From NCBI RefSeq assembly GCF_030537745.1, contig NZ_JAUNVI010000006.1:1-47507 (forward strand): 47,507 nt of DNA, read 5' to 3'. This document shows positions 1-47,507 of the stretch, piece after piece. The translations under genes and the position numbers were made by a program. Origin of the DNA: Ornithinimicrobium sp. (lineage in GTDB: Bacteria > Actinomycetota > Actinomycetes > Actinomycetales > Dermatophilaceae). The notes under the pieces are model-generated. The model did not search any database, was not told the DNA's origin, and saw only the letters and a program-made list of their open reading frames with translations. Positions within the stretch are counted from its first letter, which is position 1; each line of letters starts with the position of its first letter.

Positions 1-48
1 CAGGGCCGATCAGCGGGGTCGATCCGCCGGGTCAATCCGCAGGGTCGA

Positions 49-549
49 TCAGGCGAGGCGGCCGGGGCGCCTCGGGGCGTCGGCGGCGCGCAGGGTGGCA
101 AGGATGCCGAGGGTGTTGCGATCCGCGTCGGTCAGGTCGTCCGGGTCCACCCACCGAGCCTTGCGGGCCTCGGTCGCCAGGTGCAGGACCGGCCGGTGGT
201 CCAGTCGGACCCGGAAGATCACGTCGATGCCCTGCCCGGACGCATCCACCCGCACGGCCACCGGGTCGCCCGCCTCGATGTCCAGCCCGACCTCCTCCGC
301 CACCTCGCGGCGGACGGCGTCGGCAGGGTCCTCCCCCTTGTCCAAAAAGCCTCCCGGCAGGCTCCAGCCCTTCCGGTGCGGTTGCCACAGCACGAGCACC
401 TCGCCCTCATGCTCGAGCACGCAGACTGCGCCCGCGACATAGCTGGGTGCCGCCAGGCGCACGACGTGGCGCTTGATCGGGTTCGGCGTCAGCCGGAAAG
501 CCAGCAGGGCAGCCGTCCCCGCCTTGCGACGCACCGTGCTCCAGTCCAC
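49..549 (-). CDS. Nudix hydrolase
   Basis: A 166-aa Nudix-fold protein expected to hydrolyse a nucleoside diphosphate linked to another moiety, using a divalent metal. A full Nudix box (G-x5-E-x7-RE-x2-EE-x-G-L) is at residues 67-89, with metal-binding glutamates in the REVAEE segment. The GWSLPGG stretch just before it is typical of the family. The basic N-terminal 35 residues are not part of the Nudix core. The start is a GTG preceded by a GAGG ribosome site at about 7 nt. It lies 82 bp downstream of the FAD dehydrogenase on the same strand; that gap is very GC-rich and contains a 12-bp palindrome (582-593). The substrate cannot be told from sequence, and the family assignment is firm. Confidence 0.9.
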   Translation of the reverse strand: MDWSTVRRKAGTAALLAFRLTPNPIKRHVVRLAAPSYVAGAVCVLEHEGEVLVLWQPHRKGWSLPGGFLDKGEDPADAVRREVAEEVGLDIEAGDPVAVRVDASGQGIDVIFRVRLDHRPVLHLATEARKARWVDPDDLTDADRNTLGILATLRAADAPRRPGRLA

Positions 550-631
550 GGCCCTACCTCACCACATCAGCGGGGCTGAGGGCACGCGCGTGCGTCTGCG
601 GCGCCGCGCGCGGTGACTGTCGATCGTCCGG

Positions 632-2311
632 TCAGCGCACATCGACCGCGGCCGACCTCCCCGCTGCCCTGCCGCTAAACAGGCACCCACCCAGGAAGGT
701 CCCCTCCAGCGAGCGGTAGCCGTGCACCCCTCCGCCACCGAAGCCGGCGACCTCACCCGCTGCATACAGCCCCGGGATCGGCTCACCGTCACCGCCGAGC
801 GCCCGGCTGTGCAGGTCGGTCTGCACTCCCCCCAGCGTCTTGCGGGTGAGCACCCGCAGCCGGATGCCCACGAGCGGCCCGTGCTTGGGGTCCAGGAAAC
901 GGTGCGGCGCCGCGGTCCTGATCAGCTTGTCACCGCGCGACCTGCGTGCGGCACGCACCAGCGCGGTCTGGGTGTCCTTACCGAAGTCGTTGGCCAGCTC
1001 TCGGTCCCGCGCTTCGACGATCTCGCGCACCGCGACGGGATCGAGCAGATCCTGGCCAACGAGAGCGTTCATCTTCGCCACCAGCTCCTCGACCGTTGCG
1101 GCCTCGACAAAATCAGCGCCATGGTCGACGAACGCCTGCACCGGCGCGGGCACATCGGTGGTGACCCGACCAAGCACGCCCCTGACCGACTTCCCGGTCA
1201 GGTCCGGGTTTTGCTCCGACCCGGACAGGGCGTACTCCTTGCCGAGGATCGTGTGCGAGGCGATGAACCAGGAGTGGTCATGGTCGGGGTCGGTGGTGCG
1301 CAGGTGGGCCAGGGTGCCCAGGGTGTCAAAACCGGGCAGGTAGGGGGCGGGTAGCCGCCGACCGGTCGCGTCCAGCCAAAGGGAGCTCGGCCCGGGCAGG
1401 ATGCGGATGCCGTGCCCCGGCCAGACTGGCGAATGGTTGGGGATGCCTTCCACGTAGTGCCACATCCGGTCACGGTTGACCAACAGGGCCCCCGCCGCCA
1501 CGAGCGGATCGATCATCGACCCGTCGACATACGCGGGCACGCCGGTCACCATGTCCTCCGGTGGCGCGCCGAGGCGCTGCGGCCAGAACTCTCGGACCAG
1601 CGCGGTGTTGGCGCCGATCCCGCCGCTGGTGACGATCACCGCCTGCGCACACAGCTCAAAATCGCCCACCATCTCCCGGCTGGACGGCGCCCCACGCTCC
1701 ACCTCATCGGTCGCCAGCAGGTGCCCCCGCACCCCCGTGACAGCACCACCGGTCACGACGAGCTCGGTGACCTTGTGGCGCCCTCGCAGCGTGACCAGCC
1801 CTGACTCCACCCCGGCACGCACGGCCGCCTCGAACGGCGCCACGATCCCCGGTCCGGTCCCCCAGGTGAGATGGAACCGCGGCACCGAATTGCCGTGCCC
1901 GGTCGCCATACCGTCCCCGCGTTCGGCCCACCCGACCACCGGGAAGAAGCGCACCCCCAGCTCGTGCAACCAGGCCCGTTTCTCCCCCGCCGCCCACGCG
2001 ACGTAGGACCTGGCCCACTGGCTGCCCCAGGTGTCGTCCTGACCCGGCTCGGCCGCAGCTCCGAGCCGGTCGAAGCCCGCGCTCCCCCGCCAGTCCTGCC
2101 AGGCCAGGTCGTAGCTGTCCTTGATCCCCATCCGCCGCTGCTCCGGGCTGTCCACCAGGAAGAGCCCGCCAAAGCTCCACCAGGCCTGCCCACCCAGGTA
2201 GGTCGTGGACTCTTGGTCGACGAGCACGACCCTGCGTCCCGCGGCCACGAGCTCGCTCGTCGCGACCAGCCCGGCCAGCCCAGCCCCCACCACGATGACG
2301 TCTGCGTCCAT
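632..2311 (-). CDS. FAD-binding dehydrogenase (flavoprotein oxidoreductase, COG3573-like)
   Basis: A 559-aa flavoprotein of the fumarate reductase/3-ketosteroid dehydrogenase superfamily. The N-terminus carries the dinucleotide-binding motif VIVVGAGLAGL and an acidic end of the second strand (VLVDQE). The C-terminus has the typical FAD-contacting block AAGEVAGFGGGGVHG followed by LEGTFLGGCLFSGR. It is close in size and pattern to the broadly conserved 'FAD-binding dehydrogenase' family of about 550 aa, whose substrate is undefined. The frame stays open about 160 codons further upstream, but that part is antisense to the divergent phosphoesterase. ATG at 2311 begins the FAD motif and has TACCCT 6 nt before it, so I place the start there and predict a leaderless mRNA. 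Confidence 0.9.
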   Translation of the reverse strand: MDADVIVVGAGLAGLVATSELVAAGRRVVLVDQESTTYLGGQAWWSFGGLFLVDSPEQRRMGIKDSYDLAWQDWRGSAGFDRLGAAAEPGQDDTWGSQWARSYVAWAAGEKRAWLHELGVRFFPVVGWAERGDGMATGHGNSVPRFHLTWGTGPGIVAPFEAAVRAGVESGLVTLRGRHKVTELVVTGGAVTGVRGHLLATDEVERGAPSSREMVGDFELCAQAVIVTSGGIGANTALVREFWPQRLGAPPEDMVTGVPAYVDGSMIDPLVAAGALLVNRDRMWHYVEGIPNHSPVWPGHGIRILPGPSSLWLDATGRRLPAPYLPGFDTLGTLAHLRTTDPDHDHSWFIASHTILGKEYALSGSEQNPDLTGKSVRGVLGRVTTDVPAPVQAFVDHGADFVEAATVEELVAKMNALVGQDLLDPVAVREIVEARDRELANDFGKDTQTALVRAARRSRGDKLIRTAAPHRFLDPKHGPLVGIRLRVLTRKTLGGVQTDLHSRALGGDGEPIPGLYAAGEVAGFGGGGVHGYRSLEGTFLGGCLFSGRAAGRSAAVDVR

Positions 2312-2317
2312 GACCGG

Positions 2318-2323
2318 AGGGTA
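2318..2323 (-). promoter_or_regulatory. -10 element, leaderless promoter of FAD dehydrogenase
   Basis: TACCCT (TANNNT) on the minus strand, 6 nt before ATG 2311. Transcription would begin at or next to the start codon. It faces the phosphoesterase promoter at 2362. Confidence 0.55.
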
Positions 2324-2361
2324 GCGCCGAAGGAGGACAAAGACTTCGAGCCGGACGGGAT

Positions 2362-2367
2362 TAGGCT
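2362..2367 (+). promoter_or_regulatory. -10 element, leaderless promoter of metallophosphoesterase
   Basis: TAGGCT (TANNNT), 5 nt before GTG 2373 and 8 nt before ATG 2376. Only 38 bp separate it from the opposing -10 at 2318-2323, so the two promoters share one control region. Confidence 0.5.
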
Positions 2368-2372
2368 GTCTG

Positions 2373-3980
2373 GTGATGCGCATCCGTGAGCACATCCCCC
2401 GCGGCGTGAGGACCGGGCTGCGACGAACCGTCGTCGTGGCCCTGCTGGCGTTGGTCGCCTTCATGGGCGGGGTCGCCACCACGGCGCTGTGGCCGGTGCA
2501 AACACAGACCCGATACTTCACGGCAGACGTCTCGGTGGAGCCGCGCCTGGACTCCACCGTGCAGCTGCCCACGGTCGTCGGCGACGTGATCCTCACCTTC
2601 GACGGTCTCCTGCCCGCACCTGGCCTCACCGCGCAGGTGCAGGTCCGCGACGAGGTCACCGATCTGCTGCGCACCGGCCGGCTGAACTCCGCCGACCTGC
2701 AACCGCACCCGGACGAGCTCCGGGCGGCAATCGACTCCGGCGTTGCCGAGGTGGCGTGGAAGTTCGCAGCCGGGGCGATGGGGACCACCTTGCTGGCGCT
2801 CCTCGCGTATGCCGTGGCTCGGCCTCGGCATGCCGGTCACGTCGTGCTCATCTCCGGACTGGCGACGGCGCTGGCCCTGGCCGGGCCCGGCGCTGCCGCA
2901 TACCTCACTTATCGGACTGCCAACGTCACGGAGTTCCGGGCCACGTCCTTGCTGTCCCTGGTGCAGACCAACCGGGGGATCCTGGACGATCTGAGCCGCA
3001 AGGCGGACCAGGGCGCGATCTATGTGACCAACCTGCTCGCCCTCTCCGACGCGGTGCGGCAGGAGTTCAACCCCGATGCCGAGACGGCACCGGCCGCAGC
3101 CAGGTTTCTGCTGGTCAGCGACATCCACGGACTCAACCAGTATCCGTTGATGCGGGCGATCATCGCCACCGAAGGAATCGACGCCGTCATCGACACCGGT
3201 GATCTGATCAACTTCGGTGAACCGGCCGAGGGCGACCTCACCGACATCTACTCCGGTATCGAGAGCCTCGGCGTTCCCTACATCTTCGTGAGCGGCAACC
3301 ACGACGCGCTCTCCCTCACCGACGATGCCATGCTGCGACGAATGGCGCGGGTGCCCGGCGTCCTCCTGGTGGAGCCGACCGCCGGCACCTTCCAACGGAT
3401 CGACGTCAACGGCGTCTCGATCAGCGGCTTCAACGACCACCGCTATTTCAACCAACGTGACGAAGACTTCGCCGACCAACAGGTCAAGGCGGCCCGGGCC
3501 TTCACGGAGGCGACCGCTGGGTCGCCGCCCACCGATCTGGTCCTAACCCACGAGCCGTACGCGGCCAACCGGGTGCGGGCCACGCTGGTGACGATCAACG
3601 GACACATGCACGTGCAGGCCCTCAACAACGAGCACATCCAGCTCGGGTCGTTCACCGGCGGCGGGCTGGTCAACCAGTTCCGCATCCCACCGTTGACCGA
3701 CGAGGCGCGCGAGGCGGCTAAGGAAGACCCGGCGACCGCTGGCGAACTCGTCGGCCACCCCTACAGTTTCGACATCCTCACCGTCGGTCAGGACTGCTCG
3801 GTGACCAGCCTGACGCGCTACAACTACCGCAACCTGGTCTCCGGGCGTCCGCAGTTCGACGACATCAGCATCATCAACGGTCGCACGCTGCAGGCGAGCA
3901 CCCCGCTCGACCGCACCTGCGGCAGGGACCTGGGGGTCCAGGTCAGCGATCTCGCCCAGGCGCAGCCCGTCACCCCCTAA
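2373..3980 (+). CDS. Membrane metallophosphoesterase
   Basis: A 535-aa protein with a calcineurin-like phosphoesterase domain on a membrane-bound N-terminal half. Hydrophobic segments are near residues 18-38, 130-147 and 153-176, with an apparently extracytoplasmic stretch between the first two. The phosphoesterase part starts near residue 245 and shows all the metal-site motifs in order: SDIHG, DTGDLINFGE, SGNHDAL, THEPY (near 393) and NGHMHV (near 410). It should bind two metal ions and cleave a phosphomonoester or phosphodiester; the substrate is unknown. The first codon can be GTG 2373 or the next codon, ATG 2376. It is convergent with the RNA phosphodiesterase gene 18 bp away. Confidence 0.88.
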   Translation: MMRIREHIPRGVRTGLRRTVVVALLALVAFMGGVATTALWPVQTQTRYFTADVSVEPRLDSTVQLPTVVGDVILTFDGLLPAPGLTAQVQVRDEVTDLLRTGRLNSADLQPHPDELRAAIDSGVAEVAWKFAAGAMGTTLLALLAYAVARPRHAGHVVLISGLATALALAGPGAAAYLTYRTANVTEFRATSLLSLVQTNRGILDDLSRKADQGAIYVTNLLALSDAVRQEFNPDAETAPAAARFLLVSDIHGLNQYPLMRAIIATEGIDAVIDTGDLINFGEPAEGDLTDIYSGIESLGVPYIFVSGNHDALSLTDDAMLRRMARVPGVLLVEPTAGTFQRIDVNGVSISGFNDHRYFNQRDEDFADQQVKAARAFTEATAGSPPTDLVLTHEPYAANRVRATLVTINGHMHVQALNNEHIQLGSFTGGGLVNQFRIPPLTDEAREAAKEDPATAGELVGHPYSFDILTVGQDCSVTSLTRYNYRNLVSGRPQFDDISIINGRTLQASTPLDRTCGRDLGVQVSDLAQAQPVTP

Positions 3981-3998
3981 GGATCGCCTGGTGCCCGG

Positions 3999-4568
3999 TC
4001 AGGCGGGGAGAGGCCAAGCGTGCCGCACCTCATACCGAGGCGTGCCGCCGGGACCCTGACCCAAGTGCGAAGCGACCAGCACCACTTCCGAGGCCACCCA
4101 TGAGGGCGAGCTCAGGGTGTCCAGGGACTGCAGCAACTGGCCAGCGGGGTGCGGGCGCCCGATGGCCCGCGCCAGTGTGAGGTGCGGGTGGAAGCGGGTG
4201 CCGTCGACCCGGACCCCGGCATGGTTGGCCACGGCGCGCAAGCCCTTGGCCCAGGGCTCCAGCGCGGTGGTCCCGCGCACTCCGGCCCAGAGGACCCGCG
4301 CCGCCCCCGGGTCCGCGAAGGCACCAGCACCGACGAGCGTGAGGACGGCAGGGGTATGTCGATCCGCCCACCTCTGCCCCTCCTCGATCAGCACTTCCTC
4401 GCGCCACTCCTCCAGGTCGGGCAGAAAGGCCAACGTCAGGTGCAGGTGCTCGGGCCTGACCCAGCGCCATTCACGGCGGCTGGCGACCGCATCGCGGCGT
4501 GGCTGGACAAAGGCCTCGAGCGCCTCCACCACCTCCGGCGGCGGGACGATGGCGAGGAAGGCACGCAT
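3999..4568 (-). CDS. thpR: RNA 2',3'-cyclic phosphodiesterase (2H family)
   Basis: A 189-aa member of the 2H phosphoesterase superfamily, historically called 2'-5' RNA ligase and now known to hydrolyse 2',3'-cyclic phosphate ends of RNA to 2'-phosphates. The two catalytic H-x-T motifs are present: HLTL at residues 43-46 and HLTL at 129-132. MRAFLAIVPP is the usual N-terminal strand, which supports ATG 4568; an ATG three codons earlier (4577) is also possible. Length fits the family (about 180-190 aa). The gene is divergent from the DsbA-like gene, with about 40 bp between starts and no clear TANNNT element for either. Confidence 0.88.
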   Translation of the reverse strand: MRAFLAIVPPPEVVEALEAFVQPRRDAVASRREWRWVRPEHLHLTLAFLPDLEEWREEVLIEEGQRWADRHTPAVLTLVGAGAFADPGAARVLWAGVRGTTALEPWAKGLRAVANHAGVRVDGTRFHPHLTLARAIGRPHPAGQLLQSLDTLSSPSWVASEVVLVASHLGQGPGGTPRYEVRHAWPLPA

Positions 4569-4609
4569 GCTGACCATGGTGACGCATGTGGCACGCTGAT
4601 CCGGTGACA

Positions 4610-5431
4610 ATGCCAGCCGACGTTCCCCCCGCTGGCGATCAGCGCTCCCCCACTTCCAGGGTGGCTTCGATCGCCTGGGCGATCGCCACCATCGTTGTCG
4701 CGTTGGTCGTGGGACTGATCGTGTGGCTGGCGGTGGGTGACCGTGCCGGGACAGTTGCCGGTGCCGGTGCCTCGCCCGCGTCGCCCACCGCGCCAGCCCC
4801 CCCCGCGCCCGCCGGTGATCCCGCAGAGGCGTCCCCGCAGCCCCCGTCCCCGGAGGTCCAGCAGATGATGCTCGACCTTCAGCGACGCGACGCTGGCGAC
4901 CCGCTCGCCATCGGCTCCGTCGACGCGCCGGTCGTGATGATCGAGTATGCCGACTACCGCTGCCCCTTCTGCGCCAAGTTCCATCTGGAGATCCGACCGG
5001 AGCTCACGCCGCTCGTCGATGACGGGACGCTTCGGATCGAGTTCCGCGACCTCGTGCTCTTCGAGGAGCAGTCTCAGCAGTCGGCGGTGGCGGCGCGGGC
5101 CGCTGCATCCCAGGACCGGCTGGCGGCTTACCAGAAGGCGCTCTTCGGCAAGTCAACTCAGGGCCATGCCGAGTTGGCCCGCGAGGACTTTCTCGCGATG
5201 GCGCGGGAGGTCGGCGTGCCGGACCTGGAGGCGTTCGAGGTCGCGTTGGACGACGAAGCCCTCGACGCTCTGGTGACCGCCGACACGCAGGAGGCTCGCG
5301 CCCTCGGGATCAGCTCCACCCCGACCTTCCTCATCAACACGTCGGTCGTGCAGGGCGCCTATGAGGCGGAGCACATGGTCTCCGTCATCGAGCAGGAGCT
5401 CGCCAAGGCTCAGCAGGCTCGGGAGTCCTGA
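4610..5431 (+). CDS. Membrane-anchored DsbA-family thiol:disulfide oxidoreductase
   Basis: A 273-aa protein with an N-terminal signal anchor (about residues 22-44, rich in Ala/Val/Ile), a Pro/Ala/Ser-rich linker (about 48-85) and a DsbA-like thioredoxin domain. The active site CPFC is at 118-121 in the context YADYRCPFC, and the cis-proline loop STPTF is near 236-240. It should act outside the membrane in disulfide formation or exchange, like actinobacterial DsbA/MdbA-type proteins. GTG 4604, two codons earlier, is an alternative start. No electron-transfer partner such as VKOR lies nearby. The gene ends just before the 49-bp repeat pair. Confidence 0.88.
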   Translation: MPADVPPAGDQRSPTSRVASIAWAIATIVVALVVGLIVWLAVGDRAGTVAGAGASPASPTAPAPPAPAGDPAEASPQPPSPEVQQMMLDLQRRDAGDPLAIGSVDAPVVMIEYADYRCPFCAKFHLEIRPELTPLVDDGTLRIEFRDLVLFEEQSQQSAVAARAAASQDRLAAYQKALFGKSTQGHAELAREDFLAMAREVGVPDLEAFEVALDDEALDALVTADTQEARALGISSTPTFLINTSVVQGAYEAEHMVSVIEQELAKAQQARES

Positions 5432-5440
5432 CCATCCTCT

Positions 5441-5489
5441 GCGGTGACTCTGGGCCGCTATAGCGACCCGGATCCACCGCGCCCGCGCT
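5441..5489. repeat. 49-bp direct repeat, copy 1
   Basis: Matches 5525-5573 at 46 of 49 positions in the same orientation, 84 bp apart. Its centre (5452-5469) is an 18-bp inverted repeat around CGCTATAGCG with one mismatched pair. It lies in the space between the converging DsbA-like and DedA-like genes. Confidence 0.9.
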
Positions 5490-5524
5490 TCCGTGAGCGT
5501 TCGACCGTCACAGGGTCAGGCTGT

Positions 5525-5573
5525 GCGGTGACTTTGGGTCGCTATAGCGACCCGGATCCACCGCGCCCACGCT
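5525..5573. repeat. 49-bp direct repeat, copy 2
   Basis: The second copy. Its centre, GGGTCGCTATAGCGACCC (5536-5553), is a perfect palindrome. It overlaps the 3' end of the DedA-like gene, whose TAG stop (5542-5544) lies inside the palindrome. Confidence 0.9.
5536..5553. terminator. Possible bidirectional terminator palindrome
   Basis: A perfect 18-bp palindrome between convergent genes. It could fold into a hairpin in both transcripts, but the two-fold axis leaves no natural loop and there is no T-run, so termination is only one reading. A protein-binding or dispersed palindromic repeat is equally possible. Confidence 0.35.
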
Positions 5574-6144
5574 GCGCCACGGGCTCCTCGCCGGCTTGGG
5601 CAGGCCGACCAGTGCGGCCATGGTCGCCGGCGACCATGCGCGCTCGCCGGATGTGCACGACATACCAACGGTGCGCAAACGCGACCACCGCGGCGGCAAG
5701 CACGGCTGCCACCAGGACTGCGGCGACTCCGCTGGAGAGCGCCTGCTCGAAGAACGCCGCCCATACCGCAAAGCCGATCGTCGAGTAGATCAGCGCCCAC
5801 GCGAGCGCGCCGAGCGACTGGGCCAGGGTGAAACGGACCCATCGCGTGCGCAACACCCCGGCCGAGGCGAGCACGACGGTCTGGACACCGACGGTCAGGT
5901 AGCACAGGGGTACGGCCGCGATCCCGCAGCGCTGGATGGCATCTCGCCCCCGGCCGATTGCCTCGCTGGAGAGCCAGCGGTGCACCCGGACCTGCCAACC
6001 GCGGGTGGGACGAGTGCGGCGTAGCGCCTGCTCGGTCACATAGCGCGCGATCCAGTAGGTGGCCTGTCCGCGCAGCATCCCGATGACGAAGAGCAGGGCC
6101 AGAGCCAGGCCGAAGGGATAGTTCGAGAAGAGTCCGGAGTCCAT
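5542..6144 (-). CDS. DedA/VTT-domain membrane protein
   Basis: A 200-aa integral membrane protein with features of the DedA/SNARE-associated (VTT) superfamily. It has a hydrophobic N-terminal helix followed by LRGQATYWIARY, a cytoplasmic basic stretch, then RCGIAAVPLCYLTVGVQT (the VTT-like re-entrant region) and two further hydrophobic spans near 115-165. Members are linked to lipid flipping and membrane homeostasis; this one's substrate is unknown. The last dozen residues (Arg/Gly/Ser-rich) are encoded by the 49-bp repeat, which also supplies the stop codon. That suggests the repeat entered or expanded at the gene's end. ATG 6144 has a weak ribosome site and follows a 25-codon leader ORF by 10 nt. 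Confidence 0.78.
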   Translation of the reverse strand: MDSGLFSNYPFGLALALLFVIGMLRGQATYWIARYVTEQALRRTRPTRGWQVRVHRWLSSEAIGRGRDAIQRCGIAAVPLCYLTVGVQTVVLASAGVLRTRWVRFTLAQSLGALAWALIYSTIGFAVWAAFFEQALSSGVAAVLVAAVLAAAVVAFAHRWYVVHIRRARMVAGDHGRTGRPAQAGEEPVAQRGRGGSGSL

Positions 6145-6154
6145 GATGCCGCCG

Positions 6155-6232
6155 TCAGCTCGGCAGTCCGGCGACCGCGTCCTGCGGCGGGCGCTGGGTC
6201 CTTGTCGTGCAGGCCGGGACGGGTTCAGTCAT
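6155..6232 (-). CDS. Putative 25-aa leader peptide upstream of the DedA-like gene
   Basis: A short ORF of 25 codons starting ATG-ACT-GAA, preceded by a perfect AGGAGG (6240-6245) at 7 nt, much better than the ribosome site of the DedA-like gene it precedes. The product is Pro/Thr/Arg-rich (begins MTEPVPAC) with no recognisable domain. It ends 10 nt before the DedA start in a different frame, so translation through it could govern re-initiation. A -35/-10 pair lies upstream at 6296-6322. Expression is inferred only from these signals. Confidence 0.45.
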   Translation of the reverse strand: MTEPVPACTTRTQRPPQDAVAGLPS

Positions 6233-6295
6233 GGGAACCCCTCCTGCGGGACCTCTTGTGCGAGCGAAGCGGCTCACGAACAATATGCAAGGGCA

Positions 6296-6322
6296 ATCTT
6301 ACCAAAAGAACGCGGTAGTCAA
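6296..6322 (-). promoter_or_regulatory. Promoter of the leader ORF / DedA-like gene
   Basis: On the minus strand, TTGACT (6322-6317) and TAAGAT (6301-6296) are separated by 15 nt, slightly short of the ideal 17. Unlike most promoters here it gives a transcript with a real leader, of about 145 nt before the DedA start. Confidence 0.45.
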
Positions 6323-6366
6323 GGTCTGGCCGCCCGAGGGCGAGGGCCAGCTGGCGCGGCACGGCA

Positions 6367-6372
6367 TACTCT
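6367..6372 (+). promoter_or_regulatory. -10 element, leaderless promoter of carbamate kinase
   Basis: TACTCT (TANNNT), 4 nt before ATG 6377, which is at the short end of the leaderless range. It supports choosing this ATG over an upstream in-frame extension. Confidence 0.45.
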
Positions 6373-6376
6373 CGAT

Positions 6377-7291
6377 ATGAGAATCGTCGTCGCCCTCGGC
6401 GGCAACGCGTTGCTGCGACGCGGCCAGGTGCCGGACGCCCAGGCTCAGGTCGACAACATTCGCGTAGCCATGCGGGCGCTCGCGCCGCTCACGGACGCCC
6501 ATGACCTCGTCATCACGCACGGCAACGGGCCACAAGTCGGGGTGCTGGCGATAGAAAGCGCGGCGGATGCGCGCCTGACACAGCCCTACCCCTTGGACGC
6601 GCTGGGCGCCATGACGCAGGGGCTGATCGGCTACTGGCTCCTGCAGGCGTTGGGCAACGAGCGGCCCTACCGGCAGTTTGCCGCCGTGCTCAACCAGACG
6701 CTGGTCCAGGCAGAGGACCCGGCGTTTGGGAATCCGACCAAGTTTGTCGGCGAGGTGTATGACGAGGCGACCGCCCGCGCGCTGGCGGACAAGAACGGCT
6801 GGCAGGTGAAGGCGGACGGCACTGGCTGGCGCCGAGTCGTGCCCTCACCCCAGCCGCGCGAGATCATCGAGACGAGGCTGATCGATGGGCTGCTGCAGCA
6901 GGGGGCCATCGTCATCTGCGCGGGCGGCGGTGGGGTGCCGGTCGTGCTCACCCCGGGCGGCGACCTCCACGGCGTCGAGGCGGTCATCGACAAGGACCTG
7001 TCCGCGGCCCTGCTCGCGAACCGCCTCGGCGCCGACCGGCTGCTCGTGCTCACCGACGTGCCGGCGGTGATGGAGGACTACGGGACCGACCGTGCGCGGG
7101 AAATTCGGCGCGCCACTCCCGAGCAGTTGCGCGCGCTCGACCTCCCGGCAGGGTCCATGGGTCCCAAGGTGGAGGCGGTCTGCCGCTTCGTGGAGGAGGC
7201 CGGCCCCGGCGCTGCGGCCGCGATCGGCAACCTCGAGCAGGCCGAGGCTCTCCTTGACGGCCGGGCCGGCACCTATGTCACTGCGCGCTGA
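6377..7291 (+). CDS. arcC: Carbamate kinase
   Basis: A 304-aa amino-acid-kinase-family enzyme that interconverts carbamoyl phosphate + ADP and carbamate + ATP. It opens with MRIVVALGGNALLRRG, the family signature, and has THGNGPQVG, a GGGGVPV nucleotide loop, IDKDLSAALLA, LTDVPAV and the late GSMGPKVEA motif, all diagnostic of carbamate kinase rather than aspartate or glutamate kinase. Length is normal (about 310). No arginine deiminase, ornithine carbamoyltransferase or arginine/ornithine antiporter gene adjoins it, so the usual arc operon context is missing. The frame is open further upstream, but the kinase motif begins at this ATG. The gene converges on the YCII gene with a 3-bp gap. Confidence 0.92.
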   Translation: MRIVVALGGNALLRRGQVPDAQAQVDNIRVAMRALAPLTDAHDLVITHGNGPQVGVLAIESAADARLTQPYPLDALGAMTQGLIGYWLLQALGNERPYRQFAAVLNQTLVQAEDPAFGNPTKFVGEVYDEATARALADKNGWQVKADGTGWRRVVPSPQPREIIETRLIDGLLQQGAIVICAGGGGVPVVLTPGGDLHGVEAVIDKDLSAALLANRLGADRLLVLTDVPAVMEDYGTDRAREIRRATPEQLRALDLPAGSMGPKVEAVCRFVEEAGPGAAAAIGNLEQAEALLDGRAGTYVTAR

Positions 7292-7294
7292 GGA

Positions 7295-7609
7295 TCAGAG
7301 CTGTCCCTCGAGGGGTCCAGCAGCCCAGCTCCCGAGCACCGGCGTCCACTCTCGGACCGCGACCTGCTCCACCAGACCCTGTTGCTGCATCGGGTCATCC
7401 CGCAGGAGCTCGGCGATCTCGGCGGCACTGTCGCCGGCCAGGATGAGCAGCGCGGCGTCGGGCGCTTCGTCGACATCGGCGTAGGGACCGGACAGCAGGA
7501 CCACCCCCTCCTCGGCCAGGTCGCTCAGGAACTCGCGGTGCGACGGACGGTGCTCGTCGCGGGCAGCAGTGTCGGTGGAGTAGCTGTAATGGACGACGTA
7601 GAGGCTCAT
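7295..7609 (-). CDS. YCII-related (YciI-like) protein
   Basis: A 104-aa ferredoxin-like-fold protein of the YCII family. It starts with a strand (MSLYVVHYSY), then R-x-x-H-x-x-F, then GVVLLSGPYAD and a second strand (AALLILAGDS), the order seen in YciI-like proteins with their putative His/Asp active site. Function is generally unknown; some relatives are dehalogenase- or muconolactone-isomerase-like. ATG 7609 is preferred to a codon seven earlier because the fold starts there and TAAGAT lies 8 nt upstream. Confidence 0.82.
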   Translation of the reverse strand: MSLYVVHYSYSTDTAARDEHRPSHREFLSDLAEEGVVLLSGPYADVDEAPDAALLILAGDSAAEIAELLRDDPMQQQGLVEQVAVREWTPVLGSWAAGPLEGQL

Positions 7610-7617
7610 GCACCCCG

Positions 7618-7623
7618 ATCTTA
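7618..7623 (-). promoter_or_regulatory. -10 element of the YCII gene
   Basis: TAAGAT on the minus strand, 8 nt before ATG 7609. It probably gives a leaderless or near-leaderless mRNA. Confidence 0.45.
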
Positions 7624-7650
7624 GGGACACCCCTTGCGGAGTTCCCGATA

Positions 7651-7677
7651 TAGCATGATAGCATTCTTGGTATGCTA
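7651..7677 (+). promoter_or_regulatory. Promoter plus candidate RHH operator (TAGCAT repeats)
   Basis: TAGCAT occurs at 7651-7656 and 7659-7664 (8-bp phase), and its inverse ATGCTA at 7672-7677 includes the start codon of the RHH gene. The second TAGCAT is also a TANNNT -10 element 7 nt before ATG 7672. Ribbon-helix-helix repressors typically bind short repeats at such phasing, so this looks like an autoregulatory operator lying on a leaderless promoter. The local AT-richness is unusual for the window. Confidence 0.55.
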
Positions 7678-7836
7678 GAGAAATCGCAGTTCAACGTGTA
7701 TTTGCCGCGGGATCTGATCACCCAAATCAAGCACCGCGGCATCGACGAGGGCATCAGCCTCTCCGCCCTCGTCGAGAAGGTGCTGCTCGCCTACCTCGCC
7801 ACGCCCCCTTCGCCCTCCACCCTCGACGGGAAGTGA
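7672..7836 (+). CDS. Ribbon-helix-helix (CopG-like) protein
   Basis: A 54-aa protein with a clear RHH arrangement. A polar beta strand (residues 6-11, FNVYLP) is followed by [14 protein letters not shown] (helix A) and [14 protein letters not shown] (helix B). RHH dimers insert the strand pair in the DNA major groove. The last 11 residues are a Pro/Ser tail. The gene overlaps the next one: its TGA shares four bases with a GTG start (GTGA, 7833-7836), implying translational coupling. Repeats in its promoter suggest it represses itself and the VOC gene. The second gene is not a toxin by sequence, so a toxin-antitoxin role is not supported. Confidence 0.75.
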
Positions 7837-8582
7837 CCGCCATGACCGCGATCGCCGATCTGACCGCCCGACCGATCCGCTTCACCGCCGACATCCCCGC
7901 CTGGCGCACCATCCTGGCGGCTCTCGGCGGCACCTTGATCAGCGAGGCCCCCGGCTGGCTCGTCTACCAGCTCGGCTCGGGGCGAATCGCCCTGCATGCC
8001 AGCAGCCAGGACCGCCCCGCCGGCTCCTCCGCCATCGGCCTGGAGACGTCGAGCCCGCTGGAGTGGGCCGTCAAAGCAGCCGCTGCGGCGGGCGCCCCGA
8101 TCAGCTTGGCGCACACGGCGCATGGCCCCAGCGCCCAGGTCGACGCCAAGGACGGCACTGTCTTCAGCCTTGACAGCGTGACCCCGGCCGCGGCAGGTGT
8201 TGGCCCGACCCAAGGAGAGCTGACCTCCCTGGCGATCTGGCACACCCCCCTCGGTGGCCACGCTCGATCGATCTTCACCGCCCTCGACGCCCGTCCACGG
8301 GTCCTCGCCGACGACGAGATGTGGACGGACTTCCGCTGCGACGGCGGTGGCCTCCTCGCCGTCCACGCCGCCGACACGGTCGGGGCCGAGCTCGCGTTCG
8401 AGTGGGCTGGCAACGTCGAGGAGGCCAAGGCGTTGCTGGACGCCGCGGGGGTTCAGTCGGCGCTTATCGACGAGGGTCACAGCCGCACGCTGCAGATCGC
8501 TGATCCAGACGGGGTCAAGGAGATCTGGATCAACGAGAAGCAGACCGATCTCTACGGCTACACCCTGGGCGAGCTCGACTGA
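7833..8582 (+). CDS. VOC (glyoxalase/bleomycin-resistance fold) family protein
   Basis: A protein of up to 249 aa resembling a two-repeat vicinal-oxygen-chelate protein. The first half has [22 protein letters not shown]...[14 protein letters not shown], the second [10 protein letters not shown]...[11 protein letters not shown]...LLAVH...[13 protein letters not shown]. The terminal DPDG-x-x-I-W-I strand is typical of VOC domains. Metal ligands are not obvious in every expected position, so catalysis is uncertain; a binding or sequestration role is possible. GTG 7833 overlaps the RHH stop, and ATG 7842 is an alternative start. The last 25 bp overlap the convergent CGNR gene. Coupling to an RHH repressor suggests inducible expression. 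Confidence 0.7.
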
Positions 8583-9145
8583 GCCGCGCTCAGGGCCTGC
8601 GCCCGCTGCGCCGCCCGCCCGCGGTAGGCAGCAGCCGCCATCCGGTTGCCGCAGGTCGTGCTGCAGAAGCGTCGTGACCGGTTGCGGGACAGGTCGACGT
8701 GGACATCGTCACAGTCATCGGCCTCGCAGGTGCGAAGGCGTCCCAGCTCATCTGCACGCAGCACGTCGGCGACGGCCATCGCGGCCTCGACGGCCATCCG
8801 GGTGGCCAGCGGCGCGTCGTCGGGGGTCGCGTGCAGGTGCCAGCCGAACTCGTCGTGGATGACGACGCGGGGCAGCGCCCGCGCTGCGGCCAGCAGCGTG
8901 TTGACGATCGCGGCAACCTCGTGCTCTTCGCGTTGCCACAGTTGGGCCAGTTGGGGGCGGAGGGCACGCACGGCGTCGAGCTCAGCACGGTCGCCGGTGC
9001 GGCTCCCCGACCACCGCCACGTCCGGACGAAGTCGTCGAGGTCGCCGATGGTGGCGAGGGCATCCTCGGACCTGCCCTGAGCAGCAGTGTTGACCAAGGC
9101 TGCAGCCCCTTGCAGCGCGAGCTCAGTATCATGGGTGAATTGCAT
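8558..9145 (-). CDS. CGNR zinc-finger (ABATE-domain) transcriptional regulator
   Basis: A 195-aa protein with an N-terminal ABATE-type helical domain, thought to bind a ligand, and a C-terminal CGNR zinc finger. The finger reads C-x4-C...SRNRSRRFCSTTCGNRMAAAAYR, with four cysteines and the name-giving CGNR. It probably binds DNA. ATG 9145 has a good AGGAG at 5 nt. It is divergent from the EamA gene (107-bp gap), a pairing common in actinomycetes, so it likely controls that exporter. Its 3' end overlaps the VOC gene on the other strand by 25 bp. Confidence 0.88.
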   Translation of the reverse strand: MQFTHDTELALQGAAALVNTAAQGRSEDALATIGDLDDFVRTWRWSGSRTGDRAELDAVRALRPQLAQLWQREEHEVAAIVNTLLAAARALPRVVIHDEFGWHLHATPDDAPLATRMAVEAAMAVADVLRADELGRLRTCEADDCDDVHVDLSRNRSRRFCSTTCGNRMAAAAYRGRAAQRAQALSAAQSSSPRV

Positions 9146-9252
9146 TTTGACTCCTGACGCTCCTCGGGTCTATCGTCATGATCGTCAACGACTGACACCC
9201 ATGATCCCACGGTGGCCGTCGATGTCGGCCCCTGAGCCGAGAGGAGGCCCGC

Positions 9253-10293
9253 ATGACTGCGACCTCGACCCGAAAGGCCACCACGATGAGCCCGCGCGAG
9301 ACGAGCTCACGCGAGACGCCGTCAGCGCAACACGTGCTCCTCGTCGGTCTCCTGCTCGCGGTCGTGAGCGCCGCTACCTTCGGCACGGCGGGAGCGGTCG
9401 CCAAGAGTTCGCTGGTCCAGGGTTGGTCGCCCGCCGCTGCGGTGACCGTCCGGATCTCCGTGGGCGCCCTCATCCTCGCGGTGCCGACGGCCCGAGCGAT
9501 GCGCGGTCGGTGGCAGCTGCTGAGCTCGGTCAAGACCTGGGTGCAGATCGGACTGTTCGGCACCTTCGCCGTCGGTGGCTGCCAGCTGTTCTACTTCCTC
9601 GCCGTCCGCGAACTCTCCGTCGCCGTCGCGCTGATGATCGAATACCTGGGTCCGATCCTCGTCGTCGCCTGGTTGTGGCTGGCCAACGGCCATCGGCCGC
9701 GTCGACTCACGATGATCGGGATGGGGCTGGCCATCCTCGGCCTGGTGCTCATCCTCGACGTCCTGGGCGACGTCCAGGTCAGCACGCTGGGGGTGCTCTT
9801 CGGACTCGGCGCTGCGGTGGGCCTGGCCATCTTCTTCGTTATCGGGGCCGACGACTCCAACGGGCTGCCGCCGATCGCCTTCGCCTGCCTCGGCATGGCG
9901 GTCGGCGCCGTGATGCTCCTGCTGGTCGGCATGCTGCAGATCGTGCCCTTCGAGATCAGCACTACCGACGCGGTCCTGGCCGGGGTCTCGCTCCCGTGGT
10001 GGGTGCCGCTGATCTGGCTCGGCATCGTTGCGGCCGCCATCGCCTACGTGACCGGGATCGCCGCCAACCGCCGACTCGGCGCCAAGGTCGCCTCCTTCGT
10101 CGGGCTGACCGAGGTGATGTTCGCCGTGCTGTGGGCCTGGCTGCTGTTGGGCGAGATGCCGGCCACGATCCAGCTGCTGGGCGGCCTGCTCATCCTCGTC
10201 GGAGTCATCGCCGTCAAGCTCGACGAAGCCCCGGACGAGCCCCACATCGACGTCCCCTCCCCGGTCCTTCCCGCCGCCGACGCCAACTCCTAG
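9253..10293 (+). CDS. EamA/DMT-superfamily transporter
   Basis: A 346-aa membrane protein with about ten hydrophobic helices in two EamA repeats, expected to export small metabolites. Typical signatures are AATFGTAGAVAKSSLVQGWSP in helix 1-2, LSVAVALMIEYLGPILV at the end of the first repeat, and ASFVGLTEVMFAVLWAWLLLGE in the second. The first 30 residues are polar. ATG 9253 has an excellent GAGGAGG (9241-9247) at 5 nt, so this gene is leadered. The TAG stop shares the palindromic CTAG with the stop of the convergent S10 peptidase gene. Regulation by the adjacent CGNR protein is inferred from position. Confidence 0.9.
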   Translation: MTATSTRKATTMSPRETSSRETPSAQHVLLVGLLLAVVSAATFGTAGAVAKSSLVQGWSPAAAVTVRISVGALILAVPTARAMRGRWQLLSSVKTWVQIGLFGTFAVGGCQLFYFLAVRELSVAVALMIEYLGPILVVAWLWLANGHRPRRLTMIGMGLAILGLVLILDVLGDVQVSTLGVLFGLGAAVGLAIFFVIGADDSNGLPPIAFACLGMAVGAVMLLLVGMLQIVPFEISTTDAVLAGVSLPWWVPLIWLGIVAAAIAYVTGIAANRRLGAKVASFVGLTEVMFAVLWAWLLLGEMPATIQLLGGLLILVGVIAVKLDEAPDEPHIDVPSPVLPAADANS

Positions 10294-11825
10294 TTGACGC
10301 TCGCCCGGCGGACGAAGTCGGTGATCCCCTCGGCTTCCTCGATGCGGGTCGCTTCGCCGAGATAGGGCATGTGGCCGGTCTCGAACCACGCGTGCTCGAT
10401 CCGCTCCAACGCCGAGTCAGGCAGCCGCAGGTGCGCGACCATGTCCTCGGCCGCGCCGTAGGGCGTGGCGAGGTCGTAGTAGCCGTATTCGACGCGGACC
10501 CGCAGGTGCGGGTTGGCGCGCATCACCCGCTCGAGCTTGTCGGTGACATTGATCGGCTTGCCCTCGAACTCCTTGTAGGACCAGGTGTCGATCGCGTCCG
10601 AGAACACCGCATACGGCAGGTCGAGCTCGGACCTCAGCTCGTGGCGCAGGTAGTGATGGATCGCCGCCGCATACGGCCCCATGATCAGGTCGATGCTCGG
10701 GTCCGCGTCCATCCCCTCGGCGATCCCGGAGTGCAGCGTCCCGACCACCCGGCCGTCGATCCGACCCACCGTCTGGCCCTGGTCGCGCAACAGCTCGGTG
10801 CAAAAGCGCCAGTGCTCTGGGCGCAGGTCGCACCGCTGCACGTAGTCCTCGGAGAGGCCGGTGAGGCGCGCAAGGTCGGCGGCCACGCCATACCTCTCCT
10901 CCTGGGTGAGCCGGTTGCCGCGCGAGAGCGCCCAGCGGTAGCGGCCACTGGCAAACTCTTCCGCCTCGGTGAGCAGCTCACGCAGCGACCGCCCGGGGTG
11001 TTTGCCGTGGAAGTGCGCGATCGCCGCATAGGTCGGCAGGTAGGACAGGCAGGCTTCGTCGTGTCGCAGGAAACGGAAGTCCTGGGTGCCGAAGTCGAGC
11101 ACGCTGGAGATCAGCACGAGGCCGTTGAGCTGCAGACCGAAGCGCTCGAAGAGGTGCGCCGCCACCGACACCGCCCGCGTCGTCCCGTAGGACTCGCCGC
11201 ACACAAACTTCGGGCTCATCCAGCGGTCCTCGCGCGTGCACCACAGCCGGATCACCTCGCTGACCTGCTCGACATCCTTCTTCCAGCCGTGGTAATCCTT
11301 GGCCTTGCCGCCCTCGACCGCGCGCGACTGTCCGGTCGACATCGGGTCGATGAAGACCAGGTCGGAGACCCGCAGCAGCGTCTCGGGGTTGTCGATGAGC
11401 GCGTAGGGGGGAGGGGTCGGCTGGTGCGGCTCCCCTGCGTCCACGATCCGCGGTCCGAGCAGGCCCAGGTGCAGCCACACCGAGCTGGACCCGGGTCCGC
11501 CGTTGAAGACGAACGTGATCGGACGGTCTCTGCGCTTGGTGGCGCGGGCGGCGTCGTCCGGCCCGTCCAACTCCAGCGTGTATGCCGTGACCGCCAGCTC
11601 CGCGCGCGCCTTCCAGCCCTCGAAGACATCGTCCTTCACCTCCTCCTCGCGCAACACGATGCGGCCGGTGCGCGCGGTATAGGTCAGGTCGCCATCAGCC
11701 GTGGCAAGGGTGTGGCTGGTCTCGATCAGGAGGTCGCGGGGCTCGGGGCGCTCTGCGGCCGCAGCAGAGGTCTGCGTGGCCTTGCCCTCGCCTTTGGTGC
11801 CGGTGCTGGGTTCCGTGTCGGTCAT
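10290..11825 (-). CDS. S10 family serine carboxypeptidase-like protein
   Basis: A 511-aa alpha/beta-hydrolase of peptidase family S10. It has FVFNGGPGSSS (oxyanion region), FIDPMSTGQSR, the nucleophile elbow GESYGTTR with Ser near residue 212, and late DLATPYGA and GHMPYL segments supplying Asp and His. No signal peptide is visible: the N-terminus is a Thr/Glu/Ala-rich stretch of about 30 residues, so it is probably cytoplasmic, unlike eukaryotic vacuolar enzymes. It may trim peptides together with the neighbouring M3 peptidase (divergent, 112 bp apart). ATG 11825 is chosen because TAGTGT lies 7 nt before it. Confidence 0.88.
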   Translation of the reverse strand: MTDTEPSTGTKGEGKATQTSAAAAERPEPRDLLIETSHTLATADGDLTYTARTGRIVLREEEVKDDVFEGWKARAELAVTAYTLELDGPDDAARATKRRDRPITFVFNGGPGSSSVWLHLGLLGPRIVDAGEPHQPTPPPYALIDNPETLLRVSDLVFIDPMSTGQSRAVEGGKAKDYHGWKKDVEQVSEVIRLWCTREDRWMSPKFVCGESYGTTRAVSVAAHLFERFGLQLNGLVLISSVLDFGTQDFRFLRHDEACLSYLPTYAAIAHFHGKHPGRSLRELLTEAEEFASGRYRWALSRGNRLTQEERYGVAADLARLTGLSEDYVQRCDLRPEHWRFCTELLRDQGQTVGRIDGRVVGTLHSGIAEGMDADPSIDLIMGPYAAAIHHYLRHELRSELDLPYAVFSDAIDTWSYKEFEGKPINVTDKLERVMRANPHLRVRVEYGYYDLATPYGAAEDMVAHLRLPDSALERIEHAWFETGHMPYLGEATRIEEAEGITDFVRRASVN

Positions 11826-11832
11826 GGGTTCA

Positions 11833-11838
11833 ACACTA
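11833..11838 (-). promoter_or_regulatory. -10 element, leaderless promoter of S10 peptidase
   Basis: TAGTGT on the minus strand, 7 nt before ATG 11825. Confidence 0.55.
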
Positions 11839-11937
11839 GTCACGCCGTCGGACCCGGAGCCCTCGAACGAGTGCCCCGACCACCTTCTCGCGGTCCGCGC
11901 GCGCGCCGACGTCGGTGGTGGATGTTTGGATGGAGTC

Positions 11938-13998
11938 ATGACCAACCCGCTGCTGGCCCCCTCGACGCTGCCCTTCTCCCTGCCTGACTACGCCACCCTG
12001 ACCGACGCGCACGTGCGTGAGGCCCTGGCCGCGGGGATGGAGCAGCACCTCGCCGAGCTCGACGTGATCGCCACCGACACCTCGCCGGCGACCATCGCCA
12101 ACGTCCTGGAGGCCAGCGAGCGCAGCGGCGCGACGCTTGACCGGGCGCTGGCCGCCTTCTGGGTCGCACGCTCGGCAGACACCAACCCCGAACGCGACGC
12201 GATCATGGCCGAGTTCGCGCCCAAGATGGCCGCGCACACCGACGCGATCATGCTCAACCGCGCCCTCTATGAGCGGCTCCGTCAGCTCAATGCCGCTGCT
12301 GAGGGCGGGCAGATCGAGCTGGATGAGCAGGACGCCTTCAACCTCGCCGAGCGGCTCAAGGCCTACGAGCGCGGTGGGATCAACCTGCCGCAGGAGCAGC
12401 AGGCACGCCTGCGCGAGCTCAACGCCGAGCTCGCGACCCACTCGACGCAGTTCGACACCGCCCTCACCGCCGCGCGCAACGCCGCCGCCGTCCACGTCGC
12501 GGACGAGGCAGAGCTCGCTGGCCTGTCCGAGGGCGACAAGGCTGGGCTTCGGGCCGCTGCGCAGGCGCGCGATCTCGACGGTTGGCTGATCCCGATCGTC
12601 AACACCTCCGGCCAGCCGCTCCTGGACAGCCTGGCGGACCGCGGCCTACGCGAACGCATCTATCGCGCGTCGGTGACCCGGGGACTTTCCGGTGCGCACG
12701 ACAACCGCGACCGCCTGGTCACCATCGCGCGCCTGCGCGCCGAGAGGGCAGAGCTGCTGGGCTATCCCCACCACGCCGCCTACGCCCAGGAGGTCGGCTG
12801 CGCCCGCACGACGGAGGCGGTCAACGACATCCTGGCCCGCCTCACGCCCGGCATCCAGGAGCTGACCGGCAAGGAGGCTGCGGTCCTGGCCGCCCGCCTT
12901 GCCGATCTGGACCCGGACGCCACGCTGGAGCCCTGGGACTGGCAGTTCCTGGCGGCGAAGGAGGCGGCAGCGAGCTCCTTCGACACCGACCAGCTCAAGC
13001 CCTACCTGGAGTTCGAGCGGGTCCTGACCGAGGGCGTCTTCGCCGCGGCGACCGCGCTCTACGGCATCACCTTCGTCGAGCGTCCCGAGCTCGTCGGCTA
13101 CACCGCACAGGCTCGTGTCTTCGAGGTCCTGGAGGAGGACGGCAGCACCCTCGGCGCGGTCGTCATCGACCCCTACACCCGCCCGACCAAGCAGGGTGGC
13201 GCCTGGATGACCTCGCTCGTCGACCAGTCGCACCTGCTGGGCACCCAGCCGGTCGTCACCAACACCTGCAATGTCCCGCCGCCGGCGCAGGGCTCACCGA
13301 GCCTGATGACGTGGGACAACGTCATCACGCTCTTCCACGAGTTCGGGCACGACCTGCACGGGCTGCTCTCCGATGTCCGCTATCCCTCCCGCTCGGGCAC
13401 CTCCGTCCCTCGCGACTTCGTCGAGTTCCCCAGCCAGGTCAACGAGATCTGGGCCTGGGAGCCGAGCCTCATCGCGGCATACGCCCGCCACCACGAAACC
13501 GGTGAGCCGGTGCCGGCCGAGTGGGTCGACGCGCTCGTGGCCAACCGCCAGGAGAGCGGCCGCGACACCCTCGAGCTGCTCTCGGCGATGCTGCTCGACC
13601 AGGCCTGGCACCAGACGCCGTTGGTCGACCTGCCCGAGGACGGCAGCGGGGTGGAGGCCTTCGAGGCTGCCGCTCTGGAGCGGCTCGGCGCCGCTCACCC
13701 GCTGGTGCCGCCACGCTATCGCTCCGCCTACTTCCACCACATCTTCGGCGGTGGCTACTCCGCTGGTTACTACTCCTACCTCTGGTCCGAGGTCATGGAT
13801 GCCGACACGGTCGCGTGGTTCCGCGAGCAGGGCGACGAGGACAACGCAGGAGGTATGACGCGCGCCGCCGGCGACCACTTCCGCCGTGAGCTCCTGGGCC
13901 GGGGTGGCTCGATCGAGGCGATGGAGTCCTACCGCCGCTTCCGCGGCGCCGACCCAGAGGTGAAGCACCTGCTGGCGCGTCTGGGTCTAGCGAGCTAA
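11938..13998 (+). CDS. M3 family zinc metallopeptidase (peptidyl-dipeptidase/oligopeptidase type)
   Basis: A 686-aa thimet-type peptidase, normal length for Dcp/PrlC. The zinc motif HEFGHDLHG begins at residue 467, and VEFPSQVNEIWAW about 28 residues later supplies the third zinc ligand (Glu). The substrate-binding region near the C-terminus (FHHIFGGGYSAGYYSYLWSEVMDAD) is conserved. It should degrade short peptides in the cytoplasm; no export signal is seen. ATG 11938 begins the family's N-terminus (NPLLAPSTLPF-LPDY). An upstream open extension overlaps the divergent S10 start and is rejected. There is no convincing TANNNT element; GGATGGAG just upstream may help ribosome binding. Confidence 0.93.
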   Translation: MTNPLLAPSTLPFSLPDYATLTDAHVREALAAGMEQHLAELDVIATDTSPATIANVLEASERSGATLDRALAAFWVARSADTNPERDAIMAEFAPKMAAHTDAIMLNRALYERLRQLNAAAEGGQIELDEQDAFNLAERLKAYERGGINLPQEQQARLRELNAELATHSTQFDTALTAARNAAAVHVADEAELAGLSEGDKAGLRAAAQARDLDGWLIPIVNTSGQPLLDSLADRGLRERIYRASVTRGLSGAHDNRDRLVTIARLRAERAELLGYPHHAAYAQEVGCARTTEAVNDILARLTPGIQELTGKEAAVLAARLADLDPDATLEPWDWQFLAAKEAAASSFDTDQLKPYLEFERVLTEGVFAAATALYGITFVERPELVGYTAQARVFEVLEEDGSTLGAVVIDPYTRPTKQGGAWMTSLVDQSHLLGTQPVVTNTCNVPPPAQGSPSLMTWDNVITLFHEFGHDLHGLLSDVRYPSRSGTSVPRDFVEFPSQVNEIWAWEPSLIAAYARHHETGEPVPAEWVDALVANRQESGRDTLELLSAMLLDQAWHQTPLVDLPEDGSGVEAFEAAALERLGAAHPLVPPRYRSAYFHHIFGGGYSAGYYSYLWSEVMDADTVAWFREQGDEDNAGGMTRAAGDHFRRELLGRGGSIEAMESYRRFRGADPEVKHLLARLGLAS

Positions 13999-14024
13999 GT
14001 CCACACTTCAGCGGCGGCCGGTGC

Positions 14025-14030
14025 TAGTTT
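14025..14030 (+). promoter_or_regulatory. -10 element upstream of small membrane protein
   Basis: TAGTTT, 23 nt before ATG 14054. With the GGAGG ribosome site downstream it fits an ordinary leadered transcript. Confidence 0.4.
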
Positions 14031-14053
14031 GAAAGAAGCGACTGGAGGTTGCG

Positions 14054-14278
14054 ATGTCGAAGAAAATGTCTCTCGTCTATGCGCTGATCGGGCTGGGGCT
14101 GGTGATCTGGTGGGCGTTGACCCAATCCAGCATCCCGGTGGCGTTGCTGCTGGTGCTCCTCGTCGTCCTGGCGGTGCACATCGTGCGACACACCAGGAGC
14201 GAGCGGGAGCGCAAGCACGACATCGACGAGGCGGATGCGCGTGCTGGTTTTCCGAGTCCGCCTGAGCGCTCCCTCTAG
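14054..14278 (+). CDS. Small two-helix membrane protein
   Basis: A 74-aa protein with two hydrophobic segments (about residues 6-21 and 26-45) separated by a short polar turn (TQSSIP), followed by a charged, Arg/Glu/Asp-rich cytoplasmic tail. GGAGG lies 5 nt before ATG 14054. I recognise no family. It follows the M3 peptidase gene by 55 bp but appears to have its own promoter, and it converges on the EEP gene with a 3-bp gap. The role is unknown. Confidence 0.7.
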   Translation: MSKKMSLVYALIGLGLVIWWALTQSSIPVALLLVLLVVLAVHIVRHTRSERERKHDIDEADARAGFPSPPERSL

Positions 14279-14281
14279 GGC

Positions 14282-15301
14282 TCACCCCCAAGCTCCCTGC
14301 GAGACCGTGAATTCGAGCCACAGGGGATAGTGGTCGCTGATCCGCCACGACATCTGGGAACGGTCTAGCCCTGACCCGGTGAGCACGTGCGGCACGAAGT
14401 CGACGTTGCCGCCGACCTGGCCGAAGGTGATGCCCTCAAGGCGGGTCTCGGTCGTGCCGTCCGGCCGGGTGGGGGTGAACCAGGAGATCTGGTCGTAGGA
14501 GTGGCGGTCGCGGTCGTCGTCGAAGATGGTCCGGCTCACATCGTGCAACACCGCGGGCGGGTAGAGCCCGGTCGCGAAGAACTCCTGCCACAGGGGGTCC
14601 TCGTGCCGGTCGATGTTGAAGTCGCCGAGCACCATGAGGTTACGGTTCCAGTCCTTGGGGCGATCTGCCCACGACCTCATCCACCGGGCAAAGGCGGCAA
14701 GCTCCGGCAACCGGTCGGCGGGCCGCAGGCCCCACAGCACGTGGACCGTGGTGAGGATGAACTCGACCTCGTTCCGCACGAATCCGGCCGCATAGGGAGT
14801 GCGGGCAAACTGGTCGACGTTGTTCTGGGCCTGCGGGGGTAGGACGATCTCACCGACCAGGCCCGAGGGCTGGACGCGCCTCGAGTCGTAGACATACGCC
14901 AGTCGCTCACTGTTGCCCTTGTCGCCCTCGGTGACGTCGGAGGCGATGACCCTGTAGTCCGGTCCCAGCAACGACAGGATCGCGAACAGCGCACTGGTCT
15001 CCCGTCTCGTCTCCTGGATAGCGGTGACGTCGAAGCGGGCCAGGACCCGGGCGATGCAGGCCATCGAGTGCCAGTCTCGCTTGGGGCTGTCCGTCGTGCG
15101 GGACGTCCATCGATCGGTGTAGCCGCCCAGAGCGCGCACATTCCAGGTGCCGATGAGCAGGTTGGTGGCGGACTTGAGCGGCACCACCCGGTCCAACTCC
15201 GCGTCCAGTCCCGCCAGGTCAGCCTCGACCTCGGTCGGCATCGGCCCCGGCGGAGTATGGGTGGACTCGCCACCTGTCCTCGACGGCATGTGCCCCAGCA
15301 T
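14282..15301 (-). CDS. Endonuclease/exonuclease/phosphatase (EEP) family protein
   Basis: A protein of up to 339 aa with the EEP fold shared by DNase I, AP endonucleases and phosphatases. Motifs in order are GTWNVRAL, TAIQETR (metal Glu), GDFNIDRHEDP (catalytic Asp/Asn) and ISDHYPLWLEF (C-terminal Asp-His). It could cut nucleic acid or hydrolyse a phosphoester; the inserted segment describing YVYDSRRVQPSGL is typical of EEP hydrolases acting on varied substrates. No signal peptide is seen. Starts at 15301, 15289 and 15241 are all possible, since the first 50 residues carry no conserved feature. Confidence 0.82.
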   Translation of the reverse strand: MLGHMPSRTGGESTHTPPGPMPTEVEADLAGLDAELDRVVPLKSATNLLIGTWNVRALGGYTDRWTSRTTDSPKRDWHSMACIARVLARFDVTAIQETRRETSALFAILSLLGPDYRVIASDVTEGDKGNSERLAYVYDSRRVQPSGLVGEIVLPPQAQNNVDQFARTPYAAGFVRNEVEFILTTVHVLWGLRPADRLPELAAFARWMRSWADRPKDWNRNLMVLGDFNIDRHEDPLWQEFFATGLYPPAVLHDVSRTIFDDDRDRHSYDQISWFTPTRPDGTTETRLEGITFGQVGGNVDFVPHVLTGSGLDRSQMSWRISDHYPLWLEFTVSQGAWG

Positions 15302-15343
15302 GGCAGAGCCGCGAGCTACCTACCGCTCATCGTGAGGCTCGAC

Positions 15344-15688
15344 TCAGGTGAGGCGCGCTGCCTTACGGGCGGCGGCCTCCAGCCAGCCGATGAGGGCTGC
15401 GTCCGCGTCCAGCGCCGTCGCCTCCACTCGGATCCACCCTGCGCCCATCGAGCGACCCGCACCCATCTCCGCGCGGGACGCCTCTGGGTGCCGCAGCAGC
15501 CGAGCGTCTTCGGCTGGGTCGACGCGGACGAGAAGGCTGCCGTCCTTGTGCGCGGCGACCGCCATTGCGCCGTCGACCATGAGGGAGAGCACACCAAACA
15601 TCCGCACCTCGCGCAGGTCCCGATCTGGCAGAAACGTGCGGATCCGGTCCATCAGTGCGCGCGCCGGGTCGACCGAGGTTGAGGTCAT
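15344..15688 (-). CDS. TfoX N-terminal-domain protein
   Basis: A 114-aa protein matching the TfoX/Sxy N-terminal domain alone. It has an early helix (ARALMDRIRTFLP), the conserved REVRMFGVLSLMVDGAMAVAAHKDGSLLVRVD core with its Met-Phe-Gly turn, and a C-terminal helix. In gammaproteobacteria TfoX controls competence, but stand-alone actinobacterial versions have no established role. ATG 15688 overlaps the stop of the upstream fusion gene by four bases (ATGA), so it belongs to the ArsR operon. Confidence 0.82.
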   Translation of the reverse strand: MTSTSVDPARALMDRIRTFLPDRDLREVRMFGVLSLMVDGAMAVAAHKDGSLLVRVDPAEDARLLRHPEASRAEMGAGRSMGAGWIRVEATALDADAALIGWLEAAARKAARLT

Positions 15689-16512
15689 GCCGGCTGCTGG
15701 TGTTGCGGGAGGTAGCCGAGGCGATCGAAGGCGAGACGGATCTCGACGATCTGTCCCTCTCGCACGGTGAACAACTCACTCGCGAGGGTCGTCTTCGCTA
15801 CCTCGGTCTGCGGGAAGTACCACAGCGCGACCCGATCGCCGTCCGCCATTCGACTGTGCTCAGGTGTCCCCGTCAGCATCGGCACGAAGCCGGCCAGATA
15901 ATCACGCCAGTCGGTTTTCGTGGTGACGCTCTCGTCGGGGGCGAAGCAGCGAACGTCTTCCGAGACGTAGGTCAGTGCCTGCTCGACGTCACCGCTGGTC
16001 CACGCTTGGTGATAAGCGTCCACGGTTGAGTTGGCATCGTCATCCAGGTTCGGCATGGCGGCTCCTTCGGATCGTTGGTGTTCAGCGTCGGGTGTCCAGG
16101 TGTCGGGCGGGAGCTGCTCGCCAGCAACGGCTCGGGTGAGCCGGGGCAGGAAGTGGTTCCATCCCGCTATGTGGCCAGGAACGTCCCCCTCCGGCAGACC
16201 GGCGTGGACGACCTCGACCCGAGTGCCGGTGCTGATCGGCGTCAGCTCGAAGGTCACCGTCGACGAACCTGGCGGCAAGGCCTCGTTGCCGGCAAAGCCC
16301 CAGGAGACGGTCACCCGGCGGGGCGGATCAACCTCGAGAAACACTCCTCGAGCCGGGTAGCCGGCGATGTCGACCGCGAACTGGCCGCCGGGCACCGGGT
16401 CCAGGGATGCCCACTGCCCCATCCACGAGGTCATCCCGGCGTCGGTCACCAAAAAGTCGAACACGTGATGCGGGGGCGCCTCGATCTCGATCGACGTCCG
16501 GTGCTCAGCCAT
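15685..16512 (-). CDS. SRPBCC (AHSA1-like) - SnoaL-like two-domain protein
   Basis: A 275-aa protein with two fused domains. Residues 1-145 are an SRPBCC/AHSA1 domain (SIEIEAPPHHVFDFLVTDAGMTSWMG...PRRVTVSWGF...WNHFLPRLTRAVAGE). Residues from about 155 are a SnoaL/NTF2-like domain (VDAYHQAWTSGDVEQALTYVSEDVRCFAP...LFTVREGQIVEIRLAFD). An AAGGAG ribosome site (16061-16066) sits 5 nt before an in-frame ATG at 16056, exactly at the domain junction. The second domain may therefore also be made alone, or the fusion may be recent. The start overlaps the ArsR stop by 8 bp (GTG 16515 is an alternative). ArsR-SRPBCC pairs are common; ligand and catalysis are unknown. Confidence 0.8.
   Translation of the reverse strand: MAEHRTSIEIEAPPHHVFDFLVTDAGMTSWMGQWASLDPVPGGQFAVDIAGYPARGVFLEVDPPRRVTVSWGFAGNEALPPGSSTVTFELTPISTGTRVEVVHAGLPEGDVPGHIAGWNHFLPRLTRAVAGEQLPPDTWTPDAEHQRSEGAAMPNLDDDANSTVDAYHQAWTSGDVEQALTYVSEDVRCFAPDESVTTKTDWRDYLAGFVPMLTGTPEHSRMADGDRVALWYFPQTEVAKTTLASELFTVREGQIVEIRLAFDRLGYLPQHQQPA
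16061..16066 (-). promoter_or_regulatory. Internal ribosome-binding site at domain junction
   Basis: AAGGAG on the minus strand, 5 nt before ATG 16056 inside the SRPBCC-SnoaL frame. It would allow the SnoaL-like part (123 aa) to be translated separately. Confidence 0.5.
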
Positions 16513-16837
16513 CACTGGTCCGAGCCGACGACTCCACTGCCTGCTTGAGCGCGCTCAGTCGCTCCGGCCAGAAGTCGTCGAAGAACCCTTTCCCGACAGC
16601 CAGGCCTTCCGCTCGCACGGCGAACAGATGACGAGTGCCGGACCGCGAGCCGGTCACCAGCCCAGCGGCCCGCAGCACTTTGAGGTGGTGCGACACGATC
16701 TGCTGCGACAACCCGAGCGCGGCCGCGATCTCGCCGACCGCGCGGGGCTGCTGGCGGACCGAGGACAGGATGGCGCGACGGTGCGGCTCGGCTAAGGCTC
16801 GAAACGTTCGATCTAGGTCCGCTGCGACCTCGGTCAT
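16505..16837 (-). CDS. ArsR-family transcriptional regulator
   Basis: A 110-aa winged-helix repressor. LDRTFRALAEPHRRAILSSVRQQPRAVGEIAAALGLSQQIVSHHLKVLRAAGLVTGSRSGTRHLFAV covers the whole HTH and wing. It has no CxC metal site, so it fits the ArsR group paired with SRPBCC proteins rather than metal sensors. ATG 16837 is preferred over an open extension because GAGGAG lies about 7 nt before it. It heads an overlapping operon with the SRPBCC-SnoaL and TfoX genes. A 10-bp palindrome at 16869-16878 is a candidate operator. Confidence 0.9.
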   Translation of the reverse strand: MTEVAADLDRTFRALAEPHRRAILSSVRQQPRAVGEIAAALGLSQQIVSHHLKVLRAAGLVTGSRSGTRHLFAVRAEGLAVGKGFFDDFWPERLSALKQAVESSARTSDG

Positions 16838-16868
16838 CTTTGGCTCCTCACGCCCGTAACCTACCACC

Positions 16869-16878
16869 AATGGCCATT
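16869..16878. promoter_or_regulatory. Candidate ArsR operator palindrome
   Basis: AATGGCCATT is a perfect 10-bp palindrome 31 bp upstream of the ArsR start, in a short AT-richer stretch (TATAC is adjacent). Autoregulation by the ArsR protein is inferred from position and symmetry. Confidence 0.4.
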
Positions 16879-16900
16879 TGTATAGTCCCGATGGCAGGAC

Positions 16901-16935
16901 CGACCGTCCGGAGTGGCAGGAGCGACCGCCCGGTC
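16901..16935. repeat. 22-bp tandem repeat, site 1
   Basis: GACCGTCCGG (16902-16911) recurs as GACCGCCCGG (16924-16933) exactly 22 bp later, with TGGCAGGA between them. A degenerate half unit (TGGCAGGA, 16892-16899) precedes it, again in 22-bp register. It lies upstream of the ArsR promoter and touches the stop codon of the EF-G2 gene. The same unit is found near 33971 and 37023. Confidence 0.75.
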
Positions 16936-19018
16936 AGCTGATGAGATCGCGCGCGAGCGCCGCTGGGAGGTAGTCGTAGCGGGCGAAGGCCCGGGTGAAG
17001 GACCCGGTGCCCCGGCCCACGGAGCGCAGGTCGATCGGGTAGCGCGACAGCTCGTGCTGAGGCACGTCCGCAGTGACCATCGTGTAGCCCTCCAGGTCGG
17101 CGGGCTGGGTGGACTGCACCTGGGCACGCCGACCGCGCAGGTCCGCCAGGAGCGTCCCGACATGGTCATCCCCGACGGTGACCTCCACCGTGTCTACCGG
17201 CTCCAACAAGGACACCGTCGACTCGTTGGCAGCCTCACGCATGGCCAGTGCGGCGGCGTTCTGGAAGGCCAGATCTGAGGAATCGACCGAGTGCGCCTTG
17301 CCGTCGAGCAGGGTGACGCGCACGTCGACGCATGGATAACCGGCGAGCACACCGGCCTGCAGTTGGCTGCGCGCTCCTCGCTCCACGGACGGGATGTACT
17401 GTCGCGGCACCGCCCCCCCGACCACCTTGTCCACGAACTCGAAGCCGGCACCGCGCGGGAGTGGCTCGATCTCCAGGTTGACCACGGCATACTGCCCGTG
17501 GCCACCGGACTGCTTGACCAAGCGCCCCTGGGCCTGCACCCGCCGCACGAAGGTCTCCCGCAGCGAGGTCCTGACCTCCTCGGTGGTGACCTCGACATGG
17601 TGCTGGCCGCCCAGCCGGGCGAGCACCTCGTCGACGTGCGCGGGCCCGATCGTCCACAGCACGAGCTGGTGCGTCTCGGCGTTGCGCTCCAGCCGCAGGG
17701 TCAGGTCCTCGGCGAGCAGGCGTTGCAGGCTGGTGGCGAGCTTGTCCTCATCCTTCTTCGCCGCGGCCGCGATGGCAACGGGCAGCAGCGGCTCAGGCAG
17801 GAGCCAGGGCTCCACGACAGCAGGCGCCGCCGCGGTCGAGATGGTGTCGGCGGTCTGGGCGGTGACCAGCTTGGAGACGAGCACGATCTCGCCGGCGATC
17901 GCCGAGCTGCGGGTCAGGACACCACCGGGCACCGGCGACGTGATTTGACCGAGCCGCTCGTCCTCGTCGTCGTGGCCGGGGTGGCCCTCCACCTCACGTC
18001 CGTAGACCCACTCGAGGTGACCGCTGACGTGCAGCCGGTCATCGGCGTGCAGCGTGCCGGAGAAGATCCGGACCAGTGAGAGGCGCCCGACATAGGGATC
18101 GGTGGTGGTGCGGATGACCTGTGCGACCAACGGCCCGTCCGGATCAGCGCAGAGTCCGCCGAAGTCGCCGCCGGAGGTCGTCATCACCTGCGGCAGCCAC
18201 GCCACCTCGGGTGAGGGGAAGGCGTCGACGATCAGGTCCAGCAGCGCAGGGACGCCGACTCCCGTCGGTGGATTGACGGGCACGATCGGGAAAAAGCGGG
18301 CCGTGGCGGTGGCCTTGGACAGGTCAGCCCGCAACCCCTCCGGCTCCAGCTCCTCACCGGAGAGATAGCGGTCCAGCAGCGACTCGTCCTCGGACTGCTC
18401 GATGATCGACTCGATGAGGGTGCCGCGGGCCTCCGCCAGCTCCTCCTTCTCTTCCTTCGCCAGGGGTATGACGCCGCCCGTCGCGTCGGTCCGGCTCTGC
18501 TCCAGCAGGTCGATCACCCCGGCGAGCTCTACTGGATCGCCCTCGAGCACGGGAAGCGCCAGCGGCACTGCCGCACCGAAGACCCGGCGACAGTCAGCCA
18601 CCACGCTGTCCCAGTCGGCGCGCGCCAACTCCAGCTGGGTCACCGCGATCGCCCTCGGCACCCCCACCGCCTCGCACTCGCGCCACAGCATCCTGGTCGC
18701 CTCGTCGATCCCGCTGCCGGCTGCGACCACGAAGAGCACGGCATCGGCAGCCCTCAGCCCTGCGCGCACGTCCCCCACGAAGTCGGGTCGTCCGGGGCTG
18801 TCCACCAGCGTGACGACCGTCCCCGTCGGCTGGTGCACGGCGCTGGCCACCCCCAGTCCGGTCGAGGCCCCCTCCGCCTCCTTGACGTGTCCGAGCGTCC
18901 CGGAGGTGATCTGCTCCAGCAATGCGCTCTTACCCGTCCCCTGGGGTCCGACCAGGACCACGCTGCGAATCTGGGCGGGAGACGACGGGGAAGCAAATGA
19001 CGCGCCGCTGCGGTTCAT
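16934..19018 (-). CDS. Elongation factor G-like protein EF-G2
   Basis: A 694-aa paralogue of translation factor EF-G, of the type called EF-G2 in actinobacteria. Domain G comes first (residues 20 to about 280), then the beta-barrel domain II, and domains III-V, with KQSGGHGQYAVV and FVDKVVGGAVPRQYIPSVE clearly EF-G-like. G1 is intact (GPQGTGKS, 24-31), but switch II reads DSPGR (73-77) instead of DTPGH, losing the catalytic histidine. The G4 motif NKxD is TQLE (127-130). GTP hydrolysis and guanine specificity may therefore be reduced; a weak G4 is, as I recall it, a trait of this subfamily. The cellular role is not settled. TAGGTT 6 nt before the ATG suggests a leaderless mRNA. Confidence 0.88.
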   Translation of the reverse strand: MNRSGASFASPSSPAQIRSVVLVGPQGTGKSALLEQITSGTLGHVKEAEGASTGLGVASAVHQPTGTVVTLVDSPGRPDFVGDVRAGLRAADAVLFVVAAGSGIDEATRMLWRECEAVGVPRAIAVTQLELARADWDSVVADCRRVFGAAVPLALPVLEGDPVELAGVIDLLEQSRTDATGGVIPLAKEEKEELAEARGTLIESIIEQSEDESLLDRYLSGEELEPEGLRADLSKATATARFFPIVPVNPPTGVGVPALLDLIVDAFPSPEVAWLPQVMTTSGGDFGGLCADPDGPLVAQVIRTTTDPYVGRLSLVRIFSGTLHADDRLHVSGHLEWVYGREVEGHPGHDDEDERLGQITSPVPGGVLTRSSAIAGEIVLVSKLVTAQTADTISTAAAPAVVEPWLLPEPLLPVAIAAAAKKDEDKLATSLQRLLAEDLTLRLERNAETHQLVLWTIGPAHVDEVLARLGGQHHVEVTTEEVRTSLRETFVRRVQAQGRLVKQSGGHGQYAVVNLEIEPLPRGAGFEFVDKVVGGAVPRQYIPSVERGARSQLQAGVLAGYPCVDVRVTLLDGKAHSVDSSDLAFQNAAALAMREAANESTVSLLEPVDTVEVTVGDDHVGTLLADLRGRRAQVQSTQPADLEGYTMVTADVPQHELSRYPIDLRSVGRGTGSFTRAFARYDYLPAALARDLIS

Positions 19019-19024
19019 GCTCTC

Positions 19025-19030
19025 AACCTA
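19025..19030 (-). promoter_or_regulatory. -10 element, leaderless promoter of EF-G2 gene
   Basis: TAGGTT on the minus strand, 6 nt before ATG 19018. Confidence 0.55.
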
Positions 19031-19105
19031 TCCCTGCGCGCTCAGGGTGGATCAGGGGCTAGGTGGGCCGGCGCCGGCAACGTGGGCGGCGCCCGGCGGG
19101 TCAGC

Positions 19106-19600
19106 CTAAGCGGTGTCGGAACCCTCGGCGAGAAGGTCACGGGCGATGTCGCGCAGCCGGTCGTAGAGCCTGGCCACATCGGCCAGCTCGTCCGCGGAGA
19201 GCCGCTCGAAGACGACCGCCTTGGCCTCCTGTGCCGGGACCTCGAGCTCGGCCAGCATGTGCTCGGCGGCGGCAGTCACGCGCAGGAGCACCCGACGGCG
19301 ATCCTGCGGGTCGGGCCTGCGCTCCACCCAGTCCTTGCACGCCACCCGGTCGATGATCCCGCTGATGGTCGGCGTGGACACCCCGAGAAGGTCGGCCAAC
19401 GCCTGCCCGGTGGAGTCAGGCGCGGACCGCAGGATCGCGAGCACCTGCAGCTGCCGGATGGTCAGGTCGGTCGGGATGGGCAGGGGCGGGGCAAGGCGCA
19501 TGGCGATCGTGTGCAGCTCTGCCTCGGCCGCGGCAATCTGCGCGCACAGCAGCGAGACATCAGGCCGCGCGACCATCGTTACCGCACCTCCGAGTTCCAT
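19106..19600 (-). CDS. MarR-family regulator of the adjacent RND pump
   Basis: A 164-aa winged-helix protein. The DNA-binding part reads LTIRQLQVLAILRSAPDSTGQALADLLGVSTPTISGIIDRVACKDWVERRPDPQDRRRVLL, including the conserved D-x-R wing. Helices on both sides form the dimer interface. ATG 19600 is chosen since TAGCCT lies 7 nt before it; the frame is open much further, but that part is antisense to the pump gene. It is divergent from the RND gene with only 37 bp between the start codons, so it almost certainly represses the pump and itself, with an effector ligand yet unknown. Confidence 0.88.
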   Translation of the reverse strand: MELGGAVTMVARPDVSLLCAQIAAAEAELHTIAMRLAPPLPIPTDLTIRQLQVLAILRSAPDSTGQALADLLGVSTPTISGIIDRVACKDWVERRPDPQDRRRVLLRVTAAAEHMLAELEVPAQEAKAVVFERLSADELADVARLYDRLRDIARDLLAEGSDTA

Positions 19601-19607
19601 TTGGGTC

Positions 19608-19636
19608 AGGCTAACTATTGGCTTTACCATAACTAT
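19608..19636. promoter_or_regulatory. Shared MarR/RND control region with facing leaderless promoters
   Basis: Minus-strand TAGCCT (19613-19608) is 7 nt before the MarR ATG, and plus-strand TACCAT (19625-19630) is 7 nt before the RND ATG. The heptamer TAACTAT occurs at 19612-19618 and 19630-19636 (18-bp spacing), touching both -10 elements. A MarR dimer bound here would block both promoters. Confidence 0.6.
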
Positions 19637-19637
19637 C

Positions 19638-22600
19638 ATGTCACGCCTCACGTTGTTCAGCGTCCGCAACCGCGCGCTCATCGCCCTGGTTACGCTGTTC
19701 AGCGTCCTGGCGGGACTATGGTCCGCCGGCGCCCTTCCGCGCGAGCTGTTTCCGTCGCTGCAGTTCCCCGTGCTGGTCGTGGCCACCCCCGCCCAGGGCT
19801 CGAGCGCCTCCGTCGTCGAGGAGCAGGTGACCAAGCCGGTCGAGGTCGCCGCCCAAGGCTTGCCCAACGTGGTCGAGGTGTCCTCGACCAGCGCCGACGG
19901 CTTCTCCTCGGTCATCATCGAGCTGGACTACGGCACCGATATGGGCTCGGCCCAGACCGACCTGCAGCGCGCGGTGCTCGCGCTGCCCAACCTGCCCGAG
20001 AGCGCCACCCCGCAGATCTTCGCCGGCAACCTCGACGACTTCCCGATCATCCAGCTCGCCGCCTCCGGCGGGGACGGCGTGGACAGCGTCGACCTCGTCG
20101 ACCGCCTCCAGCGGGTGGTCATCCCGGACATCGAGGACCTCGACGGTGTGCGCGCGGTGACCCTGTCCGGCGTCGCCGACCGCGTCATCACCGTTGACCT
20201 GGACGAGGAAAAGGCAAAGGAGCAGGGCGTCAACGCCGCGATCGTCGGGCAGGTCCTGCAGACCAACGGCGTGGTGATGCCCGGTGGCCGGGTGCTGGAC
20301 GGAGCGACCGAGCTGCCGGTCCAGGTCGGCTCCCGGCTGACCTCGGCGCAGGAGATCGCCGCCCTGCCCCTGCTCACGCCGCAGGTGGTGGGTAGGCAGC
20401 AGGCCGCCGCGCAGGCCGCAGCCACCGCAGAGGCCGCAGCAGCAGCCGCGACGGAGGCAGGAGCGATCCCCGACCAGGACGGCGCGAGCGCTGCCGCCGC
20501 TGGCGAGGTGGAGATCCCCACTCTTGGCGACGTCGCGAAGGTGAGCCTGGAGGAGCGCCCGGCGACGGCATACACGCGGACCAACGGCGAGCCCAGCGTC
20601 GGTCTGGCGATCACCAAGACCCCCGATGGCAACGCCGTCGACATCAGCCACCAGCTCGCGGACATGGACGCCGACATCAGCACCGCGCTGGACGGCGGCG
20701 AGCTCGTCACCATCTACGACGGCGCCCCCTTCATCGAGAAATCGATCGAGGACCTGGCGACGGAGGGACTGCTCGGGCTCGGCTTCGCCGTCCTGGTCGT
20801 CCTGGTCTTCCTCCTGTCCGTGCGCCTGACCCTGGTCACCGCACTGTCTATCCCGCTGTCGCTGCTCATCGCGCTGATCGGGCTCAAGGTCCTCGGCTAC
20901 AGCCTCAACATCCTGACCCTGGGCGCGCTGACCATCGCGATCGGCCGCGTGGTCGACGACTCCATCGTGGTGATCGAGAACATCAAGCGGCACATCGGCA
21001 TGGGCCAGGATCGCCTCACCGCGGTGGTCGAGGCCACCCGCGAGGTCGCTGGCGCGATCACCTCGGCGACGGTGGCTACGGTGGCGGTCTTCCTACCGCT
21101 TGGCTTCGTCGAAGGTCAGGTCGGCGAGCTGTTCAAGCCGTTCGCCGTGACGGTTTCTCTGGCGATGCTGGCCTCGCTGCTCGTCGCGCTGACGATCGTG
21201 CCGGTGCTGGGCTTCTGGCTCCTGGCCGGGGGACACGGGGCCCGTCGCGGGCGCCACGACGGCGAAACCGCCGAGCATGCCGACCGGCCCGACGTGCTCC
21301 AGCGCGCCTACCTGCCCGTGTTGCGCGGCGTCCTGGCCCACCCGTGGGTGACGCTGCTGCTCGCCGCGATCGTCCTGGGTGGGACCGGTTGGTCGGCGAC
21401 CCTGCTCAAGACCCAGTTCATCGGCAGCTCGGGCGAGAACACCTTGCAGGCCACCCTGAGCATGCCCACCGGCACCACCCTGGACCAGACCGATTCCCAG
21501 GCCGGTCAGATCGAGACCTGGCTGGCCGGGCGCGACGACGTCACCTCCTACCAGGTCACGGTCGGCTCCCCCGGTGGGATCGAATCCGTCTTCCTGGGCA
21601 GCGGCGCCAACACGGCGACGGTGGCGCTGACCCTGGACGAGGGCATCGCCGGGGAGGAGTTCGCCAAGGAGCTGACCACCCAGATCCAGCGCGACCTGCC
21701 CAAGGGCGCGACCGTGGTGGCTCAGGCCGGGCAGCAGATGGGCCCCAGCGGCCTGGAGGTGCGCGTGCAGTCCCAGGACCCGCAGGCTCTGCGGGCGACC
21801 GCCAAGGACGTCACTGACCTGATGATGGAGTCCGGGGCCGCCGATGTCACCAACAACCTGACGGACACGATCCCGGCCCTGCGAGTCAGCGTCGACCGCG
21901 AGGCCGCGGCCGCAGCGGGCCTGACCGAGGCAGCGCTCGGGCAGGTCGTGCAGGCTGCCACCGACGGCACCACCGTGGGTCGGATCGAGCTGGACAACCA
22001 GCGCGTCGACGTGGTGGTGAAGGCGGGCGAGGCCGGTGAGCTGGACAAGCTCAAGAAGCTCCAGGTCGCGACCGACGCGGCCGGGGACCCGGTCACGCTG
22101 GACGACGTGGCCGACCTGGCGACCGTGGACGAAGCCGTGAGCATCACCCGCATCGACGGGCTGCGCGCGGCCACCGTCACCGGCAAATCCACCGGTGACG
22201 ACCTCGGCGCGGTGAGCGCCGACCTGCAGCAGCGGCTGGACGGCCTCGACGTGCCCGCCGGCGTGCAGGTGGAGCTGGGCGGAGTCAGCGCCGACCAGGC
22301 CAAGGCCTTCAGCGCGCTCGGTCTGGCGCTGCTGGCGGCGATCGCCATCGTCTATCTGGTGATGGTGGCGACCTTCAACAGCCTGCTTCAGCCGTTGATC
22401 CTGCTGGTGTCGGTCCCCTTCGCCGCCACCGGATCGATCGGCCTGCTGCTGGCGACCGACACCCCGCTGGACATCTCCTCCATGATCGGCATGCTCATGC
22501 TCATCGGCATCGTCGTGACCAACGCGATCGTGCTCATCGACCTCGTCAACCAGTATCGCGCCAGGGGCATGGACCGCACCACCGCCGTCGTCGAGGGCAG

Positions 22601-22916
22601 CCGGCACCGGCTGCGACCGATCTTGATGACTGCCCTGGCCACGGTCCTGGCGTTGACACCGATGGCGCTCGCGGTGACCGGCGGTGGCGCCTTCATCAGC
22701 CAACCGTTGGCCATCGTGGTGATCGGTGGCCTGATCAGCTCGACGTTGCTGACGCTGATCCTCGTGCCGGTGCTCTACGAGCTCGTCGAGCGCGGAGCCG
22801 CCCGGTTGGGCCGCTCTATCTCCACGCCGGCGGCTACGTCGTCGTCTGCGTCGACGGCCAAGTCCATGTCCACGCCCACGTCCCCGGCCGACGCCGCTTC
22901 GGGCGTCAATCCCTGA
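19638..22916 (+). CDS. RND-family efflux permease (SwrC/AcrB-like)
   Basis: A 1092-aa inner-membrane transporter of the resistance-nodulation-division superfamily, in the single-component form found in Gram-positives (compare Bacillus SwrC). The first TM helix (residues 12-30) is followed by a large extracytoplasmic domain. Then comes the TM block with LGALTIAIGRVVDDSIVVIENIKRH, whose paired aspartates are the proton-relay motif. A second repeat ends with LMLIGIVVTNAIVLIDLVNQYR. An Ala/Gln-rich insertion (about residues 250-280) is low complexity. No adaptor or outer-membrane gene is present, as expected. ATG 19638 has TACCAT 7 nt upstream. The last 11 bp overlap the convergent GNAT-nitroreductase gene. 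Confidence 0.92.
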   Translation: MSRLTLFSVRNRALIALVTLFSVLAGLWSAGALPRELFPSLQFPVLVVATPAQGSSASVVEEQVTKPVEVAAQGLPNVVEVSSTSADGFSSVIIELDYGTDMGSAQTDLQRAVLALPNLPESATPQIFAGNLDDFPIIQLAASGGDGVDSVDLVDRLQRVVIPDIEDLDGVRAVTLSGVADRVITVDLDEEKAKEQGVNAAIVGQVLQTNGVVMPGGRVLDGATELPVQVGSRLTSAQEIAALPLLTPQVVGRQQAAAQAAATAEAAAAAATEAGAIPDQDGASAAAAGEVEIPTLGDVAKVSLEERPATAYTRTNGEPSVGLAITKTPDGNAVDISHQLADMDADISTALDGGELVTIYDGAPFIEKSIEDLATEGLLGLGFAVLVVLVFLLSVRLTLVTALSIPLSLLIALIGLKVLGYSLNILTLGALTIAIGRVVDDSIVVIENIKRHIGMGQDRLTAVVEATREVAGAITSATVATVAVFLPLGFVEGQVGELFKPFAVTVSLAMLASLLVALTIVPVLGFWLLAGGHGARRGRHDGETAEHADRPDVLQRAYLPVLRGVLAHPWVTLLLAAIVLGGTGWSATLLKTQFIGSSGENTLQATLSMPTGTTLDQTDSQAGQIETWLAGRDDVTSYQVTVGSPGGIESVFLGSGANTATVALTLDEGIAGEEFAKELTTQIQRDLPKGATVVAQAGQQMGPSGLEVRVQSQDPQALRATAKDVTDLMMESGAADVTNNLTDTIPALRVSVDREAAAAAGLTEAALGQVVQAATDGTTVGRIELDNQRVDVVVKAGEAGELDKLKKLQVATDAAGDPVTLDDVADLATVDEAVSITRIDGLRAATVTGKSTGDDLGAVSADLQQRLDGLDVPAGVQVELGGVSADQAKAFSALGLALLAAIAIVYLVMVATFNSLLQPLILLVSVPFAATGSIGLLLATDTPLDISSMIGMLMLIGIVVTNAIVLIDLVNQYRARGMDRTTAVVEGSRHRLRPILMTALATVLALTPMALAVTGGGAFISQPLAIVVIGGLISSTLLTLILVPVLYELVERGAARLGRSISTPAATSSSASTAKSMSTPTSPADAASGVNP

Positions 22917-25071
22917 GCCGGGGGCTTCGCGGTGGCACGGCGCCCGGAGCACCCCAACGCCAGAGCGCGTAGACCTGCCGTGGGCGACCACCCGCGATCG
23001 AGACGTGGGTATGCAGCGCTTCAGCGGTGCGCGGGTCGTCGATCAGCTCGCTGAGCGGATGCGCTGACCATCCGGCGCGCTGCCCTGCCAGCCAGGTGGC
23101 CAGCAGCCGCTCCCCCAGGGGGCCCAGCTGCTCCAGCTCCAGGCCGGGCTCGGCACAGAGCGCGACGACCGTGCCGCGGGGACGCACCGCGCTGACCGCA
23201 GCGACGACCCTGTCCAGCCTGCTGGCGCCCAGCAGCCGGCGCAGGTGGGGCGAGCCGGTGAGGAGCTGCAGCCCCGCGGCCTGCGGAGGCGACAACCCCA
23301 ACACCTCCGCACTGAGCCCGTCGAGGTCATGCCGCGCATCTTTCGGAGTGAGCCTGAGCCAGGAGCCCAGCTCCTCCGCGGCCGGCCCAGTCAGGGTTCG
23401 CGCGGTCGCCGCAGGCAGGAGCCGCTCGATGAGATCATCGGGCAGGCGGGCCAGCTCGATCCCAGCCTCGGCGGCCAGGTCCTGCACGTCCTCGTCCCCG
23501 GGTTGGCGCAGGAACGCCGCGCGGGAGGTGCGCCGCGACTGCAGCTCGGCCACCGTCCAGCCCTGGGCAGGATTCGGTGCATCCCCGCTGGGGGAAAACT
23601 CCCGAAGGTGGACCACGGCCGCCTCGTGCCGGCCCTCGTCCACCGCCCAGGACACGTCCGCGGAGAGCCCGAGGTCACGAGCCACCACCTTCAGCGCCAG
23701 CGTGAGCGCCCCCAGGGAGAGCATCAGGTCGCGCCGGGTCGGGTCCCCCACCCTCAGCTCGCGGTCAGCGTGCCAGCCGAGGGCCAGGGTCCGCTCGTCC
23801 ACCGGTCGGAGCCGCCACGGCTGGGTGTTGTGCGCGCTCGGGGCGCGGCCCCAGTCAGCGCCACGAGCCAGCAACCGCGTGGTTGCAGGGGCATCGCTGC
23901 CTTCGCTCAAATCATCTCGCGCCGCGAGCACGAGGTTTCCTTCCTCGTCGTCGTCGTCGTCCGCCAGCCCGACCGGCCGCGTGTAGAAGCACGTTTCGTG
24001 CAGCGGCTCTCCCCCCATCGCGACGAACTGCGACTGCGAGCCGGAGTTGTCATCCTCGATGAAGGTCACGGACAGGTTCCGATAACCACCCGCGCGCAGG
24101 CCCACGAGGAGCTCATGGGAGAGCCGACGCATCAACCCCAGGCCCCTAGCATCTGGCACCGTGCCCTTGATGATGAGCACGGCGTCGCGGCGGTAGCGCC
24201 CCCTGGTTGCCATCAGAGCCACCAGGTCCACCGGCGACATCCGCCCACGACGCGAGCGCACGAAGCCCGTCAGGTCCGGCACCACGAGCACGAACGCGAC
24301 CGGCTCGCCGTCGCGTTCCAGCCAGAGCAGCAGCCGTTCGTCCAGCAGGTGGGCCAGCCCGTCGGTCGCCGCCTCGAGCTCGTCCGCCTCGATCGGGGTG
24401 TAATAGCCCAACTCAGCGAAGGAGGCATTGAGCATCCGGCGCAGGATCGGGAGCTGCTCGGCCAGGTGGCGCCGGTTGCCGCGTCGGACGATCAGAGCAT
24501 CGTCCGAGGGCTGGAGCGGGAAGACGCTGTCCGGATCCAGTCGCGCGACGTCCTCGCATCGCCAGGTCGCTCCGGTCCAGGTGCGCTCGAACCCGAGCGC
24601 TTCCCAGTCGGCGGGGTAGTGCTCAGGGTTCCACGGCCCGTCCAGGAAGCCCGGCTTGTCGAAACCTGAGGTGATCACGCCGCCGACCTGGTTGGGCAGC
24701 AACGACACCGGCCCCAGGAGACGGGTGCACCCGCGGGATCGAGCCTGGCGCACGGCATACCCCACCATCGCCGCCAGCGCCTCCCGGTCGGCAAACTCGG
24801 TCGCCCCCAGCAGCAGCGTCGCCTCCCCCAGCTTGGCATCCAGGCGCGCGTCGGTATGCAGCGTCGTGCGGCCGCGGACCGCTCCGGTGTGGTCCCGGAC
24901 CAGGTAGAGCTCGACCGGCCCGTGCCTGCGGTGCGGCCCCTTGCCGGACCACCACAGCCGGATCGAGCTGTGCCACAACGGCACACCGTGACTGGCGACA
25001 CGCGGATCCCAGTCCGGCAGGCGCAGGAAGGCCCGCAGATCCGCACGGGTGCGGACCCGACGGACCTGCAT
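22906..25071 (-). CDS. GNAT-like acyltransferase fused to an Acg-type nitroreductase
   Basis: A 721-aa two-domain protein. Residues 1 to about 380 resemble a two-module GNAT family whose members carry G-C-x4-GP, N-x-x-GG-x4-GFD-x-P, and NP-x-x-Y-x5-EALGF blocks. Here these read CTRLLGPVSLLPNQVGGVITSGFDKP and WNPEHYPADWEALGF. The second module ends with NLSVTFIEDDNSGSQSQFVAMGGEP. After an acidic Asp/Glu linker (about 385-392), a flavin nitroreductase domain begins with APSAHNTQPWRLRP and contains ELQSRRTSRAAF, both typical of Acg-like proteins. It is the last gene of the operon from 27467, and its ATG overlaps the previous stop (TGATG). Substrates are unknown; the fusion implies acyl transfer and redox chemistry on one molecule. 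Confidence 0.75.
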   Translation of the reverse strand: MQVRRVRTRADLRAFLRLPDWDPRVASHGVPLWHSSIRLWWSGKGPHRRHGPVELYLVRDHTGAVRGRTTLHTDARLDAKLGEATLLLGATEFADREALAAMVGYAVRQARSRGCTRLLGPVSLLPNQVGGVITSGFDKPGFLDGPWNPEHYPADWEALGFERTWTGATWRCEDVARLDPDSVFPLQPSDDALIVRRGNRRHLAEQLPILRRMLNASFAELGYYTPIEADELEAATDGLAHLLDERLLLWLERDGEPVAFVLVVPDLTGFVRSRRGRMSPVDLVALMATRGRYRRDAVLIIKGTVPDARGLGLMRRLSHELLVGLRAGGYRNLSVTFIEDDNSGSQSQFVAMGGEPLHETCFYTRPVGLADDDDDEEGNLVLAARDDLSEGSDAPATTRLLARGADWGRAPSAHNTQPWRLRPVDERTLALGWHADRELRVGDPTRRDLMLSLGALTLALKVVARDLGLSADVSWAVDEGRHEAAVVHLREFSPSGDAPNPAQGWTVAELQSRRTSRAAFLRQPGDEDVQDLAAEAGIELARLPDDLIERLLPAATARTLTGPAAEELGSWLRLTPKDARHDLDGLSAEVLGLSPPQAAGLQLLTGSPHLRRLLGASRLDRVVAAVSAVRPRGTVVALCAEPGLELEQLGPLGERLLATWLAGQRAGWSAHPLSELIDDPRTAEALHTHVSIAGGRPRQVYALWRWGAPGAVPPRSPRLRD

Positions 25072-25502
25072 CACCCGGCCTCCGAGGCCGCGTCACCGGG
25101 GCCACCGGCCACCCTCGGTGGCTGTCCCTCGCCGGGCAACCGCGAGAAGTGCTCGATGTGGGTCATCTCGCTGCTCTCCACCCTCCAGGAACCGTTGCTG
25201 TAGCCCGTCGGGTGGGCGACATGCAGCTGGGCGCTGACCGCGACCCCGGCCTGTTCGAGCGCAGCGAGCAACGACTGCGCCTGGGCGGACTCGTTGAAGA
25301 AGGCGACCACCCCGGTCGGGCGGGGCCCGGGACGCAGCCACTCACGGCGCACCAGCCCGGGCGCCGAGCGCAGCTGTCTGCGGACCTGCAGGAGCCAGCG
25401 CGGGGAGGCCGCGACGTGGTAGTCCCCGCCCTGCGGCATCAGCGTCAGCATCGCTTCTGCCTGGGCCAGCGCCGGGGCGGCGGAAAAGTCACGCGTGCGC
25501 AT
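25071..25502 (-). CDS. Operon protein of unknown function, possibly ABM-like
   Basis: A 143-aa protein with no family I can name. The segment LLQVRRQLRSAPGLVRREW...TGVVAFFNESAQAQSLLAAL has the same spacing of Arg, Leu, Pro-Gly and the buried strand as the neighbouring ABM-like protein (RGLQEMPGYLHHQ...GTIGYFATREDLLTF), so it may be a divergent paralogue. GSWRVESSEMTHIEHFSRLPGE looks like the last strands, and a Pro/Gly-rich tail follows. ATG 25502 overlaps the upstream gene by 14 bp, and its TGA overlaps the downstream ATG, so it is firmly within the operon. Confidence 0.65.
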   Translation of the reverse strand: MRTRDFSAAPALAQAEAMLTLMPQGGDYHVAASPRWLLQVRRQLRSAPGLVRREWLRPGPRPTGVVAFFNESAQAQSLLAALEQAGVAVSAQLHVAHPTGYSNGSWRVESSEMTHIEHFSRLPGEGQPPRVAGGPGDAASEAG

Positions 25503-25869
25503 CCGGCTCCTCCTCCTCGGGCTGCTGGTCCCCGGCGGCGGCAGCGTCACCGGCCGGCAGGTCGTAGAGGCGGATGTAGCCGGCGGTGGCGTGCTTGGTG
25601 CCGTCGGTGACCCACTGCATCAGGCCACGGTGGATGTCGCTGCGCGCGAAGGTCAGCAGATCCTCCCGCGTGGCGAAGTAGCCGATCGTGCCGAGGGCAA
25701 ACGGCGGATCCCAGTAGACCTGGTGGTGCAGGTAGCCAGGCATCTCTTGCAGCCCTCGGATCATCGCGCTCCACCGCTTGCTCAGGCGCAGCCAGGCCAA
25801 CGGGGAGTTGTAACTGGTGGCACCGACGAAGATCGCGCCCGCCTGCTGCTGCTGTGCACTGGTCGCCAT
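25489..25869 (-). CDS. ABM-fold (DUF4188/monooxygenase-like) protein
   Basis: A 126-aa protein with the look of a dimeric alpha/beta-barrel (ABM) domain. A first strand (AIFVGATSYNSP) is followed by a helix (LRLSKRWSAMIRGLQEMPG), two strands (YLHHQVYWDPPFALGTIGYFAT), a second helix (REDLLTFARSDIHRGLMQWV) and a final strand (AGYIRLYDL). DUF4188-type and CrtA-like proteins share this order, and some ABM proteins are cofactor-free or haem-binding oxygenases. The last 20 residues are Asp/Glu/Gln-rich. Its start and the ligase stop share one base (TGATG). Activity is a guess from fold. Confidence 0.65.
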   Translation of the reverse strand: MATSAQQQQAGAIFVGATSYNSPLAWLRLSKRWSAMIRGLQEMPGYLHHQVYWDPPFALGTIGYFATREDLLTFARSDIHRGLMQWVTDGTKHATAGYIRLYDLPAGDAAAAGDQQPEEEEPDAHA

Positions 25870-27467
25870 CAGCTGCTCCGCCCGTCTCGACTCAGGTAGA
25901 CCCGTTTGAGCTTGTCGGGCTGGCCGGCGAAGGGCCCGGTGCCCTCAGCGTGGACCCGCACGTCGATGTCGTCGCTGCGATCGCTCTCCTCCAGCGACTG
26001 GGCGAAGTCGCGGCTGGTGCGGGCCAGGTAGGCGACCACTCCCGTGCGCACGTCGGCTGCCAGCTGATCCCTTTCGGCGTCCGCCAGCGCCACCTCTGGC
26101 CGCAGCTCGACGTGGATGGTCGGTGTCTGGCTGGTGGCGTCGCCGTCACGGTCTTCCAGGGTCAGCGTGAAGGAGGCGATCTGGGCGGCTCGGCGCTCGT
26201 CGGTGTACAGACCGTTCTCGACGTCCTGGGGATAGATGTTGGCACCCATGAAGGAGATCGTGGAGTCGGCGCGGCCGAAAAGCAGCAGGAGCGGAAGCTT
26301 CATACCTTGCTTGTGGAACGCCTCCCGCGCCGGCAGCTGCCACTCCGGGTTGGCGCGCAGCACCGCGGCCAGGTCGTGCCAGTCCATCAACCGTGCCTCG
26401 TCGCCGATGTTGTAGCGCAGCTTGGGCGAGAGCACCGACGTCGAGGTGAGCGTGCACAGCAGCTCACCCTCGGGCGTGGTCTCCAGGTAGGTCTCCAGCG
26501 GGTTGTACTGAAAGATCATCGGCGTGCGGGCCTCTCCGGGCCCGAGCACCGCCTCACGCAGGTCGTGGTCGGCCAGCAGCGCGCGGCGCAGCCAGACCGT
26601 CAGGTCCGTCTCTCCGCCGATCCCGATGGTCAGGTCGGAGGCGCCGTAGCCCGAGCGCACCGTCAAGAAGCGCTCCTCGCAGTAGTCGCGCAGCGCCTCG
26701 GTCATGCCCTCTCCGCCCACCAACCCGTGCATCCGCCACGCCGGCCAGTCCCAGCCCTCCGCATCGAGGCGGTCGCGCAGGTCCTTGAGGAAAGGTGGAT
26801 AGGCCGCAACCAGGTAGGTGAACTCCGGACCGAAGTGGCGCAGCGTGTCGACGATCTTGTCCAGGTCGGGGCCGGTGTTCTTTACCATCGCGATCTTGGC
26901 CATCGCGATCCCGGTGTTGGTCCCGGTCGCCCACGCGCCCATCGAGTAGGCGTTGATCACGAAGAGCCGGTCCTCCCCGCGCATCATCAGCGAGGCGAAG
27001 CCGGCGACGTTGCGGTGCACGTCCGCCAGTTCGTCGCGGCCGCGGACCCAGTTGTATGGCGTGCCCGAACTCCCGGAGGACTCGTCCACGATGGTGCCCC
27101 GCAGCTCCAGCACACCCCGCCGCGAGCGCTGCGCCTCCGTGTGCCGTTTGACGTAGGACTCCTTGTCGGTGGGCGGATAGTTGTCCAGGTCCCACCAGCG
27201 GAAGCGCCAGTCGTGCTCGGCCAGGTGCGCCCGGTAGGCGGGCACGTTGAGCGAGGCCAGCTGGCAGGTCATCCACGCATGCCAGCGGGCGAAGTCGCCC
27301 ATCCACGGCTGGTAGTGCGTCGCGGTGAACCGCCACGTCGCCGGGTGGACCTTGTAGACGCTGTAGGTGCTGGACAGCGCCGACGTGCCTGCGCGCAGCG
27401 CGCCCCGCCGCGCCTGCGTGAGCGGACTGCTCGTCCAGATCCTCTGCCCGACCTCCCGGAATACCAT
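25869..27467 (-). CDS. Phenylacetate-CoA ligase-like adenylating enzyme
   Basis: A 532-aa member of the PaaK-like branch of the ANL (AMP-forming) superfamily. The phosphate loop appears as DESSGSSGTPYNWVRG. Later motifs are SGYGASDLT, YNPLETYLE, KLRYNIGDEARL (adenosine-binding Asp) and LFGRADSTISFMGANIYPQDVE, equivalent to the hinge region that in PaaK leads to the C-terminal domain. A lysine near the end (PDKLKRVYL) could be the catalytic one. It should activate a carboxylate, probably aromatic, as an acyl adenylate or thioester. It leads the four-gene operon, starting 22 bp after the glucose-6-phosphate dehydrogenase homologue on the same strand but with its own TACAGT element 6 nt before ATG 27467. 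Confidence 0.82.
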   Translation of the reverse strand: MVFREVGQRIWTSSPLTQARRGALRAGTSALSSTYSVYKVHPATWRFTATHYQPWMGDFARWHAWMTCQLASLNVPAYRAHLAEHDWRFRWWDLDNYPPTDKESYVKRHTEAQRSRRGVLELRGTIVDESSGSSGTPYNWVRGRDELADVHRNVAGFASLMMRGEDRLFVINAYSMGAWATGTNTGIAMAKIAMVKNTGPDLDKIVDTLRHFGPEFTYLVAAYPPFLKDLRDRLDAEGWDWPAWRMHGLVGGEGMTEALRDYCEERFLTVRSGYGASDLTIGIGGETDLTVWLRRALLADHDLREAVLGPGEARTPMIFQYNPLETYLETTPEGELLCTLTSTSVLSPKLRYNIGDEARLMDWHDLAAVLRANPEWQLPAREAFHKQGMKLPLLLLFGRADSTISFMGANIYPQDVENGLYTDERRAAQIASFTLTLEDRDGDATSQTPTIHVELRPEVALADAERDQLAADVRTGVVAYLARTSRDFAQSLEESDRSDDIDVRVHAEGTGPFAGQPDKLKRVYLSRDGRSS

Positions 27468-27473
27468 GTCCGC

Positions 27474-27479
27474 ACTGTA
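27474..27479 (-). promoter_or_regulatory. -10 element, leaderless promoter of the adenylating-enzyme operon
   Basis: TACAGT on the minus strand, 6 nt before ATG 27467, in the 22-bp gap after the preceding gene's stop. Confidence 0.5.
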
Positions 27480-27489
27480 GCCAGGCGGG

Positions 27490-28869
27490 TCAGCGGGGCG
27501 GCCTGTCCCATCCTTCGGGCCCGGCCGAGCCAGCGGCATACTCCTCCAGCTCGACGTGGCCCGCCTCCCACTCGGCCAGCACCGGCTCCACGATCCGCCA
27601 CAGCTCCTCTGCCTCGTCGCCGCGGATCGTCATAAACGGGTCGCCGTCCAGGATGGCGCCCAAAATCTCTCCGTAGGGCAGCATCCGCGGTTTGCCCAGC
27701 TCGGCCTGCAACTCCTTCTGCTCCAGCTCGAAAGGATCGCCCTCGGCGTTCATCGACAGGTCCAGCGTGACGGCGCCGGGCTTGATGTCCAGGATGAGAC
27801 GGTCCGGTCTCGGGCTGTCCTTGAAGCCGCTGGGCACGTGAGCCGGCGCCTTGAAGGTGACGGTGATGCGCTTGCACGCGGTGCCGATCGCCTTACCGGA
27901 CCGGAGCACGAACGGCACCCCCGCCCACCGGGCGTTGTCGAGCTGCAGGGTCAGTTGCGCGAGCGTCTCGGTCCCACGCTGGGGATCGACTCCGTCCTCG
28001 TCGACATAGTTCGGGATCTGCCGGTCACCGAGGGTCCCCGCCGTGTAGCGCGCACGCCGCGATGCGGACGCGGGGTCGTGCCCCCACGGGTGCACCGCGC
28101 GCAGCACCTGCGCCTTGAGCGAGCGGATCTCCTCGGCGTGCATCGTCGCCGGCGCCTCGAGGGAGAAGAAAGCCAGGATCTCCAACAGGTGCGACTGGAT
28201 CATGTCCAGGAGCGCACCGGCCTTGTCGTAGTAGCCGGCCCGGCCCTCCAAGGCCAGCGACTCGTCATAGGTGATCTCGACCCGATCGATGTGTTCGTTG
28301 GACCAGATCGGCATGAGCAGTCGGTTGGCGAAGCGGATCCCGAGCAGGTTGAGGATGGTGTTGACGCCCAGGAAGTGATCGATCCGGTAGATGTCGTTCT
28401 CCGGCACCACCCGCAGCAGCTGCTTGTTGAGCTCGCGCGCGGAGGCTAGGTCGCTCCCGAACGGCTTCTCCAGCGCCAGCCGGGTCCCCCGAGGGACGCC
28501 GATCTTCTCCAGCAACGCGCACACCTTGACCGTCACCGACGGGGGCAGCGCGAAGTAGATGATCAGCGGCTCCGTGGTCGCTGCCAGCAGTGAGCTCAGC
28601 TGACCCTGGTCCAGGGCATCCGTCTGCACATATCTGGTGCCGTCCACCACGGGAGCGGCCAGGTCGTCCGGCAGTTGCGCCTGCGCCATCGCCCCACGGA
28701 CCCTGCTGCGCCAGTCGTCGTCGCTCAGCTCGAGGCGGTCAGCTCCGACCACGGTGACCGCGCGCTGCGGCTCCTCCTTGAAAAGGGTGCCCAGCCCCGG
28801 CAGGAGAAGCCGTTGGGTGAGGTCACCGGAAGCGCCGAGGATCAGGAGGGTGGTGGGCTGGTCGGTCAT
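27490..28869 (-). CDS. zwf: Glucose-6-phosphate dehydrogenase homologue
   Basis: A 459-aa protein of the G6PD family. It has the NADP-binding GASGDLTQRLLLP at residues 12-24, the EKPFG motif at 134-138 and the substrate/catalytic region YRIDHFLG at 161-168. The catalytic histidine of DMIQSHLLE is present. However, the lysine that follows in typical enzymes (RIDHYLGKE), which contacts the substrate phosphate, is Val169 here, with Asn170 after it. Phosphate binding may rely on other residues or the substrate may differ; a shorter actinobacterial Zwf1-like subgroup is also possible. ATG 28869 has TACCCT 6 nt upstream. The distal open frame is rejected because the Rossmann strand begins a few residues after this ATG. 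Confidence 0.85.
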   Translation of the reverse strand: MTDQPTTLLILGASGDLTQRLLLPGLGTLFKEEPQRAVTVVGADRLELSDDDWRSRVRGAMAQAQLPDDLAAPVVDGTRYVQTDALDQGQLSSLLAATTEPLIIYFALPPSVTVKVCALLEKIGVPRGTRLALEKPFGSDLASARELNKQLLRVVPENDIYRIDHFLGVNTILNLLGIRFANRLLMPIWSNEHIDRVEITYDESLALEGRAGYYDKAGALLDMIQSHLLEILAFFSLEAPATMHAEEIRSLKAQVLRAVHPWGHDPASASRRARYTAGTLGDRQIPNYVDEDGVDPQRGTETLAQLTLQLDNARWAGVPFVLRSGKAIGTACKRITVTFKAPAHVPSGFKDSPRPDRLILDIKPGAVTLDLSMNAEGDPFELEQKELQAELGKPRMLPYGEILGAILDGDPFMTIRGDEAEELWRIVEPVLAEWEAGHVELEEYAAGSAGPEGWDRPPR

Positions 28870-28875
28870 GAATTC

Positions 28876-28881
28876 AGGGTA
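28876..28881 (-). promoter_or_regulatory. -10 element, leaderless promoter of G6PD homologue
   Basis: TACCCT on the minus strand, 6 nt before ATG 28869. Confidence 0.55.
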
Positions 28882-28912
28882 TGCCGTGACTGCCCTGCGC
28901 GCGCGTCGTTGC

Positions 28913-29626
28913 CTAGCCGACCTGCATACCGACCAGGGTCCCGATGACCCAGGTGATGGCCATGGCGAGCGCTCCGCCGAGCACCACCCGGACCACCGCC
29001 GGGGTGGTGGCCGATCCACCCAGGTAGGCACTGATCACGCCGGTCAGCGCCAGCGCGAGGAGGACTGCACTCACGGTCACCACGACGTGGAAGGCGATCG
29101 GCGTGAGCAGGATCGCCGCCAGCGGGAGGATCGCGCCGAGGGTGAAGGCCACCATCGAGGCCCACGCCGCATGCCAGGGGTTGGTCAGCTCGTCAGGGTC
29201 GATCTTGAGCTCGGCCTCGGCGTGCGCGGCGAGGGCGTCGTGCGCGGTGAGCTGGGTCGCGACCTGGTGCGCAAGCTCGTCACTGATCCCCTTAGCGCGG
29301 TAGATCCCCGCCAGCTCCTCGAGCTCCTCCTCGGGGAAGTCCTCGAGCTCGCGCCGCTCCTTTTCCAGCATGGCTCGCTCGCTGTCGCGCTGGGTGCTGA
29401 CGGAGACGTACTCACCCACCGCCATCGACATCGCGCCCGCGGCAAGGGTCGCCAGGCCGGCGACCAGGATCGCGGTCCGCTCCGGCGTCGCGGCCGCCAC
29501 CCCGATGACCACGCCAGCGGTGGAGATGATGCCGTCGTTGGCGCCGAGGACGCCGGCCCGCAGCCAGTTGAGCCGGGAGGCGGTCGCGGAGCTGACGGGC
29601 TCGATGTGGTGCAGTTCCGTGCTCAT
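28913..29626 (-). CDS. VIT1/CCC1-family iron/manganese transporter
   Basis: A 237-aa membrane protein of the vacuolar iron transporter family. The first TM carries LNWLRAGVLGANDGIISTAGVVIGVAAA, the family hallmark. TM2 has AGAMSMAVGEYVSVSTQRD, whose Met/Glu residues belong to the ion path. A long cytoplasmic Glu-rich helix region (about 82-140) with many carboxylates probably binds metal, and three C-terminal TM helices follow. It should move Fe2+ or Mn2+ out of the cytoplasm. ATG 29626 with AAGGTGG about 5 nt upstream is chosen over a codon ten earlier. Confidence 0.92.
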   Translation of the reverse strand: MSTELHHIEPVSSATASRLNWLRAGVLGANDGIISTAGVVIGVAAATPERTAILVAGLATLAAGAMSMAVGEYVSVSTQRDSERAMLEKERRELEDFPEEELEELAGIYRAKGISDELAHQVATQLTAHDALAAHAEAELKIDPDELTNPWHAAWASMVAFTLGAILPLAAILLTPIAFHVVVTVSAVLLALALTGVISAYLGGSATTPAVVRVVLGGALAMAITWVIGTLVGMQVG

Positions 29627-29679
29627 GTCACCCACCTTGTCGCTGGACCGGACCACGCCGCCAGCGTGGCGAGGCTTGC

Positions 29680-30873
29680 CTATCTGCGCTGCCTGCGGTG
29701 GATCAGCAACGAGGTGCCCAGGACGAGGAGCCCAGCGATCGACAGGGCGGCACCGACGAGCGAGGGCGCGCGATAGCCATAGCCAGCAGTGATGACCAGG
29801 CCGCCGAGCCAGGCACCGAGCGCGTTGGCGATGTTGAGCGCGGAGTGGTTCATGGCGGCACCGATCGTCTTGGCATCACCGGCGACGCTCATCAGGCGCA
29901 GCTGCAGGGTGACCACCCAGCCCGACCCGGCGACCGCGATGAGACAGACAGTGAGCAGCGCGGGCAGTGCCCACCTCGACGTCTGCCAGAAGGCGAGCAG
30001 CGAGACCGCCGACGCGAGGCCGGTCAGGGCCAGCGTCCGCAGGATCGACCAGTCCGAGAGCCGCCCGCCCAGCCAGGTGCCCACGATCGAGGCCAGGCCG
30101 TAGGCGAGGAGGAAGACCGGGACCCAGCTCTGGTGCAGACCGGTGACCTCGGTGATGGTGGGGGCGATGTAGGAGTACATCGCGAAGATCCCGCCGAAGC
30201 CCACGGCACCGGTGAGCAGAGCTAGCCAGAACTGCACCTCCCCGAAGGCCCTCAGCTCGGTGCGCCAGGACTGATCGCGCTCCCCTGCGAAATGTGGGAC
30301 CCACATCCGGATCAGCACCACCGTGAGGATCCCGATGACCGCGCAGGCCCAGTAGGCGATCCGCCACCCGAGGATCTGACCCGCCCAGGTGCCTAGGGGG
30401 ACACCGATCACCATGGCGATCGGGATGCCGAGCATGACGGTGCCGACGGCCCGACCGCCCTGCCCTTTCGGCACCATCCCGACGGCGACGAGCGAGGCCA
30501 GGGCAAAGTAGCCGCCGTGCGGCAGCCCCGCGAGGAAACGCGCGCCGATCAGGGTGCCGTAAGTGGGCGCGAGCGCGCTCAGGGCGTTGCCGATCGCGAA
30601 GAGGACCATGAGCACGAGCAGCACCCCGCGACGCGGCAGCCGCGCGGCACCGAGCGCGACCAGCGGAGCCCCCACGACGACGCCGACCGCATACGCCGAG
30701 ATGGTGTGGCCGGCTGCCGGGATGGAGACGACGACGCCGTCCGCGATCTGCGGGAGCAGGCCCATGGTCACGAACTCAGTGATGCCGATGCCGACCCCGC
30801 CCATGATGAGGGCGACGAAGGCGAGGGTGCGGGCGCGCGGCGCGAGCTGCAACGCGCCGACGGGCAGAGTCAA
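29680..30873 (-). CDS. MFS transporter, DHA1-like
   Basis: A 397-aa major facilitator with twelve predicted helices, resembling the AraJ/YdhP/Cmx group of drug and sugar exporters. TM1 reads FVALIMGGVGIGITEFVTMGLLPQIA, with the acidic residue typical of the group. TM4 has ARFLAGLPHGGYFALASLVA and TM5 the GTVMLGIPIAMVIGVPLGTWAGQILGWR antiporter-type motif. The substrate is unknown. The start is TTG 30873, preceded by GAGG at 7 nt; no upstream ATG is in frame. A strong hairpin sits just before the ribosome site (30893-30930), so expression may be attenuated or the hairpin may end the CPA1 transcript. Confidence 0.88.
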   Translation of the reverse strand: MTLPVGALQLAPRARTLAFVALIMGGVGIGITEFVTMGLLPQIADGVVVSIPAAGHTISAYAVGVVVGAPLVALGAARLPRRGVLLVLMVLFAIGNALSALAPTYGTLIGARFLAGLPHGGYFALASLVAVGMVPKGQGGRAVGTVMLGIPIAMVIGVPLGTWAGQILGWRIAYWACAVIGILTVVLIRMWVPHFAGERDQSWRTELRAFGEVQFWLALLTGAVGFGGIFAMYSYIAPTITEVTGLHQSWVPVFLLAYGLASIVGTWLGGRLSDWSILRTLALTGLASAVSLLAFWQTSRWALPALLTVCLIAVAGSGWVVTLQLRLMSVAGDAKTIGAAMNHSALNIANALGAWLGGLVITAGYGYRAPSLVGAALSIAGLLVLGTSLLIHRRQRR

Positions 30874-30892
30874 ACGAGGTGCCTCTTTTCAA

Positions 30893-30930
30893 AGGTGTGC
30901 GAGGGGGGACAGGCCCTCGCGGGGACACCT
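30893..30930 (-). terminator. Strong hairpin between CPA1 and MFS genes
   Basis: In the minus-strand RNA, AGGTGT-(CCCC)-GCGAGGG pairs with CCCTCGC-ACACCT around an 8-nt loop, giving 13 paired bases with a 4-nt bulge, followed by TTTG. It is 22 nt past the CPA1 stop and 19 nt before the MFS start, so it may be the CPA1 terminator or an attenuator for the MFS gene. Confidence 0.5.
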
Positions 30931-30952
30931 GCAGATTACGCCGTGGCGAGCG

Positions 30953-32824
30953 CTAGGCGTTGGGCCCGCCACGCGGCCGGACGAGGGCGAGGAGCGTCGA
31001 GTCCGTCTCCGGCACCGTCGTCTCCGTCGACACGACGTGGGCGGTGCCGTCCTTGACGTAGAACATCAGCACAGCGTCGGGTTGACGCTCCCTGAACATC
31101 GACAGCGTGTGCTTCTCGGTCAGCTTGGTCTGGCGCACCTGCATCCCCTCGTGGAGCCGCTGCTCCAGCTGTGGGGCCGACAACGGCGGATCGAAAGCCA
31201 GCTGCGTCGTGAGCTTGGACGCGGTGCGCTGGGTGTCCTTGACGCCATCTTCCTGGCGCCCCAGGGCGAAGGTGTGCTGGGACCCGAGGGTGCGGGCGAA
31301 CTCCCGGGCCGCGGTCGAGTTGGTCTCGTCGTCAAAGGTGCTCGCCACGAAGGAGCCGATGCCCGCCAGCTCCATGTCCTCGACCGCATACTCGGACAGG
31401 ATGTGCGTGCGTTCGATCCGGAGCCCGGCCATCCTGGCCTGCCTCACCTCCCCCGGTGCCAGCGAGACGAGCAGCGTGGGGACGTCGAGCTTGGCCAGCA
31501 GGTCCGCTGCCTGCCTGGCCCACGCCGGCGCACCGGCGAAGAGCACTCCGCTGGGGACCGTGGTGGCCAGCCCCAGCCGCTCTGCGAGACGTCCCACCCC
31601 TAGCCCGTAGACAGCCACGGTCACCACGATGGTGACGAACACGAGAGGGACCAGGTCGACGGCAGAGTCCAGCAGCGTGCTCAGACGCTCGGCATACGCC
31701 TGCAGCGCCAAGGTCTCCTGCGGGCTCTGGCCACCGTGGGACGCGGCGAGGCTCGCCTCGGACGCGGCGCGCTCCAGCTCCAGCGCGAAGATGCTCGCGA
31801 CCGCGGCCGCGACGATGCCACGAGGGGCCATGAAGGACAGCAGCGTCCGCTCCTGGCGGGTGGCCGAGCTGCCCATCAGCCCGAGCCAGATCGACACGGG
31901 ACGGACCACGAAGATGAGCAGGGACACGAAGATGAGGGCAGTCGGCGCGATCGCCACGACGCGTTCGGGGCTGACGCGGCCGCCCAAGAGCACGAACAGG
32001 ACCCCGACGATGAGGACCTGCAGGTCCTCCTTGAACTCCCGGACGTGGGTCAGGTTGAGGCCGGGCCGGTTGGCGAGGTAGATGCCCAGCATCGTCACCG
32101 TCAGGAGCCCGCTCTCGGCCTGCAGTTGATTGGAGACGACCAGCGCACCGACGGCGACCGAGAGGAAGATGACGCCGTCGAGGAAATCTGGGATCAGGTG
32201 CTTGCGCAGGGCCAGCTCGAGCAGCCCGCCGAAGACGAGGGTCAGAACCGTGGAGACGAGCACGGTCTTGCCGAGCGTGAGGGCCGCGGTCGCGAACGCG
32301 CCCTCGGGTGCTCCGACGATGATCGCCTGGAAGACCAGTACCGCCAGGATCGCGCCGATCGGGTCGACCACGATGCCCTCCCACCGCAGCATCGAGGCGA
32401 CGCGCCGGGTCGGTCGCAGCTGACGCAGGATCGGGGCGATCACGGTCGGCCCGGTCACCACGAGCAGAGCGCCGATGAGCAGCGCGAGCTCCCAGGCGAT
32501 CCCGGCGACCAGTGCCGCGGAGGTGATGAGCGCCCAAGCGAGCACCACTGTCGCCGTGCAGAGTCGCCATACCGCCTTGCTCAGACCACGAAGGTCGCGG
32601 AACCGCAGGGACAGAGCCCCCTCGAAGAGGATGATCCCCACGCACATGTTGACGCCAGCGAAGAGCACCTCCCGGCCCAGCACGTCATCGGGTCGGACCA
32701 GCTGTCCGAGGGCGAATCCGGTGAGGAGCAGGAAAAGAATGGAAGGGACCCGCACCCGGTAGGCGAAGAGCTGGCAGATCGCAGCCAGCCCCAGCACGAG
32801 CGCGAGGTACGGGGCGGGGGACAC
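30953..32824 (-). CDS. CPA1-type sodium/proton antiporter
   Basis: A 623-aa protein with an N-terminal antiporter of about 13 helices (to about residue 415) and a cytoplasmic C-terminal region. Signature segments are FEGALSLRF, LIGALLVVTGPTVIAPILR and GIVVDPIGAILAVLVFQ, the last holding the conserved Asp of the ion site. FMAPRGIVAAAVASIFAL is also typical of CPA1. The C-terminal part (GVLFAGAPAWARQAADLLAKLDVPTLLVS...) looks like a nucleotide-binding TrkA-N-like domain, suggesting gating by a nucleotide. GTG 32824 is the start. The gene follows the PqqD-like gene by 37 bp on the same strand, so it may be transcribed with it. Confidence 0.9.
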   Translation of the reverse strand: MSPAPYLALVLGLAAICQLFAYRVRVPSILFLLLTGFALGQLVRPDDVLGREVLFAGVNMCVGIILFEGALSLRFRDLRGLSKAVWRLCTATVVLAWALITSAALVAGIAWELALLIGALLVVTGPTVIAPILRQLRPTRRVASMLRWEGIVVDPIGAILAVLVFQAIIVGAPEGAFATAALTLGKTVLVSTVLTLVFGGLLELALRKHLIPDFLDGVIFLSVAVGALVVSNQLQAESGLLTVTMLGIYLANRPGLNLTHVREFKEDLQVLIVGVLFVLLGGRVSPERVVAIAPTALIFVSLLIFVVRPVSIWLGLMGSSATRQERTLLSFMAPRGIVAAAVASIFALELERAASEASLAASHGGQSPQETLALQAYAERLSTLLDSAVDLVPLVFVTIVVTVAVYGLGVGRLAERLGLATTVPSGVLFAGAPAWARQAADLLAKLDVPTLLVSLAPGEVRQARMAGLRIERTHILSEYAVEDMELAGIGSFVASTFDDETNSTAAREFARTLGSQHTFALGRQEDGVKDTQRTASKLTTQLAFDPPLSAPQLEQRLHEGMQVRQTKLTEKHTLSMFRERQPDAVLMFYVKDGTAHVVSTETTVPETDSTLLALVRPRGGPNA

Positions 32825-32861
32825 GACCGCAAGTGTGCAACAGAAGGGCGGATAGGTCGAT

Positions 32862-33125
32862 TCAGTCGCCGAGACGTTCGAGCAACCCGGCCTCGACGAG
32901 GGCGTCCAGGGACCGCTGGGTCATCTCGACGGTGCTGTCCTCCGGTGGCGCACCGAACTCCTCCTCCAGGGCAGCCGCGAGGGCCTCGACGGTGGCCGGC
33001 TCGACGGCATGCGCGCGGACCACGGTCCCGAGCGCGGAGATCCGCTGGACCATCCCGTCGAGCAGGACGAGTGACTCCCCGTGGCGGTGCAGCTCGTCAT
33101 GGCCGGGGACGCTCCGATAGGTCAC
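32862..33125 (-). CDS. PqqD-like (RRE) protein
   Basis: An 87-aa small winged-helix protein of the PqqD type, the fold that binds leader peptides of ribosomally made peptides. HGESLVLLDGMVQRISALGTVVRAHAVEPATVEALAAALEEEFG...TVEMTQRSLDALVEAGLLERL shows the three strands and three helices in order, ending with the usual L-x(4)-G-L-L. GTG 33125 overlaps the HprK-like stop (GTGA), so the pair is translated together; GTG 33128 is an alternative. No radical SAM enzyme, maturase or obvious precursor peptide lies in the window. Confidence 0.78.
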   Translation of the reverse strand: MTYRSVPGHDELHRHGESLVLLDGMVQRISALGTVVRAHAVEPATVEALAAALEEEFGAPPEDSTVEMTQRSLDALVEAGLLERLGD

Positions 33126-33952
33126 CACGGCGAAGGCCGTCCGCAGATCTCGTGCGCCAGCGGCCGCAGCTGCGCCACCTCGCCGTACGTTGCCCGGCGG
33201 GCTCCCCCGGTGCGCTCGAGCACGTCGGCGAGCCATTGCAGGGGACGCTCGGTCTTCATGAACGCCGAGGACTCCGGCGTCAGCGCGATGACCGCGTCGA
33301 GGGTGTCGAGCTCTTCGACGAGCGGCTCCCCCGCGTGCTCGGGATCACGCTCCAGGATGACCAGGCCCGCGATCCACGGCGGCGCAGGTGGCGCCTGCAG
33401 CCTCAGCGCACCCGGCGCCTGCTCGTCCTTGACGCCCAGCCAGTCGGTGCGGCGGGTGGACAACGGTTTGAGGTAGGCCGCGATGGTGCCGTCGCGACGG
33501 ATCCCGAGGGTCTCATCGGTCAGATAGCTCAGCTCCGGGCCGAGGGTCCGGCACAGGGTGGTCTTGCCGGTGTTGCCGGGGGCGACGAAGCCCGCGGCGG
33601 CACCCGTGACGGGGTGCGCGAGCGCGGCGGCGTGGAGCATCAGCAGCTCACCCGAACGCGCCCCGATCACGGCGTAGGTCACCGACTGCGTGAGCAGCTG
33701 CAACAACCTCGGCAGGTCGGAGTGGTGGACGACGGTCTCCTCCCGGGTCCACGGGGCGGCCTCGTCGCGGTCGGGGGGAAGCAGCGCGGCTTCGACAACG
33801 GTGGCGGTGAGGCTGCCCTCGCCCTCCCGCAGCGCGAGGTGCCAACGTTGTGCGATGGCGGCAGCAGTGCCCGCCGCGTCGTGGCCGGTGACGTGCAGGT
33901 CGACGTCGGTGTCCAACACGTGCAGGGGCACGATGTGCAGGTCCTGGGTCAC
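33122..33952 (-). CDS. HprK-like kinase (P-loop) protein
   Basis: A 276-aa protein related to the HPr kinase/phosphorylase C-terminal domain. A Walker A loop APGNTGKTTL lies at about 124-133 and is preceded by LLMLHAAALAHPVTGAAAGFV, the strand-helix pattern of stand-alone HprK-like proteins. LSYLTDETLGIRRDG (about 140-155) supplies the Asp pair expected near the active site. HprK-like proteins paired with PqqD proteins occur in peptide-modification clusters, where some phosphorylate the precursor peptide. Here they are an isolated pair. GTG 33952 has TAGGGT 6 nt upstream and faces the coiled-coil gene across the 22-bp repeats. Confidence 0.78.
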   Translation of the reverse strand: MTQDLHIVPLHVLDTDVDLHVTGHDAAGTAAAIAQRWHLALREGEGSLTATVVEAALLPPDRDEAAPWTREETVVHHSDLPRLLQLLTQSVTYAVIGARSGELLMLHAAALAHPVTGAAAGFVAPGNTGKTTLCRTLGPELSYLTDETLGIRRDGTIAAYLKPLSTRRTDWLGVKDEQAPGALRLQAPPAPPWIAGLVILERDPEHAGEPLVEELDTLDAVIALTPESSAFMKTERPLQWLADVLERTGGARRATYGEVAQLRPLAHEICGRPSPW

Positions 33953-33958
33953 GACGCC

Positions 33959-33964
33959 ACCCTA
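33959..33964 (-). promoter_or_regulatory. -10 element, leaderless promoter of HprK-PqqD pair
   Basis: TAGGGT on the minus strand, 6 nt before GTG 33952. The first 22-bp repeat unit begins just beyond it. Confidence 0.55.
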
Positions 33965-33965
33965 A

Positions 33966-34027
33966 GTGACCGGACGGTCGCCACAGCCACACCGGATGGT
34001 CACCACAGCCACACCGAACGGTCACCG
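33966..34027. repeat. 22-bp tandem repeat, site 2
   Basis: Three units begin at 33971, 33993 and 34015 (CGGACGGTC, CGGATGGTC, CGAACGGTC), each 22 bp apart and joined by CACAGCCACAC-type sequence. Read on the minus strand they give the GACCGTCCGG core of sites 1 and 3. They fill the space between two divergent leaderless promoters (33959 and 34052). Confidence 0.85.
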
Positions 34028-34051
34028 CTGCTTTTCCGGTGGCCCGTCCTC

Positions 34052-34057
34052 TACTGT
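34052..34057 (+). promoter_or_regulatory. -10 element, leaderless promoter of coiled-coil gene
   Basis: TACTGT, 7 nt before ATG 34065. Confidence 0.55.
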
Positions 34058-34064
34058 CCTCGTC

Positions 34065-35093
34065 ATGGAAGCAGTGGACGGCGACCCCGGGCCGCAGGAG
34101 GGCCTGAGCCGTGCCGTCTGGGCCGTGTATGGCGTGGCCCCGGCGGAGTTCGTGTCCGTCCGAAAGGAGTGGGTGACCCGGTTGAAGGCCGCGGGCCACC
34201 GGGACGTCGCCAAGGAGATCGGTGCCCTGCGCAAACCGAGCGTGTCGGCGGACGCGATCAATACGCTGGTCCGGGCGGGTGATCCGGTGGTGGGGCTGCT
34301 GGTCAACGTCGGGACCCGTCTGCGACACGCCCAAGCGGCTCTCGACGCGGGTGGCATGGCCGCTCTGCGCGAGGAGCGCGATGAGGTGCTCGCCGCGTGG
34401 GTCGCAGCTGCCCGCGCCCACTCCCTCAGCGGGAGCCTGACGAGTGGGGTTGAGGCAGAAGTGCGAGACACCGGGGTGGCCGCCCTGGCTGATGCAGCCG
34501 CAACGGAAGTCGCGACCAGCGGGAGCCTGACTCGAGCGCTCAGCTACAGCGGGTTCGGAGAGGTCGACGTCGCGGATGCGGTGGCGCGCACCAGCACCGG
34601 GGTCGTGCTGACTCGGATCCAGGGTGGTCGTGATGACGCGGAGGATCCAGACTCCCCCGACACCGACCCCATAGAGGAGACGGAGCACCAGGACGAACCG
34701 TTGGCAATGCCGGTTGCGGTCCCGGTCGCAGACCCAGACCCAGACTCGGGTTCGGGGGTCTCGGGTTCAGACTCAGACGCGTCCAACACAGAGCGGGTCG
34801 CCGAGCTGGAGATGGAGCTCGATGAGTGCGAGAAGGCCGTGGCTGCTGCGCGGGCGGCTCGGCGAGAGGCGGCCGAGGTGGACACGGCTGCCGATCGTGA
34901 GGCGACCGTGGCGGCTGAGCAGGTAGCGCAGGCCGAGCGATTGCTCGCTGGCGCCCGAAAGCAACTGGATCGCGCCACCGAAGCCCGCGAGGAGGCGGCC
35001 GCCCTACTTGTCGCAGCACAGGAGGACATCGTGACGACCCGCCAGGCTCGCGACGCCGCACGCGCCGCCCTTGAGGAGGCCGAAGACGGCTGA
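34065..35093 (+). CDS. Actinobacterial coiled-coil protein of unknown function
   Basis: A 342-aa protein. The first 110 residues match a conserved actinobacterial pattern: W-x-V-YGVAPAEFVSVRKEWVTRLKAAGHRDVAKEIGALRKPSVSADAINTL. A middle acidic Asp/Pro/Ser/Gly-rich linker (about 185-245) is low complexity, and a long Ala/Glu/Arg heptad-like helix follows (about 245-340) with hallmark coiled-coil composition. No catalytic motif is seen, and the function of the family is unknown to me. ATG 34065 is chosen because of TACTGT at 7 nt. A GTG at 33966 would place the 22-bp repeats in the coding region and is rejected. Confidence 0.75.
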   Translation: MEAVDGDPGPQEGLSRAVWAVYGVAPAEFVSVRKEWVTRLKAAGHRDVAKEIGALRKPSVSADAINTLVRAGDPVVGLLVNVGTRLRHAQAALDAGGMAALREERDEVLAAWVAAARAHSLSGSLTSGVEAEVRDTGVAALADAAATEVATSGSLTRALSYSGFGEVDVADAVARTSTGVVLTRIQGGRDDAEDPDSPDTDPIEETEHQDEPLAMPVAVPVADPDPDSGSGVSGSDSDASNTERVAELEMELDECEKAVAAARAARREAAEVDTAADREATVAAEQVAQAERLLAGARKQLDRATEAREEAAALLVAAQEDIVTTRQARDAARAALEEAEDG

Positions 35094-35154
35094 GCATGCG
35101 CGTGCGTGATGCGTGCTGCTGATCCGCACGTCAGAGCGGTGCGTGGCGGCGTAA

Positions 35155-35754
35155 CTACTTCGTGTCGACGTGGCGCACGAACTGCCACACCAACGGGAAG
35201 GCGACCGCCGCAATGCCGGCCTTGATGAGGCCGGGCACGATAAACGGCGTTACCCCCGCGGCCAGGATCTGGGCGGGGTCGCTCATGCCGAGCACCGCCG
35301 CCATCCACGGGACGCCAAAGACGAACGGCACGACCGTAGCGAGGCCGAAGCCGATCATGGCCAGGACGACGTTGCGGTCCCAGGCACGCTCGGCGGCCCA
35401 CCCGGCCAGGGCCGCAGCGCCGATGAAGCCGAGGATGAAGCCGAACGTCGGGGACAGCAGGTAGGCGGGTCCGGCCAGACCGCCAGCAAAGACCGGAAGG
35501 CCAGCCAGGCCAGCCAGCAGGTAGGTCGACAGGGCAGCGGCACCGCGTCGCAGGCCCAGGGCCCCGCCGACAACCATGACGGCCAGGGTCTGTCCGGTGA
35601 TCGGCACCGGCCACAGCGGGATGGTCACCTGGGCCAGGAGCGCGACGACCACCGTGCCGCTGAGGACGAGCGCGAGATCGGTGAGCACAGAACTGCGCCG
35701 CACGAGACGGTCGGCCAGGACTCCTGGTCGGGTGCTAACTGCTGCGGTTGACAC
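35155..35754 (-). CDS. bioY: BioY-family biotin transporter substrate-binding component
   Basis: A 199-aa membrane protein of the BioY family, the S-component of ECF-type biotin uptake. It has LVLSGTVVVALLAQVTIPLWPVPITGQTLAVMVVGGALGLRRGAAALSTYLLAGLAGLPVFAGG, almost the full N-terminal family signature, and FGFILGFIGAAALAGW later. No EcfA/EcfT genes adjoin, so it either works alone or with shared ECF modules elsewhere. The start is GTG 35754, with GGAGGAG at 7 nt; the frame open beyond this has no family similarity. I see no biotin-operator-like palindrome in the 235-bp divergent gap. Confidence 0.92.
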   Translation of the reverse strand: MSTAAVSTRPGVLADRLVRRSSVLTDLALVLSGTVVVALLAQVTIPLWPVPITGQTLAVMVVGGALGLRRGAAALSTYLLAGLAGLPVFAGGLAGPAYLLSPTFGFILGFIGAAALAGWAAERAWDRNVVLAMIGFGLATVVPFVFGVPWMAAVLGMSDPAQILAAGVTPFIVPGLIKAGIAAVAFPLVWQFVRHVDTK

Positions 35755-35929
35755 TGGGGAGCTCCTCCGGGGATCAGCGAAACAGGGACGCGAGCCGCCC
35801 GGTCCAGCAGCCGCCTGCGGCACAGCCTCCCACATCGACAGGGCTCGCGTCGGCCGGTGCCCCGCCGTCTCCGACCTGGACGGACTGGCAGTGGGGTGAC
35901 CTCACGTCATACCCTGGGGCCGGAGAACG

Positions 35930-35953
35930 ACGCCGGTCTCAGATGACCGGCGT
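35930..35953. repeat. Perfect 9-bp inverted repeat upstream of phosphofructokinase
   Basis: ACGCCGGTC (35930-35938) and GACCGGCGT (35945-35953) flank a 6-nt loop, 37 bp before the start of the phosphofructokinase gene. It could be an RNA hairpin in the leader or a protein-binding site. The rest of the 35755-35989 gap shows a possible -10 (TACCCT near 35910) and nothing else I can name. Confidence 0.6.
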
Positions 35954-35989
35954 TCGCGTTGTCAGAGCCCCCACGAGGACGGACCCGGT

Positions 35990-37015
35990 ATGAAGATCGC
36001 GCTGTTGAACGCAGGTGGTGACTGCCCGGGCCTCAACGCGGTCATCCGAGGAGTGGTCCTGAAGGGCGACCGCATCTACGAGCACGAGTTCGTCGGCGTG
36101 CGCGACGGCTTCCGGGGGCTGGTGGATGACCTCATCGTCCCGCTGCCGCGCCAGAAGGTCCGCGGACTCTCCAGGGTGGGCGGCACCATCTTGGGCACCT
36201 CCCGAGTCAGTCCCTTCGTCCACGGCGGCCAGGACACCACGCGCGTCAGGGAGATCCTCGACCAGCATGAGATCGACGCGCTGATCGCCATTGGCGGCGA
36301 GGGCACGTTGACCGTGGCCCGCATGTTTCACGACGACGGCATCCACGTCGTCGGGGTGCCGAAGACGATCGACAACGACCTCAGCGCGACCGACCGGACG
36401 TTCGGTTTTGACACTGCTGTCTCCATCGCGACGGAGTCGATTGACCGGCTGCGGACGACCGGTGAGGCGCATGGGCGCTGCATGGTCGTGGAAGTCATGG
36501 GCCGACACGTCGGCTGGATCGCGCTGCACGCCGGCATTGCCAGCGGCGCGCACGCGATCCTCATCCCTGAGGTCCCGGTGACGCGGGAGCAGGTATGCAG
36601 CTGGGTGCAGCAGGCGAAGGATCGTGGCCGTGCACCGACGGTCGTCGTCGCCGAGGGCTTCACCTTTGCCGGGGACGATCAGGTCGAGAGCGACCGGGTG
36701 GACGGTTTCGGTCGCCCCCTCCTGGGCGGCATTGGGGAACAAGTCACCCGGATGGTCGAGGAGCGCACCGGCATCGAGGCCCGCAACACGACCCTCGGCC
36801 ACCTGCAGCGGGGCGGCGTGCCCAGCTCCTACGACCGGGTGCTCGCGACGCGCTTCGGGACCGCGGCCATCGACGCGGTGAGCAACAGTCTCTGGGGCAC
36901 GATGGTCGCGTTGCACGGCATCGACATCGTCAACGTCAACCTGTCCGACGCGACCAGCCATCTCAAGTGCGTCCCGCGCGACCAGTGGGATGAGGCCGCG
37001 ATCCTCTTCGGCTGA
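35990..37015 (+). CDS. pfkA: 6-phosphofructokinase
   Basis: A 341-aa phosphofructokinase. It opens with MKIALLNAGGDCPGLNAVIRG, has IGGEGTL and VPKTIDNDLS motifs, VEVMGRHVGWIALHAG, and the LGHLQRGGVPSSYDR C-terminal block. In family terms, Gly in GGEG with Lys in PKTID is the combination reported for ATP-dependent actinomycete enzymes, whereas PPi-dependent ones carry Asp at the first site; ATP use is thus predicted but not proven. It catalyses fructose 6-phosphate to fructose 1,6-bisphosphate. ATG 35990 has GAGGA about 10 nt upstream. Confidence 0.93.
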   Translation: MKIALLNAGGDCPGLNAVIRGVVLKGDRIYEHEFVGVRDGFRGLVDDLIVPLPRQKVRGLSRVGGTILGTSRVSPFVHGGQDTTRVREILDQHEIDALIAIGGEGTLTVARMFHDDGIHVVGVPKTIDNDLSATDRTFGFDTAVSIATESIDRLRTTGEAHGRCMVVEVMGRHVGWIALHAGIASGAHAILIPEVPVTREQVCSWVQQAKDRGRAPTVVVAEGFTFAGDDQVESDRVDGFGRPLLGGIGEQVTRMVEERTGIEARNTTLGHLQRGGVPSSYDRVLATRFGTAAIDAVSNSLWGTMVALHGIDIVNVNLSDATSHLKCVPRDQWDEAAILFG

Positions 37016-37022
37016 CCGGGAC

Positions 37023-37076
37023 GACCGTCCGGAGTGGCAGGAACGACCGTCTGGTCCGGCAACGGCGACCGTCCGG
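37023..37076. repeat. 22-bp tandem repeat, site 3
   Basis: GACCGTCCGG at 37023, GACCGTCTGG at 37045 and GACCGTCCGG at 37067, each 22 bp apart. The first unit continues AGTGGCAGGA, as in site 1. It occupies the gap between the phosphofructokinase stop and the M20 gene promoter. Confidence 0.85.
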
Positions 37077-37122
37077 TGGGAAAGGGTGGGGTGACGTGGC
37101 GTCGGGGCGACCGGGGCAGCCC

Positions 37123-37128
37123 TAGGAT
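37123..37128 (+). promoter_or_regulatory. -10 element of the M20/threonine dehydratase operon
   Basis: TAGGAT, 8 nt before ATG 37137. The GGGAGG next to the ATG is too close to act as a normal ribosome site. Confidence 0.45.
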
Positions 37129-37136
37129 CGGGAGGT

Positions 37137-38342
37137 ATGACGCTCCTCACCGATGCCGCTTCCCACCTCTTCGATCTCGTAGAGTTGCGGCGCGCGCTGC
37201 ACCAGATCCCCGAGGTCGGACTGGACCTGCCGCAGACTCAGCAGCTCGTGCTGAACGCCCTGGAGGGGCTGCCGCTGGAGATCACGACGGGCACCGCGAC
37301 CACCTCCATCGTGGCGGTGCTGCGTGGGGGCCGCCCCGGCCCGACGGTCCTGCTCCGCGGCGACATGGACGCGCTGCCGGTGAGGGAGGCGACCGATCTG
37401 CCCTACGCTTCCGCGAACGGCGCGATGCACGCCTGCGGGCATGACCTGCACGTCGCCGGCCTGGTCGGTGCGGCACGGTTGCTGTCCGCACGAAGGGAAG
37501 AGCTGGCCGGCAACGTCCTGTTCATGTTCCAGCCGGGCGAGGAAGGCTACGGCGGCGCCAAGGTGATGCTCGAGGAGGGACTGCTCGAGGCCTCCGGCGA
37601 CTTGCCGATCGCGGCCTACGGCATCCACGTCTCTCCCGGGGAGCACGGCGTCTTCTGGCAGCGATCAGGGCCAGCGCTGGCCGGATCCAACACGCTGCAC
37701 ATCACCGTCACGGGCAAGGGCGGTCACGGCTCCCAGCCGCACACCGCGATCGATCCCGTCGCCGCCCTCGTCGCCATCGCGGCCGACCTGCAGACAATGG
37801 TCACCCGTCGCTTCAGCGTCTTCGACCCGGTCGTGCTCACGATCACCCAGCTCTCCGGCGGCGAAGCCATCAACGTCATCCCCGACACCGCAGCTCTGGG
37901 CGCGACCGTGCGGACCCTGTCGGCGCAGAGCGTGGAGACGATGCGGCAGGAGACCGCTCGCCTCGCCGAGGGGATCGCGGCGGCGCACGGCTGCACGGCG
38001 GCCGTGGACTTTCAGGTGCAGTATCCCGTCACGATCAACGACCCCGACGAGTCAGCCTGGGTGCTGGAGGAGCTGCGCGGCGTCTTCGGCACCGAGCGCG
38101 TCGAGGATCGGCCCGACCCGCTCATGGGCTCGGAGGACTTCTCCTACGTGCTCCAGGAAGTGCCGGGCACCTTCTTCTTCCTACAGTGCACCCCACCTGA
38201 GCTCGACCCCACGACCGTCTCCTGGAACCACTCGGCCGAGGTCCTCTTCGACGACGCCGTGCTCGCCGACCAGGCCGCAGCTCTCGCGCACCTGGCCATC
38301 GCCCGGCTCGAGCATGCCGAGATGAGTCAGGCAGACGCGTGA
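37137..38342 (+). CDS. M20D-family amidohydrolase
   Basis: A 401-aa metal-dependent amidohydrolase of the hippurate/IAA-amino-acid hydrolase type. The metal ligands are visible: LLRGDMDALPV, MHACGHDLHVAGL (Cys and two His), FQPGEEGYGGAKVM (Glu pair) and GSEDFSYVL near the end. The dimerisation domain contains VTGKGGHGSQPHTAIDPVAAL. It should cleave an N-acyl or N-aroyl amino acid. It overlaps the threonine dehydratase gene by four bases (GTGA), so the two are coupled; the metabolic link may be amino acid release followed by deamination. Confidence 0.92.
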   Translation: MTLLTDAASHLFDLVELRRALHQIPEVGLDLPQTQQLVLNALEGLPLEITTGTATTSIVAVLRGGRPGPTVLLRGDMDALPVREATDLPYASANGAMHACGHDLHVAGLVGAARLLSARREELAGNVLFMFQPGEEGYGGAKVMLEEGLLEASGDLPIAAYGIHVSPGEHGVFWQRSGPALAGSNTLHITVTGKGGHGSQPHTAIDPVAALVAIAADLQTMVTRRFSVFDPVVLTITQLSGGEAINVIPDTAALGATVRTLSAQSVETMRQETARLAEGIAAAHGCTAAVDFQVQYPVTINDPDESAWVLEELRGVFGTERVEDRPDPLMGSEDFSYVLQEVPGTFFFLQCTPPELDPTTVSWNHSAEVLFDDAVLADQAAALAHLAIARLEHAEMSQADA

Positions 38343-39655
38343 GCGACGGAGCCGTCGGTCACGACGCCGTCCGCGGCGGGCCACCCACGACGGGGGCCGT
38401 GCACGACCTACCGGATCTGCCCACCGCCGACGACGTCGATGCCGCCGCCGTCCGCATCAGCGGTCGGGTGACCCGCACGCCGCTGCAGTCCAGCACCCGC
38501 CTCTCGGAGGCCACCGGAGCCCGGGTCTGGCTCAAGCGGGAGGATCTGCAGCCGGTCCGTTCCTACAAGGGTCGCGGCGCCGCCAACCTCATCGCCCAGC
38601 TCGACAGCGAGCAGGTGTGGGCAGGCGTCGTGTGTGCCAGCGCCGGCAACCATGCCCAGGGCGTGGCGCACGCCTGCTCGACGCTCGGTGTCAACGCGCG
38701 GATCTACCTGCCCGGCAACACCCCGCGTCAGAAGCGGGACCGGGTGGCGCAACTCGGTGGCGACTGGGTGGAGATCATCATCGGAGGCCGGACGTATGAC
38801 GAGGCCGCGGCGGCTGCGGCGCAGGACGCCGGTCGCACGGGCGCCACGTTGGTGCCGGCCTTCGACCATCCGCACACGATCGCCGGGCAGGGCACGATCG
38901 CCCGCGAGATCGTCGAGGACCTGCCGGCCCCACCGGACGTCCTCGTCGTGCCGGTCGGGGGTGGCGGGCTGCTGTCCGGCGCCCTGACCTGGCTGTCCGA
39001 GCGCCACCCGCAGGTGCGGGTCGTCGGCGTCGAACCGGCCGGTGCCGCCTGCATGATCGAGGCCACCTGGAAGGGTGGACCGACGACGCTGCCGGAGATC
39101 GACCGGTTCATCGACGGGGCGGCCGTGCAGCGCGCGGGCGACTGGACCTATCGCGTCGTCGCCGCGCACTCGCCAGAGCTGGTCGCGGTCCCCGAAGGGC
39201 GGGTCTGCACCGAGATGATCGCGCTCTATCAGACCGAGGGCATCATTGCCGAGCCCGCCGGCGCGCTGGCCTCCTCCGCCTTGGACTCCCTAGGCATCGA
39301 GGCCGGGCAGACGGTGGTCGCCGTGATCTCCGGCGGCAACAATGACCTGCTCAGGTATGCCGAGGTGATGGAACGCTCCCTCATCCACGAGGGGCGCAAG
39401 CATTACTTCCTCGTCGACTTCCCGCAGGAGCCGGGGATGCTGCGCCAGTTCCTCGCCGACGTGCTCGGGCCGGACGACGACATCGCGTTGTTCGAATACG
39501 TCAAGCGCAACAACCGTGAGACGGGCCCCGCTCTGGTCGGCATCGAGTTGGGCTCCAAGGACGACCTGGGGCCGTTGCTGCAGCGGATGGATGCGTCTTC
39601 GATCGAGGTCGAGCCGATCCCCCACGACAGCCCGCTCTTCCGCTTCATCCTCTGA
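38339..39655 (+). CDS. ilvA: Threonine ammonia-lyase (threonine dehydratase)
   Basis: A 438-aa PLP enzyme that converts threonine to 2-oxobutanoate and ammonia, the first step of isoleucine synthesis. The Schiff-base lysine is K77 in VRSYKGRGAAN. ASAGNHAQGVA and the phosphate loop VPVGGGGLLSG follow. A short C-terminal ACT-like domain (about 345-438, HYFLVDFPQEPGMLRQFL...) marks the medium form, with one regulatory domain. The first 28 residues are extra and poorly conserved. GTG 38339 overlaps the M20 stop. The gene converges on the MmpL gene with a 10-bp gap. Confidence 0.93.
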   Translation: MSDGAVGHDAVRGGPPTTGAVHDLPDLPTADDVDAAAVRISGRVTRTPLQSSTRLSEATGARVWLKREDLQPVRSYKGRGAANLIAQLDSEQVWAGVVCASAGNHAQGVAHACSTLGVNARIYLPGNTPRQKRDRVAQLGGDWVEIIIGGRTYDEAAAAAAQDAGRTGATLVPAFDHPHTIAGQGTIAREIVEDLPAPPDVLVVPVGGGGLLSGALTWLSERHPQVRVVGVEPAGAACMIEATWKGGPTTLPEIDRFIDGAAVQRAGDWTYRVVAAHSPELVAVPEGRVCTEMIALYQTEGIIAEPAGALASSALDSLGIEAGQTVVAVISGGNNDLLRYAEVMERSLIHEGRKHYFLVDFPQEPGMLRQFLADVLGPDDDIALFEYVKRNNRETGPALVGIELGSKDDLGPLLQRMDASSIEVEPIPHDSPLFRFIL

Positions 39656-39665
39656 GCGTCCGCCC

Positions 39666-41807
39666 TCAAAGCGCCTCCACCCTTTCGGGACGATGACTGC
39701 CGCCTGCGCCGACGACCGAGCGCGGCCACCAGAACCTCTCGCCGAGCACGCGGACGATCGCCGGGACGAGCACGGTCCGCACGATCAGGGTGTCGAGCAG
39801 GACCCCGATGCAGATGACCACGCCGATCTGGGCGAGGACGACCAACGGGAGCACCCCGAGCACCGCAAAGACCGCGGCGAGCAGGATGCCGGCGCTGGTG
39901 ATGACCCCGCCGGTGGCACCCAGGGCCCGCAGGACACCCTCCTTGGTGCCGTGGTCGCGCGCCTCCTCCAGGGTCCGGGTGATCAGGAAGATGTTGTAGT
40001 CGATCCCCAGGGCGACGAGGAAGAGGAAGGCGAGCAACGGCATGCTCGCATCGATCGCGGCGAAGCCGAAGATGCCCGTGAACAACCACCACGACACCCC
40101 CAGCGCAGCCGCAAACGTGCCGACCACGGTCGCCACCAGGATCACCGGGGCGAGCACCGACCGCAGGATGAGCATCAGCGCTCCGGCGACCAGCACCAGG
40201 ATCAGCGGCATGATCACCCACCGGTCGCGGGAGCTGGCGTCGTCAGCGTCGATCATGCTCGCCTCGCCACCGGTGACATAGACGTCGGCGAGGTTGTGAG
40301 CGGCGGCTGCGCTGGCGACCTCCTGACGCAACGCCTCGACCGTGACGACGGACCCGCGCGTCCCGCTCTCGGAGTCGATGACCACCTGCACCTGGCCGAT
40401 CCCCTCGACCGGGTCCACCGCGGTGGCCCGCGAGACCCCCTCGACCGTGGTGGCCGCGTCCGCGAGCGATGTCACCTGCCCCGCATCGTCGGTGCGAGCC
40501 ACCACCAGGATCGGGTCGGACGTGCCGGCCGGGAAGGACTCGCCGAGACGTTGCGCCGCGGTGATGGCTTCAGGCGTCTCCAGGAACTGGTCCGCGGGAG
40601 CCAGCCCGGCACGCATCTGCGTCAGCCCCGCTCCCATCACCACCAAGACGGCAAGGACACCGACGATGTATGCGGCGGGAGCCTTGGCGACGGCGTCACC
40701 GACGCGGCGCCACAGGGAACGGTGGTCGGCCAGGCCCTCCTGCCCTACCCGCGGCACGCGCGGCCAGAACACCCACCGGCCGACCAGGACGAGCACGGCT
40801 GGCAGGACCCCGAGGACCGCGAGCGCAGCGATCACGATGCCCACCGCGCACGCGAGCCCTAGCCCTCGGGTCGTCGGGAATGCCGACAGGAGCAGGCACA
40901 GGACGCCGATCACGACGGTGCTGGCACTGGCGACCACAGCCTCCGCGGTCCGTGGCAGCGCGACGGCCATCGCGTCAGCGCGTGACTCATGGCGGCGCAG
41001 CTCGTCGCGGTAGCGGGAGATCAGGAGCAGCGCGTAGTTGGTGCCGGCGCCGAAGACCAGCACCGACAGGATGCCGATCGTCGACTCGTCCCACGGGACG
41101 CCCGTGGCACGCAGCACATGGGTGGCCGCCACCGACGCGACCTGGTCGGCGACCCCGATCACCGACAGCGGCAGGAGCCACAGGACGGGGCTGCGATAGG
41201 TAACGATCAGCAGCAGCGCAACGATGCTCGCGGTGGTGACCAGGAGGGTGATGTTGGCGCCGTCGAAGACCGCAGCGAGGTCGGCCTGGATCGCCGCCGG
41301 CCCGGTCACCTGTGCGGTGATCCCGTCCGGGACAGCAGCATCGAGGGCGGCGCGCAGGCCACTCACCTGCTCGGCGGCGGCGGTCGCGGTCGGCGCATCA
41401 AGGGTCAGGACCGTAAAGGCAGCCGTCCCATCCTTCGCCGGGATGACAGGCGCGCCCCCAGGCGGTCCGCCTGCCCCCTGCGCGGGGGCAGCGCCCGGCG
41501 GCACCGGCGCTCCATACGTGGCCTGCACGCCCGCCACGACCTCGGCGAGCGCAGGGAGGGCGGCCTTGATGTCTTCGGTGTCCGTGGTGAAGAGGATGAG
41601 CGCGGTCGAGGTGCCCTCGTCGGGAAGCTGGTCGAGCAGCTCCTGCCCGACCGTGCTGTCGTAGCCGACGGGCAGGGCGTCCAGAGCGGTCCCGTCCCGC
41701 TGCGCCTGACCGATCCCGCCCAGCGCTACCGCCGCGACGAGCAACGCGGCCACGAGCACGGCCCAGGCGCTGCGCCGACCGATGATGAAGTTCACAAATC
41801 TGGACAC
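39666..41807 (-). CDS. MmpL-family transporter
   Basis: A 713-aa exporter of the MMPL/RND type with TM1 at about 8-30, a large loop, five TM helices (about 180-340), a second loop and a final TM block. Key segments are ILSVLVFGAGTNYALLLISRYRDELR in the first half and LLAFLFLVALGIDYNIFLITRTLEEA in the second; the Asp-Tyr pair in the latter belongs to the proton path. A Pro/Gly/Ala-rich insertion lies in loop 1 (about 108-125). The substrate is probably a lipid or drug. GTG 41807 has GGAGGT at 8 nt. It is divergent from a MarR gene. Confidence 0.9.
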   Translation of the reverse strand: MSRFVNFIIGRRSAWAVLVAALLVAAVALGGIGQAQRDGTALDALPVGYDSTVGQELLDQLPDEGTSTALILFTTDTEDIKAALPALAEVVAGVQATYGAPVPPGAAPAQGAGGPPGGAPVIPAKDGTAAFTVLTLDAPTATAAAEQVSGLRAALDAAVPDGITAQVTGPAAIQADLAAVFDGANITLLVTTASIVALLLIVTYRSPVLWLLPLSVIGVADQVASVAATHVLRATGVPWDESTIGILSVLVFGAGTNYALLLISRYRDELRRHESRADAMAVALPRTAEAVVASASTVVIGVLCLLLSAFPTTRGLGLACAVGIVIAALAVLGVLPAVLVLVGRWVFWPRVPRVGQEGLADHRSLWRRVGDAVAKAPAAYIVGVLAVLVVMGAGLTQMRAGLAPADQFLETPEAITAAQRLGESFPAGTSDPILVVARTDDAGQVTSLADAATTVEGVSRATAVDPVEGIGQVQVVIDSESGTRGSVVTVEALRQEVASAAAAHNLADVYVTGGEASMIDADDASSRDRWVIMPLILVLVAGALMLILRSVLAPVILVATVVGTFAAALGVSWWLFTGIFGFAAIDASMPLLAFLFLVALGIDYNIFLITRTLEEARDHGTKEGVLRALGATGGVITSAGILLAAVFAVLGVLPLVVLAQIGVVICIGVLLDTLIVRTVLVPAIVRVLGERFWWPRSVVGAGGSHRPERVEAL

Positions 41808-41857
41808 CGGTGGTGACCTCCGTCGTATGCTGACCCTGTAGGTCACGAGATTGCTAA

Positions 41858-41874
41858 TTAAGTGAGATACTTTA
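41858..41874. promoter_or_regulatory. Candidate MarR operator between MmpL and MarR genes
   Basis: TTAAGTGAGATACTTTA is a 17-bp near-palindrome (TTAAGT-N5-ACTTTA) immediately upstream of the MarR ATG. It contains TACTTT, a possible -10. The local AT-richness contrasts with the surroundings. Confidence 0.5.
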
Positions 41875-41875
41875 G

Positions 41876-42376
41876 ATGGAAAATAACACGTCTCCGGTCC
41901 GCGCGCACGATCGGCGTGCCGCCGATCAGACTGCGGGCGAGTGGGTGGAAAACTGGGACCGCAGCTCGACGCTGGACAGCCTGCGCCTGCTGCTGGCCAC
42001 CAGCGCGCGCGCCACCCCAGCCCTGGCCCGCAAGGCGCAGCTCACCCACACCGAGATGGCCGTCCTCGAGCACGTCATGGAGCACCCCAGCGGTCCTAGC
42101 GAGCTGGCCCAGCGCCTCGGGGTGACGTCGGCAGCAGCCAGCGGGATCATCGATCGGCTCGAGGCTCGCGGACATGCCGAGCGCCAGCCACACCCGACAG
42201 ACCGGCGACGCACCGTGGTGGCCGCCACTGCCAGCGGCCGGGACGAGCTTCTGGGCCACCTGATGCCGATGTTCGTCGAGCTGGCCAGTATCGACGCCGC
42301 GCTGGACGAGGCGGAGAGGCGGGTCGTGCTGCGTTTTCTGCAGGACGCCCAGCGGGCGGTCTCGCGGCTGCTCTGA
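41876..42376 (+). CDS. MarR-family regulator of the adjacent MmpL exporter
   Basis: A 166-aa winged-helix protein. LTHTEMAVLEHVMEHPSGPSELAQRLGVTSAAASGIIDRLEARGHAERQPHPTDRRRTVVAATASGRD spans the HTH and wing with the conserved Asp-Arg-Arg. The 30 residues before the first dimerisation helix are polar and may be shorter in reality, since ATG 41876 has only a weak ribosome site and the TACTTT element is just 2 nt away. It is divergent from the MmpL gene (68 bp between starts) and likely represses it. Confidence 0.85.
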   Translation: MENNTSPVRAHDRRAADQTAGEWVENWDRSSTLDSLRLLLATSARATPALARKAQLTHTEMAVLEHVMEHPSGPSELAQRLGVTSAAASGIIDRLEARGHAERQPHPTDRRRTVVAATASGRDELLGHLMPMFVELASIDAALDEAERRVVLRFLQDAQRAVSRLL

Positions 42377-42408
42377 GTGCGGGACTGCGTGGCTGATCTG
42401 TGGCTACG

Positions 42409-42414
42409 TAGACT
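42409..42414 (+). promoter_or_regulatory. -10 element, leaderless promoter of mogA-moaA
   Basis: TAGACT, 6 nt before ATG 42421. Confidence 0.55.
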
Positions 42415-42420
42415 GACGTC

Positions 42421-42951
42421 ATGACCCACGACCACCCCCGACGTCCCGGAACCCAGCTCAGCGCTGTCGCGATCACGATCTCTGACCGCAGTTCCGACGG
42501 CCGCCGCTGCGATGAATCCGGCAGGATCCTCGCAGAATCGCTGACGTCCTTGGGGTATGACGTCCACGGGCCGGTGGTCGTGCCAGACGGGGTCGAATCG
42601 GTCGCGGCCGCACTGCGGGAGGCCATCCAGGCAAGGCACCGGCTCGTCGTGTCCACCGGCGGCACCGGCATGGGCCCGCGCGACCTCACGCCGGAAGGCA
42701 CCCGACAGGTCCTGACCCGGGAGAACCCTGGCCTGGCGGAATTATTGCGCCGCGAAGGCTGCGCACACACCCCCTACGCGGCCGTGAGCCGTGGCCTGGT
42801 CGGCGTGGCGGACTGGCCCGACGACCATGGCGTGGGGGGCACCCTCATCATCAACCTGCCAGGCCGTCCTTCGGCGGTCCAGGAAGGAATCGACGTGCTC
42901 GGACCGTTACTGCCACACGTGCTTGACCAGGTGTCCGGAGGTGACCACTGA
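42421..42951 (+). CDS. mogA: Molybdopterin adenylyltransferase / MoaB-MogA family
   Basis: A 176-aa MoCF-binding domain protein that adenylylates molybdopterin before metal insertion. It has AVAITISDRSSDGRRCDESG, a substrate-binding turn STGGTGMGPRDLTPEGT and LIINLPGRPSAVQEGID. Both MogA and MoaB names are used for this family in actinomycetes. It is followed by moaA one base after the stop, giving an operon. The first 12 residues are variable. Confidence 0.88.
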   Translation: MTHDHPRRPGTQLSAVAITISDRSSDGRRCDESGRILAESLTSLGYDVHGPVVVPDGVESVAAALREAIQARHRLVVSTGGTGMGPRDLTPEGTRQVLTRENPGLAELLRREGCAHTPYAAVSRGLVGVADWPDDHGVGGTLIINLPGRPSAVQEGIDVLGPLLPHVLDQVSGGDH

Positions 42952-42952
42952 T

Positions 42953-44041
42953 ATGACGACCCAACGGGTCACGATCGGCCCACCGCCGACCACCCAGCAC
43001 TCAACTGGCGCTTCTCCTCCCGACGTCGAGACCGGCCCCGTGCCTGCGCGGGGGCCGCTCGTCGACAAGTACGGCCGCGTCCACCGCGACCTGCGTCTGT
43101 CCGTGACGGACCGCTGCTCGCTGCGCTGCACCTACTGCATGCCCGAGGCGGGCGTGCCCTGGCTGGCCCGCGACACCATGATGACCACGCCGGAGATGCT
43201 GCGGCTGGCCCGGATCGCCGTCTCCCTCGGGATCGACGAGATCCGTCTCACCGGTGGCGAGCCGTTGCTGCGCCGGGACCTGGTCGACGTCGTCGCCGGG
43301 CTGGCCGCGATCGACCCCGCTCCCGAGATCTCCATGACGACCAACGGTGTCGGACTCGCCAAGGTCGCCGGCGCGCTGGTCGAGGCCGGACTGACCCGGG
43401 TCAACGTCAGCATCGACACCCTCAAGCGCGAGACCTTCATCGAGCTGTCCAAGCGGGACCGCCTCAAGGACACCCTCGCCGGCATCGAGGCAGCAGCGGA
43501 GGCCGGCCTGGCGCCGATCAAGCTCAACACGGTGCTGATGCGTGGGATCAACGACGTCGAGGCGACCGACCTGTTGGGCTTCGCCCTCGAGCACGACTAT
43601 CAGCTGCGCTTCATCGAGCAGATGCCGCTGGACGCCCAGCACCAGTGGGACCGTAGCCAGATGATCACCGGCGCCGAGATCATGGCGCGGCTGCAGACCG
43701 TCTACGAGCTGACCCCGATGCCCGACGACACCAGGGGCAGCGCGCCGGCCGAGCTCTTCCTGGTCGACGGCGGACCAGCCACGGTCGGAGTCATCGCCTC
43801 GGTCACGATGCCGTTCTGCGGCACCTGCGACCGGGTGCGGCTGACGGCTGACGGTCAGGTCCGCAACTGCCTCTTCGCCACCGGCGAGACCAACCTGCGT
43901 GACCCTCTGCGAGCGGGTGCCTCAGACGATGAACTCGCGGCACTCTTCTGCGCGTCGATCGGCGCCAAACTGCCCGGGCACGGCATTAACGAGCCGGGCT
44001 TCCTGCAGCCGCCACGTCCGATGAGCGCCATCGGCGGCTGA
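42953..44041 (+). CDS. moaA: GTP 3',8-cyclase
   Basis: A 362-aa radical SAM enzyme that starts molybdenum cofactor synthesis from GTP. The SAM cluster motif CSLRCTYC (Cys-x3-Cys-x2-Cys) follows LRLSVTDR. ITGGEPLLRR-like RLTGGEPLLRR binds SAM. The C-terminal second cluster is CGTCDRVRLTADGQVRNC, and the protein ends in Gly-Gly (SAIGG), the tail required for activity in MoaA. ATG 42953 has GGAGGTGA at 8 nt. An open extension upstream overlaps mogA in another frame and is rejected. Confidence 0.95.
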   Translation: MTTQRVTIGPPPTTQHSTGASPPDVETGPVPARGPLVDKYGRVHRDLRLSVTDRCSLRCTYCMPEAGVPWLARDTMMTTPEMLRLARIAVSLGIDEIRLTGGEPLLRRDLVDVVAGLAAIDPAPEISMTTNGVGLAKVAGALVEAGLTRVNVSIDTLKRETFIELSKRDRLKDTLAGIEAAAEAGLAPIKLNTVLMRGINDVEATDLLGFALEHDYQLRFIEQMPLDAQHQWDRSQMITGAEIMARLQTVYELTPMPDDTRGSAPAELFLVDGGPATVGVIASVTMPFCGTCDRVRLTADGQVRNCLFATGETNLRDPLRAGASDDELAALFCASIGAKLPGHGINEPGFLQPPRPMSAIGG

Positions 44042-44055
44042 CGCCGCGCCCTTTG

Positions 44056-44073
44056 TCGCCGAGACTGCGGCGA
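44056..44073. terminator. Hairpin between converging moaA and moaD
   Basis: TCGCCG and CGGCGA with a 6-nt loop (AGACTG) form a perfect 6-bp stem between convergent genes. No T-run follows, so it is a weak candidate. Confidence 0.35.
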
Positions 44074-44097
44074 TCCGTTGGGCCTCTGATCGCCGGC

Positions 44098-44337
44098 TCA
44101 GCCGCCGGCAAAGGGTGGCAGCACGTCCAAGACCGCGTCGCTGGGCAGTGACACGCCCCGATCGCGGACATACTGCCCCTCGTGCAGGACCGAGCTGCGC
44201 TCCAGGACGCTGGCGAGCTCGCGACCGTGCCGCTGCACGATCTCGTCCAGTAGAGCCCCGAGGTCGTCGGCTTGGACGTGCTCGATGGTGGTGCCCGCAG
44301 CCTCGGCGGCGGCGGCGAAGTACCTGACCGTTGCCAT
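44098..44337 (-). CDS. moaD: MoaD/ThiS-family sulfur carrier
   Basis: A 79-aa ubiquitin-fold protein ending in Gly-Gly (LDVLPPFAGG), which MoeB/MoeZ adenylates and sulfurates so it can deliver sulfur to the pterin. MATVRYFAAAAEAAG is the usual first strand and helix. It starts 4 nt after the stop of the MobA-like gene on the same strand, so they form a pair. ATG 44337. Confidence 0.9.
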   Translation of the reverse strand: MATVRYFAAAAEAAGTTIEHVQADDLGALLDEIVQRHGRELASVLERSSVLHEGQYVRDRGVSLPSDAVLDVLPPFAGG

Positions 44338-44341
44338 GGCC

Positions 44342-44989
44342 TCAGTCTCTCAGATCTGGATCAGGCCGGGCGAGGCGCTCCTCCCACACCCGCACGTCCT
44401 CCCAGGTGTCGACGTCGCCCAGATCGTTCTGGTCCGTGGTGACCGTCAGCCAGGCGAGGTCTGAGACGAGGGTGCGGACGCTGGCGCCGTGCACCGTCGG
44501 CAGCGACGTGAGCGCGGCCTGGAGACGGTCCCGCCGATAGAGGCCCAGCAGCCACTGCCGGTGGTTGGACGCGTCGACGTGACTCACCGCGTCGATACTC
44601 TCGGGCACCACGGCCAGTTGGTCACGCAGCGTGGCCAGAGCTCTGGCCGCGGAGGGCTGGTCGACGGCGATCACCGCGACCCACTCCGGCACGCTCTGCC
44701 GGTCGGTGGCGTCGAGGGCTTCCAGCCCTGCCGCGATCCCCGCCACCGGGCCACCGTCCGGCGGCTCCTCCACCGTGACCAAGATGCCGTCCGGCACGAG
44801 GGTCTGGCCGACGACCACGACCTGACCACCGAGGGGCTCGGCGCCGTCCGGGCCAACCCCGCCGAGGATGCGGCTGAGCAGGCTGGTGCCACCGACGAGA
44901 AGGGCAGCCTTGTCGGCGCCCCCGAGCCGCTCGCCACGTCCGCCCGCCAGGATGAGCAGGTCGACAGGGTGGTCGGGGCGCTGGTTCAT
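44342..44989 (-). CDS. mobA: MobA-like molybdenum cofactor guanylyltransferase
   Basis: A 215-aa NTP-transferase fold protein. It has DLLILAGGRGERLGGADKAALLVGG (nucleotide loop with Lys), EPPDGGPVAGIAAGLEAL, and AVIAVDQPSAARALATLRDQL, where MobA usually reads CDMP; the Cys-Asp-Met-Pro here is Val-Asp-Gln-Pro. It ends with TWEDVRVWEERL. It should attach GMP (or CMP) to molybdopterin. ATG 44989 is preferred; a TTG fifteen codons earlier has little support. Confidence 0.82.
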   Translation of the reverse strand: MNQRPDHPVDLLILAGGRGERLGGADKAALLVGGTSLLSRILGGVGPDGAEPLGGQVVVVGQTLVPDGILVTVEEPPDGGPVAGIAAGLEALDATDRQSVPEWVAVIAVDQPSAARALATLRDQLAVVPESIDAVSHVDASNHRQWLLGLYRRDRLQAALTSLPTVHGASVRTLVSDLAWLTVTTDQNDLGDVDTWEDVRVWEERLARPDPDLRD

Positions 44990-45049
44990 GGGATTCGTGG
45001 CGGCTTTCCGTGGCAGGTGGGCTGGTGAGAGCAAGTCGGCCCGAGGGCA

Positions 45050-46198
45050 TCAGTAGGTCGGCAGACTCGAGTCCACACGCTCGATCCAGGCCAGCATCCC
45101 ACCGGTCATCACCCGCACGTCGGGGTGGCCGATCTTGACCAGGTGCACCGCCGCACGATTGGCCCGGGGGCCCGACTTGCAGTAGACGATGACCGGCCCA
45201 CCGGGAAGGTGTCCATCGACCTCGTCCCAGCTGAGCACCTCGCCCACGGGCACGGTCAGGGCACCCGGCACCGTGCCGAGCGCATGCTCCCCCGGCTCAC
45301 GCACATCAAGCAGCACGATCGGCGACGGCGAGGACGTCTCGCGCCCAAGGTCTCGCACTTCCTCGACTGAGATCTCCTCCAGCGGGATCAGCTCACGGAC
45401 CGGCTCGCGCTCGATCTGCACCAGATCAGCCCCGACCGGGCGCAACGGCACCTCGCGGATGCGCTGGGTGAGGGCGTCGACCAACAGCACTCGACCGACG
45501 AGCGGCTCACCGAAGCCACAGATCAGTTTGACCGCCTCCGCCGCCATGATGGACCCGACCTGTCCCACGAGAGCGCCGAGCACCCCCGCCTCCGCGCAGG
45601 AGGGGACGTCCTCTGCTCGCGGCGGCACCGGGAAGAGGTCGCGCAGGCTCACCGCGTCGGCAACCCCCGGCACGAACGTCGACAGCTGCGCATCAAAACG
45701 CAGCACCGCCGCCCACACCACGGGGACCCCGAGCTCGACCGAGGCGTCGGACACGGCATACCTAGTCGGGAAGTTGTCCGCACCGTCGAGGATGACGTGG
45801 TGCCCACCGAGCAGCTCGACCGCGTTGTCCGGCGTGATGCGGGTATGACGCACCGCGACGGAGACGTCGGGGTTCAGCGCAGCGACGTAGCCGGCGGCCG
45901 AGTCGACCTTCGGCTCGCCGATCGAAGCAGTCGTGTGCATCACCTGACGCTGCAGGTTGGTGGCATCCACGCGATCGTCATCGATGATCGTCAGGTGCCC
46001 CACGCCAGCCGCTGCCAGGTAGGCGACGATCGGGCTGCCCAGCCCACCGGCGCCCACGACCGCGACCCGTGCCGCGAGCAACCGGCGCTGGGCCTCCAGG
46101 CCCATCCCGGGCACGAGGAGGTGCCGGGAGTAGCGGGAGACCTGAGCCGAGGTCAGCGCTGGTCCAGGCTCGACCAGCGGGGACAGGTGCGGGGTCAC
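45050..46198 (-). CDS. moeZ: MoeZ/MoeB-type sulfurylase with rhodanese domain
   Basis: A 382-aa protein: a ThiF/MoeB E1-like adenylyltransferase (residues 20 to about 260) followed by a rhodanese domain (about 285-382). The first shows YSRHLLVPGMG, VVGAGGLGSPIVAYLAAAGVG, DGADNFPTRYAV and CAEAGVLGALVGQVGS; the second VLLDVREPGEHALG and the sulfur-bearing cysteine in VYCKSGPRANRA. It activates MoaD (and probably other sulfur carriers) and loads sulfur. The start is GTG 46198 with TACTGT 7 nt before it; the upstream open frame overlaps the cupin gene. Confidence 0.92.
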   Translation of the reverse strand: MTPHLSPLVEPGPALTSAQVSRYSRHLLVPGMGLEAQRRLLAARVAVVGAGGLGSPIVAYLAAAGVGHLTIIDDDRVDATNLQRQVMHTTASIGEPKVDSAAGYVAALNPDVSVAVRHTRITPDNAVELLGGHHVILDGADNFPTRYAVSDASVELGVPVVWAAVLRFDAQLSTFVPGVADAVSLRDLFPVPPRAEDVPSCAEAGVLGALVGQVGSIMAAEAVKLICGFGEPLVGRVLLVDALTQRIREVPLRPVGADLVQIEREPVRELIPLEEISVEEVRDLGRETSSPSPIVLLDVREPGEHALGTVPGALTVPVGEVLSWDEVDGHLPGGPVIVYCKSGPRANRAAVHLVKIGHPDVRVMTGGMLAWIERVDSSLPTY

Positions 46199-46205
46199 AG
46201 GGCCG

Positions 46206-46211
46206 ACAGTA
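46206..46211 (-). promoter_or_regulatory. -10 element, leaderless promoter of moeZ
   Basis: TACTGT on the minus strand, 7 nt before GTG 46198, in the 43-bp gap after the cupin gene. Confidence 0.55.
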
Positions 46212-46241
46212 CGTGAGCGGTTGGGGAGCCGGGTCGGGCGC

Positions 46242-46706
46242 TCAGACCGGCAGGGAGACGGCCAGGACGCACAGGCTGTCGGTGAGCGCACGGACCTCGT
46301 GCCGCTCCTGCGGGATCATCACGGCCGACCCCGGACGCAGGCTCCAGGACCGGTCCCCCGCCACGAGGACAGCCTGTCCGGAGAGGCACTGCAGAGACGC
46401 CGGGCCGGGGGCGTCGTGGTCGGGCAGCCCACCACCTGCTGGCATGGCGAGCAGGATCAGCATCTGGCCGGACTGTCGGACCACGGCGCGGACCGCGCGG
46501 CCGGTGACGCCGGCTCGCGCCTTGGTCATCAGCTCCTCGCCCACGGCGAGCAGGTCGACGATGTCCTCCTCGGTGCTCGGGCTCAGACCCAGGTCCACCC
46601 TCGCCGCGGCCCGGTCTCGCTGGGCAGCCTCGCCCCCCGTCGCCGGGGCGCCCTGCTCCTGCTCCTTGGCCAGCAGGGTCGCGAACGGGTCTTCGAGCGA
46701 CGTCAT
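46242..46706 (-). CDS. Cupin-like protein
   Basis: A 154-aa protein whose C-terminal 75 residues form a cupin-type barrel: LLAMPAGGGLPDHDAPGPASLQCLSGQAVLVAGDRSWSLRPGSAVMIPQERHEVRAL. The usual first-motif His pair is reduced to one His, and a His in ERHEV lies in motif 2, so metal binding is possible but uncertain. The N-terminal half is helical with no known domain. The start overlaps the regulator stop by four bases (ATGA), so the two genes are translated together. It may sense or buffer a small ligand; function is unknown. Confidence 0.7.
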   Translation of the reverse strand: MTSLEDPFATLLAKEQEQGAPATGGEAAQRDRAAARVDLGLSPSTEEDIVDLLAVGEELMTKARAGVTGRAVRAVVRQSGQMLILLAMPAGGGLPDHDAPGPASLQCLSGQAVLVAGDRSWSLRPGSAVMIPQERHEVRALTDSLCVLAVSLPV

Positions 46707-47494
46707 GGGCGTTCCTTGGTGGGTTCGGTAGGGCTGGTGGTTTCCGTGTGGGCGGGAGCGGCCAAGGGCGGGTCGGCCGCTGCGTCCACACCGCGGAGCA
46801 GGATCTGGGCACGGCAGGTGTCGGGCCCGACGAACGGTTGAAGGCTGACCCGGGCGCCGGCCTCCCCGACGGCCTCCAGTGCGCCGTGAAGCAGGCCACG
46901 ATGCATCCCGCACACGACGTCGGGGTGCGTGTGAGCCAGCTCGAGGAAGGGGCAACCACGCAGGGTCATGTCCACCACACCGTCGTCGCCGACCGTGGTG
47001 TCCGGCGTGTAACCCCATTCGGAAAGGAGCTCGACGACCTGGCCGACCTTGCCCTGCGCCGACTGGTCGTGCAGCCGTGGCGGGGCCTGCTGGGCCCGCC
47101 GCGCGACCCACCGGATGCCCGCCTCCTCCGGCGTGAGCGGGTCCGCTTCGTCGGCCGACAGTGCGGAGGCGAGCACACCGGCCAGCATCGTGAACGGCTC
47201 CCGCCCGGACGGCCCCGTCGCACTCTCTCCCAGGGACCGCTCCCGGAGCACATAACACTTGCTGGGTCGCCCGACGCCGCCGCTGCGCGCGAAGTAGAAG
47301 TCCAGCACCCCCGCCGCGACCAACTGGTCGACGTGAAAACGGATCGTCGTGGAGTGCAGAGACAACTTCCGACCCAGCTCGAGTGCCGTCAGACCGACGT
47401 TGCGCTCGGTCGGTGGCAGCGCCGCCAGCTCCTCGACCACAGCTCGACGGACCGGCGAGTGCAGCAACCCCGCAACCCCAGGGGACCTGTCCAC
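46703..47494 (-). CDS. COG2345-type winged-helix regulator (possibly truncated at window edge)
   Basis: A 263-aa regulator. The HTH is ALELGRKLSLHSTTIRFHVDQLVAAGVLDFYFARSGGVGRPSKCYVL. The C-terminal part carries RGCPFLELAHTHPDVVCGMHRGLLHGAL...PFVGPDTCRAQI, i.e. three cysteines spaced C-x13-C-x31-C in the region where SufR-like proteins hold a cluster; a fourth ligand is not evident. It may sense Fe-S status or redox, but this is inference. The frame remains open to the window's end before GTG 47494, so a few N-terminal residues may be missing. It is coupled to the cupin gene downstream. Confidence 0.78.
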   Translation of the reverse strand: MDRSPGVAGLLHSPVRRAVVEELAALPPTERNVGLTALELGRKLSLHSTTIRFHVDQLVAAGVLDFYFARSGGVGRPSKCYVLRERSLGESATGPSGREPFTMLAGVLASALSADEADPLTPEEAGIRWVARRAQQAPPRLHDQSAQGKVGQVVELLSEWGYTPDTTVGDDGVVDMTLRGCPFLELAHTHPDVVCGMHRGLLHGALEAVGEAGARVSLQPFVGPDTCRAQILLRGVDAAADPPLAAPAHTETTSPTEPTKERP

Positions 47495-47507
47495 CCGATC
47501 AGCTGCG

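Follow-up and report, generated by a model that had tools for sequence, protein, structure and literature searches.

Acyl-oxazolones and N-acyl dehydro-amino acids form a class of bacterial lipids that was discovered recently and is tied to ThiF-type proteins in the reports cited here. Acid and alcohols cause ring opening of oxazolones (PMC12856293). The described pathways closest to the locus reported here are TyzACB, TrzAS and OxzAB (Pseudoalteromonas rubra). According to excerpts of the two reports (PMC10404671, PMC12856293), they combine an N-acyltransferase, an ATP-using carboxylate-activating (adenylating) enzyme and an FDO flavoprotein in one cluster. The adenylating enzyme adjoins the FDO or is fused to it, and the cyclase of TyzACB and TrzAS is of the ThiF type. 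The clusters for stieleriacine, thalassotalic acid and kyonggic acid resemble our locus in encoding an N-acyl amino acid synthase, a nitroreductase-family desaturase and an adenylating protein; the excerpt of PMC12479983 concerned describes ThiF and NAS types and contains no description of an ABM protein, and the words 'ligase' and 'ANL' are absent from the text of the paper. Literature searches on the protein families of our locus found no named pathway with its gene set, in line with the original prediction made from the DNA.

The locus is part of a stretch of 47,507 nucleotides from an Ornithinimicrobium sp. (contig NZ_JAUNVI010000006.1, positions 1 to 47,507), which is called the window here. 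Four genes occupy positions 27467..22906 on the minus strand and overlap at all junctions. The first (25869..27467) encodes a PaaK-like ANL (adenylate-forming) ligase of 532 amino acids, starting at the ATG at 27467; a further in-frame ATG at 27539 would give a longer ligase. The stop codon of the ligase gene (25871-25869) has one base in common (TGATG) with the ATG of the gene for an ABM-type (Monooxy_af470-like, PF13826) protein of 126 amino acids (25489..25869). This gene overlaps by 14 bases with that of p143 (25071..25502; 143 amino acids), the stop codon of which (25073-25071) again shares one base (TGATG) with the ATG of the last gene. The last gene (25071..22906) encodes a 721-amino acid fusion, in which a GNAT N-acyltransferase of about 368 amino acids (23967..25071) precedes an Acg-like flavoprotein, the FDO (22906..23931). 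The overlapping junctions and coordinates of the original prediction were exact on re-checking, and its reading of a single operon with a PaaK-like ligase, an ABM protein and a GNAT and Acg-like fusion is upheld. The 143-amino acid protein, which it had regarded as belonging to an unknown family, is instead a degenerate paralogue of the ABM protein, as detailed below.

Conservation was analysed in the best 80 of 459 relatives, picked by ligase score and biased to close relatives, with gene presence counted by six-frame profile searches and gene calls taken from a simple GC-position script. The ligase, ABM and flavoprotein genes occur in one order and on one strand in all of these 80 loci, and the acyltransferase lies in between in 78, which means that an acyltransferase, an activator and an FDO are encoded together in 78 of the 80. 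In two Streptacidiphilus loci, the GNAT is not at its place at the locus. The relatives cover at least 26 named genera, including Brevibacterium, Micromonospora and Streptomyces, with genus names taken by hand from the titles of the records. Among the same 80 loci, GNAT and FDO form a single frame in 12, and ABM and GNAT do so in 12, with five loci common to both counts. Within the genus of the window, all four genes are present or absent as a block and were found in 15 of 31 genomes, which were identical for each gene; three of the 16 genomes without the operon have a completeness of 84% or less, and profiles A3 and A5 used in this search include rows from the window itself. The genes therefore stay together in these relatives, whereas scattered homologues would have counted against the original prediction. 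Mean dN/dS values between the window and five Serinicoccus loci (means only) were 0.19 for the ligase, 0.37 for the ABM protein, 0.55 for p143, 0.30 for the GNAT and 0.41 for the flavoprotein, making p143 the least constrained part. These values, together with the gene order kept in 80/80 loci (GNAT missing in two), indicate that the operon is more than a chance arrangement. At distant loci, ligase and FDO are found in a single frame (G130), or a protein with a GNAT domain is followed by FDO and ligase while ABM is missing (G133); operon-type GNAT or ABM was absent from the distant ligase-FDO loci G130, G219, G035, G133 and that of Gemmatirosa.

Upstream of the operon on the same strand, a zwf-like glucose-6-phosphate dehydrogenase gene (27490..28869, start approximate; PRK12853, 611 bits) ends 22 bases before the ATG of the ligase gene and may be on the operon transcript. 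It was found in four of the five Serinicoccus loci, in three of which it immediately precedes the ligase; beyond these, the 87 loci compared yielded only a single match, with 35% identity. Together with RND, MarR, VIT1 and MFS genes, it was ruled out as a general part of the system, as all of these recur only in four of the five Serinicoccus loci. An Abhydrolase_3 esterase gene follows downstream on the same strand in 11 of the best 80 of 459 loci, all of them in Microbacteriaceae, and lies within 3 bases of the end of the FDO frame in nine of the 11; an esterase at this position would suit a hydrolysable product.

The ligase matched the PaaK model TIGR02155 with 34.2 bits, where the equivalog cut-off is 646, and PaaK structure 2y4o with an E-value of 1.3e-5, or 1.9e-11 in a profile search. 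The relation to PaaK (2y4o, 2y27, 4r1l) extends over the N-terminal and central region, and PaaK differs in its length of about 440 residues, compared to 532 in the operon ligase. The motifs DESxGSxGxP, YGASDL, GD and GRxD are invariant in the ligase and its homologues in a 13-row alignment, and the C-terminal lysine (K521) is nearly so. We take these to be the ANL core, with a phosphate-binding Ser/Gly loop, a ribose-binding Asp and the C-terminal Lys. Judged by these motifs, the ligase is a member of the ANL superfamily. No Pfam family, and hence not PF00501, was matched at an E-value of 1, and the 17 proteins of its own genome that match PF00501 do not include the ligase. Lying outside PF00501, the ligase could just form a CoA thioester. 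The neighbour of the FDO is this PaaK-like ANL enzyme and not a ThiF-type cyclase as in TyzACB and TrzAS.

The fusion scored 17 bits against the GNAT family model, which is under its cut-off, and small acetyltransferases matched the GNAT weakly and in the last third only. A Roseomonas protein named 'dATP pyrophosphohydrolase' is related to the GNAT over 100% of its length (28.2% identity, E-value 9e-14). It scored 112.7 bits with the operon GNAT profile, compared to 0.7 for the best of 100 shuffles, and shares 21 of 43 invariant GNAT residues, compared to one to three in five slid controls. The Roseomonas gene order is LptF/LptG, GNAT and nucleotidyltransferase, with genes for an acyl carrier protein, a class I/II PLP aminotransferase, an acyl-AMP ligase and an epimerase nearby. 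The Roseomonas protein was placed at the position of ceramide synthase because this gene order equals that of CC_1156 to CC_1152 in Caulobacter, where CerS, an N-acyltransferase, is encoded by CC_1154 according to an excerpt of PMC11324152. Full-length homology to the CerS/bCerS family (CC_1154; excerpts of PMC11324152 and PMC11087976) was found for the operon GNAT by way of this same-position Roseomonas protein, which is 28% identical to it and named CerS by position. As an end-to-end relative of a ceramide-synthase-position protein, the GNAT half is probably an amine N-acyltransferase. No serine palmitoyltransferase or headgroup genes were found to recur beside the operon in neighbour clusters (E-value 1e-12, at least three genera), an approach which short proteins can escape. 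The GNAT also differs from the TrzA-type N-acyltransferase: in an hhalign comparison of sequence with five TrzA orthologues, taken by position from five of eight loci, the probability of a relation was 0.6%.

The FDO scored about 117 to 119.5 bits against NF047509 (Acg/Rv3131), below the curated cut-off of 199, and matched Acg (2ymv) with an E-value of 1.8e-15 in a profile search. The Acg/Rv3131 FMN proteins (FDO-B) are its closest relatives by profile and include the closest solved structure by sequence. A tree was constructed from 26 FDOs of the operon (out of 85), five other ligase-neighbouring FDOs (three of them cut by hand-set limits), 8/8 TrzS and 19 of 20 FDO-B loci, L165 being left out as the cutting pattern was unmet. 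All 31 ligase-neighbouring FDOs fell on one side of a branch with support 99/96, found in 98% of the bootstrap trees. In addition, 85/85 operon FDOs scored higher with the FDO-B profile (19 sequences) than with the TrzS profile (8 sequences), TrzS orthologues being the sole representatives of FDO-A in these comparisons. By tree and profile, the operon FDO is in a supported clade of its own of ligase-neighbouring oxidases, separate from Acg/Rv3131, and is not of the FDO-A type. It shares 19 identical columns with seven TrzS oxidase domains; among the columns that are identical across seven TrzS and seven operon FDOs, a Trp and a Ser are replaced in 4/4 FDO-B proteins and an Arg is replaced in 3/4. 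In the genome of the window, the TrzS model matched just two sites, namely the FDO of the operon and a ThiF domain (45707-46096), which belongs to a ThiF-rhodanese protein encoded about 18 kb from the operon. The profile scores, the FDO tree and the alignment of GNAT with TrzA rule out plain membership of the oxazolone clusters.

The ABM protein, present in addition to the parts shared with TyzACB, TrzAS and OxzAB, scored 25.9 bits against PF13826, just above the gathering cut-off of 25, and 23 of 26 aligned ABM members matched this family at an E-value of 0.1 or better; a PDB profile search gave no credible match. The window protein has kept the conserved core (H80, W86, R100) and lacks the N-terminal RTxDFS motif and the GYxNG tail of its single-chain relatives. 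The reverse holds for p143, which retains the N-terminal motif and a GYSNG tail and has lost the core. Residues 1-131 of p143 matched the single ABM protein of locus L050 (blastp E-value 8.5e-15), and p143 scored 36 bits against an ABM profile built without it, although it matched neither PF13826 nor any other Pfam family credibly. In 5/5 Serinicoccus loci, of which L058 and L061 were translated, the counterpart of p143 is within one ABM2-GNAT-FDO frame. On the basis of homology, in-frame fusions and motifs, a new family was ruled out and p143 is considered the second ABM (ABM2). The motif patterns were chosen after the alignments had been inspected, and the 89 rows tested include repeats (L025/L096 and L026/L124, whose contigs are of equal length, are probably the same contigs, L025 and L026 being outside the 80). 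Among the double-ABM frames, the N-terminal motif was unmatched in 8 of 28, and the core in L135.

Our tentative reading, to which we give slightly less than an even chance, is that the operon encodes a self-contained pathway in which an amino acid or amine becomes an N-acyl (fatty acyl) derivative; for this pathway, we infer every chemical step, substrate and product. The GNAT, as a relative of ceramide synthase, would use an acyl thioester to N-acylate the amino acid or amine. The PaaK-like ANL enzyme would then adenylate the carboxylate of the N-acyl product with ATP, leading to cyclisation (oxazolone) or hand-on, and the Acg-like flavoprotein, with FMN and O2, would desaturate the acylated residue. 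As a guess, the ABM protein may further oxidise or shield the reactive product; in the window, the core chain of the ABM protein and p143, which gives the N-terminal motif and tail, would act together as partners. This reading is favoured by the conserved gene order, the all-or-none presence in the genus, the fusions that connect the parts, the layout in common with TyzACB, TrzAS and OxzAB, the ceramide-synthase relation of the GNAT and the columns that the FDO shares with TrzS. Points against it are the separate clade of the FDO, the missing sequence relation between the GNAT and TrzA orthologues, the two Streptacidiphilus loci and the distant ligase-FDO loci described above, and the position of the ligase outside PF00501. 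The order in the original prediction, in which a carboxylate is activated, transferred and then reduced or oxidised, is probably wrong. Comparison with TyzACB and TrzAS (excerpts of PMC10404671 and PMC12856293) and the ceramide-synthase-position relatives of the GNAT make acyl transfer to an amine, followed by activation and oxidation, the likely order.

A catabolic or detoxifying operon would use the same enzymes differently. The ligase would convert a foreign acid into its aryl- or acyl-CoA, the ABM protein and flavoprotein would act on it by oxidation or reduction, and the GNAT would acetylate it. Such a role agrees with the only named relatives of the ligase, all of them CoA ligases or synthetases and most of them acting on phenylacetate, and with the aromatic substrates of the ABM and nitroreductase families in other pathways. 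We nevertheless consider it unlikely: genes for a CoA pathway, for ring cleavage or for regulators were not found to recur at any fixed position across families (clusters of at least three genera, in which short proteins could be missed), the end-to-end match of the GNAT is a ceramide-synthase-position protein and not a small acetyltransferase, and, according to an excerpt of PMC10404671, FDO genes of actinobacteria are mostly located close to genes for lipid biosynthesis.

The ceramide-synthase relation of the GNAT also suits an amide-forming lipid pathway without ring closure, in which a ligase-activated fatty or amino acid would pass to the GNAT or a second amine. The resulting aminolipid, di-acylated or amide-linked, would then be desaturated by the flavoprotein. 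An acyl-AMP ligase is likewise encoded in the ceramide-type region of Roseomonas, and GH3 enzymes are members of the ANL superfamily. A GH3-like enzyme for ornithine lipids has been reported (excerpt of PMC12493201). This pathway seems improbable to us, however, because the ANL enzyme stays beside the FDO even without a CerS-type GNAT, suggesting that its product passes to the FDO, and because no carrier-protein gene recurs in the neighbour clusters, which a short one could escape. It is very unlikely, in our view, that the operon has a stress or redox role without a small-molecule product, with the Acg-like protein binding FMN and the other genes modifying cell lipids. FMN binding has been proposed for mycobacterial Acg, and the FDO does score nearer to FDO-B (Acg, Rv3131 type) than to TrzS. 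In contrast, the excerpt of PMC10404671 does not mention for FDO-B genes the constant pairing with an adenylating enzyme, including one fusion, that the operon FDO shows, and the Trp, Ser and Arg shared with TrzS differ in all or most of the FDO-B proteins compared.

Returning to the N-acyl product pathway, the operon would work like the acyl-oxazolone pathways with an ANL enzyme in place of the ThiF-type cyclase, and its products may be small lipids of a family that has yet to be described. A more speculative and somewhat less secure proposal is that it represents a third, separately assembled N-acyl-amino-acid lipid pathway of many actinobacteria, in which a CerS-like GNAT replaces the TyzA-type acyltransferase and a PaaK-like ANL cyclase replaces ThiF. 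In this proposal, a duplicated ABM protein was divided into two halves which work as a pair, one with the core and the other with the motif and tail, the division having occurred in two opposite arrangements, and the products would be new oxazolone-like or dehydro-amino-acid lipids. The reciprocal decay of the duplicated ABM domains provides a clean test of which parts are needed in a little-known family. If the proposal is true, an ANL-based counterpart in at least 26 genera would widen the acyl-oxazolone and dehydro-amino-acid lipid class, and would provide a simple genomic hook for finding such lipids as well as hosts in which their roles could be studied.

We identified four overlapping genes on the minus strand (27467..22906), and the reading frames and three overlaps of the original prediction were reproduced exactly. 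From 5' to 3' they encode a PaaK-like ANL enzyme (the ligase; 532 aa, 27467..25869), a 126-aa ABM protein (25869..25489), a 143-aa protein (p143; 25502..25071) and a 721-aa fusion of a GNAT acyltransferase part and a flavoprotein part (25071..22906). Upstream of the ligase, after a gap of 22 bases, the minus strand also carries a glucose-6-phosphate dehydrogenase gene (zwf-like). The draft genome, of which the window is contig 11, measures 3.03 Mb. Library scans identify the operon's parts weakly. The ligase scored 34 bits against PaaK (cut-off 646) and had no match in the Pfam scan, the ABM protein scored 25.9 bits against PF13826 (cut-off 25), the fusion scored 17 bits against a GNAT model (below cut-off) and 117 bits against the Acg/Rv3131 model (cut-off 199), and these scans returned nothing credible for p143. 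Between the window and five Serinicoccus loci, dN/dS was 0.16-0.20 for the ligase, 0.34-0.46 for ABM, 0.47-0.65 for p143, 0.28-0.33 for the GNAT part and 0.39-0.44 for the flavoprotein part; these values, which carry no significance test, indicate that all parts evolve as proteins, p143 being the loosest.

At 19106-22916, a minus-strand gene for a MarR-type regulator and a plus-strand AcrB/MMPL-type RND efflux frame overlap where the latter starts; the 3' end of the efflux frame shares 11 bases with the operon end. The MarR, RND, zwf, VIT1 and MFS genes were found elsewhere only in four of the five Serinicoccus loci. The right end of the window (42421-46291) holds a molybdenum-cofactor-like group consisting of a MoCF domain, a MobA-like transferase and a ThiF with rhodanese domain, together with a small frame which we take to be MoaD-like. 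In genome G067, a frame about 2.3 kb beyond the operon (L023, 16030-16308) has a similar start.

A scan of named genomes yielded 459 relatives, of which the best 80 by ligase were retained. Six-frame profile searches of these 80 loci (26 genera by record title) showed ligase, ABM and flavoprotein in a constant order on a single strand in every case, with GNAT between ABM and flavoprotein in 78 (both exceptions are Streptacidiphilus). Of 149 genomes of the order, 10 carry a strong ligase homologue (at least 240 bits) and 13 a match at E 0.001; across the class, matches at E 0.001 were obtained in 18 of 296 genomes. Within the genus of the window, 15 of 31 genomes possess all four components and the remaining 16 none, the sole exception being a 22-bit flavoprotein match (G428). 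The neighbourhood survey proposed with the original prediction thus shows that the genes stay together, and the operon resembles a dispensable module that genomes acquire or lose in one piece.

Clustering of the called genes around the 80 ligases revealed no additional gene at a constant place across families. Eleven loci, belonging to four Agreia (L073, L074, L076, L082), five Subtercola (L075, L080, L083, L084, L087) and two other Microbacteriaceae (L129, L132), carry an Abhydrolase_3 esterase gene after the flavoprotein on the same strand. Its first matched residue lies at most 6 bases from the flavoprotein frame end in nine of them, and the three esterases scanned scored 207-230 bits. This esterase is likely a fifth step or a release enzyme in that lineage. 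Agreia L130 is without it, and the Subtercola L078 sequence stops before the place could be judged. A related hydrolase, scoring 18-27 bits with the esterase profile, is encoded on the opposite strand in five Pseudoclavibacter loci. Downstream of the operon in three Streptomyces and two Embleya loci lie dnaB and, on the opposite strand, a gene for a MATE transporter, which looks like a common chromosomal position.

The assignment of p143 to an unknown family was not borne out, as p143 matches single ABM proteins and the ABM profile. Residues 1-131 match the single ABM of a relative (L050; E 8.5e-15), single ABMs of relatives match along its length, and an ABM profile built without p143 scores it at 36 bits. 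In all five Serinicoccus loci (L058 and L061 translated), the p143-equivalent stretch opens one ABM2-GNAT-flavoprotein frame. The L050 match, the profile match and the Serinicoccus frames rule out a new family. In the alignments, single ABMs show three parts: an RTxDFS motif at the N-terminal side, a core in which His, Trp and Arg (H80, W86, R100) are conserved, and a tail bearing GYxNG. These parts were scored by pattern in 89 loci, including the 80 named loci. All three stand on one chain in 45 of the 80; 28 have one frame with the tail before the core, the motif also preceding the core in 20 of these; and in six (five Serinicoccus and Kineosphaera), as in the window, motif and tail stand on a part of their own behind a core chain. 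L135 has no core pattern. The tail is therefore seen once per locus and the core everywhere except in L135, irrespective of whether one chain or two carry them. G067, with a core chain and a complete chain, is an apparent intermediate. The occurrence of both orders suggests that duplication took place at least twice, with reciprocal decay, and on the simplest reading ABM and p143 would form one functional pair.

Fusions were counted as stop-free frames in the 80 loci, with ABM matches of at least 20 bits. GNAT and flavoprotein share a frame in 12 loci (five Serinicoccus, five Brevibacterium, two Nesterenkonia), a count that omits L133, where only a GNAT fragment lies in the flavoprotein frame. 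ABM and GNAT share a frame in 12 (five Pseudoclavibacter, two Microbacterium and again the five Serinicoccus), and in 21 loci one frame holds at least two ABM matches. A single 914-codon frame in genome G130 holds ligase and flavoprotein; fusions of the flavoprotein thus involve the acyltransferase as well as the adenylating enzyme. In Auritidibacter ignavus (L133, 10233-12376 and 17130-17502) the GNAT match runs over two frames, with a second partial GNAT and flavoprotein match about 5 kb downstream, and in Pseudoclavibacter terrae (L090, 11600-12833) the flavoprotein match spans several frames, reflecting a decayed gene or a sequencing fault.

The flavoprotein is a flavin-dependent oxidase (FDO) of the nitroreductase superfamily, and its nearest solved structure by sequence is Acg (2ymv, E 1.8e-15). 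A tree was built from 26 operon FDOs, five ligase-adjoining FDOs from elsewhere (G130, G219, G133, G035, Gemmatirosa), eight orthologues of TrzS, the FDO-A type oxidase of acyl-oxazolone pathways (above the NF005901 cut-off), and 19 FDO-B (Acg/Rv3131 type) proteins (above the NF047509 cut-off). All 31 ligase-adjoining FDOs fell on one side of a branch (support 99/96; 98% of bootstrap trees). By profile score, 85 of 85 operon FDOs are nearer FDO-B than TrzS, which argues against direct kinship with the oxazolone desaturases. Seven TrzS and seven operon sequences share 19 identical columns; at two of these (Trp, Ser) each of the four FDO-B sequences compared has another residue.

On a plasmid of Gemmatirosa kalamazoonensis (Gemmatimonadota; L175, 6880-9299) an FDO is directly followed by a ligase, so the pair crosses phyla; no operon-type ABM or GNAT was found within 8 kb. 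Upstream of the FDO-ligase pair of G035 (L031, 13840-15240) lies a protein that matches radical SAM weakly (16.7 bits, below cut-off). A distant ligase branch (28-30% identity, at about 9200-10700 in L052, L054 and L055, from family f35 genomes) has no ABM, GNAT or FDO matches beside it. All three loci share a neighbouring gene that is FAD-binding-like by its start, and two a second short gene; they are probably a different system.

When plasmid proteins were searched with the GNAT part, ACYLTRANSFERASE, full-length relatives came up in Roseomonas, some of them carrying the annotation 'dATP pyrophosphohydrolase'; the best match (E 9e-14) has 28.2% identity and covers 100% of the query. In R. 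marmotae the relative follows two LptF/LptG permease genes and precedes a nucleotidyltransferase and a cytidylyltransferase; the region further encodes an acyl carrier protein, an acyl-AMP ligase, an epimerase and a PLP aminotransferase of class I/II that we take to be serine-palmitoyltransferase-like. According to PMC11324152, the Caulobacter region CC_1168-CC_1152 contains LptF2 (CC_1156), LptG2 (CC_1155), the N-acyltransferase CerS, a bacterial ceramide synthase (CC_1154), and nucleotidyltransferases (CC_1153, CC_1152). The gene orders agree, and it is by this position that the Roseomonas gene is called CerS. The Roseomonas protein scored 112.7 bits against the operon GNAT profile (best of 100 shuffles, 0.7) and carries 21 of 43 residues invariant among operon GNATs (1 to 3 in five slid controls). 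It is fair to infer that the operon GNAT passes an acyl chain to an amine.

The original prediction knew no named pathway with this set, and the open literature likewise yielded no paper on it, most subscription papers lying outside that coverage. In the acyl-oxazolone pathways described in PMC10404671 and PMC12856293, an aromatic amino acid receives its acyl chain from an N-acyltransferase, ring closure to the oxazolone is the work of an ATP-using ThiF-type enzyme, and desaturation with O2 that of an FDO; the ThiF enzyme and the FDO are neighbours or fused. The operon has counterparts for these three roles in a CerS-kind acyltransferase, a PaaK-like ANL enzyme with intact core motifs and an FDO that is clustered with the ANL enzyme and once shares its frame. 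G133, where a GNAT-domain protein, FDO and ligase stand in a row without ABM, shows what appear to be the three roles alone, GNAT being judged by domain. The shared roles and the G133 row lead us to think that an acylated amino acid or amine would be activated by the ligase and then undergo oxidation by the FDO, the chemistry being genuinely uncertain; ABM would be an added step, as would the hydrolase in Microbacteriaceae. As tested here, the operon lacks three features that define the oxazolone clusters, namely the ThiF cyclase, the FDO-A type and the TrzA-type acyltransferase. It is therefore not a member of these clusters, but may work like one.
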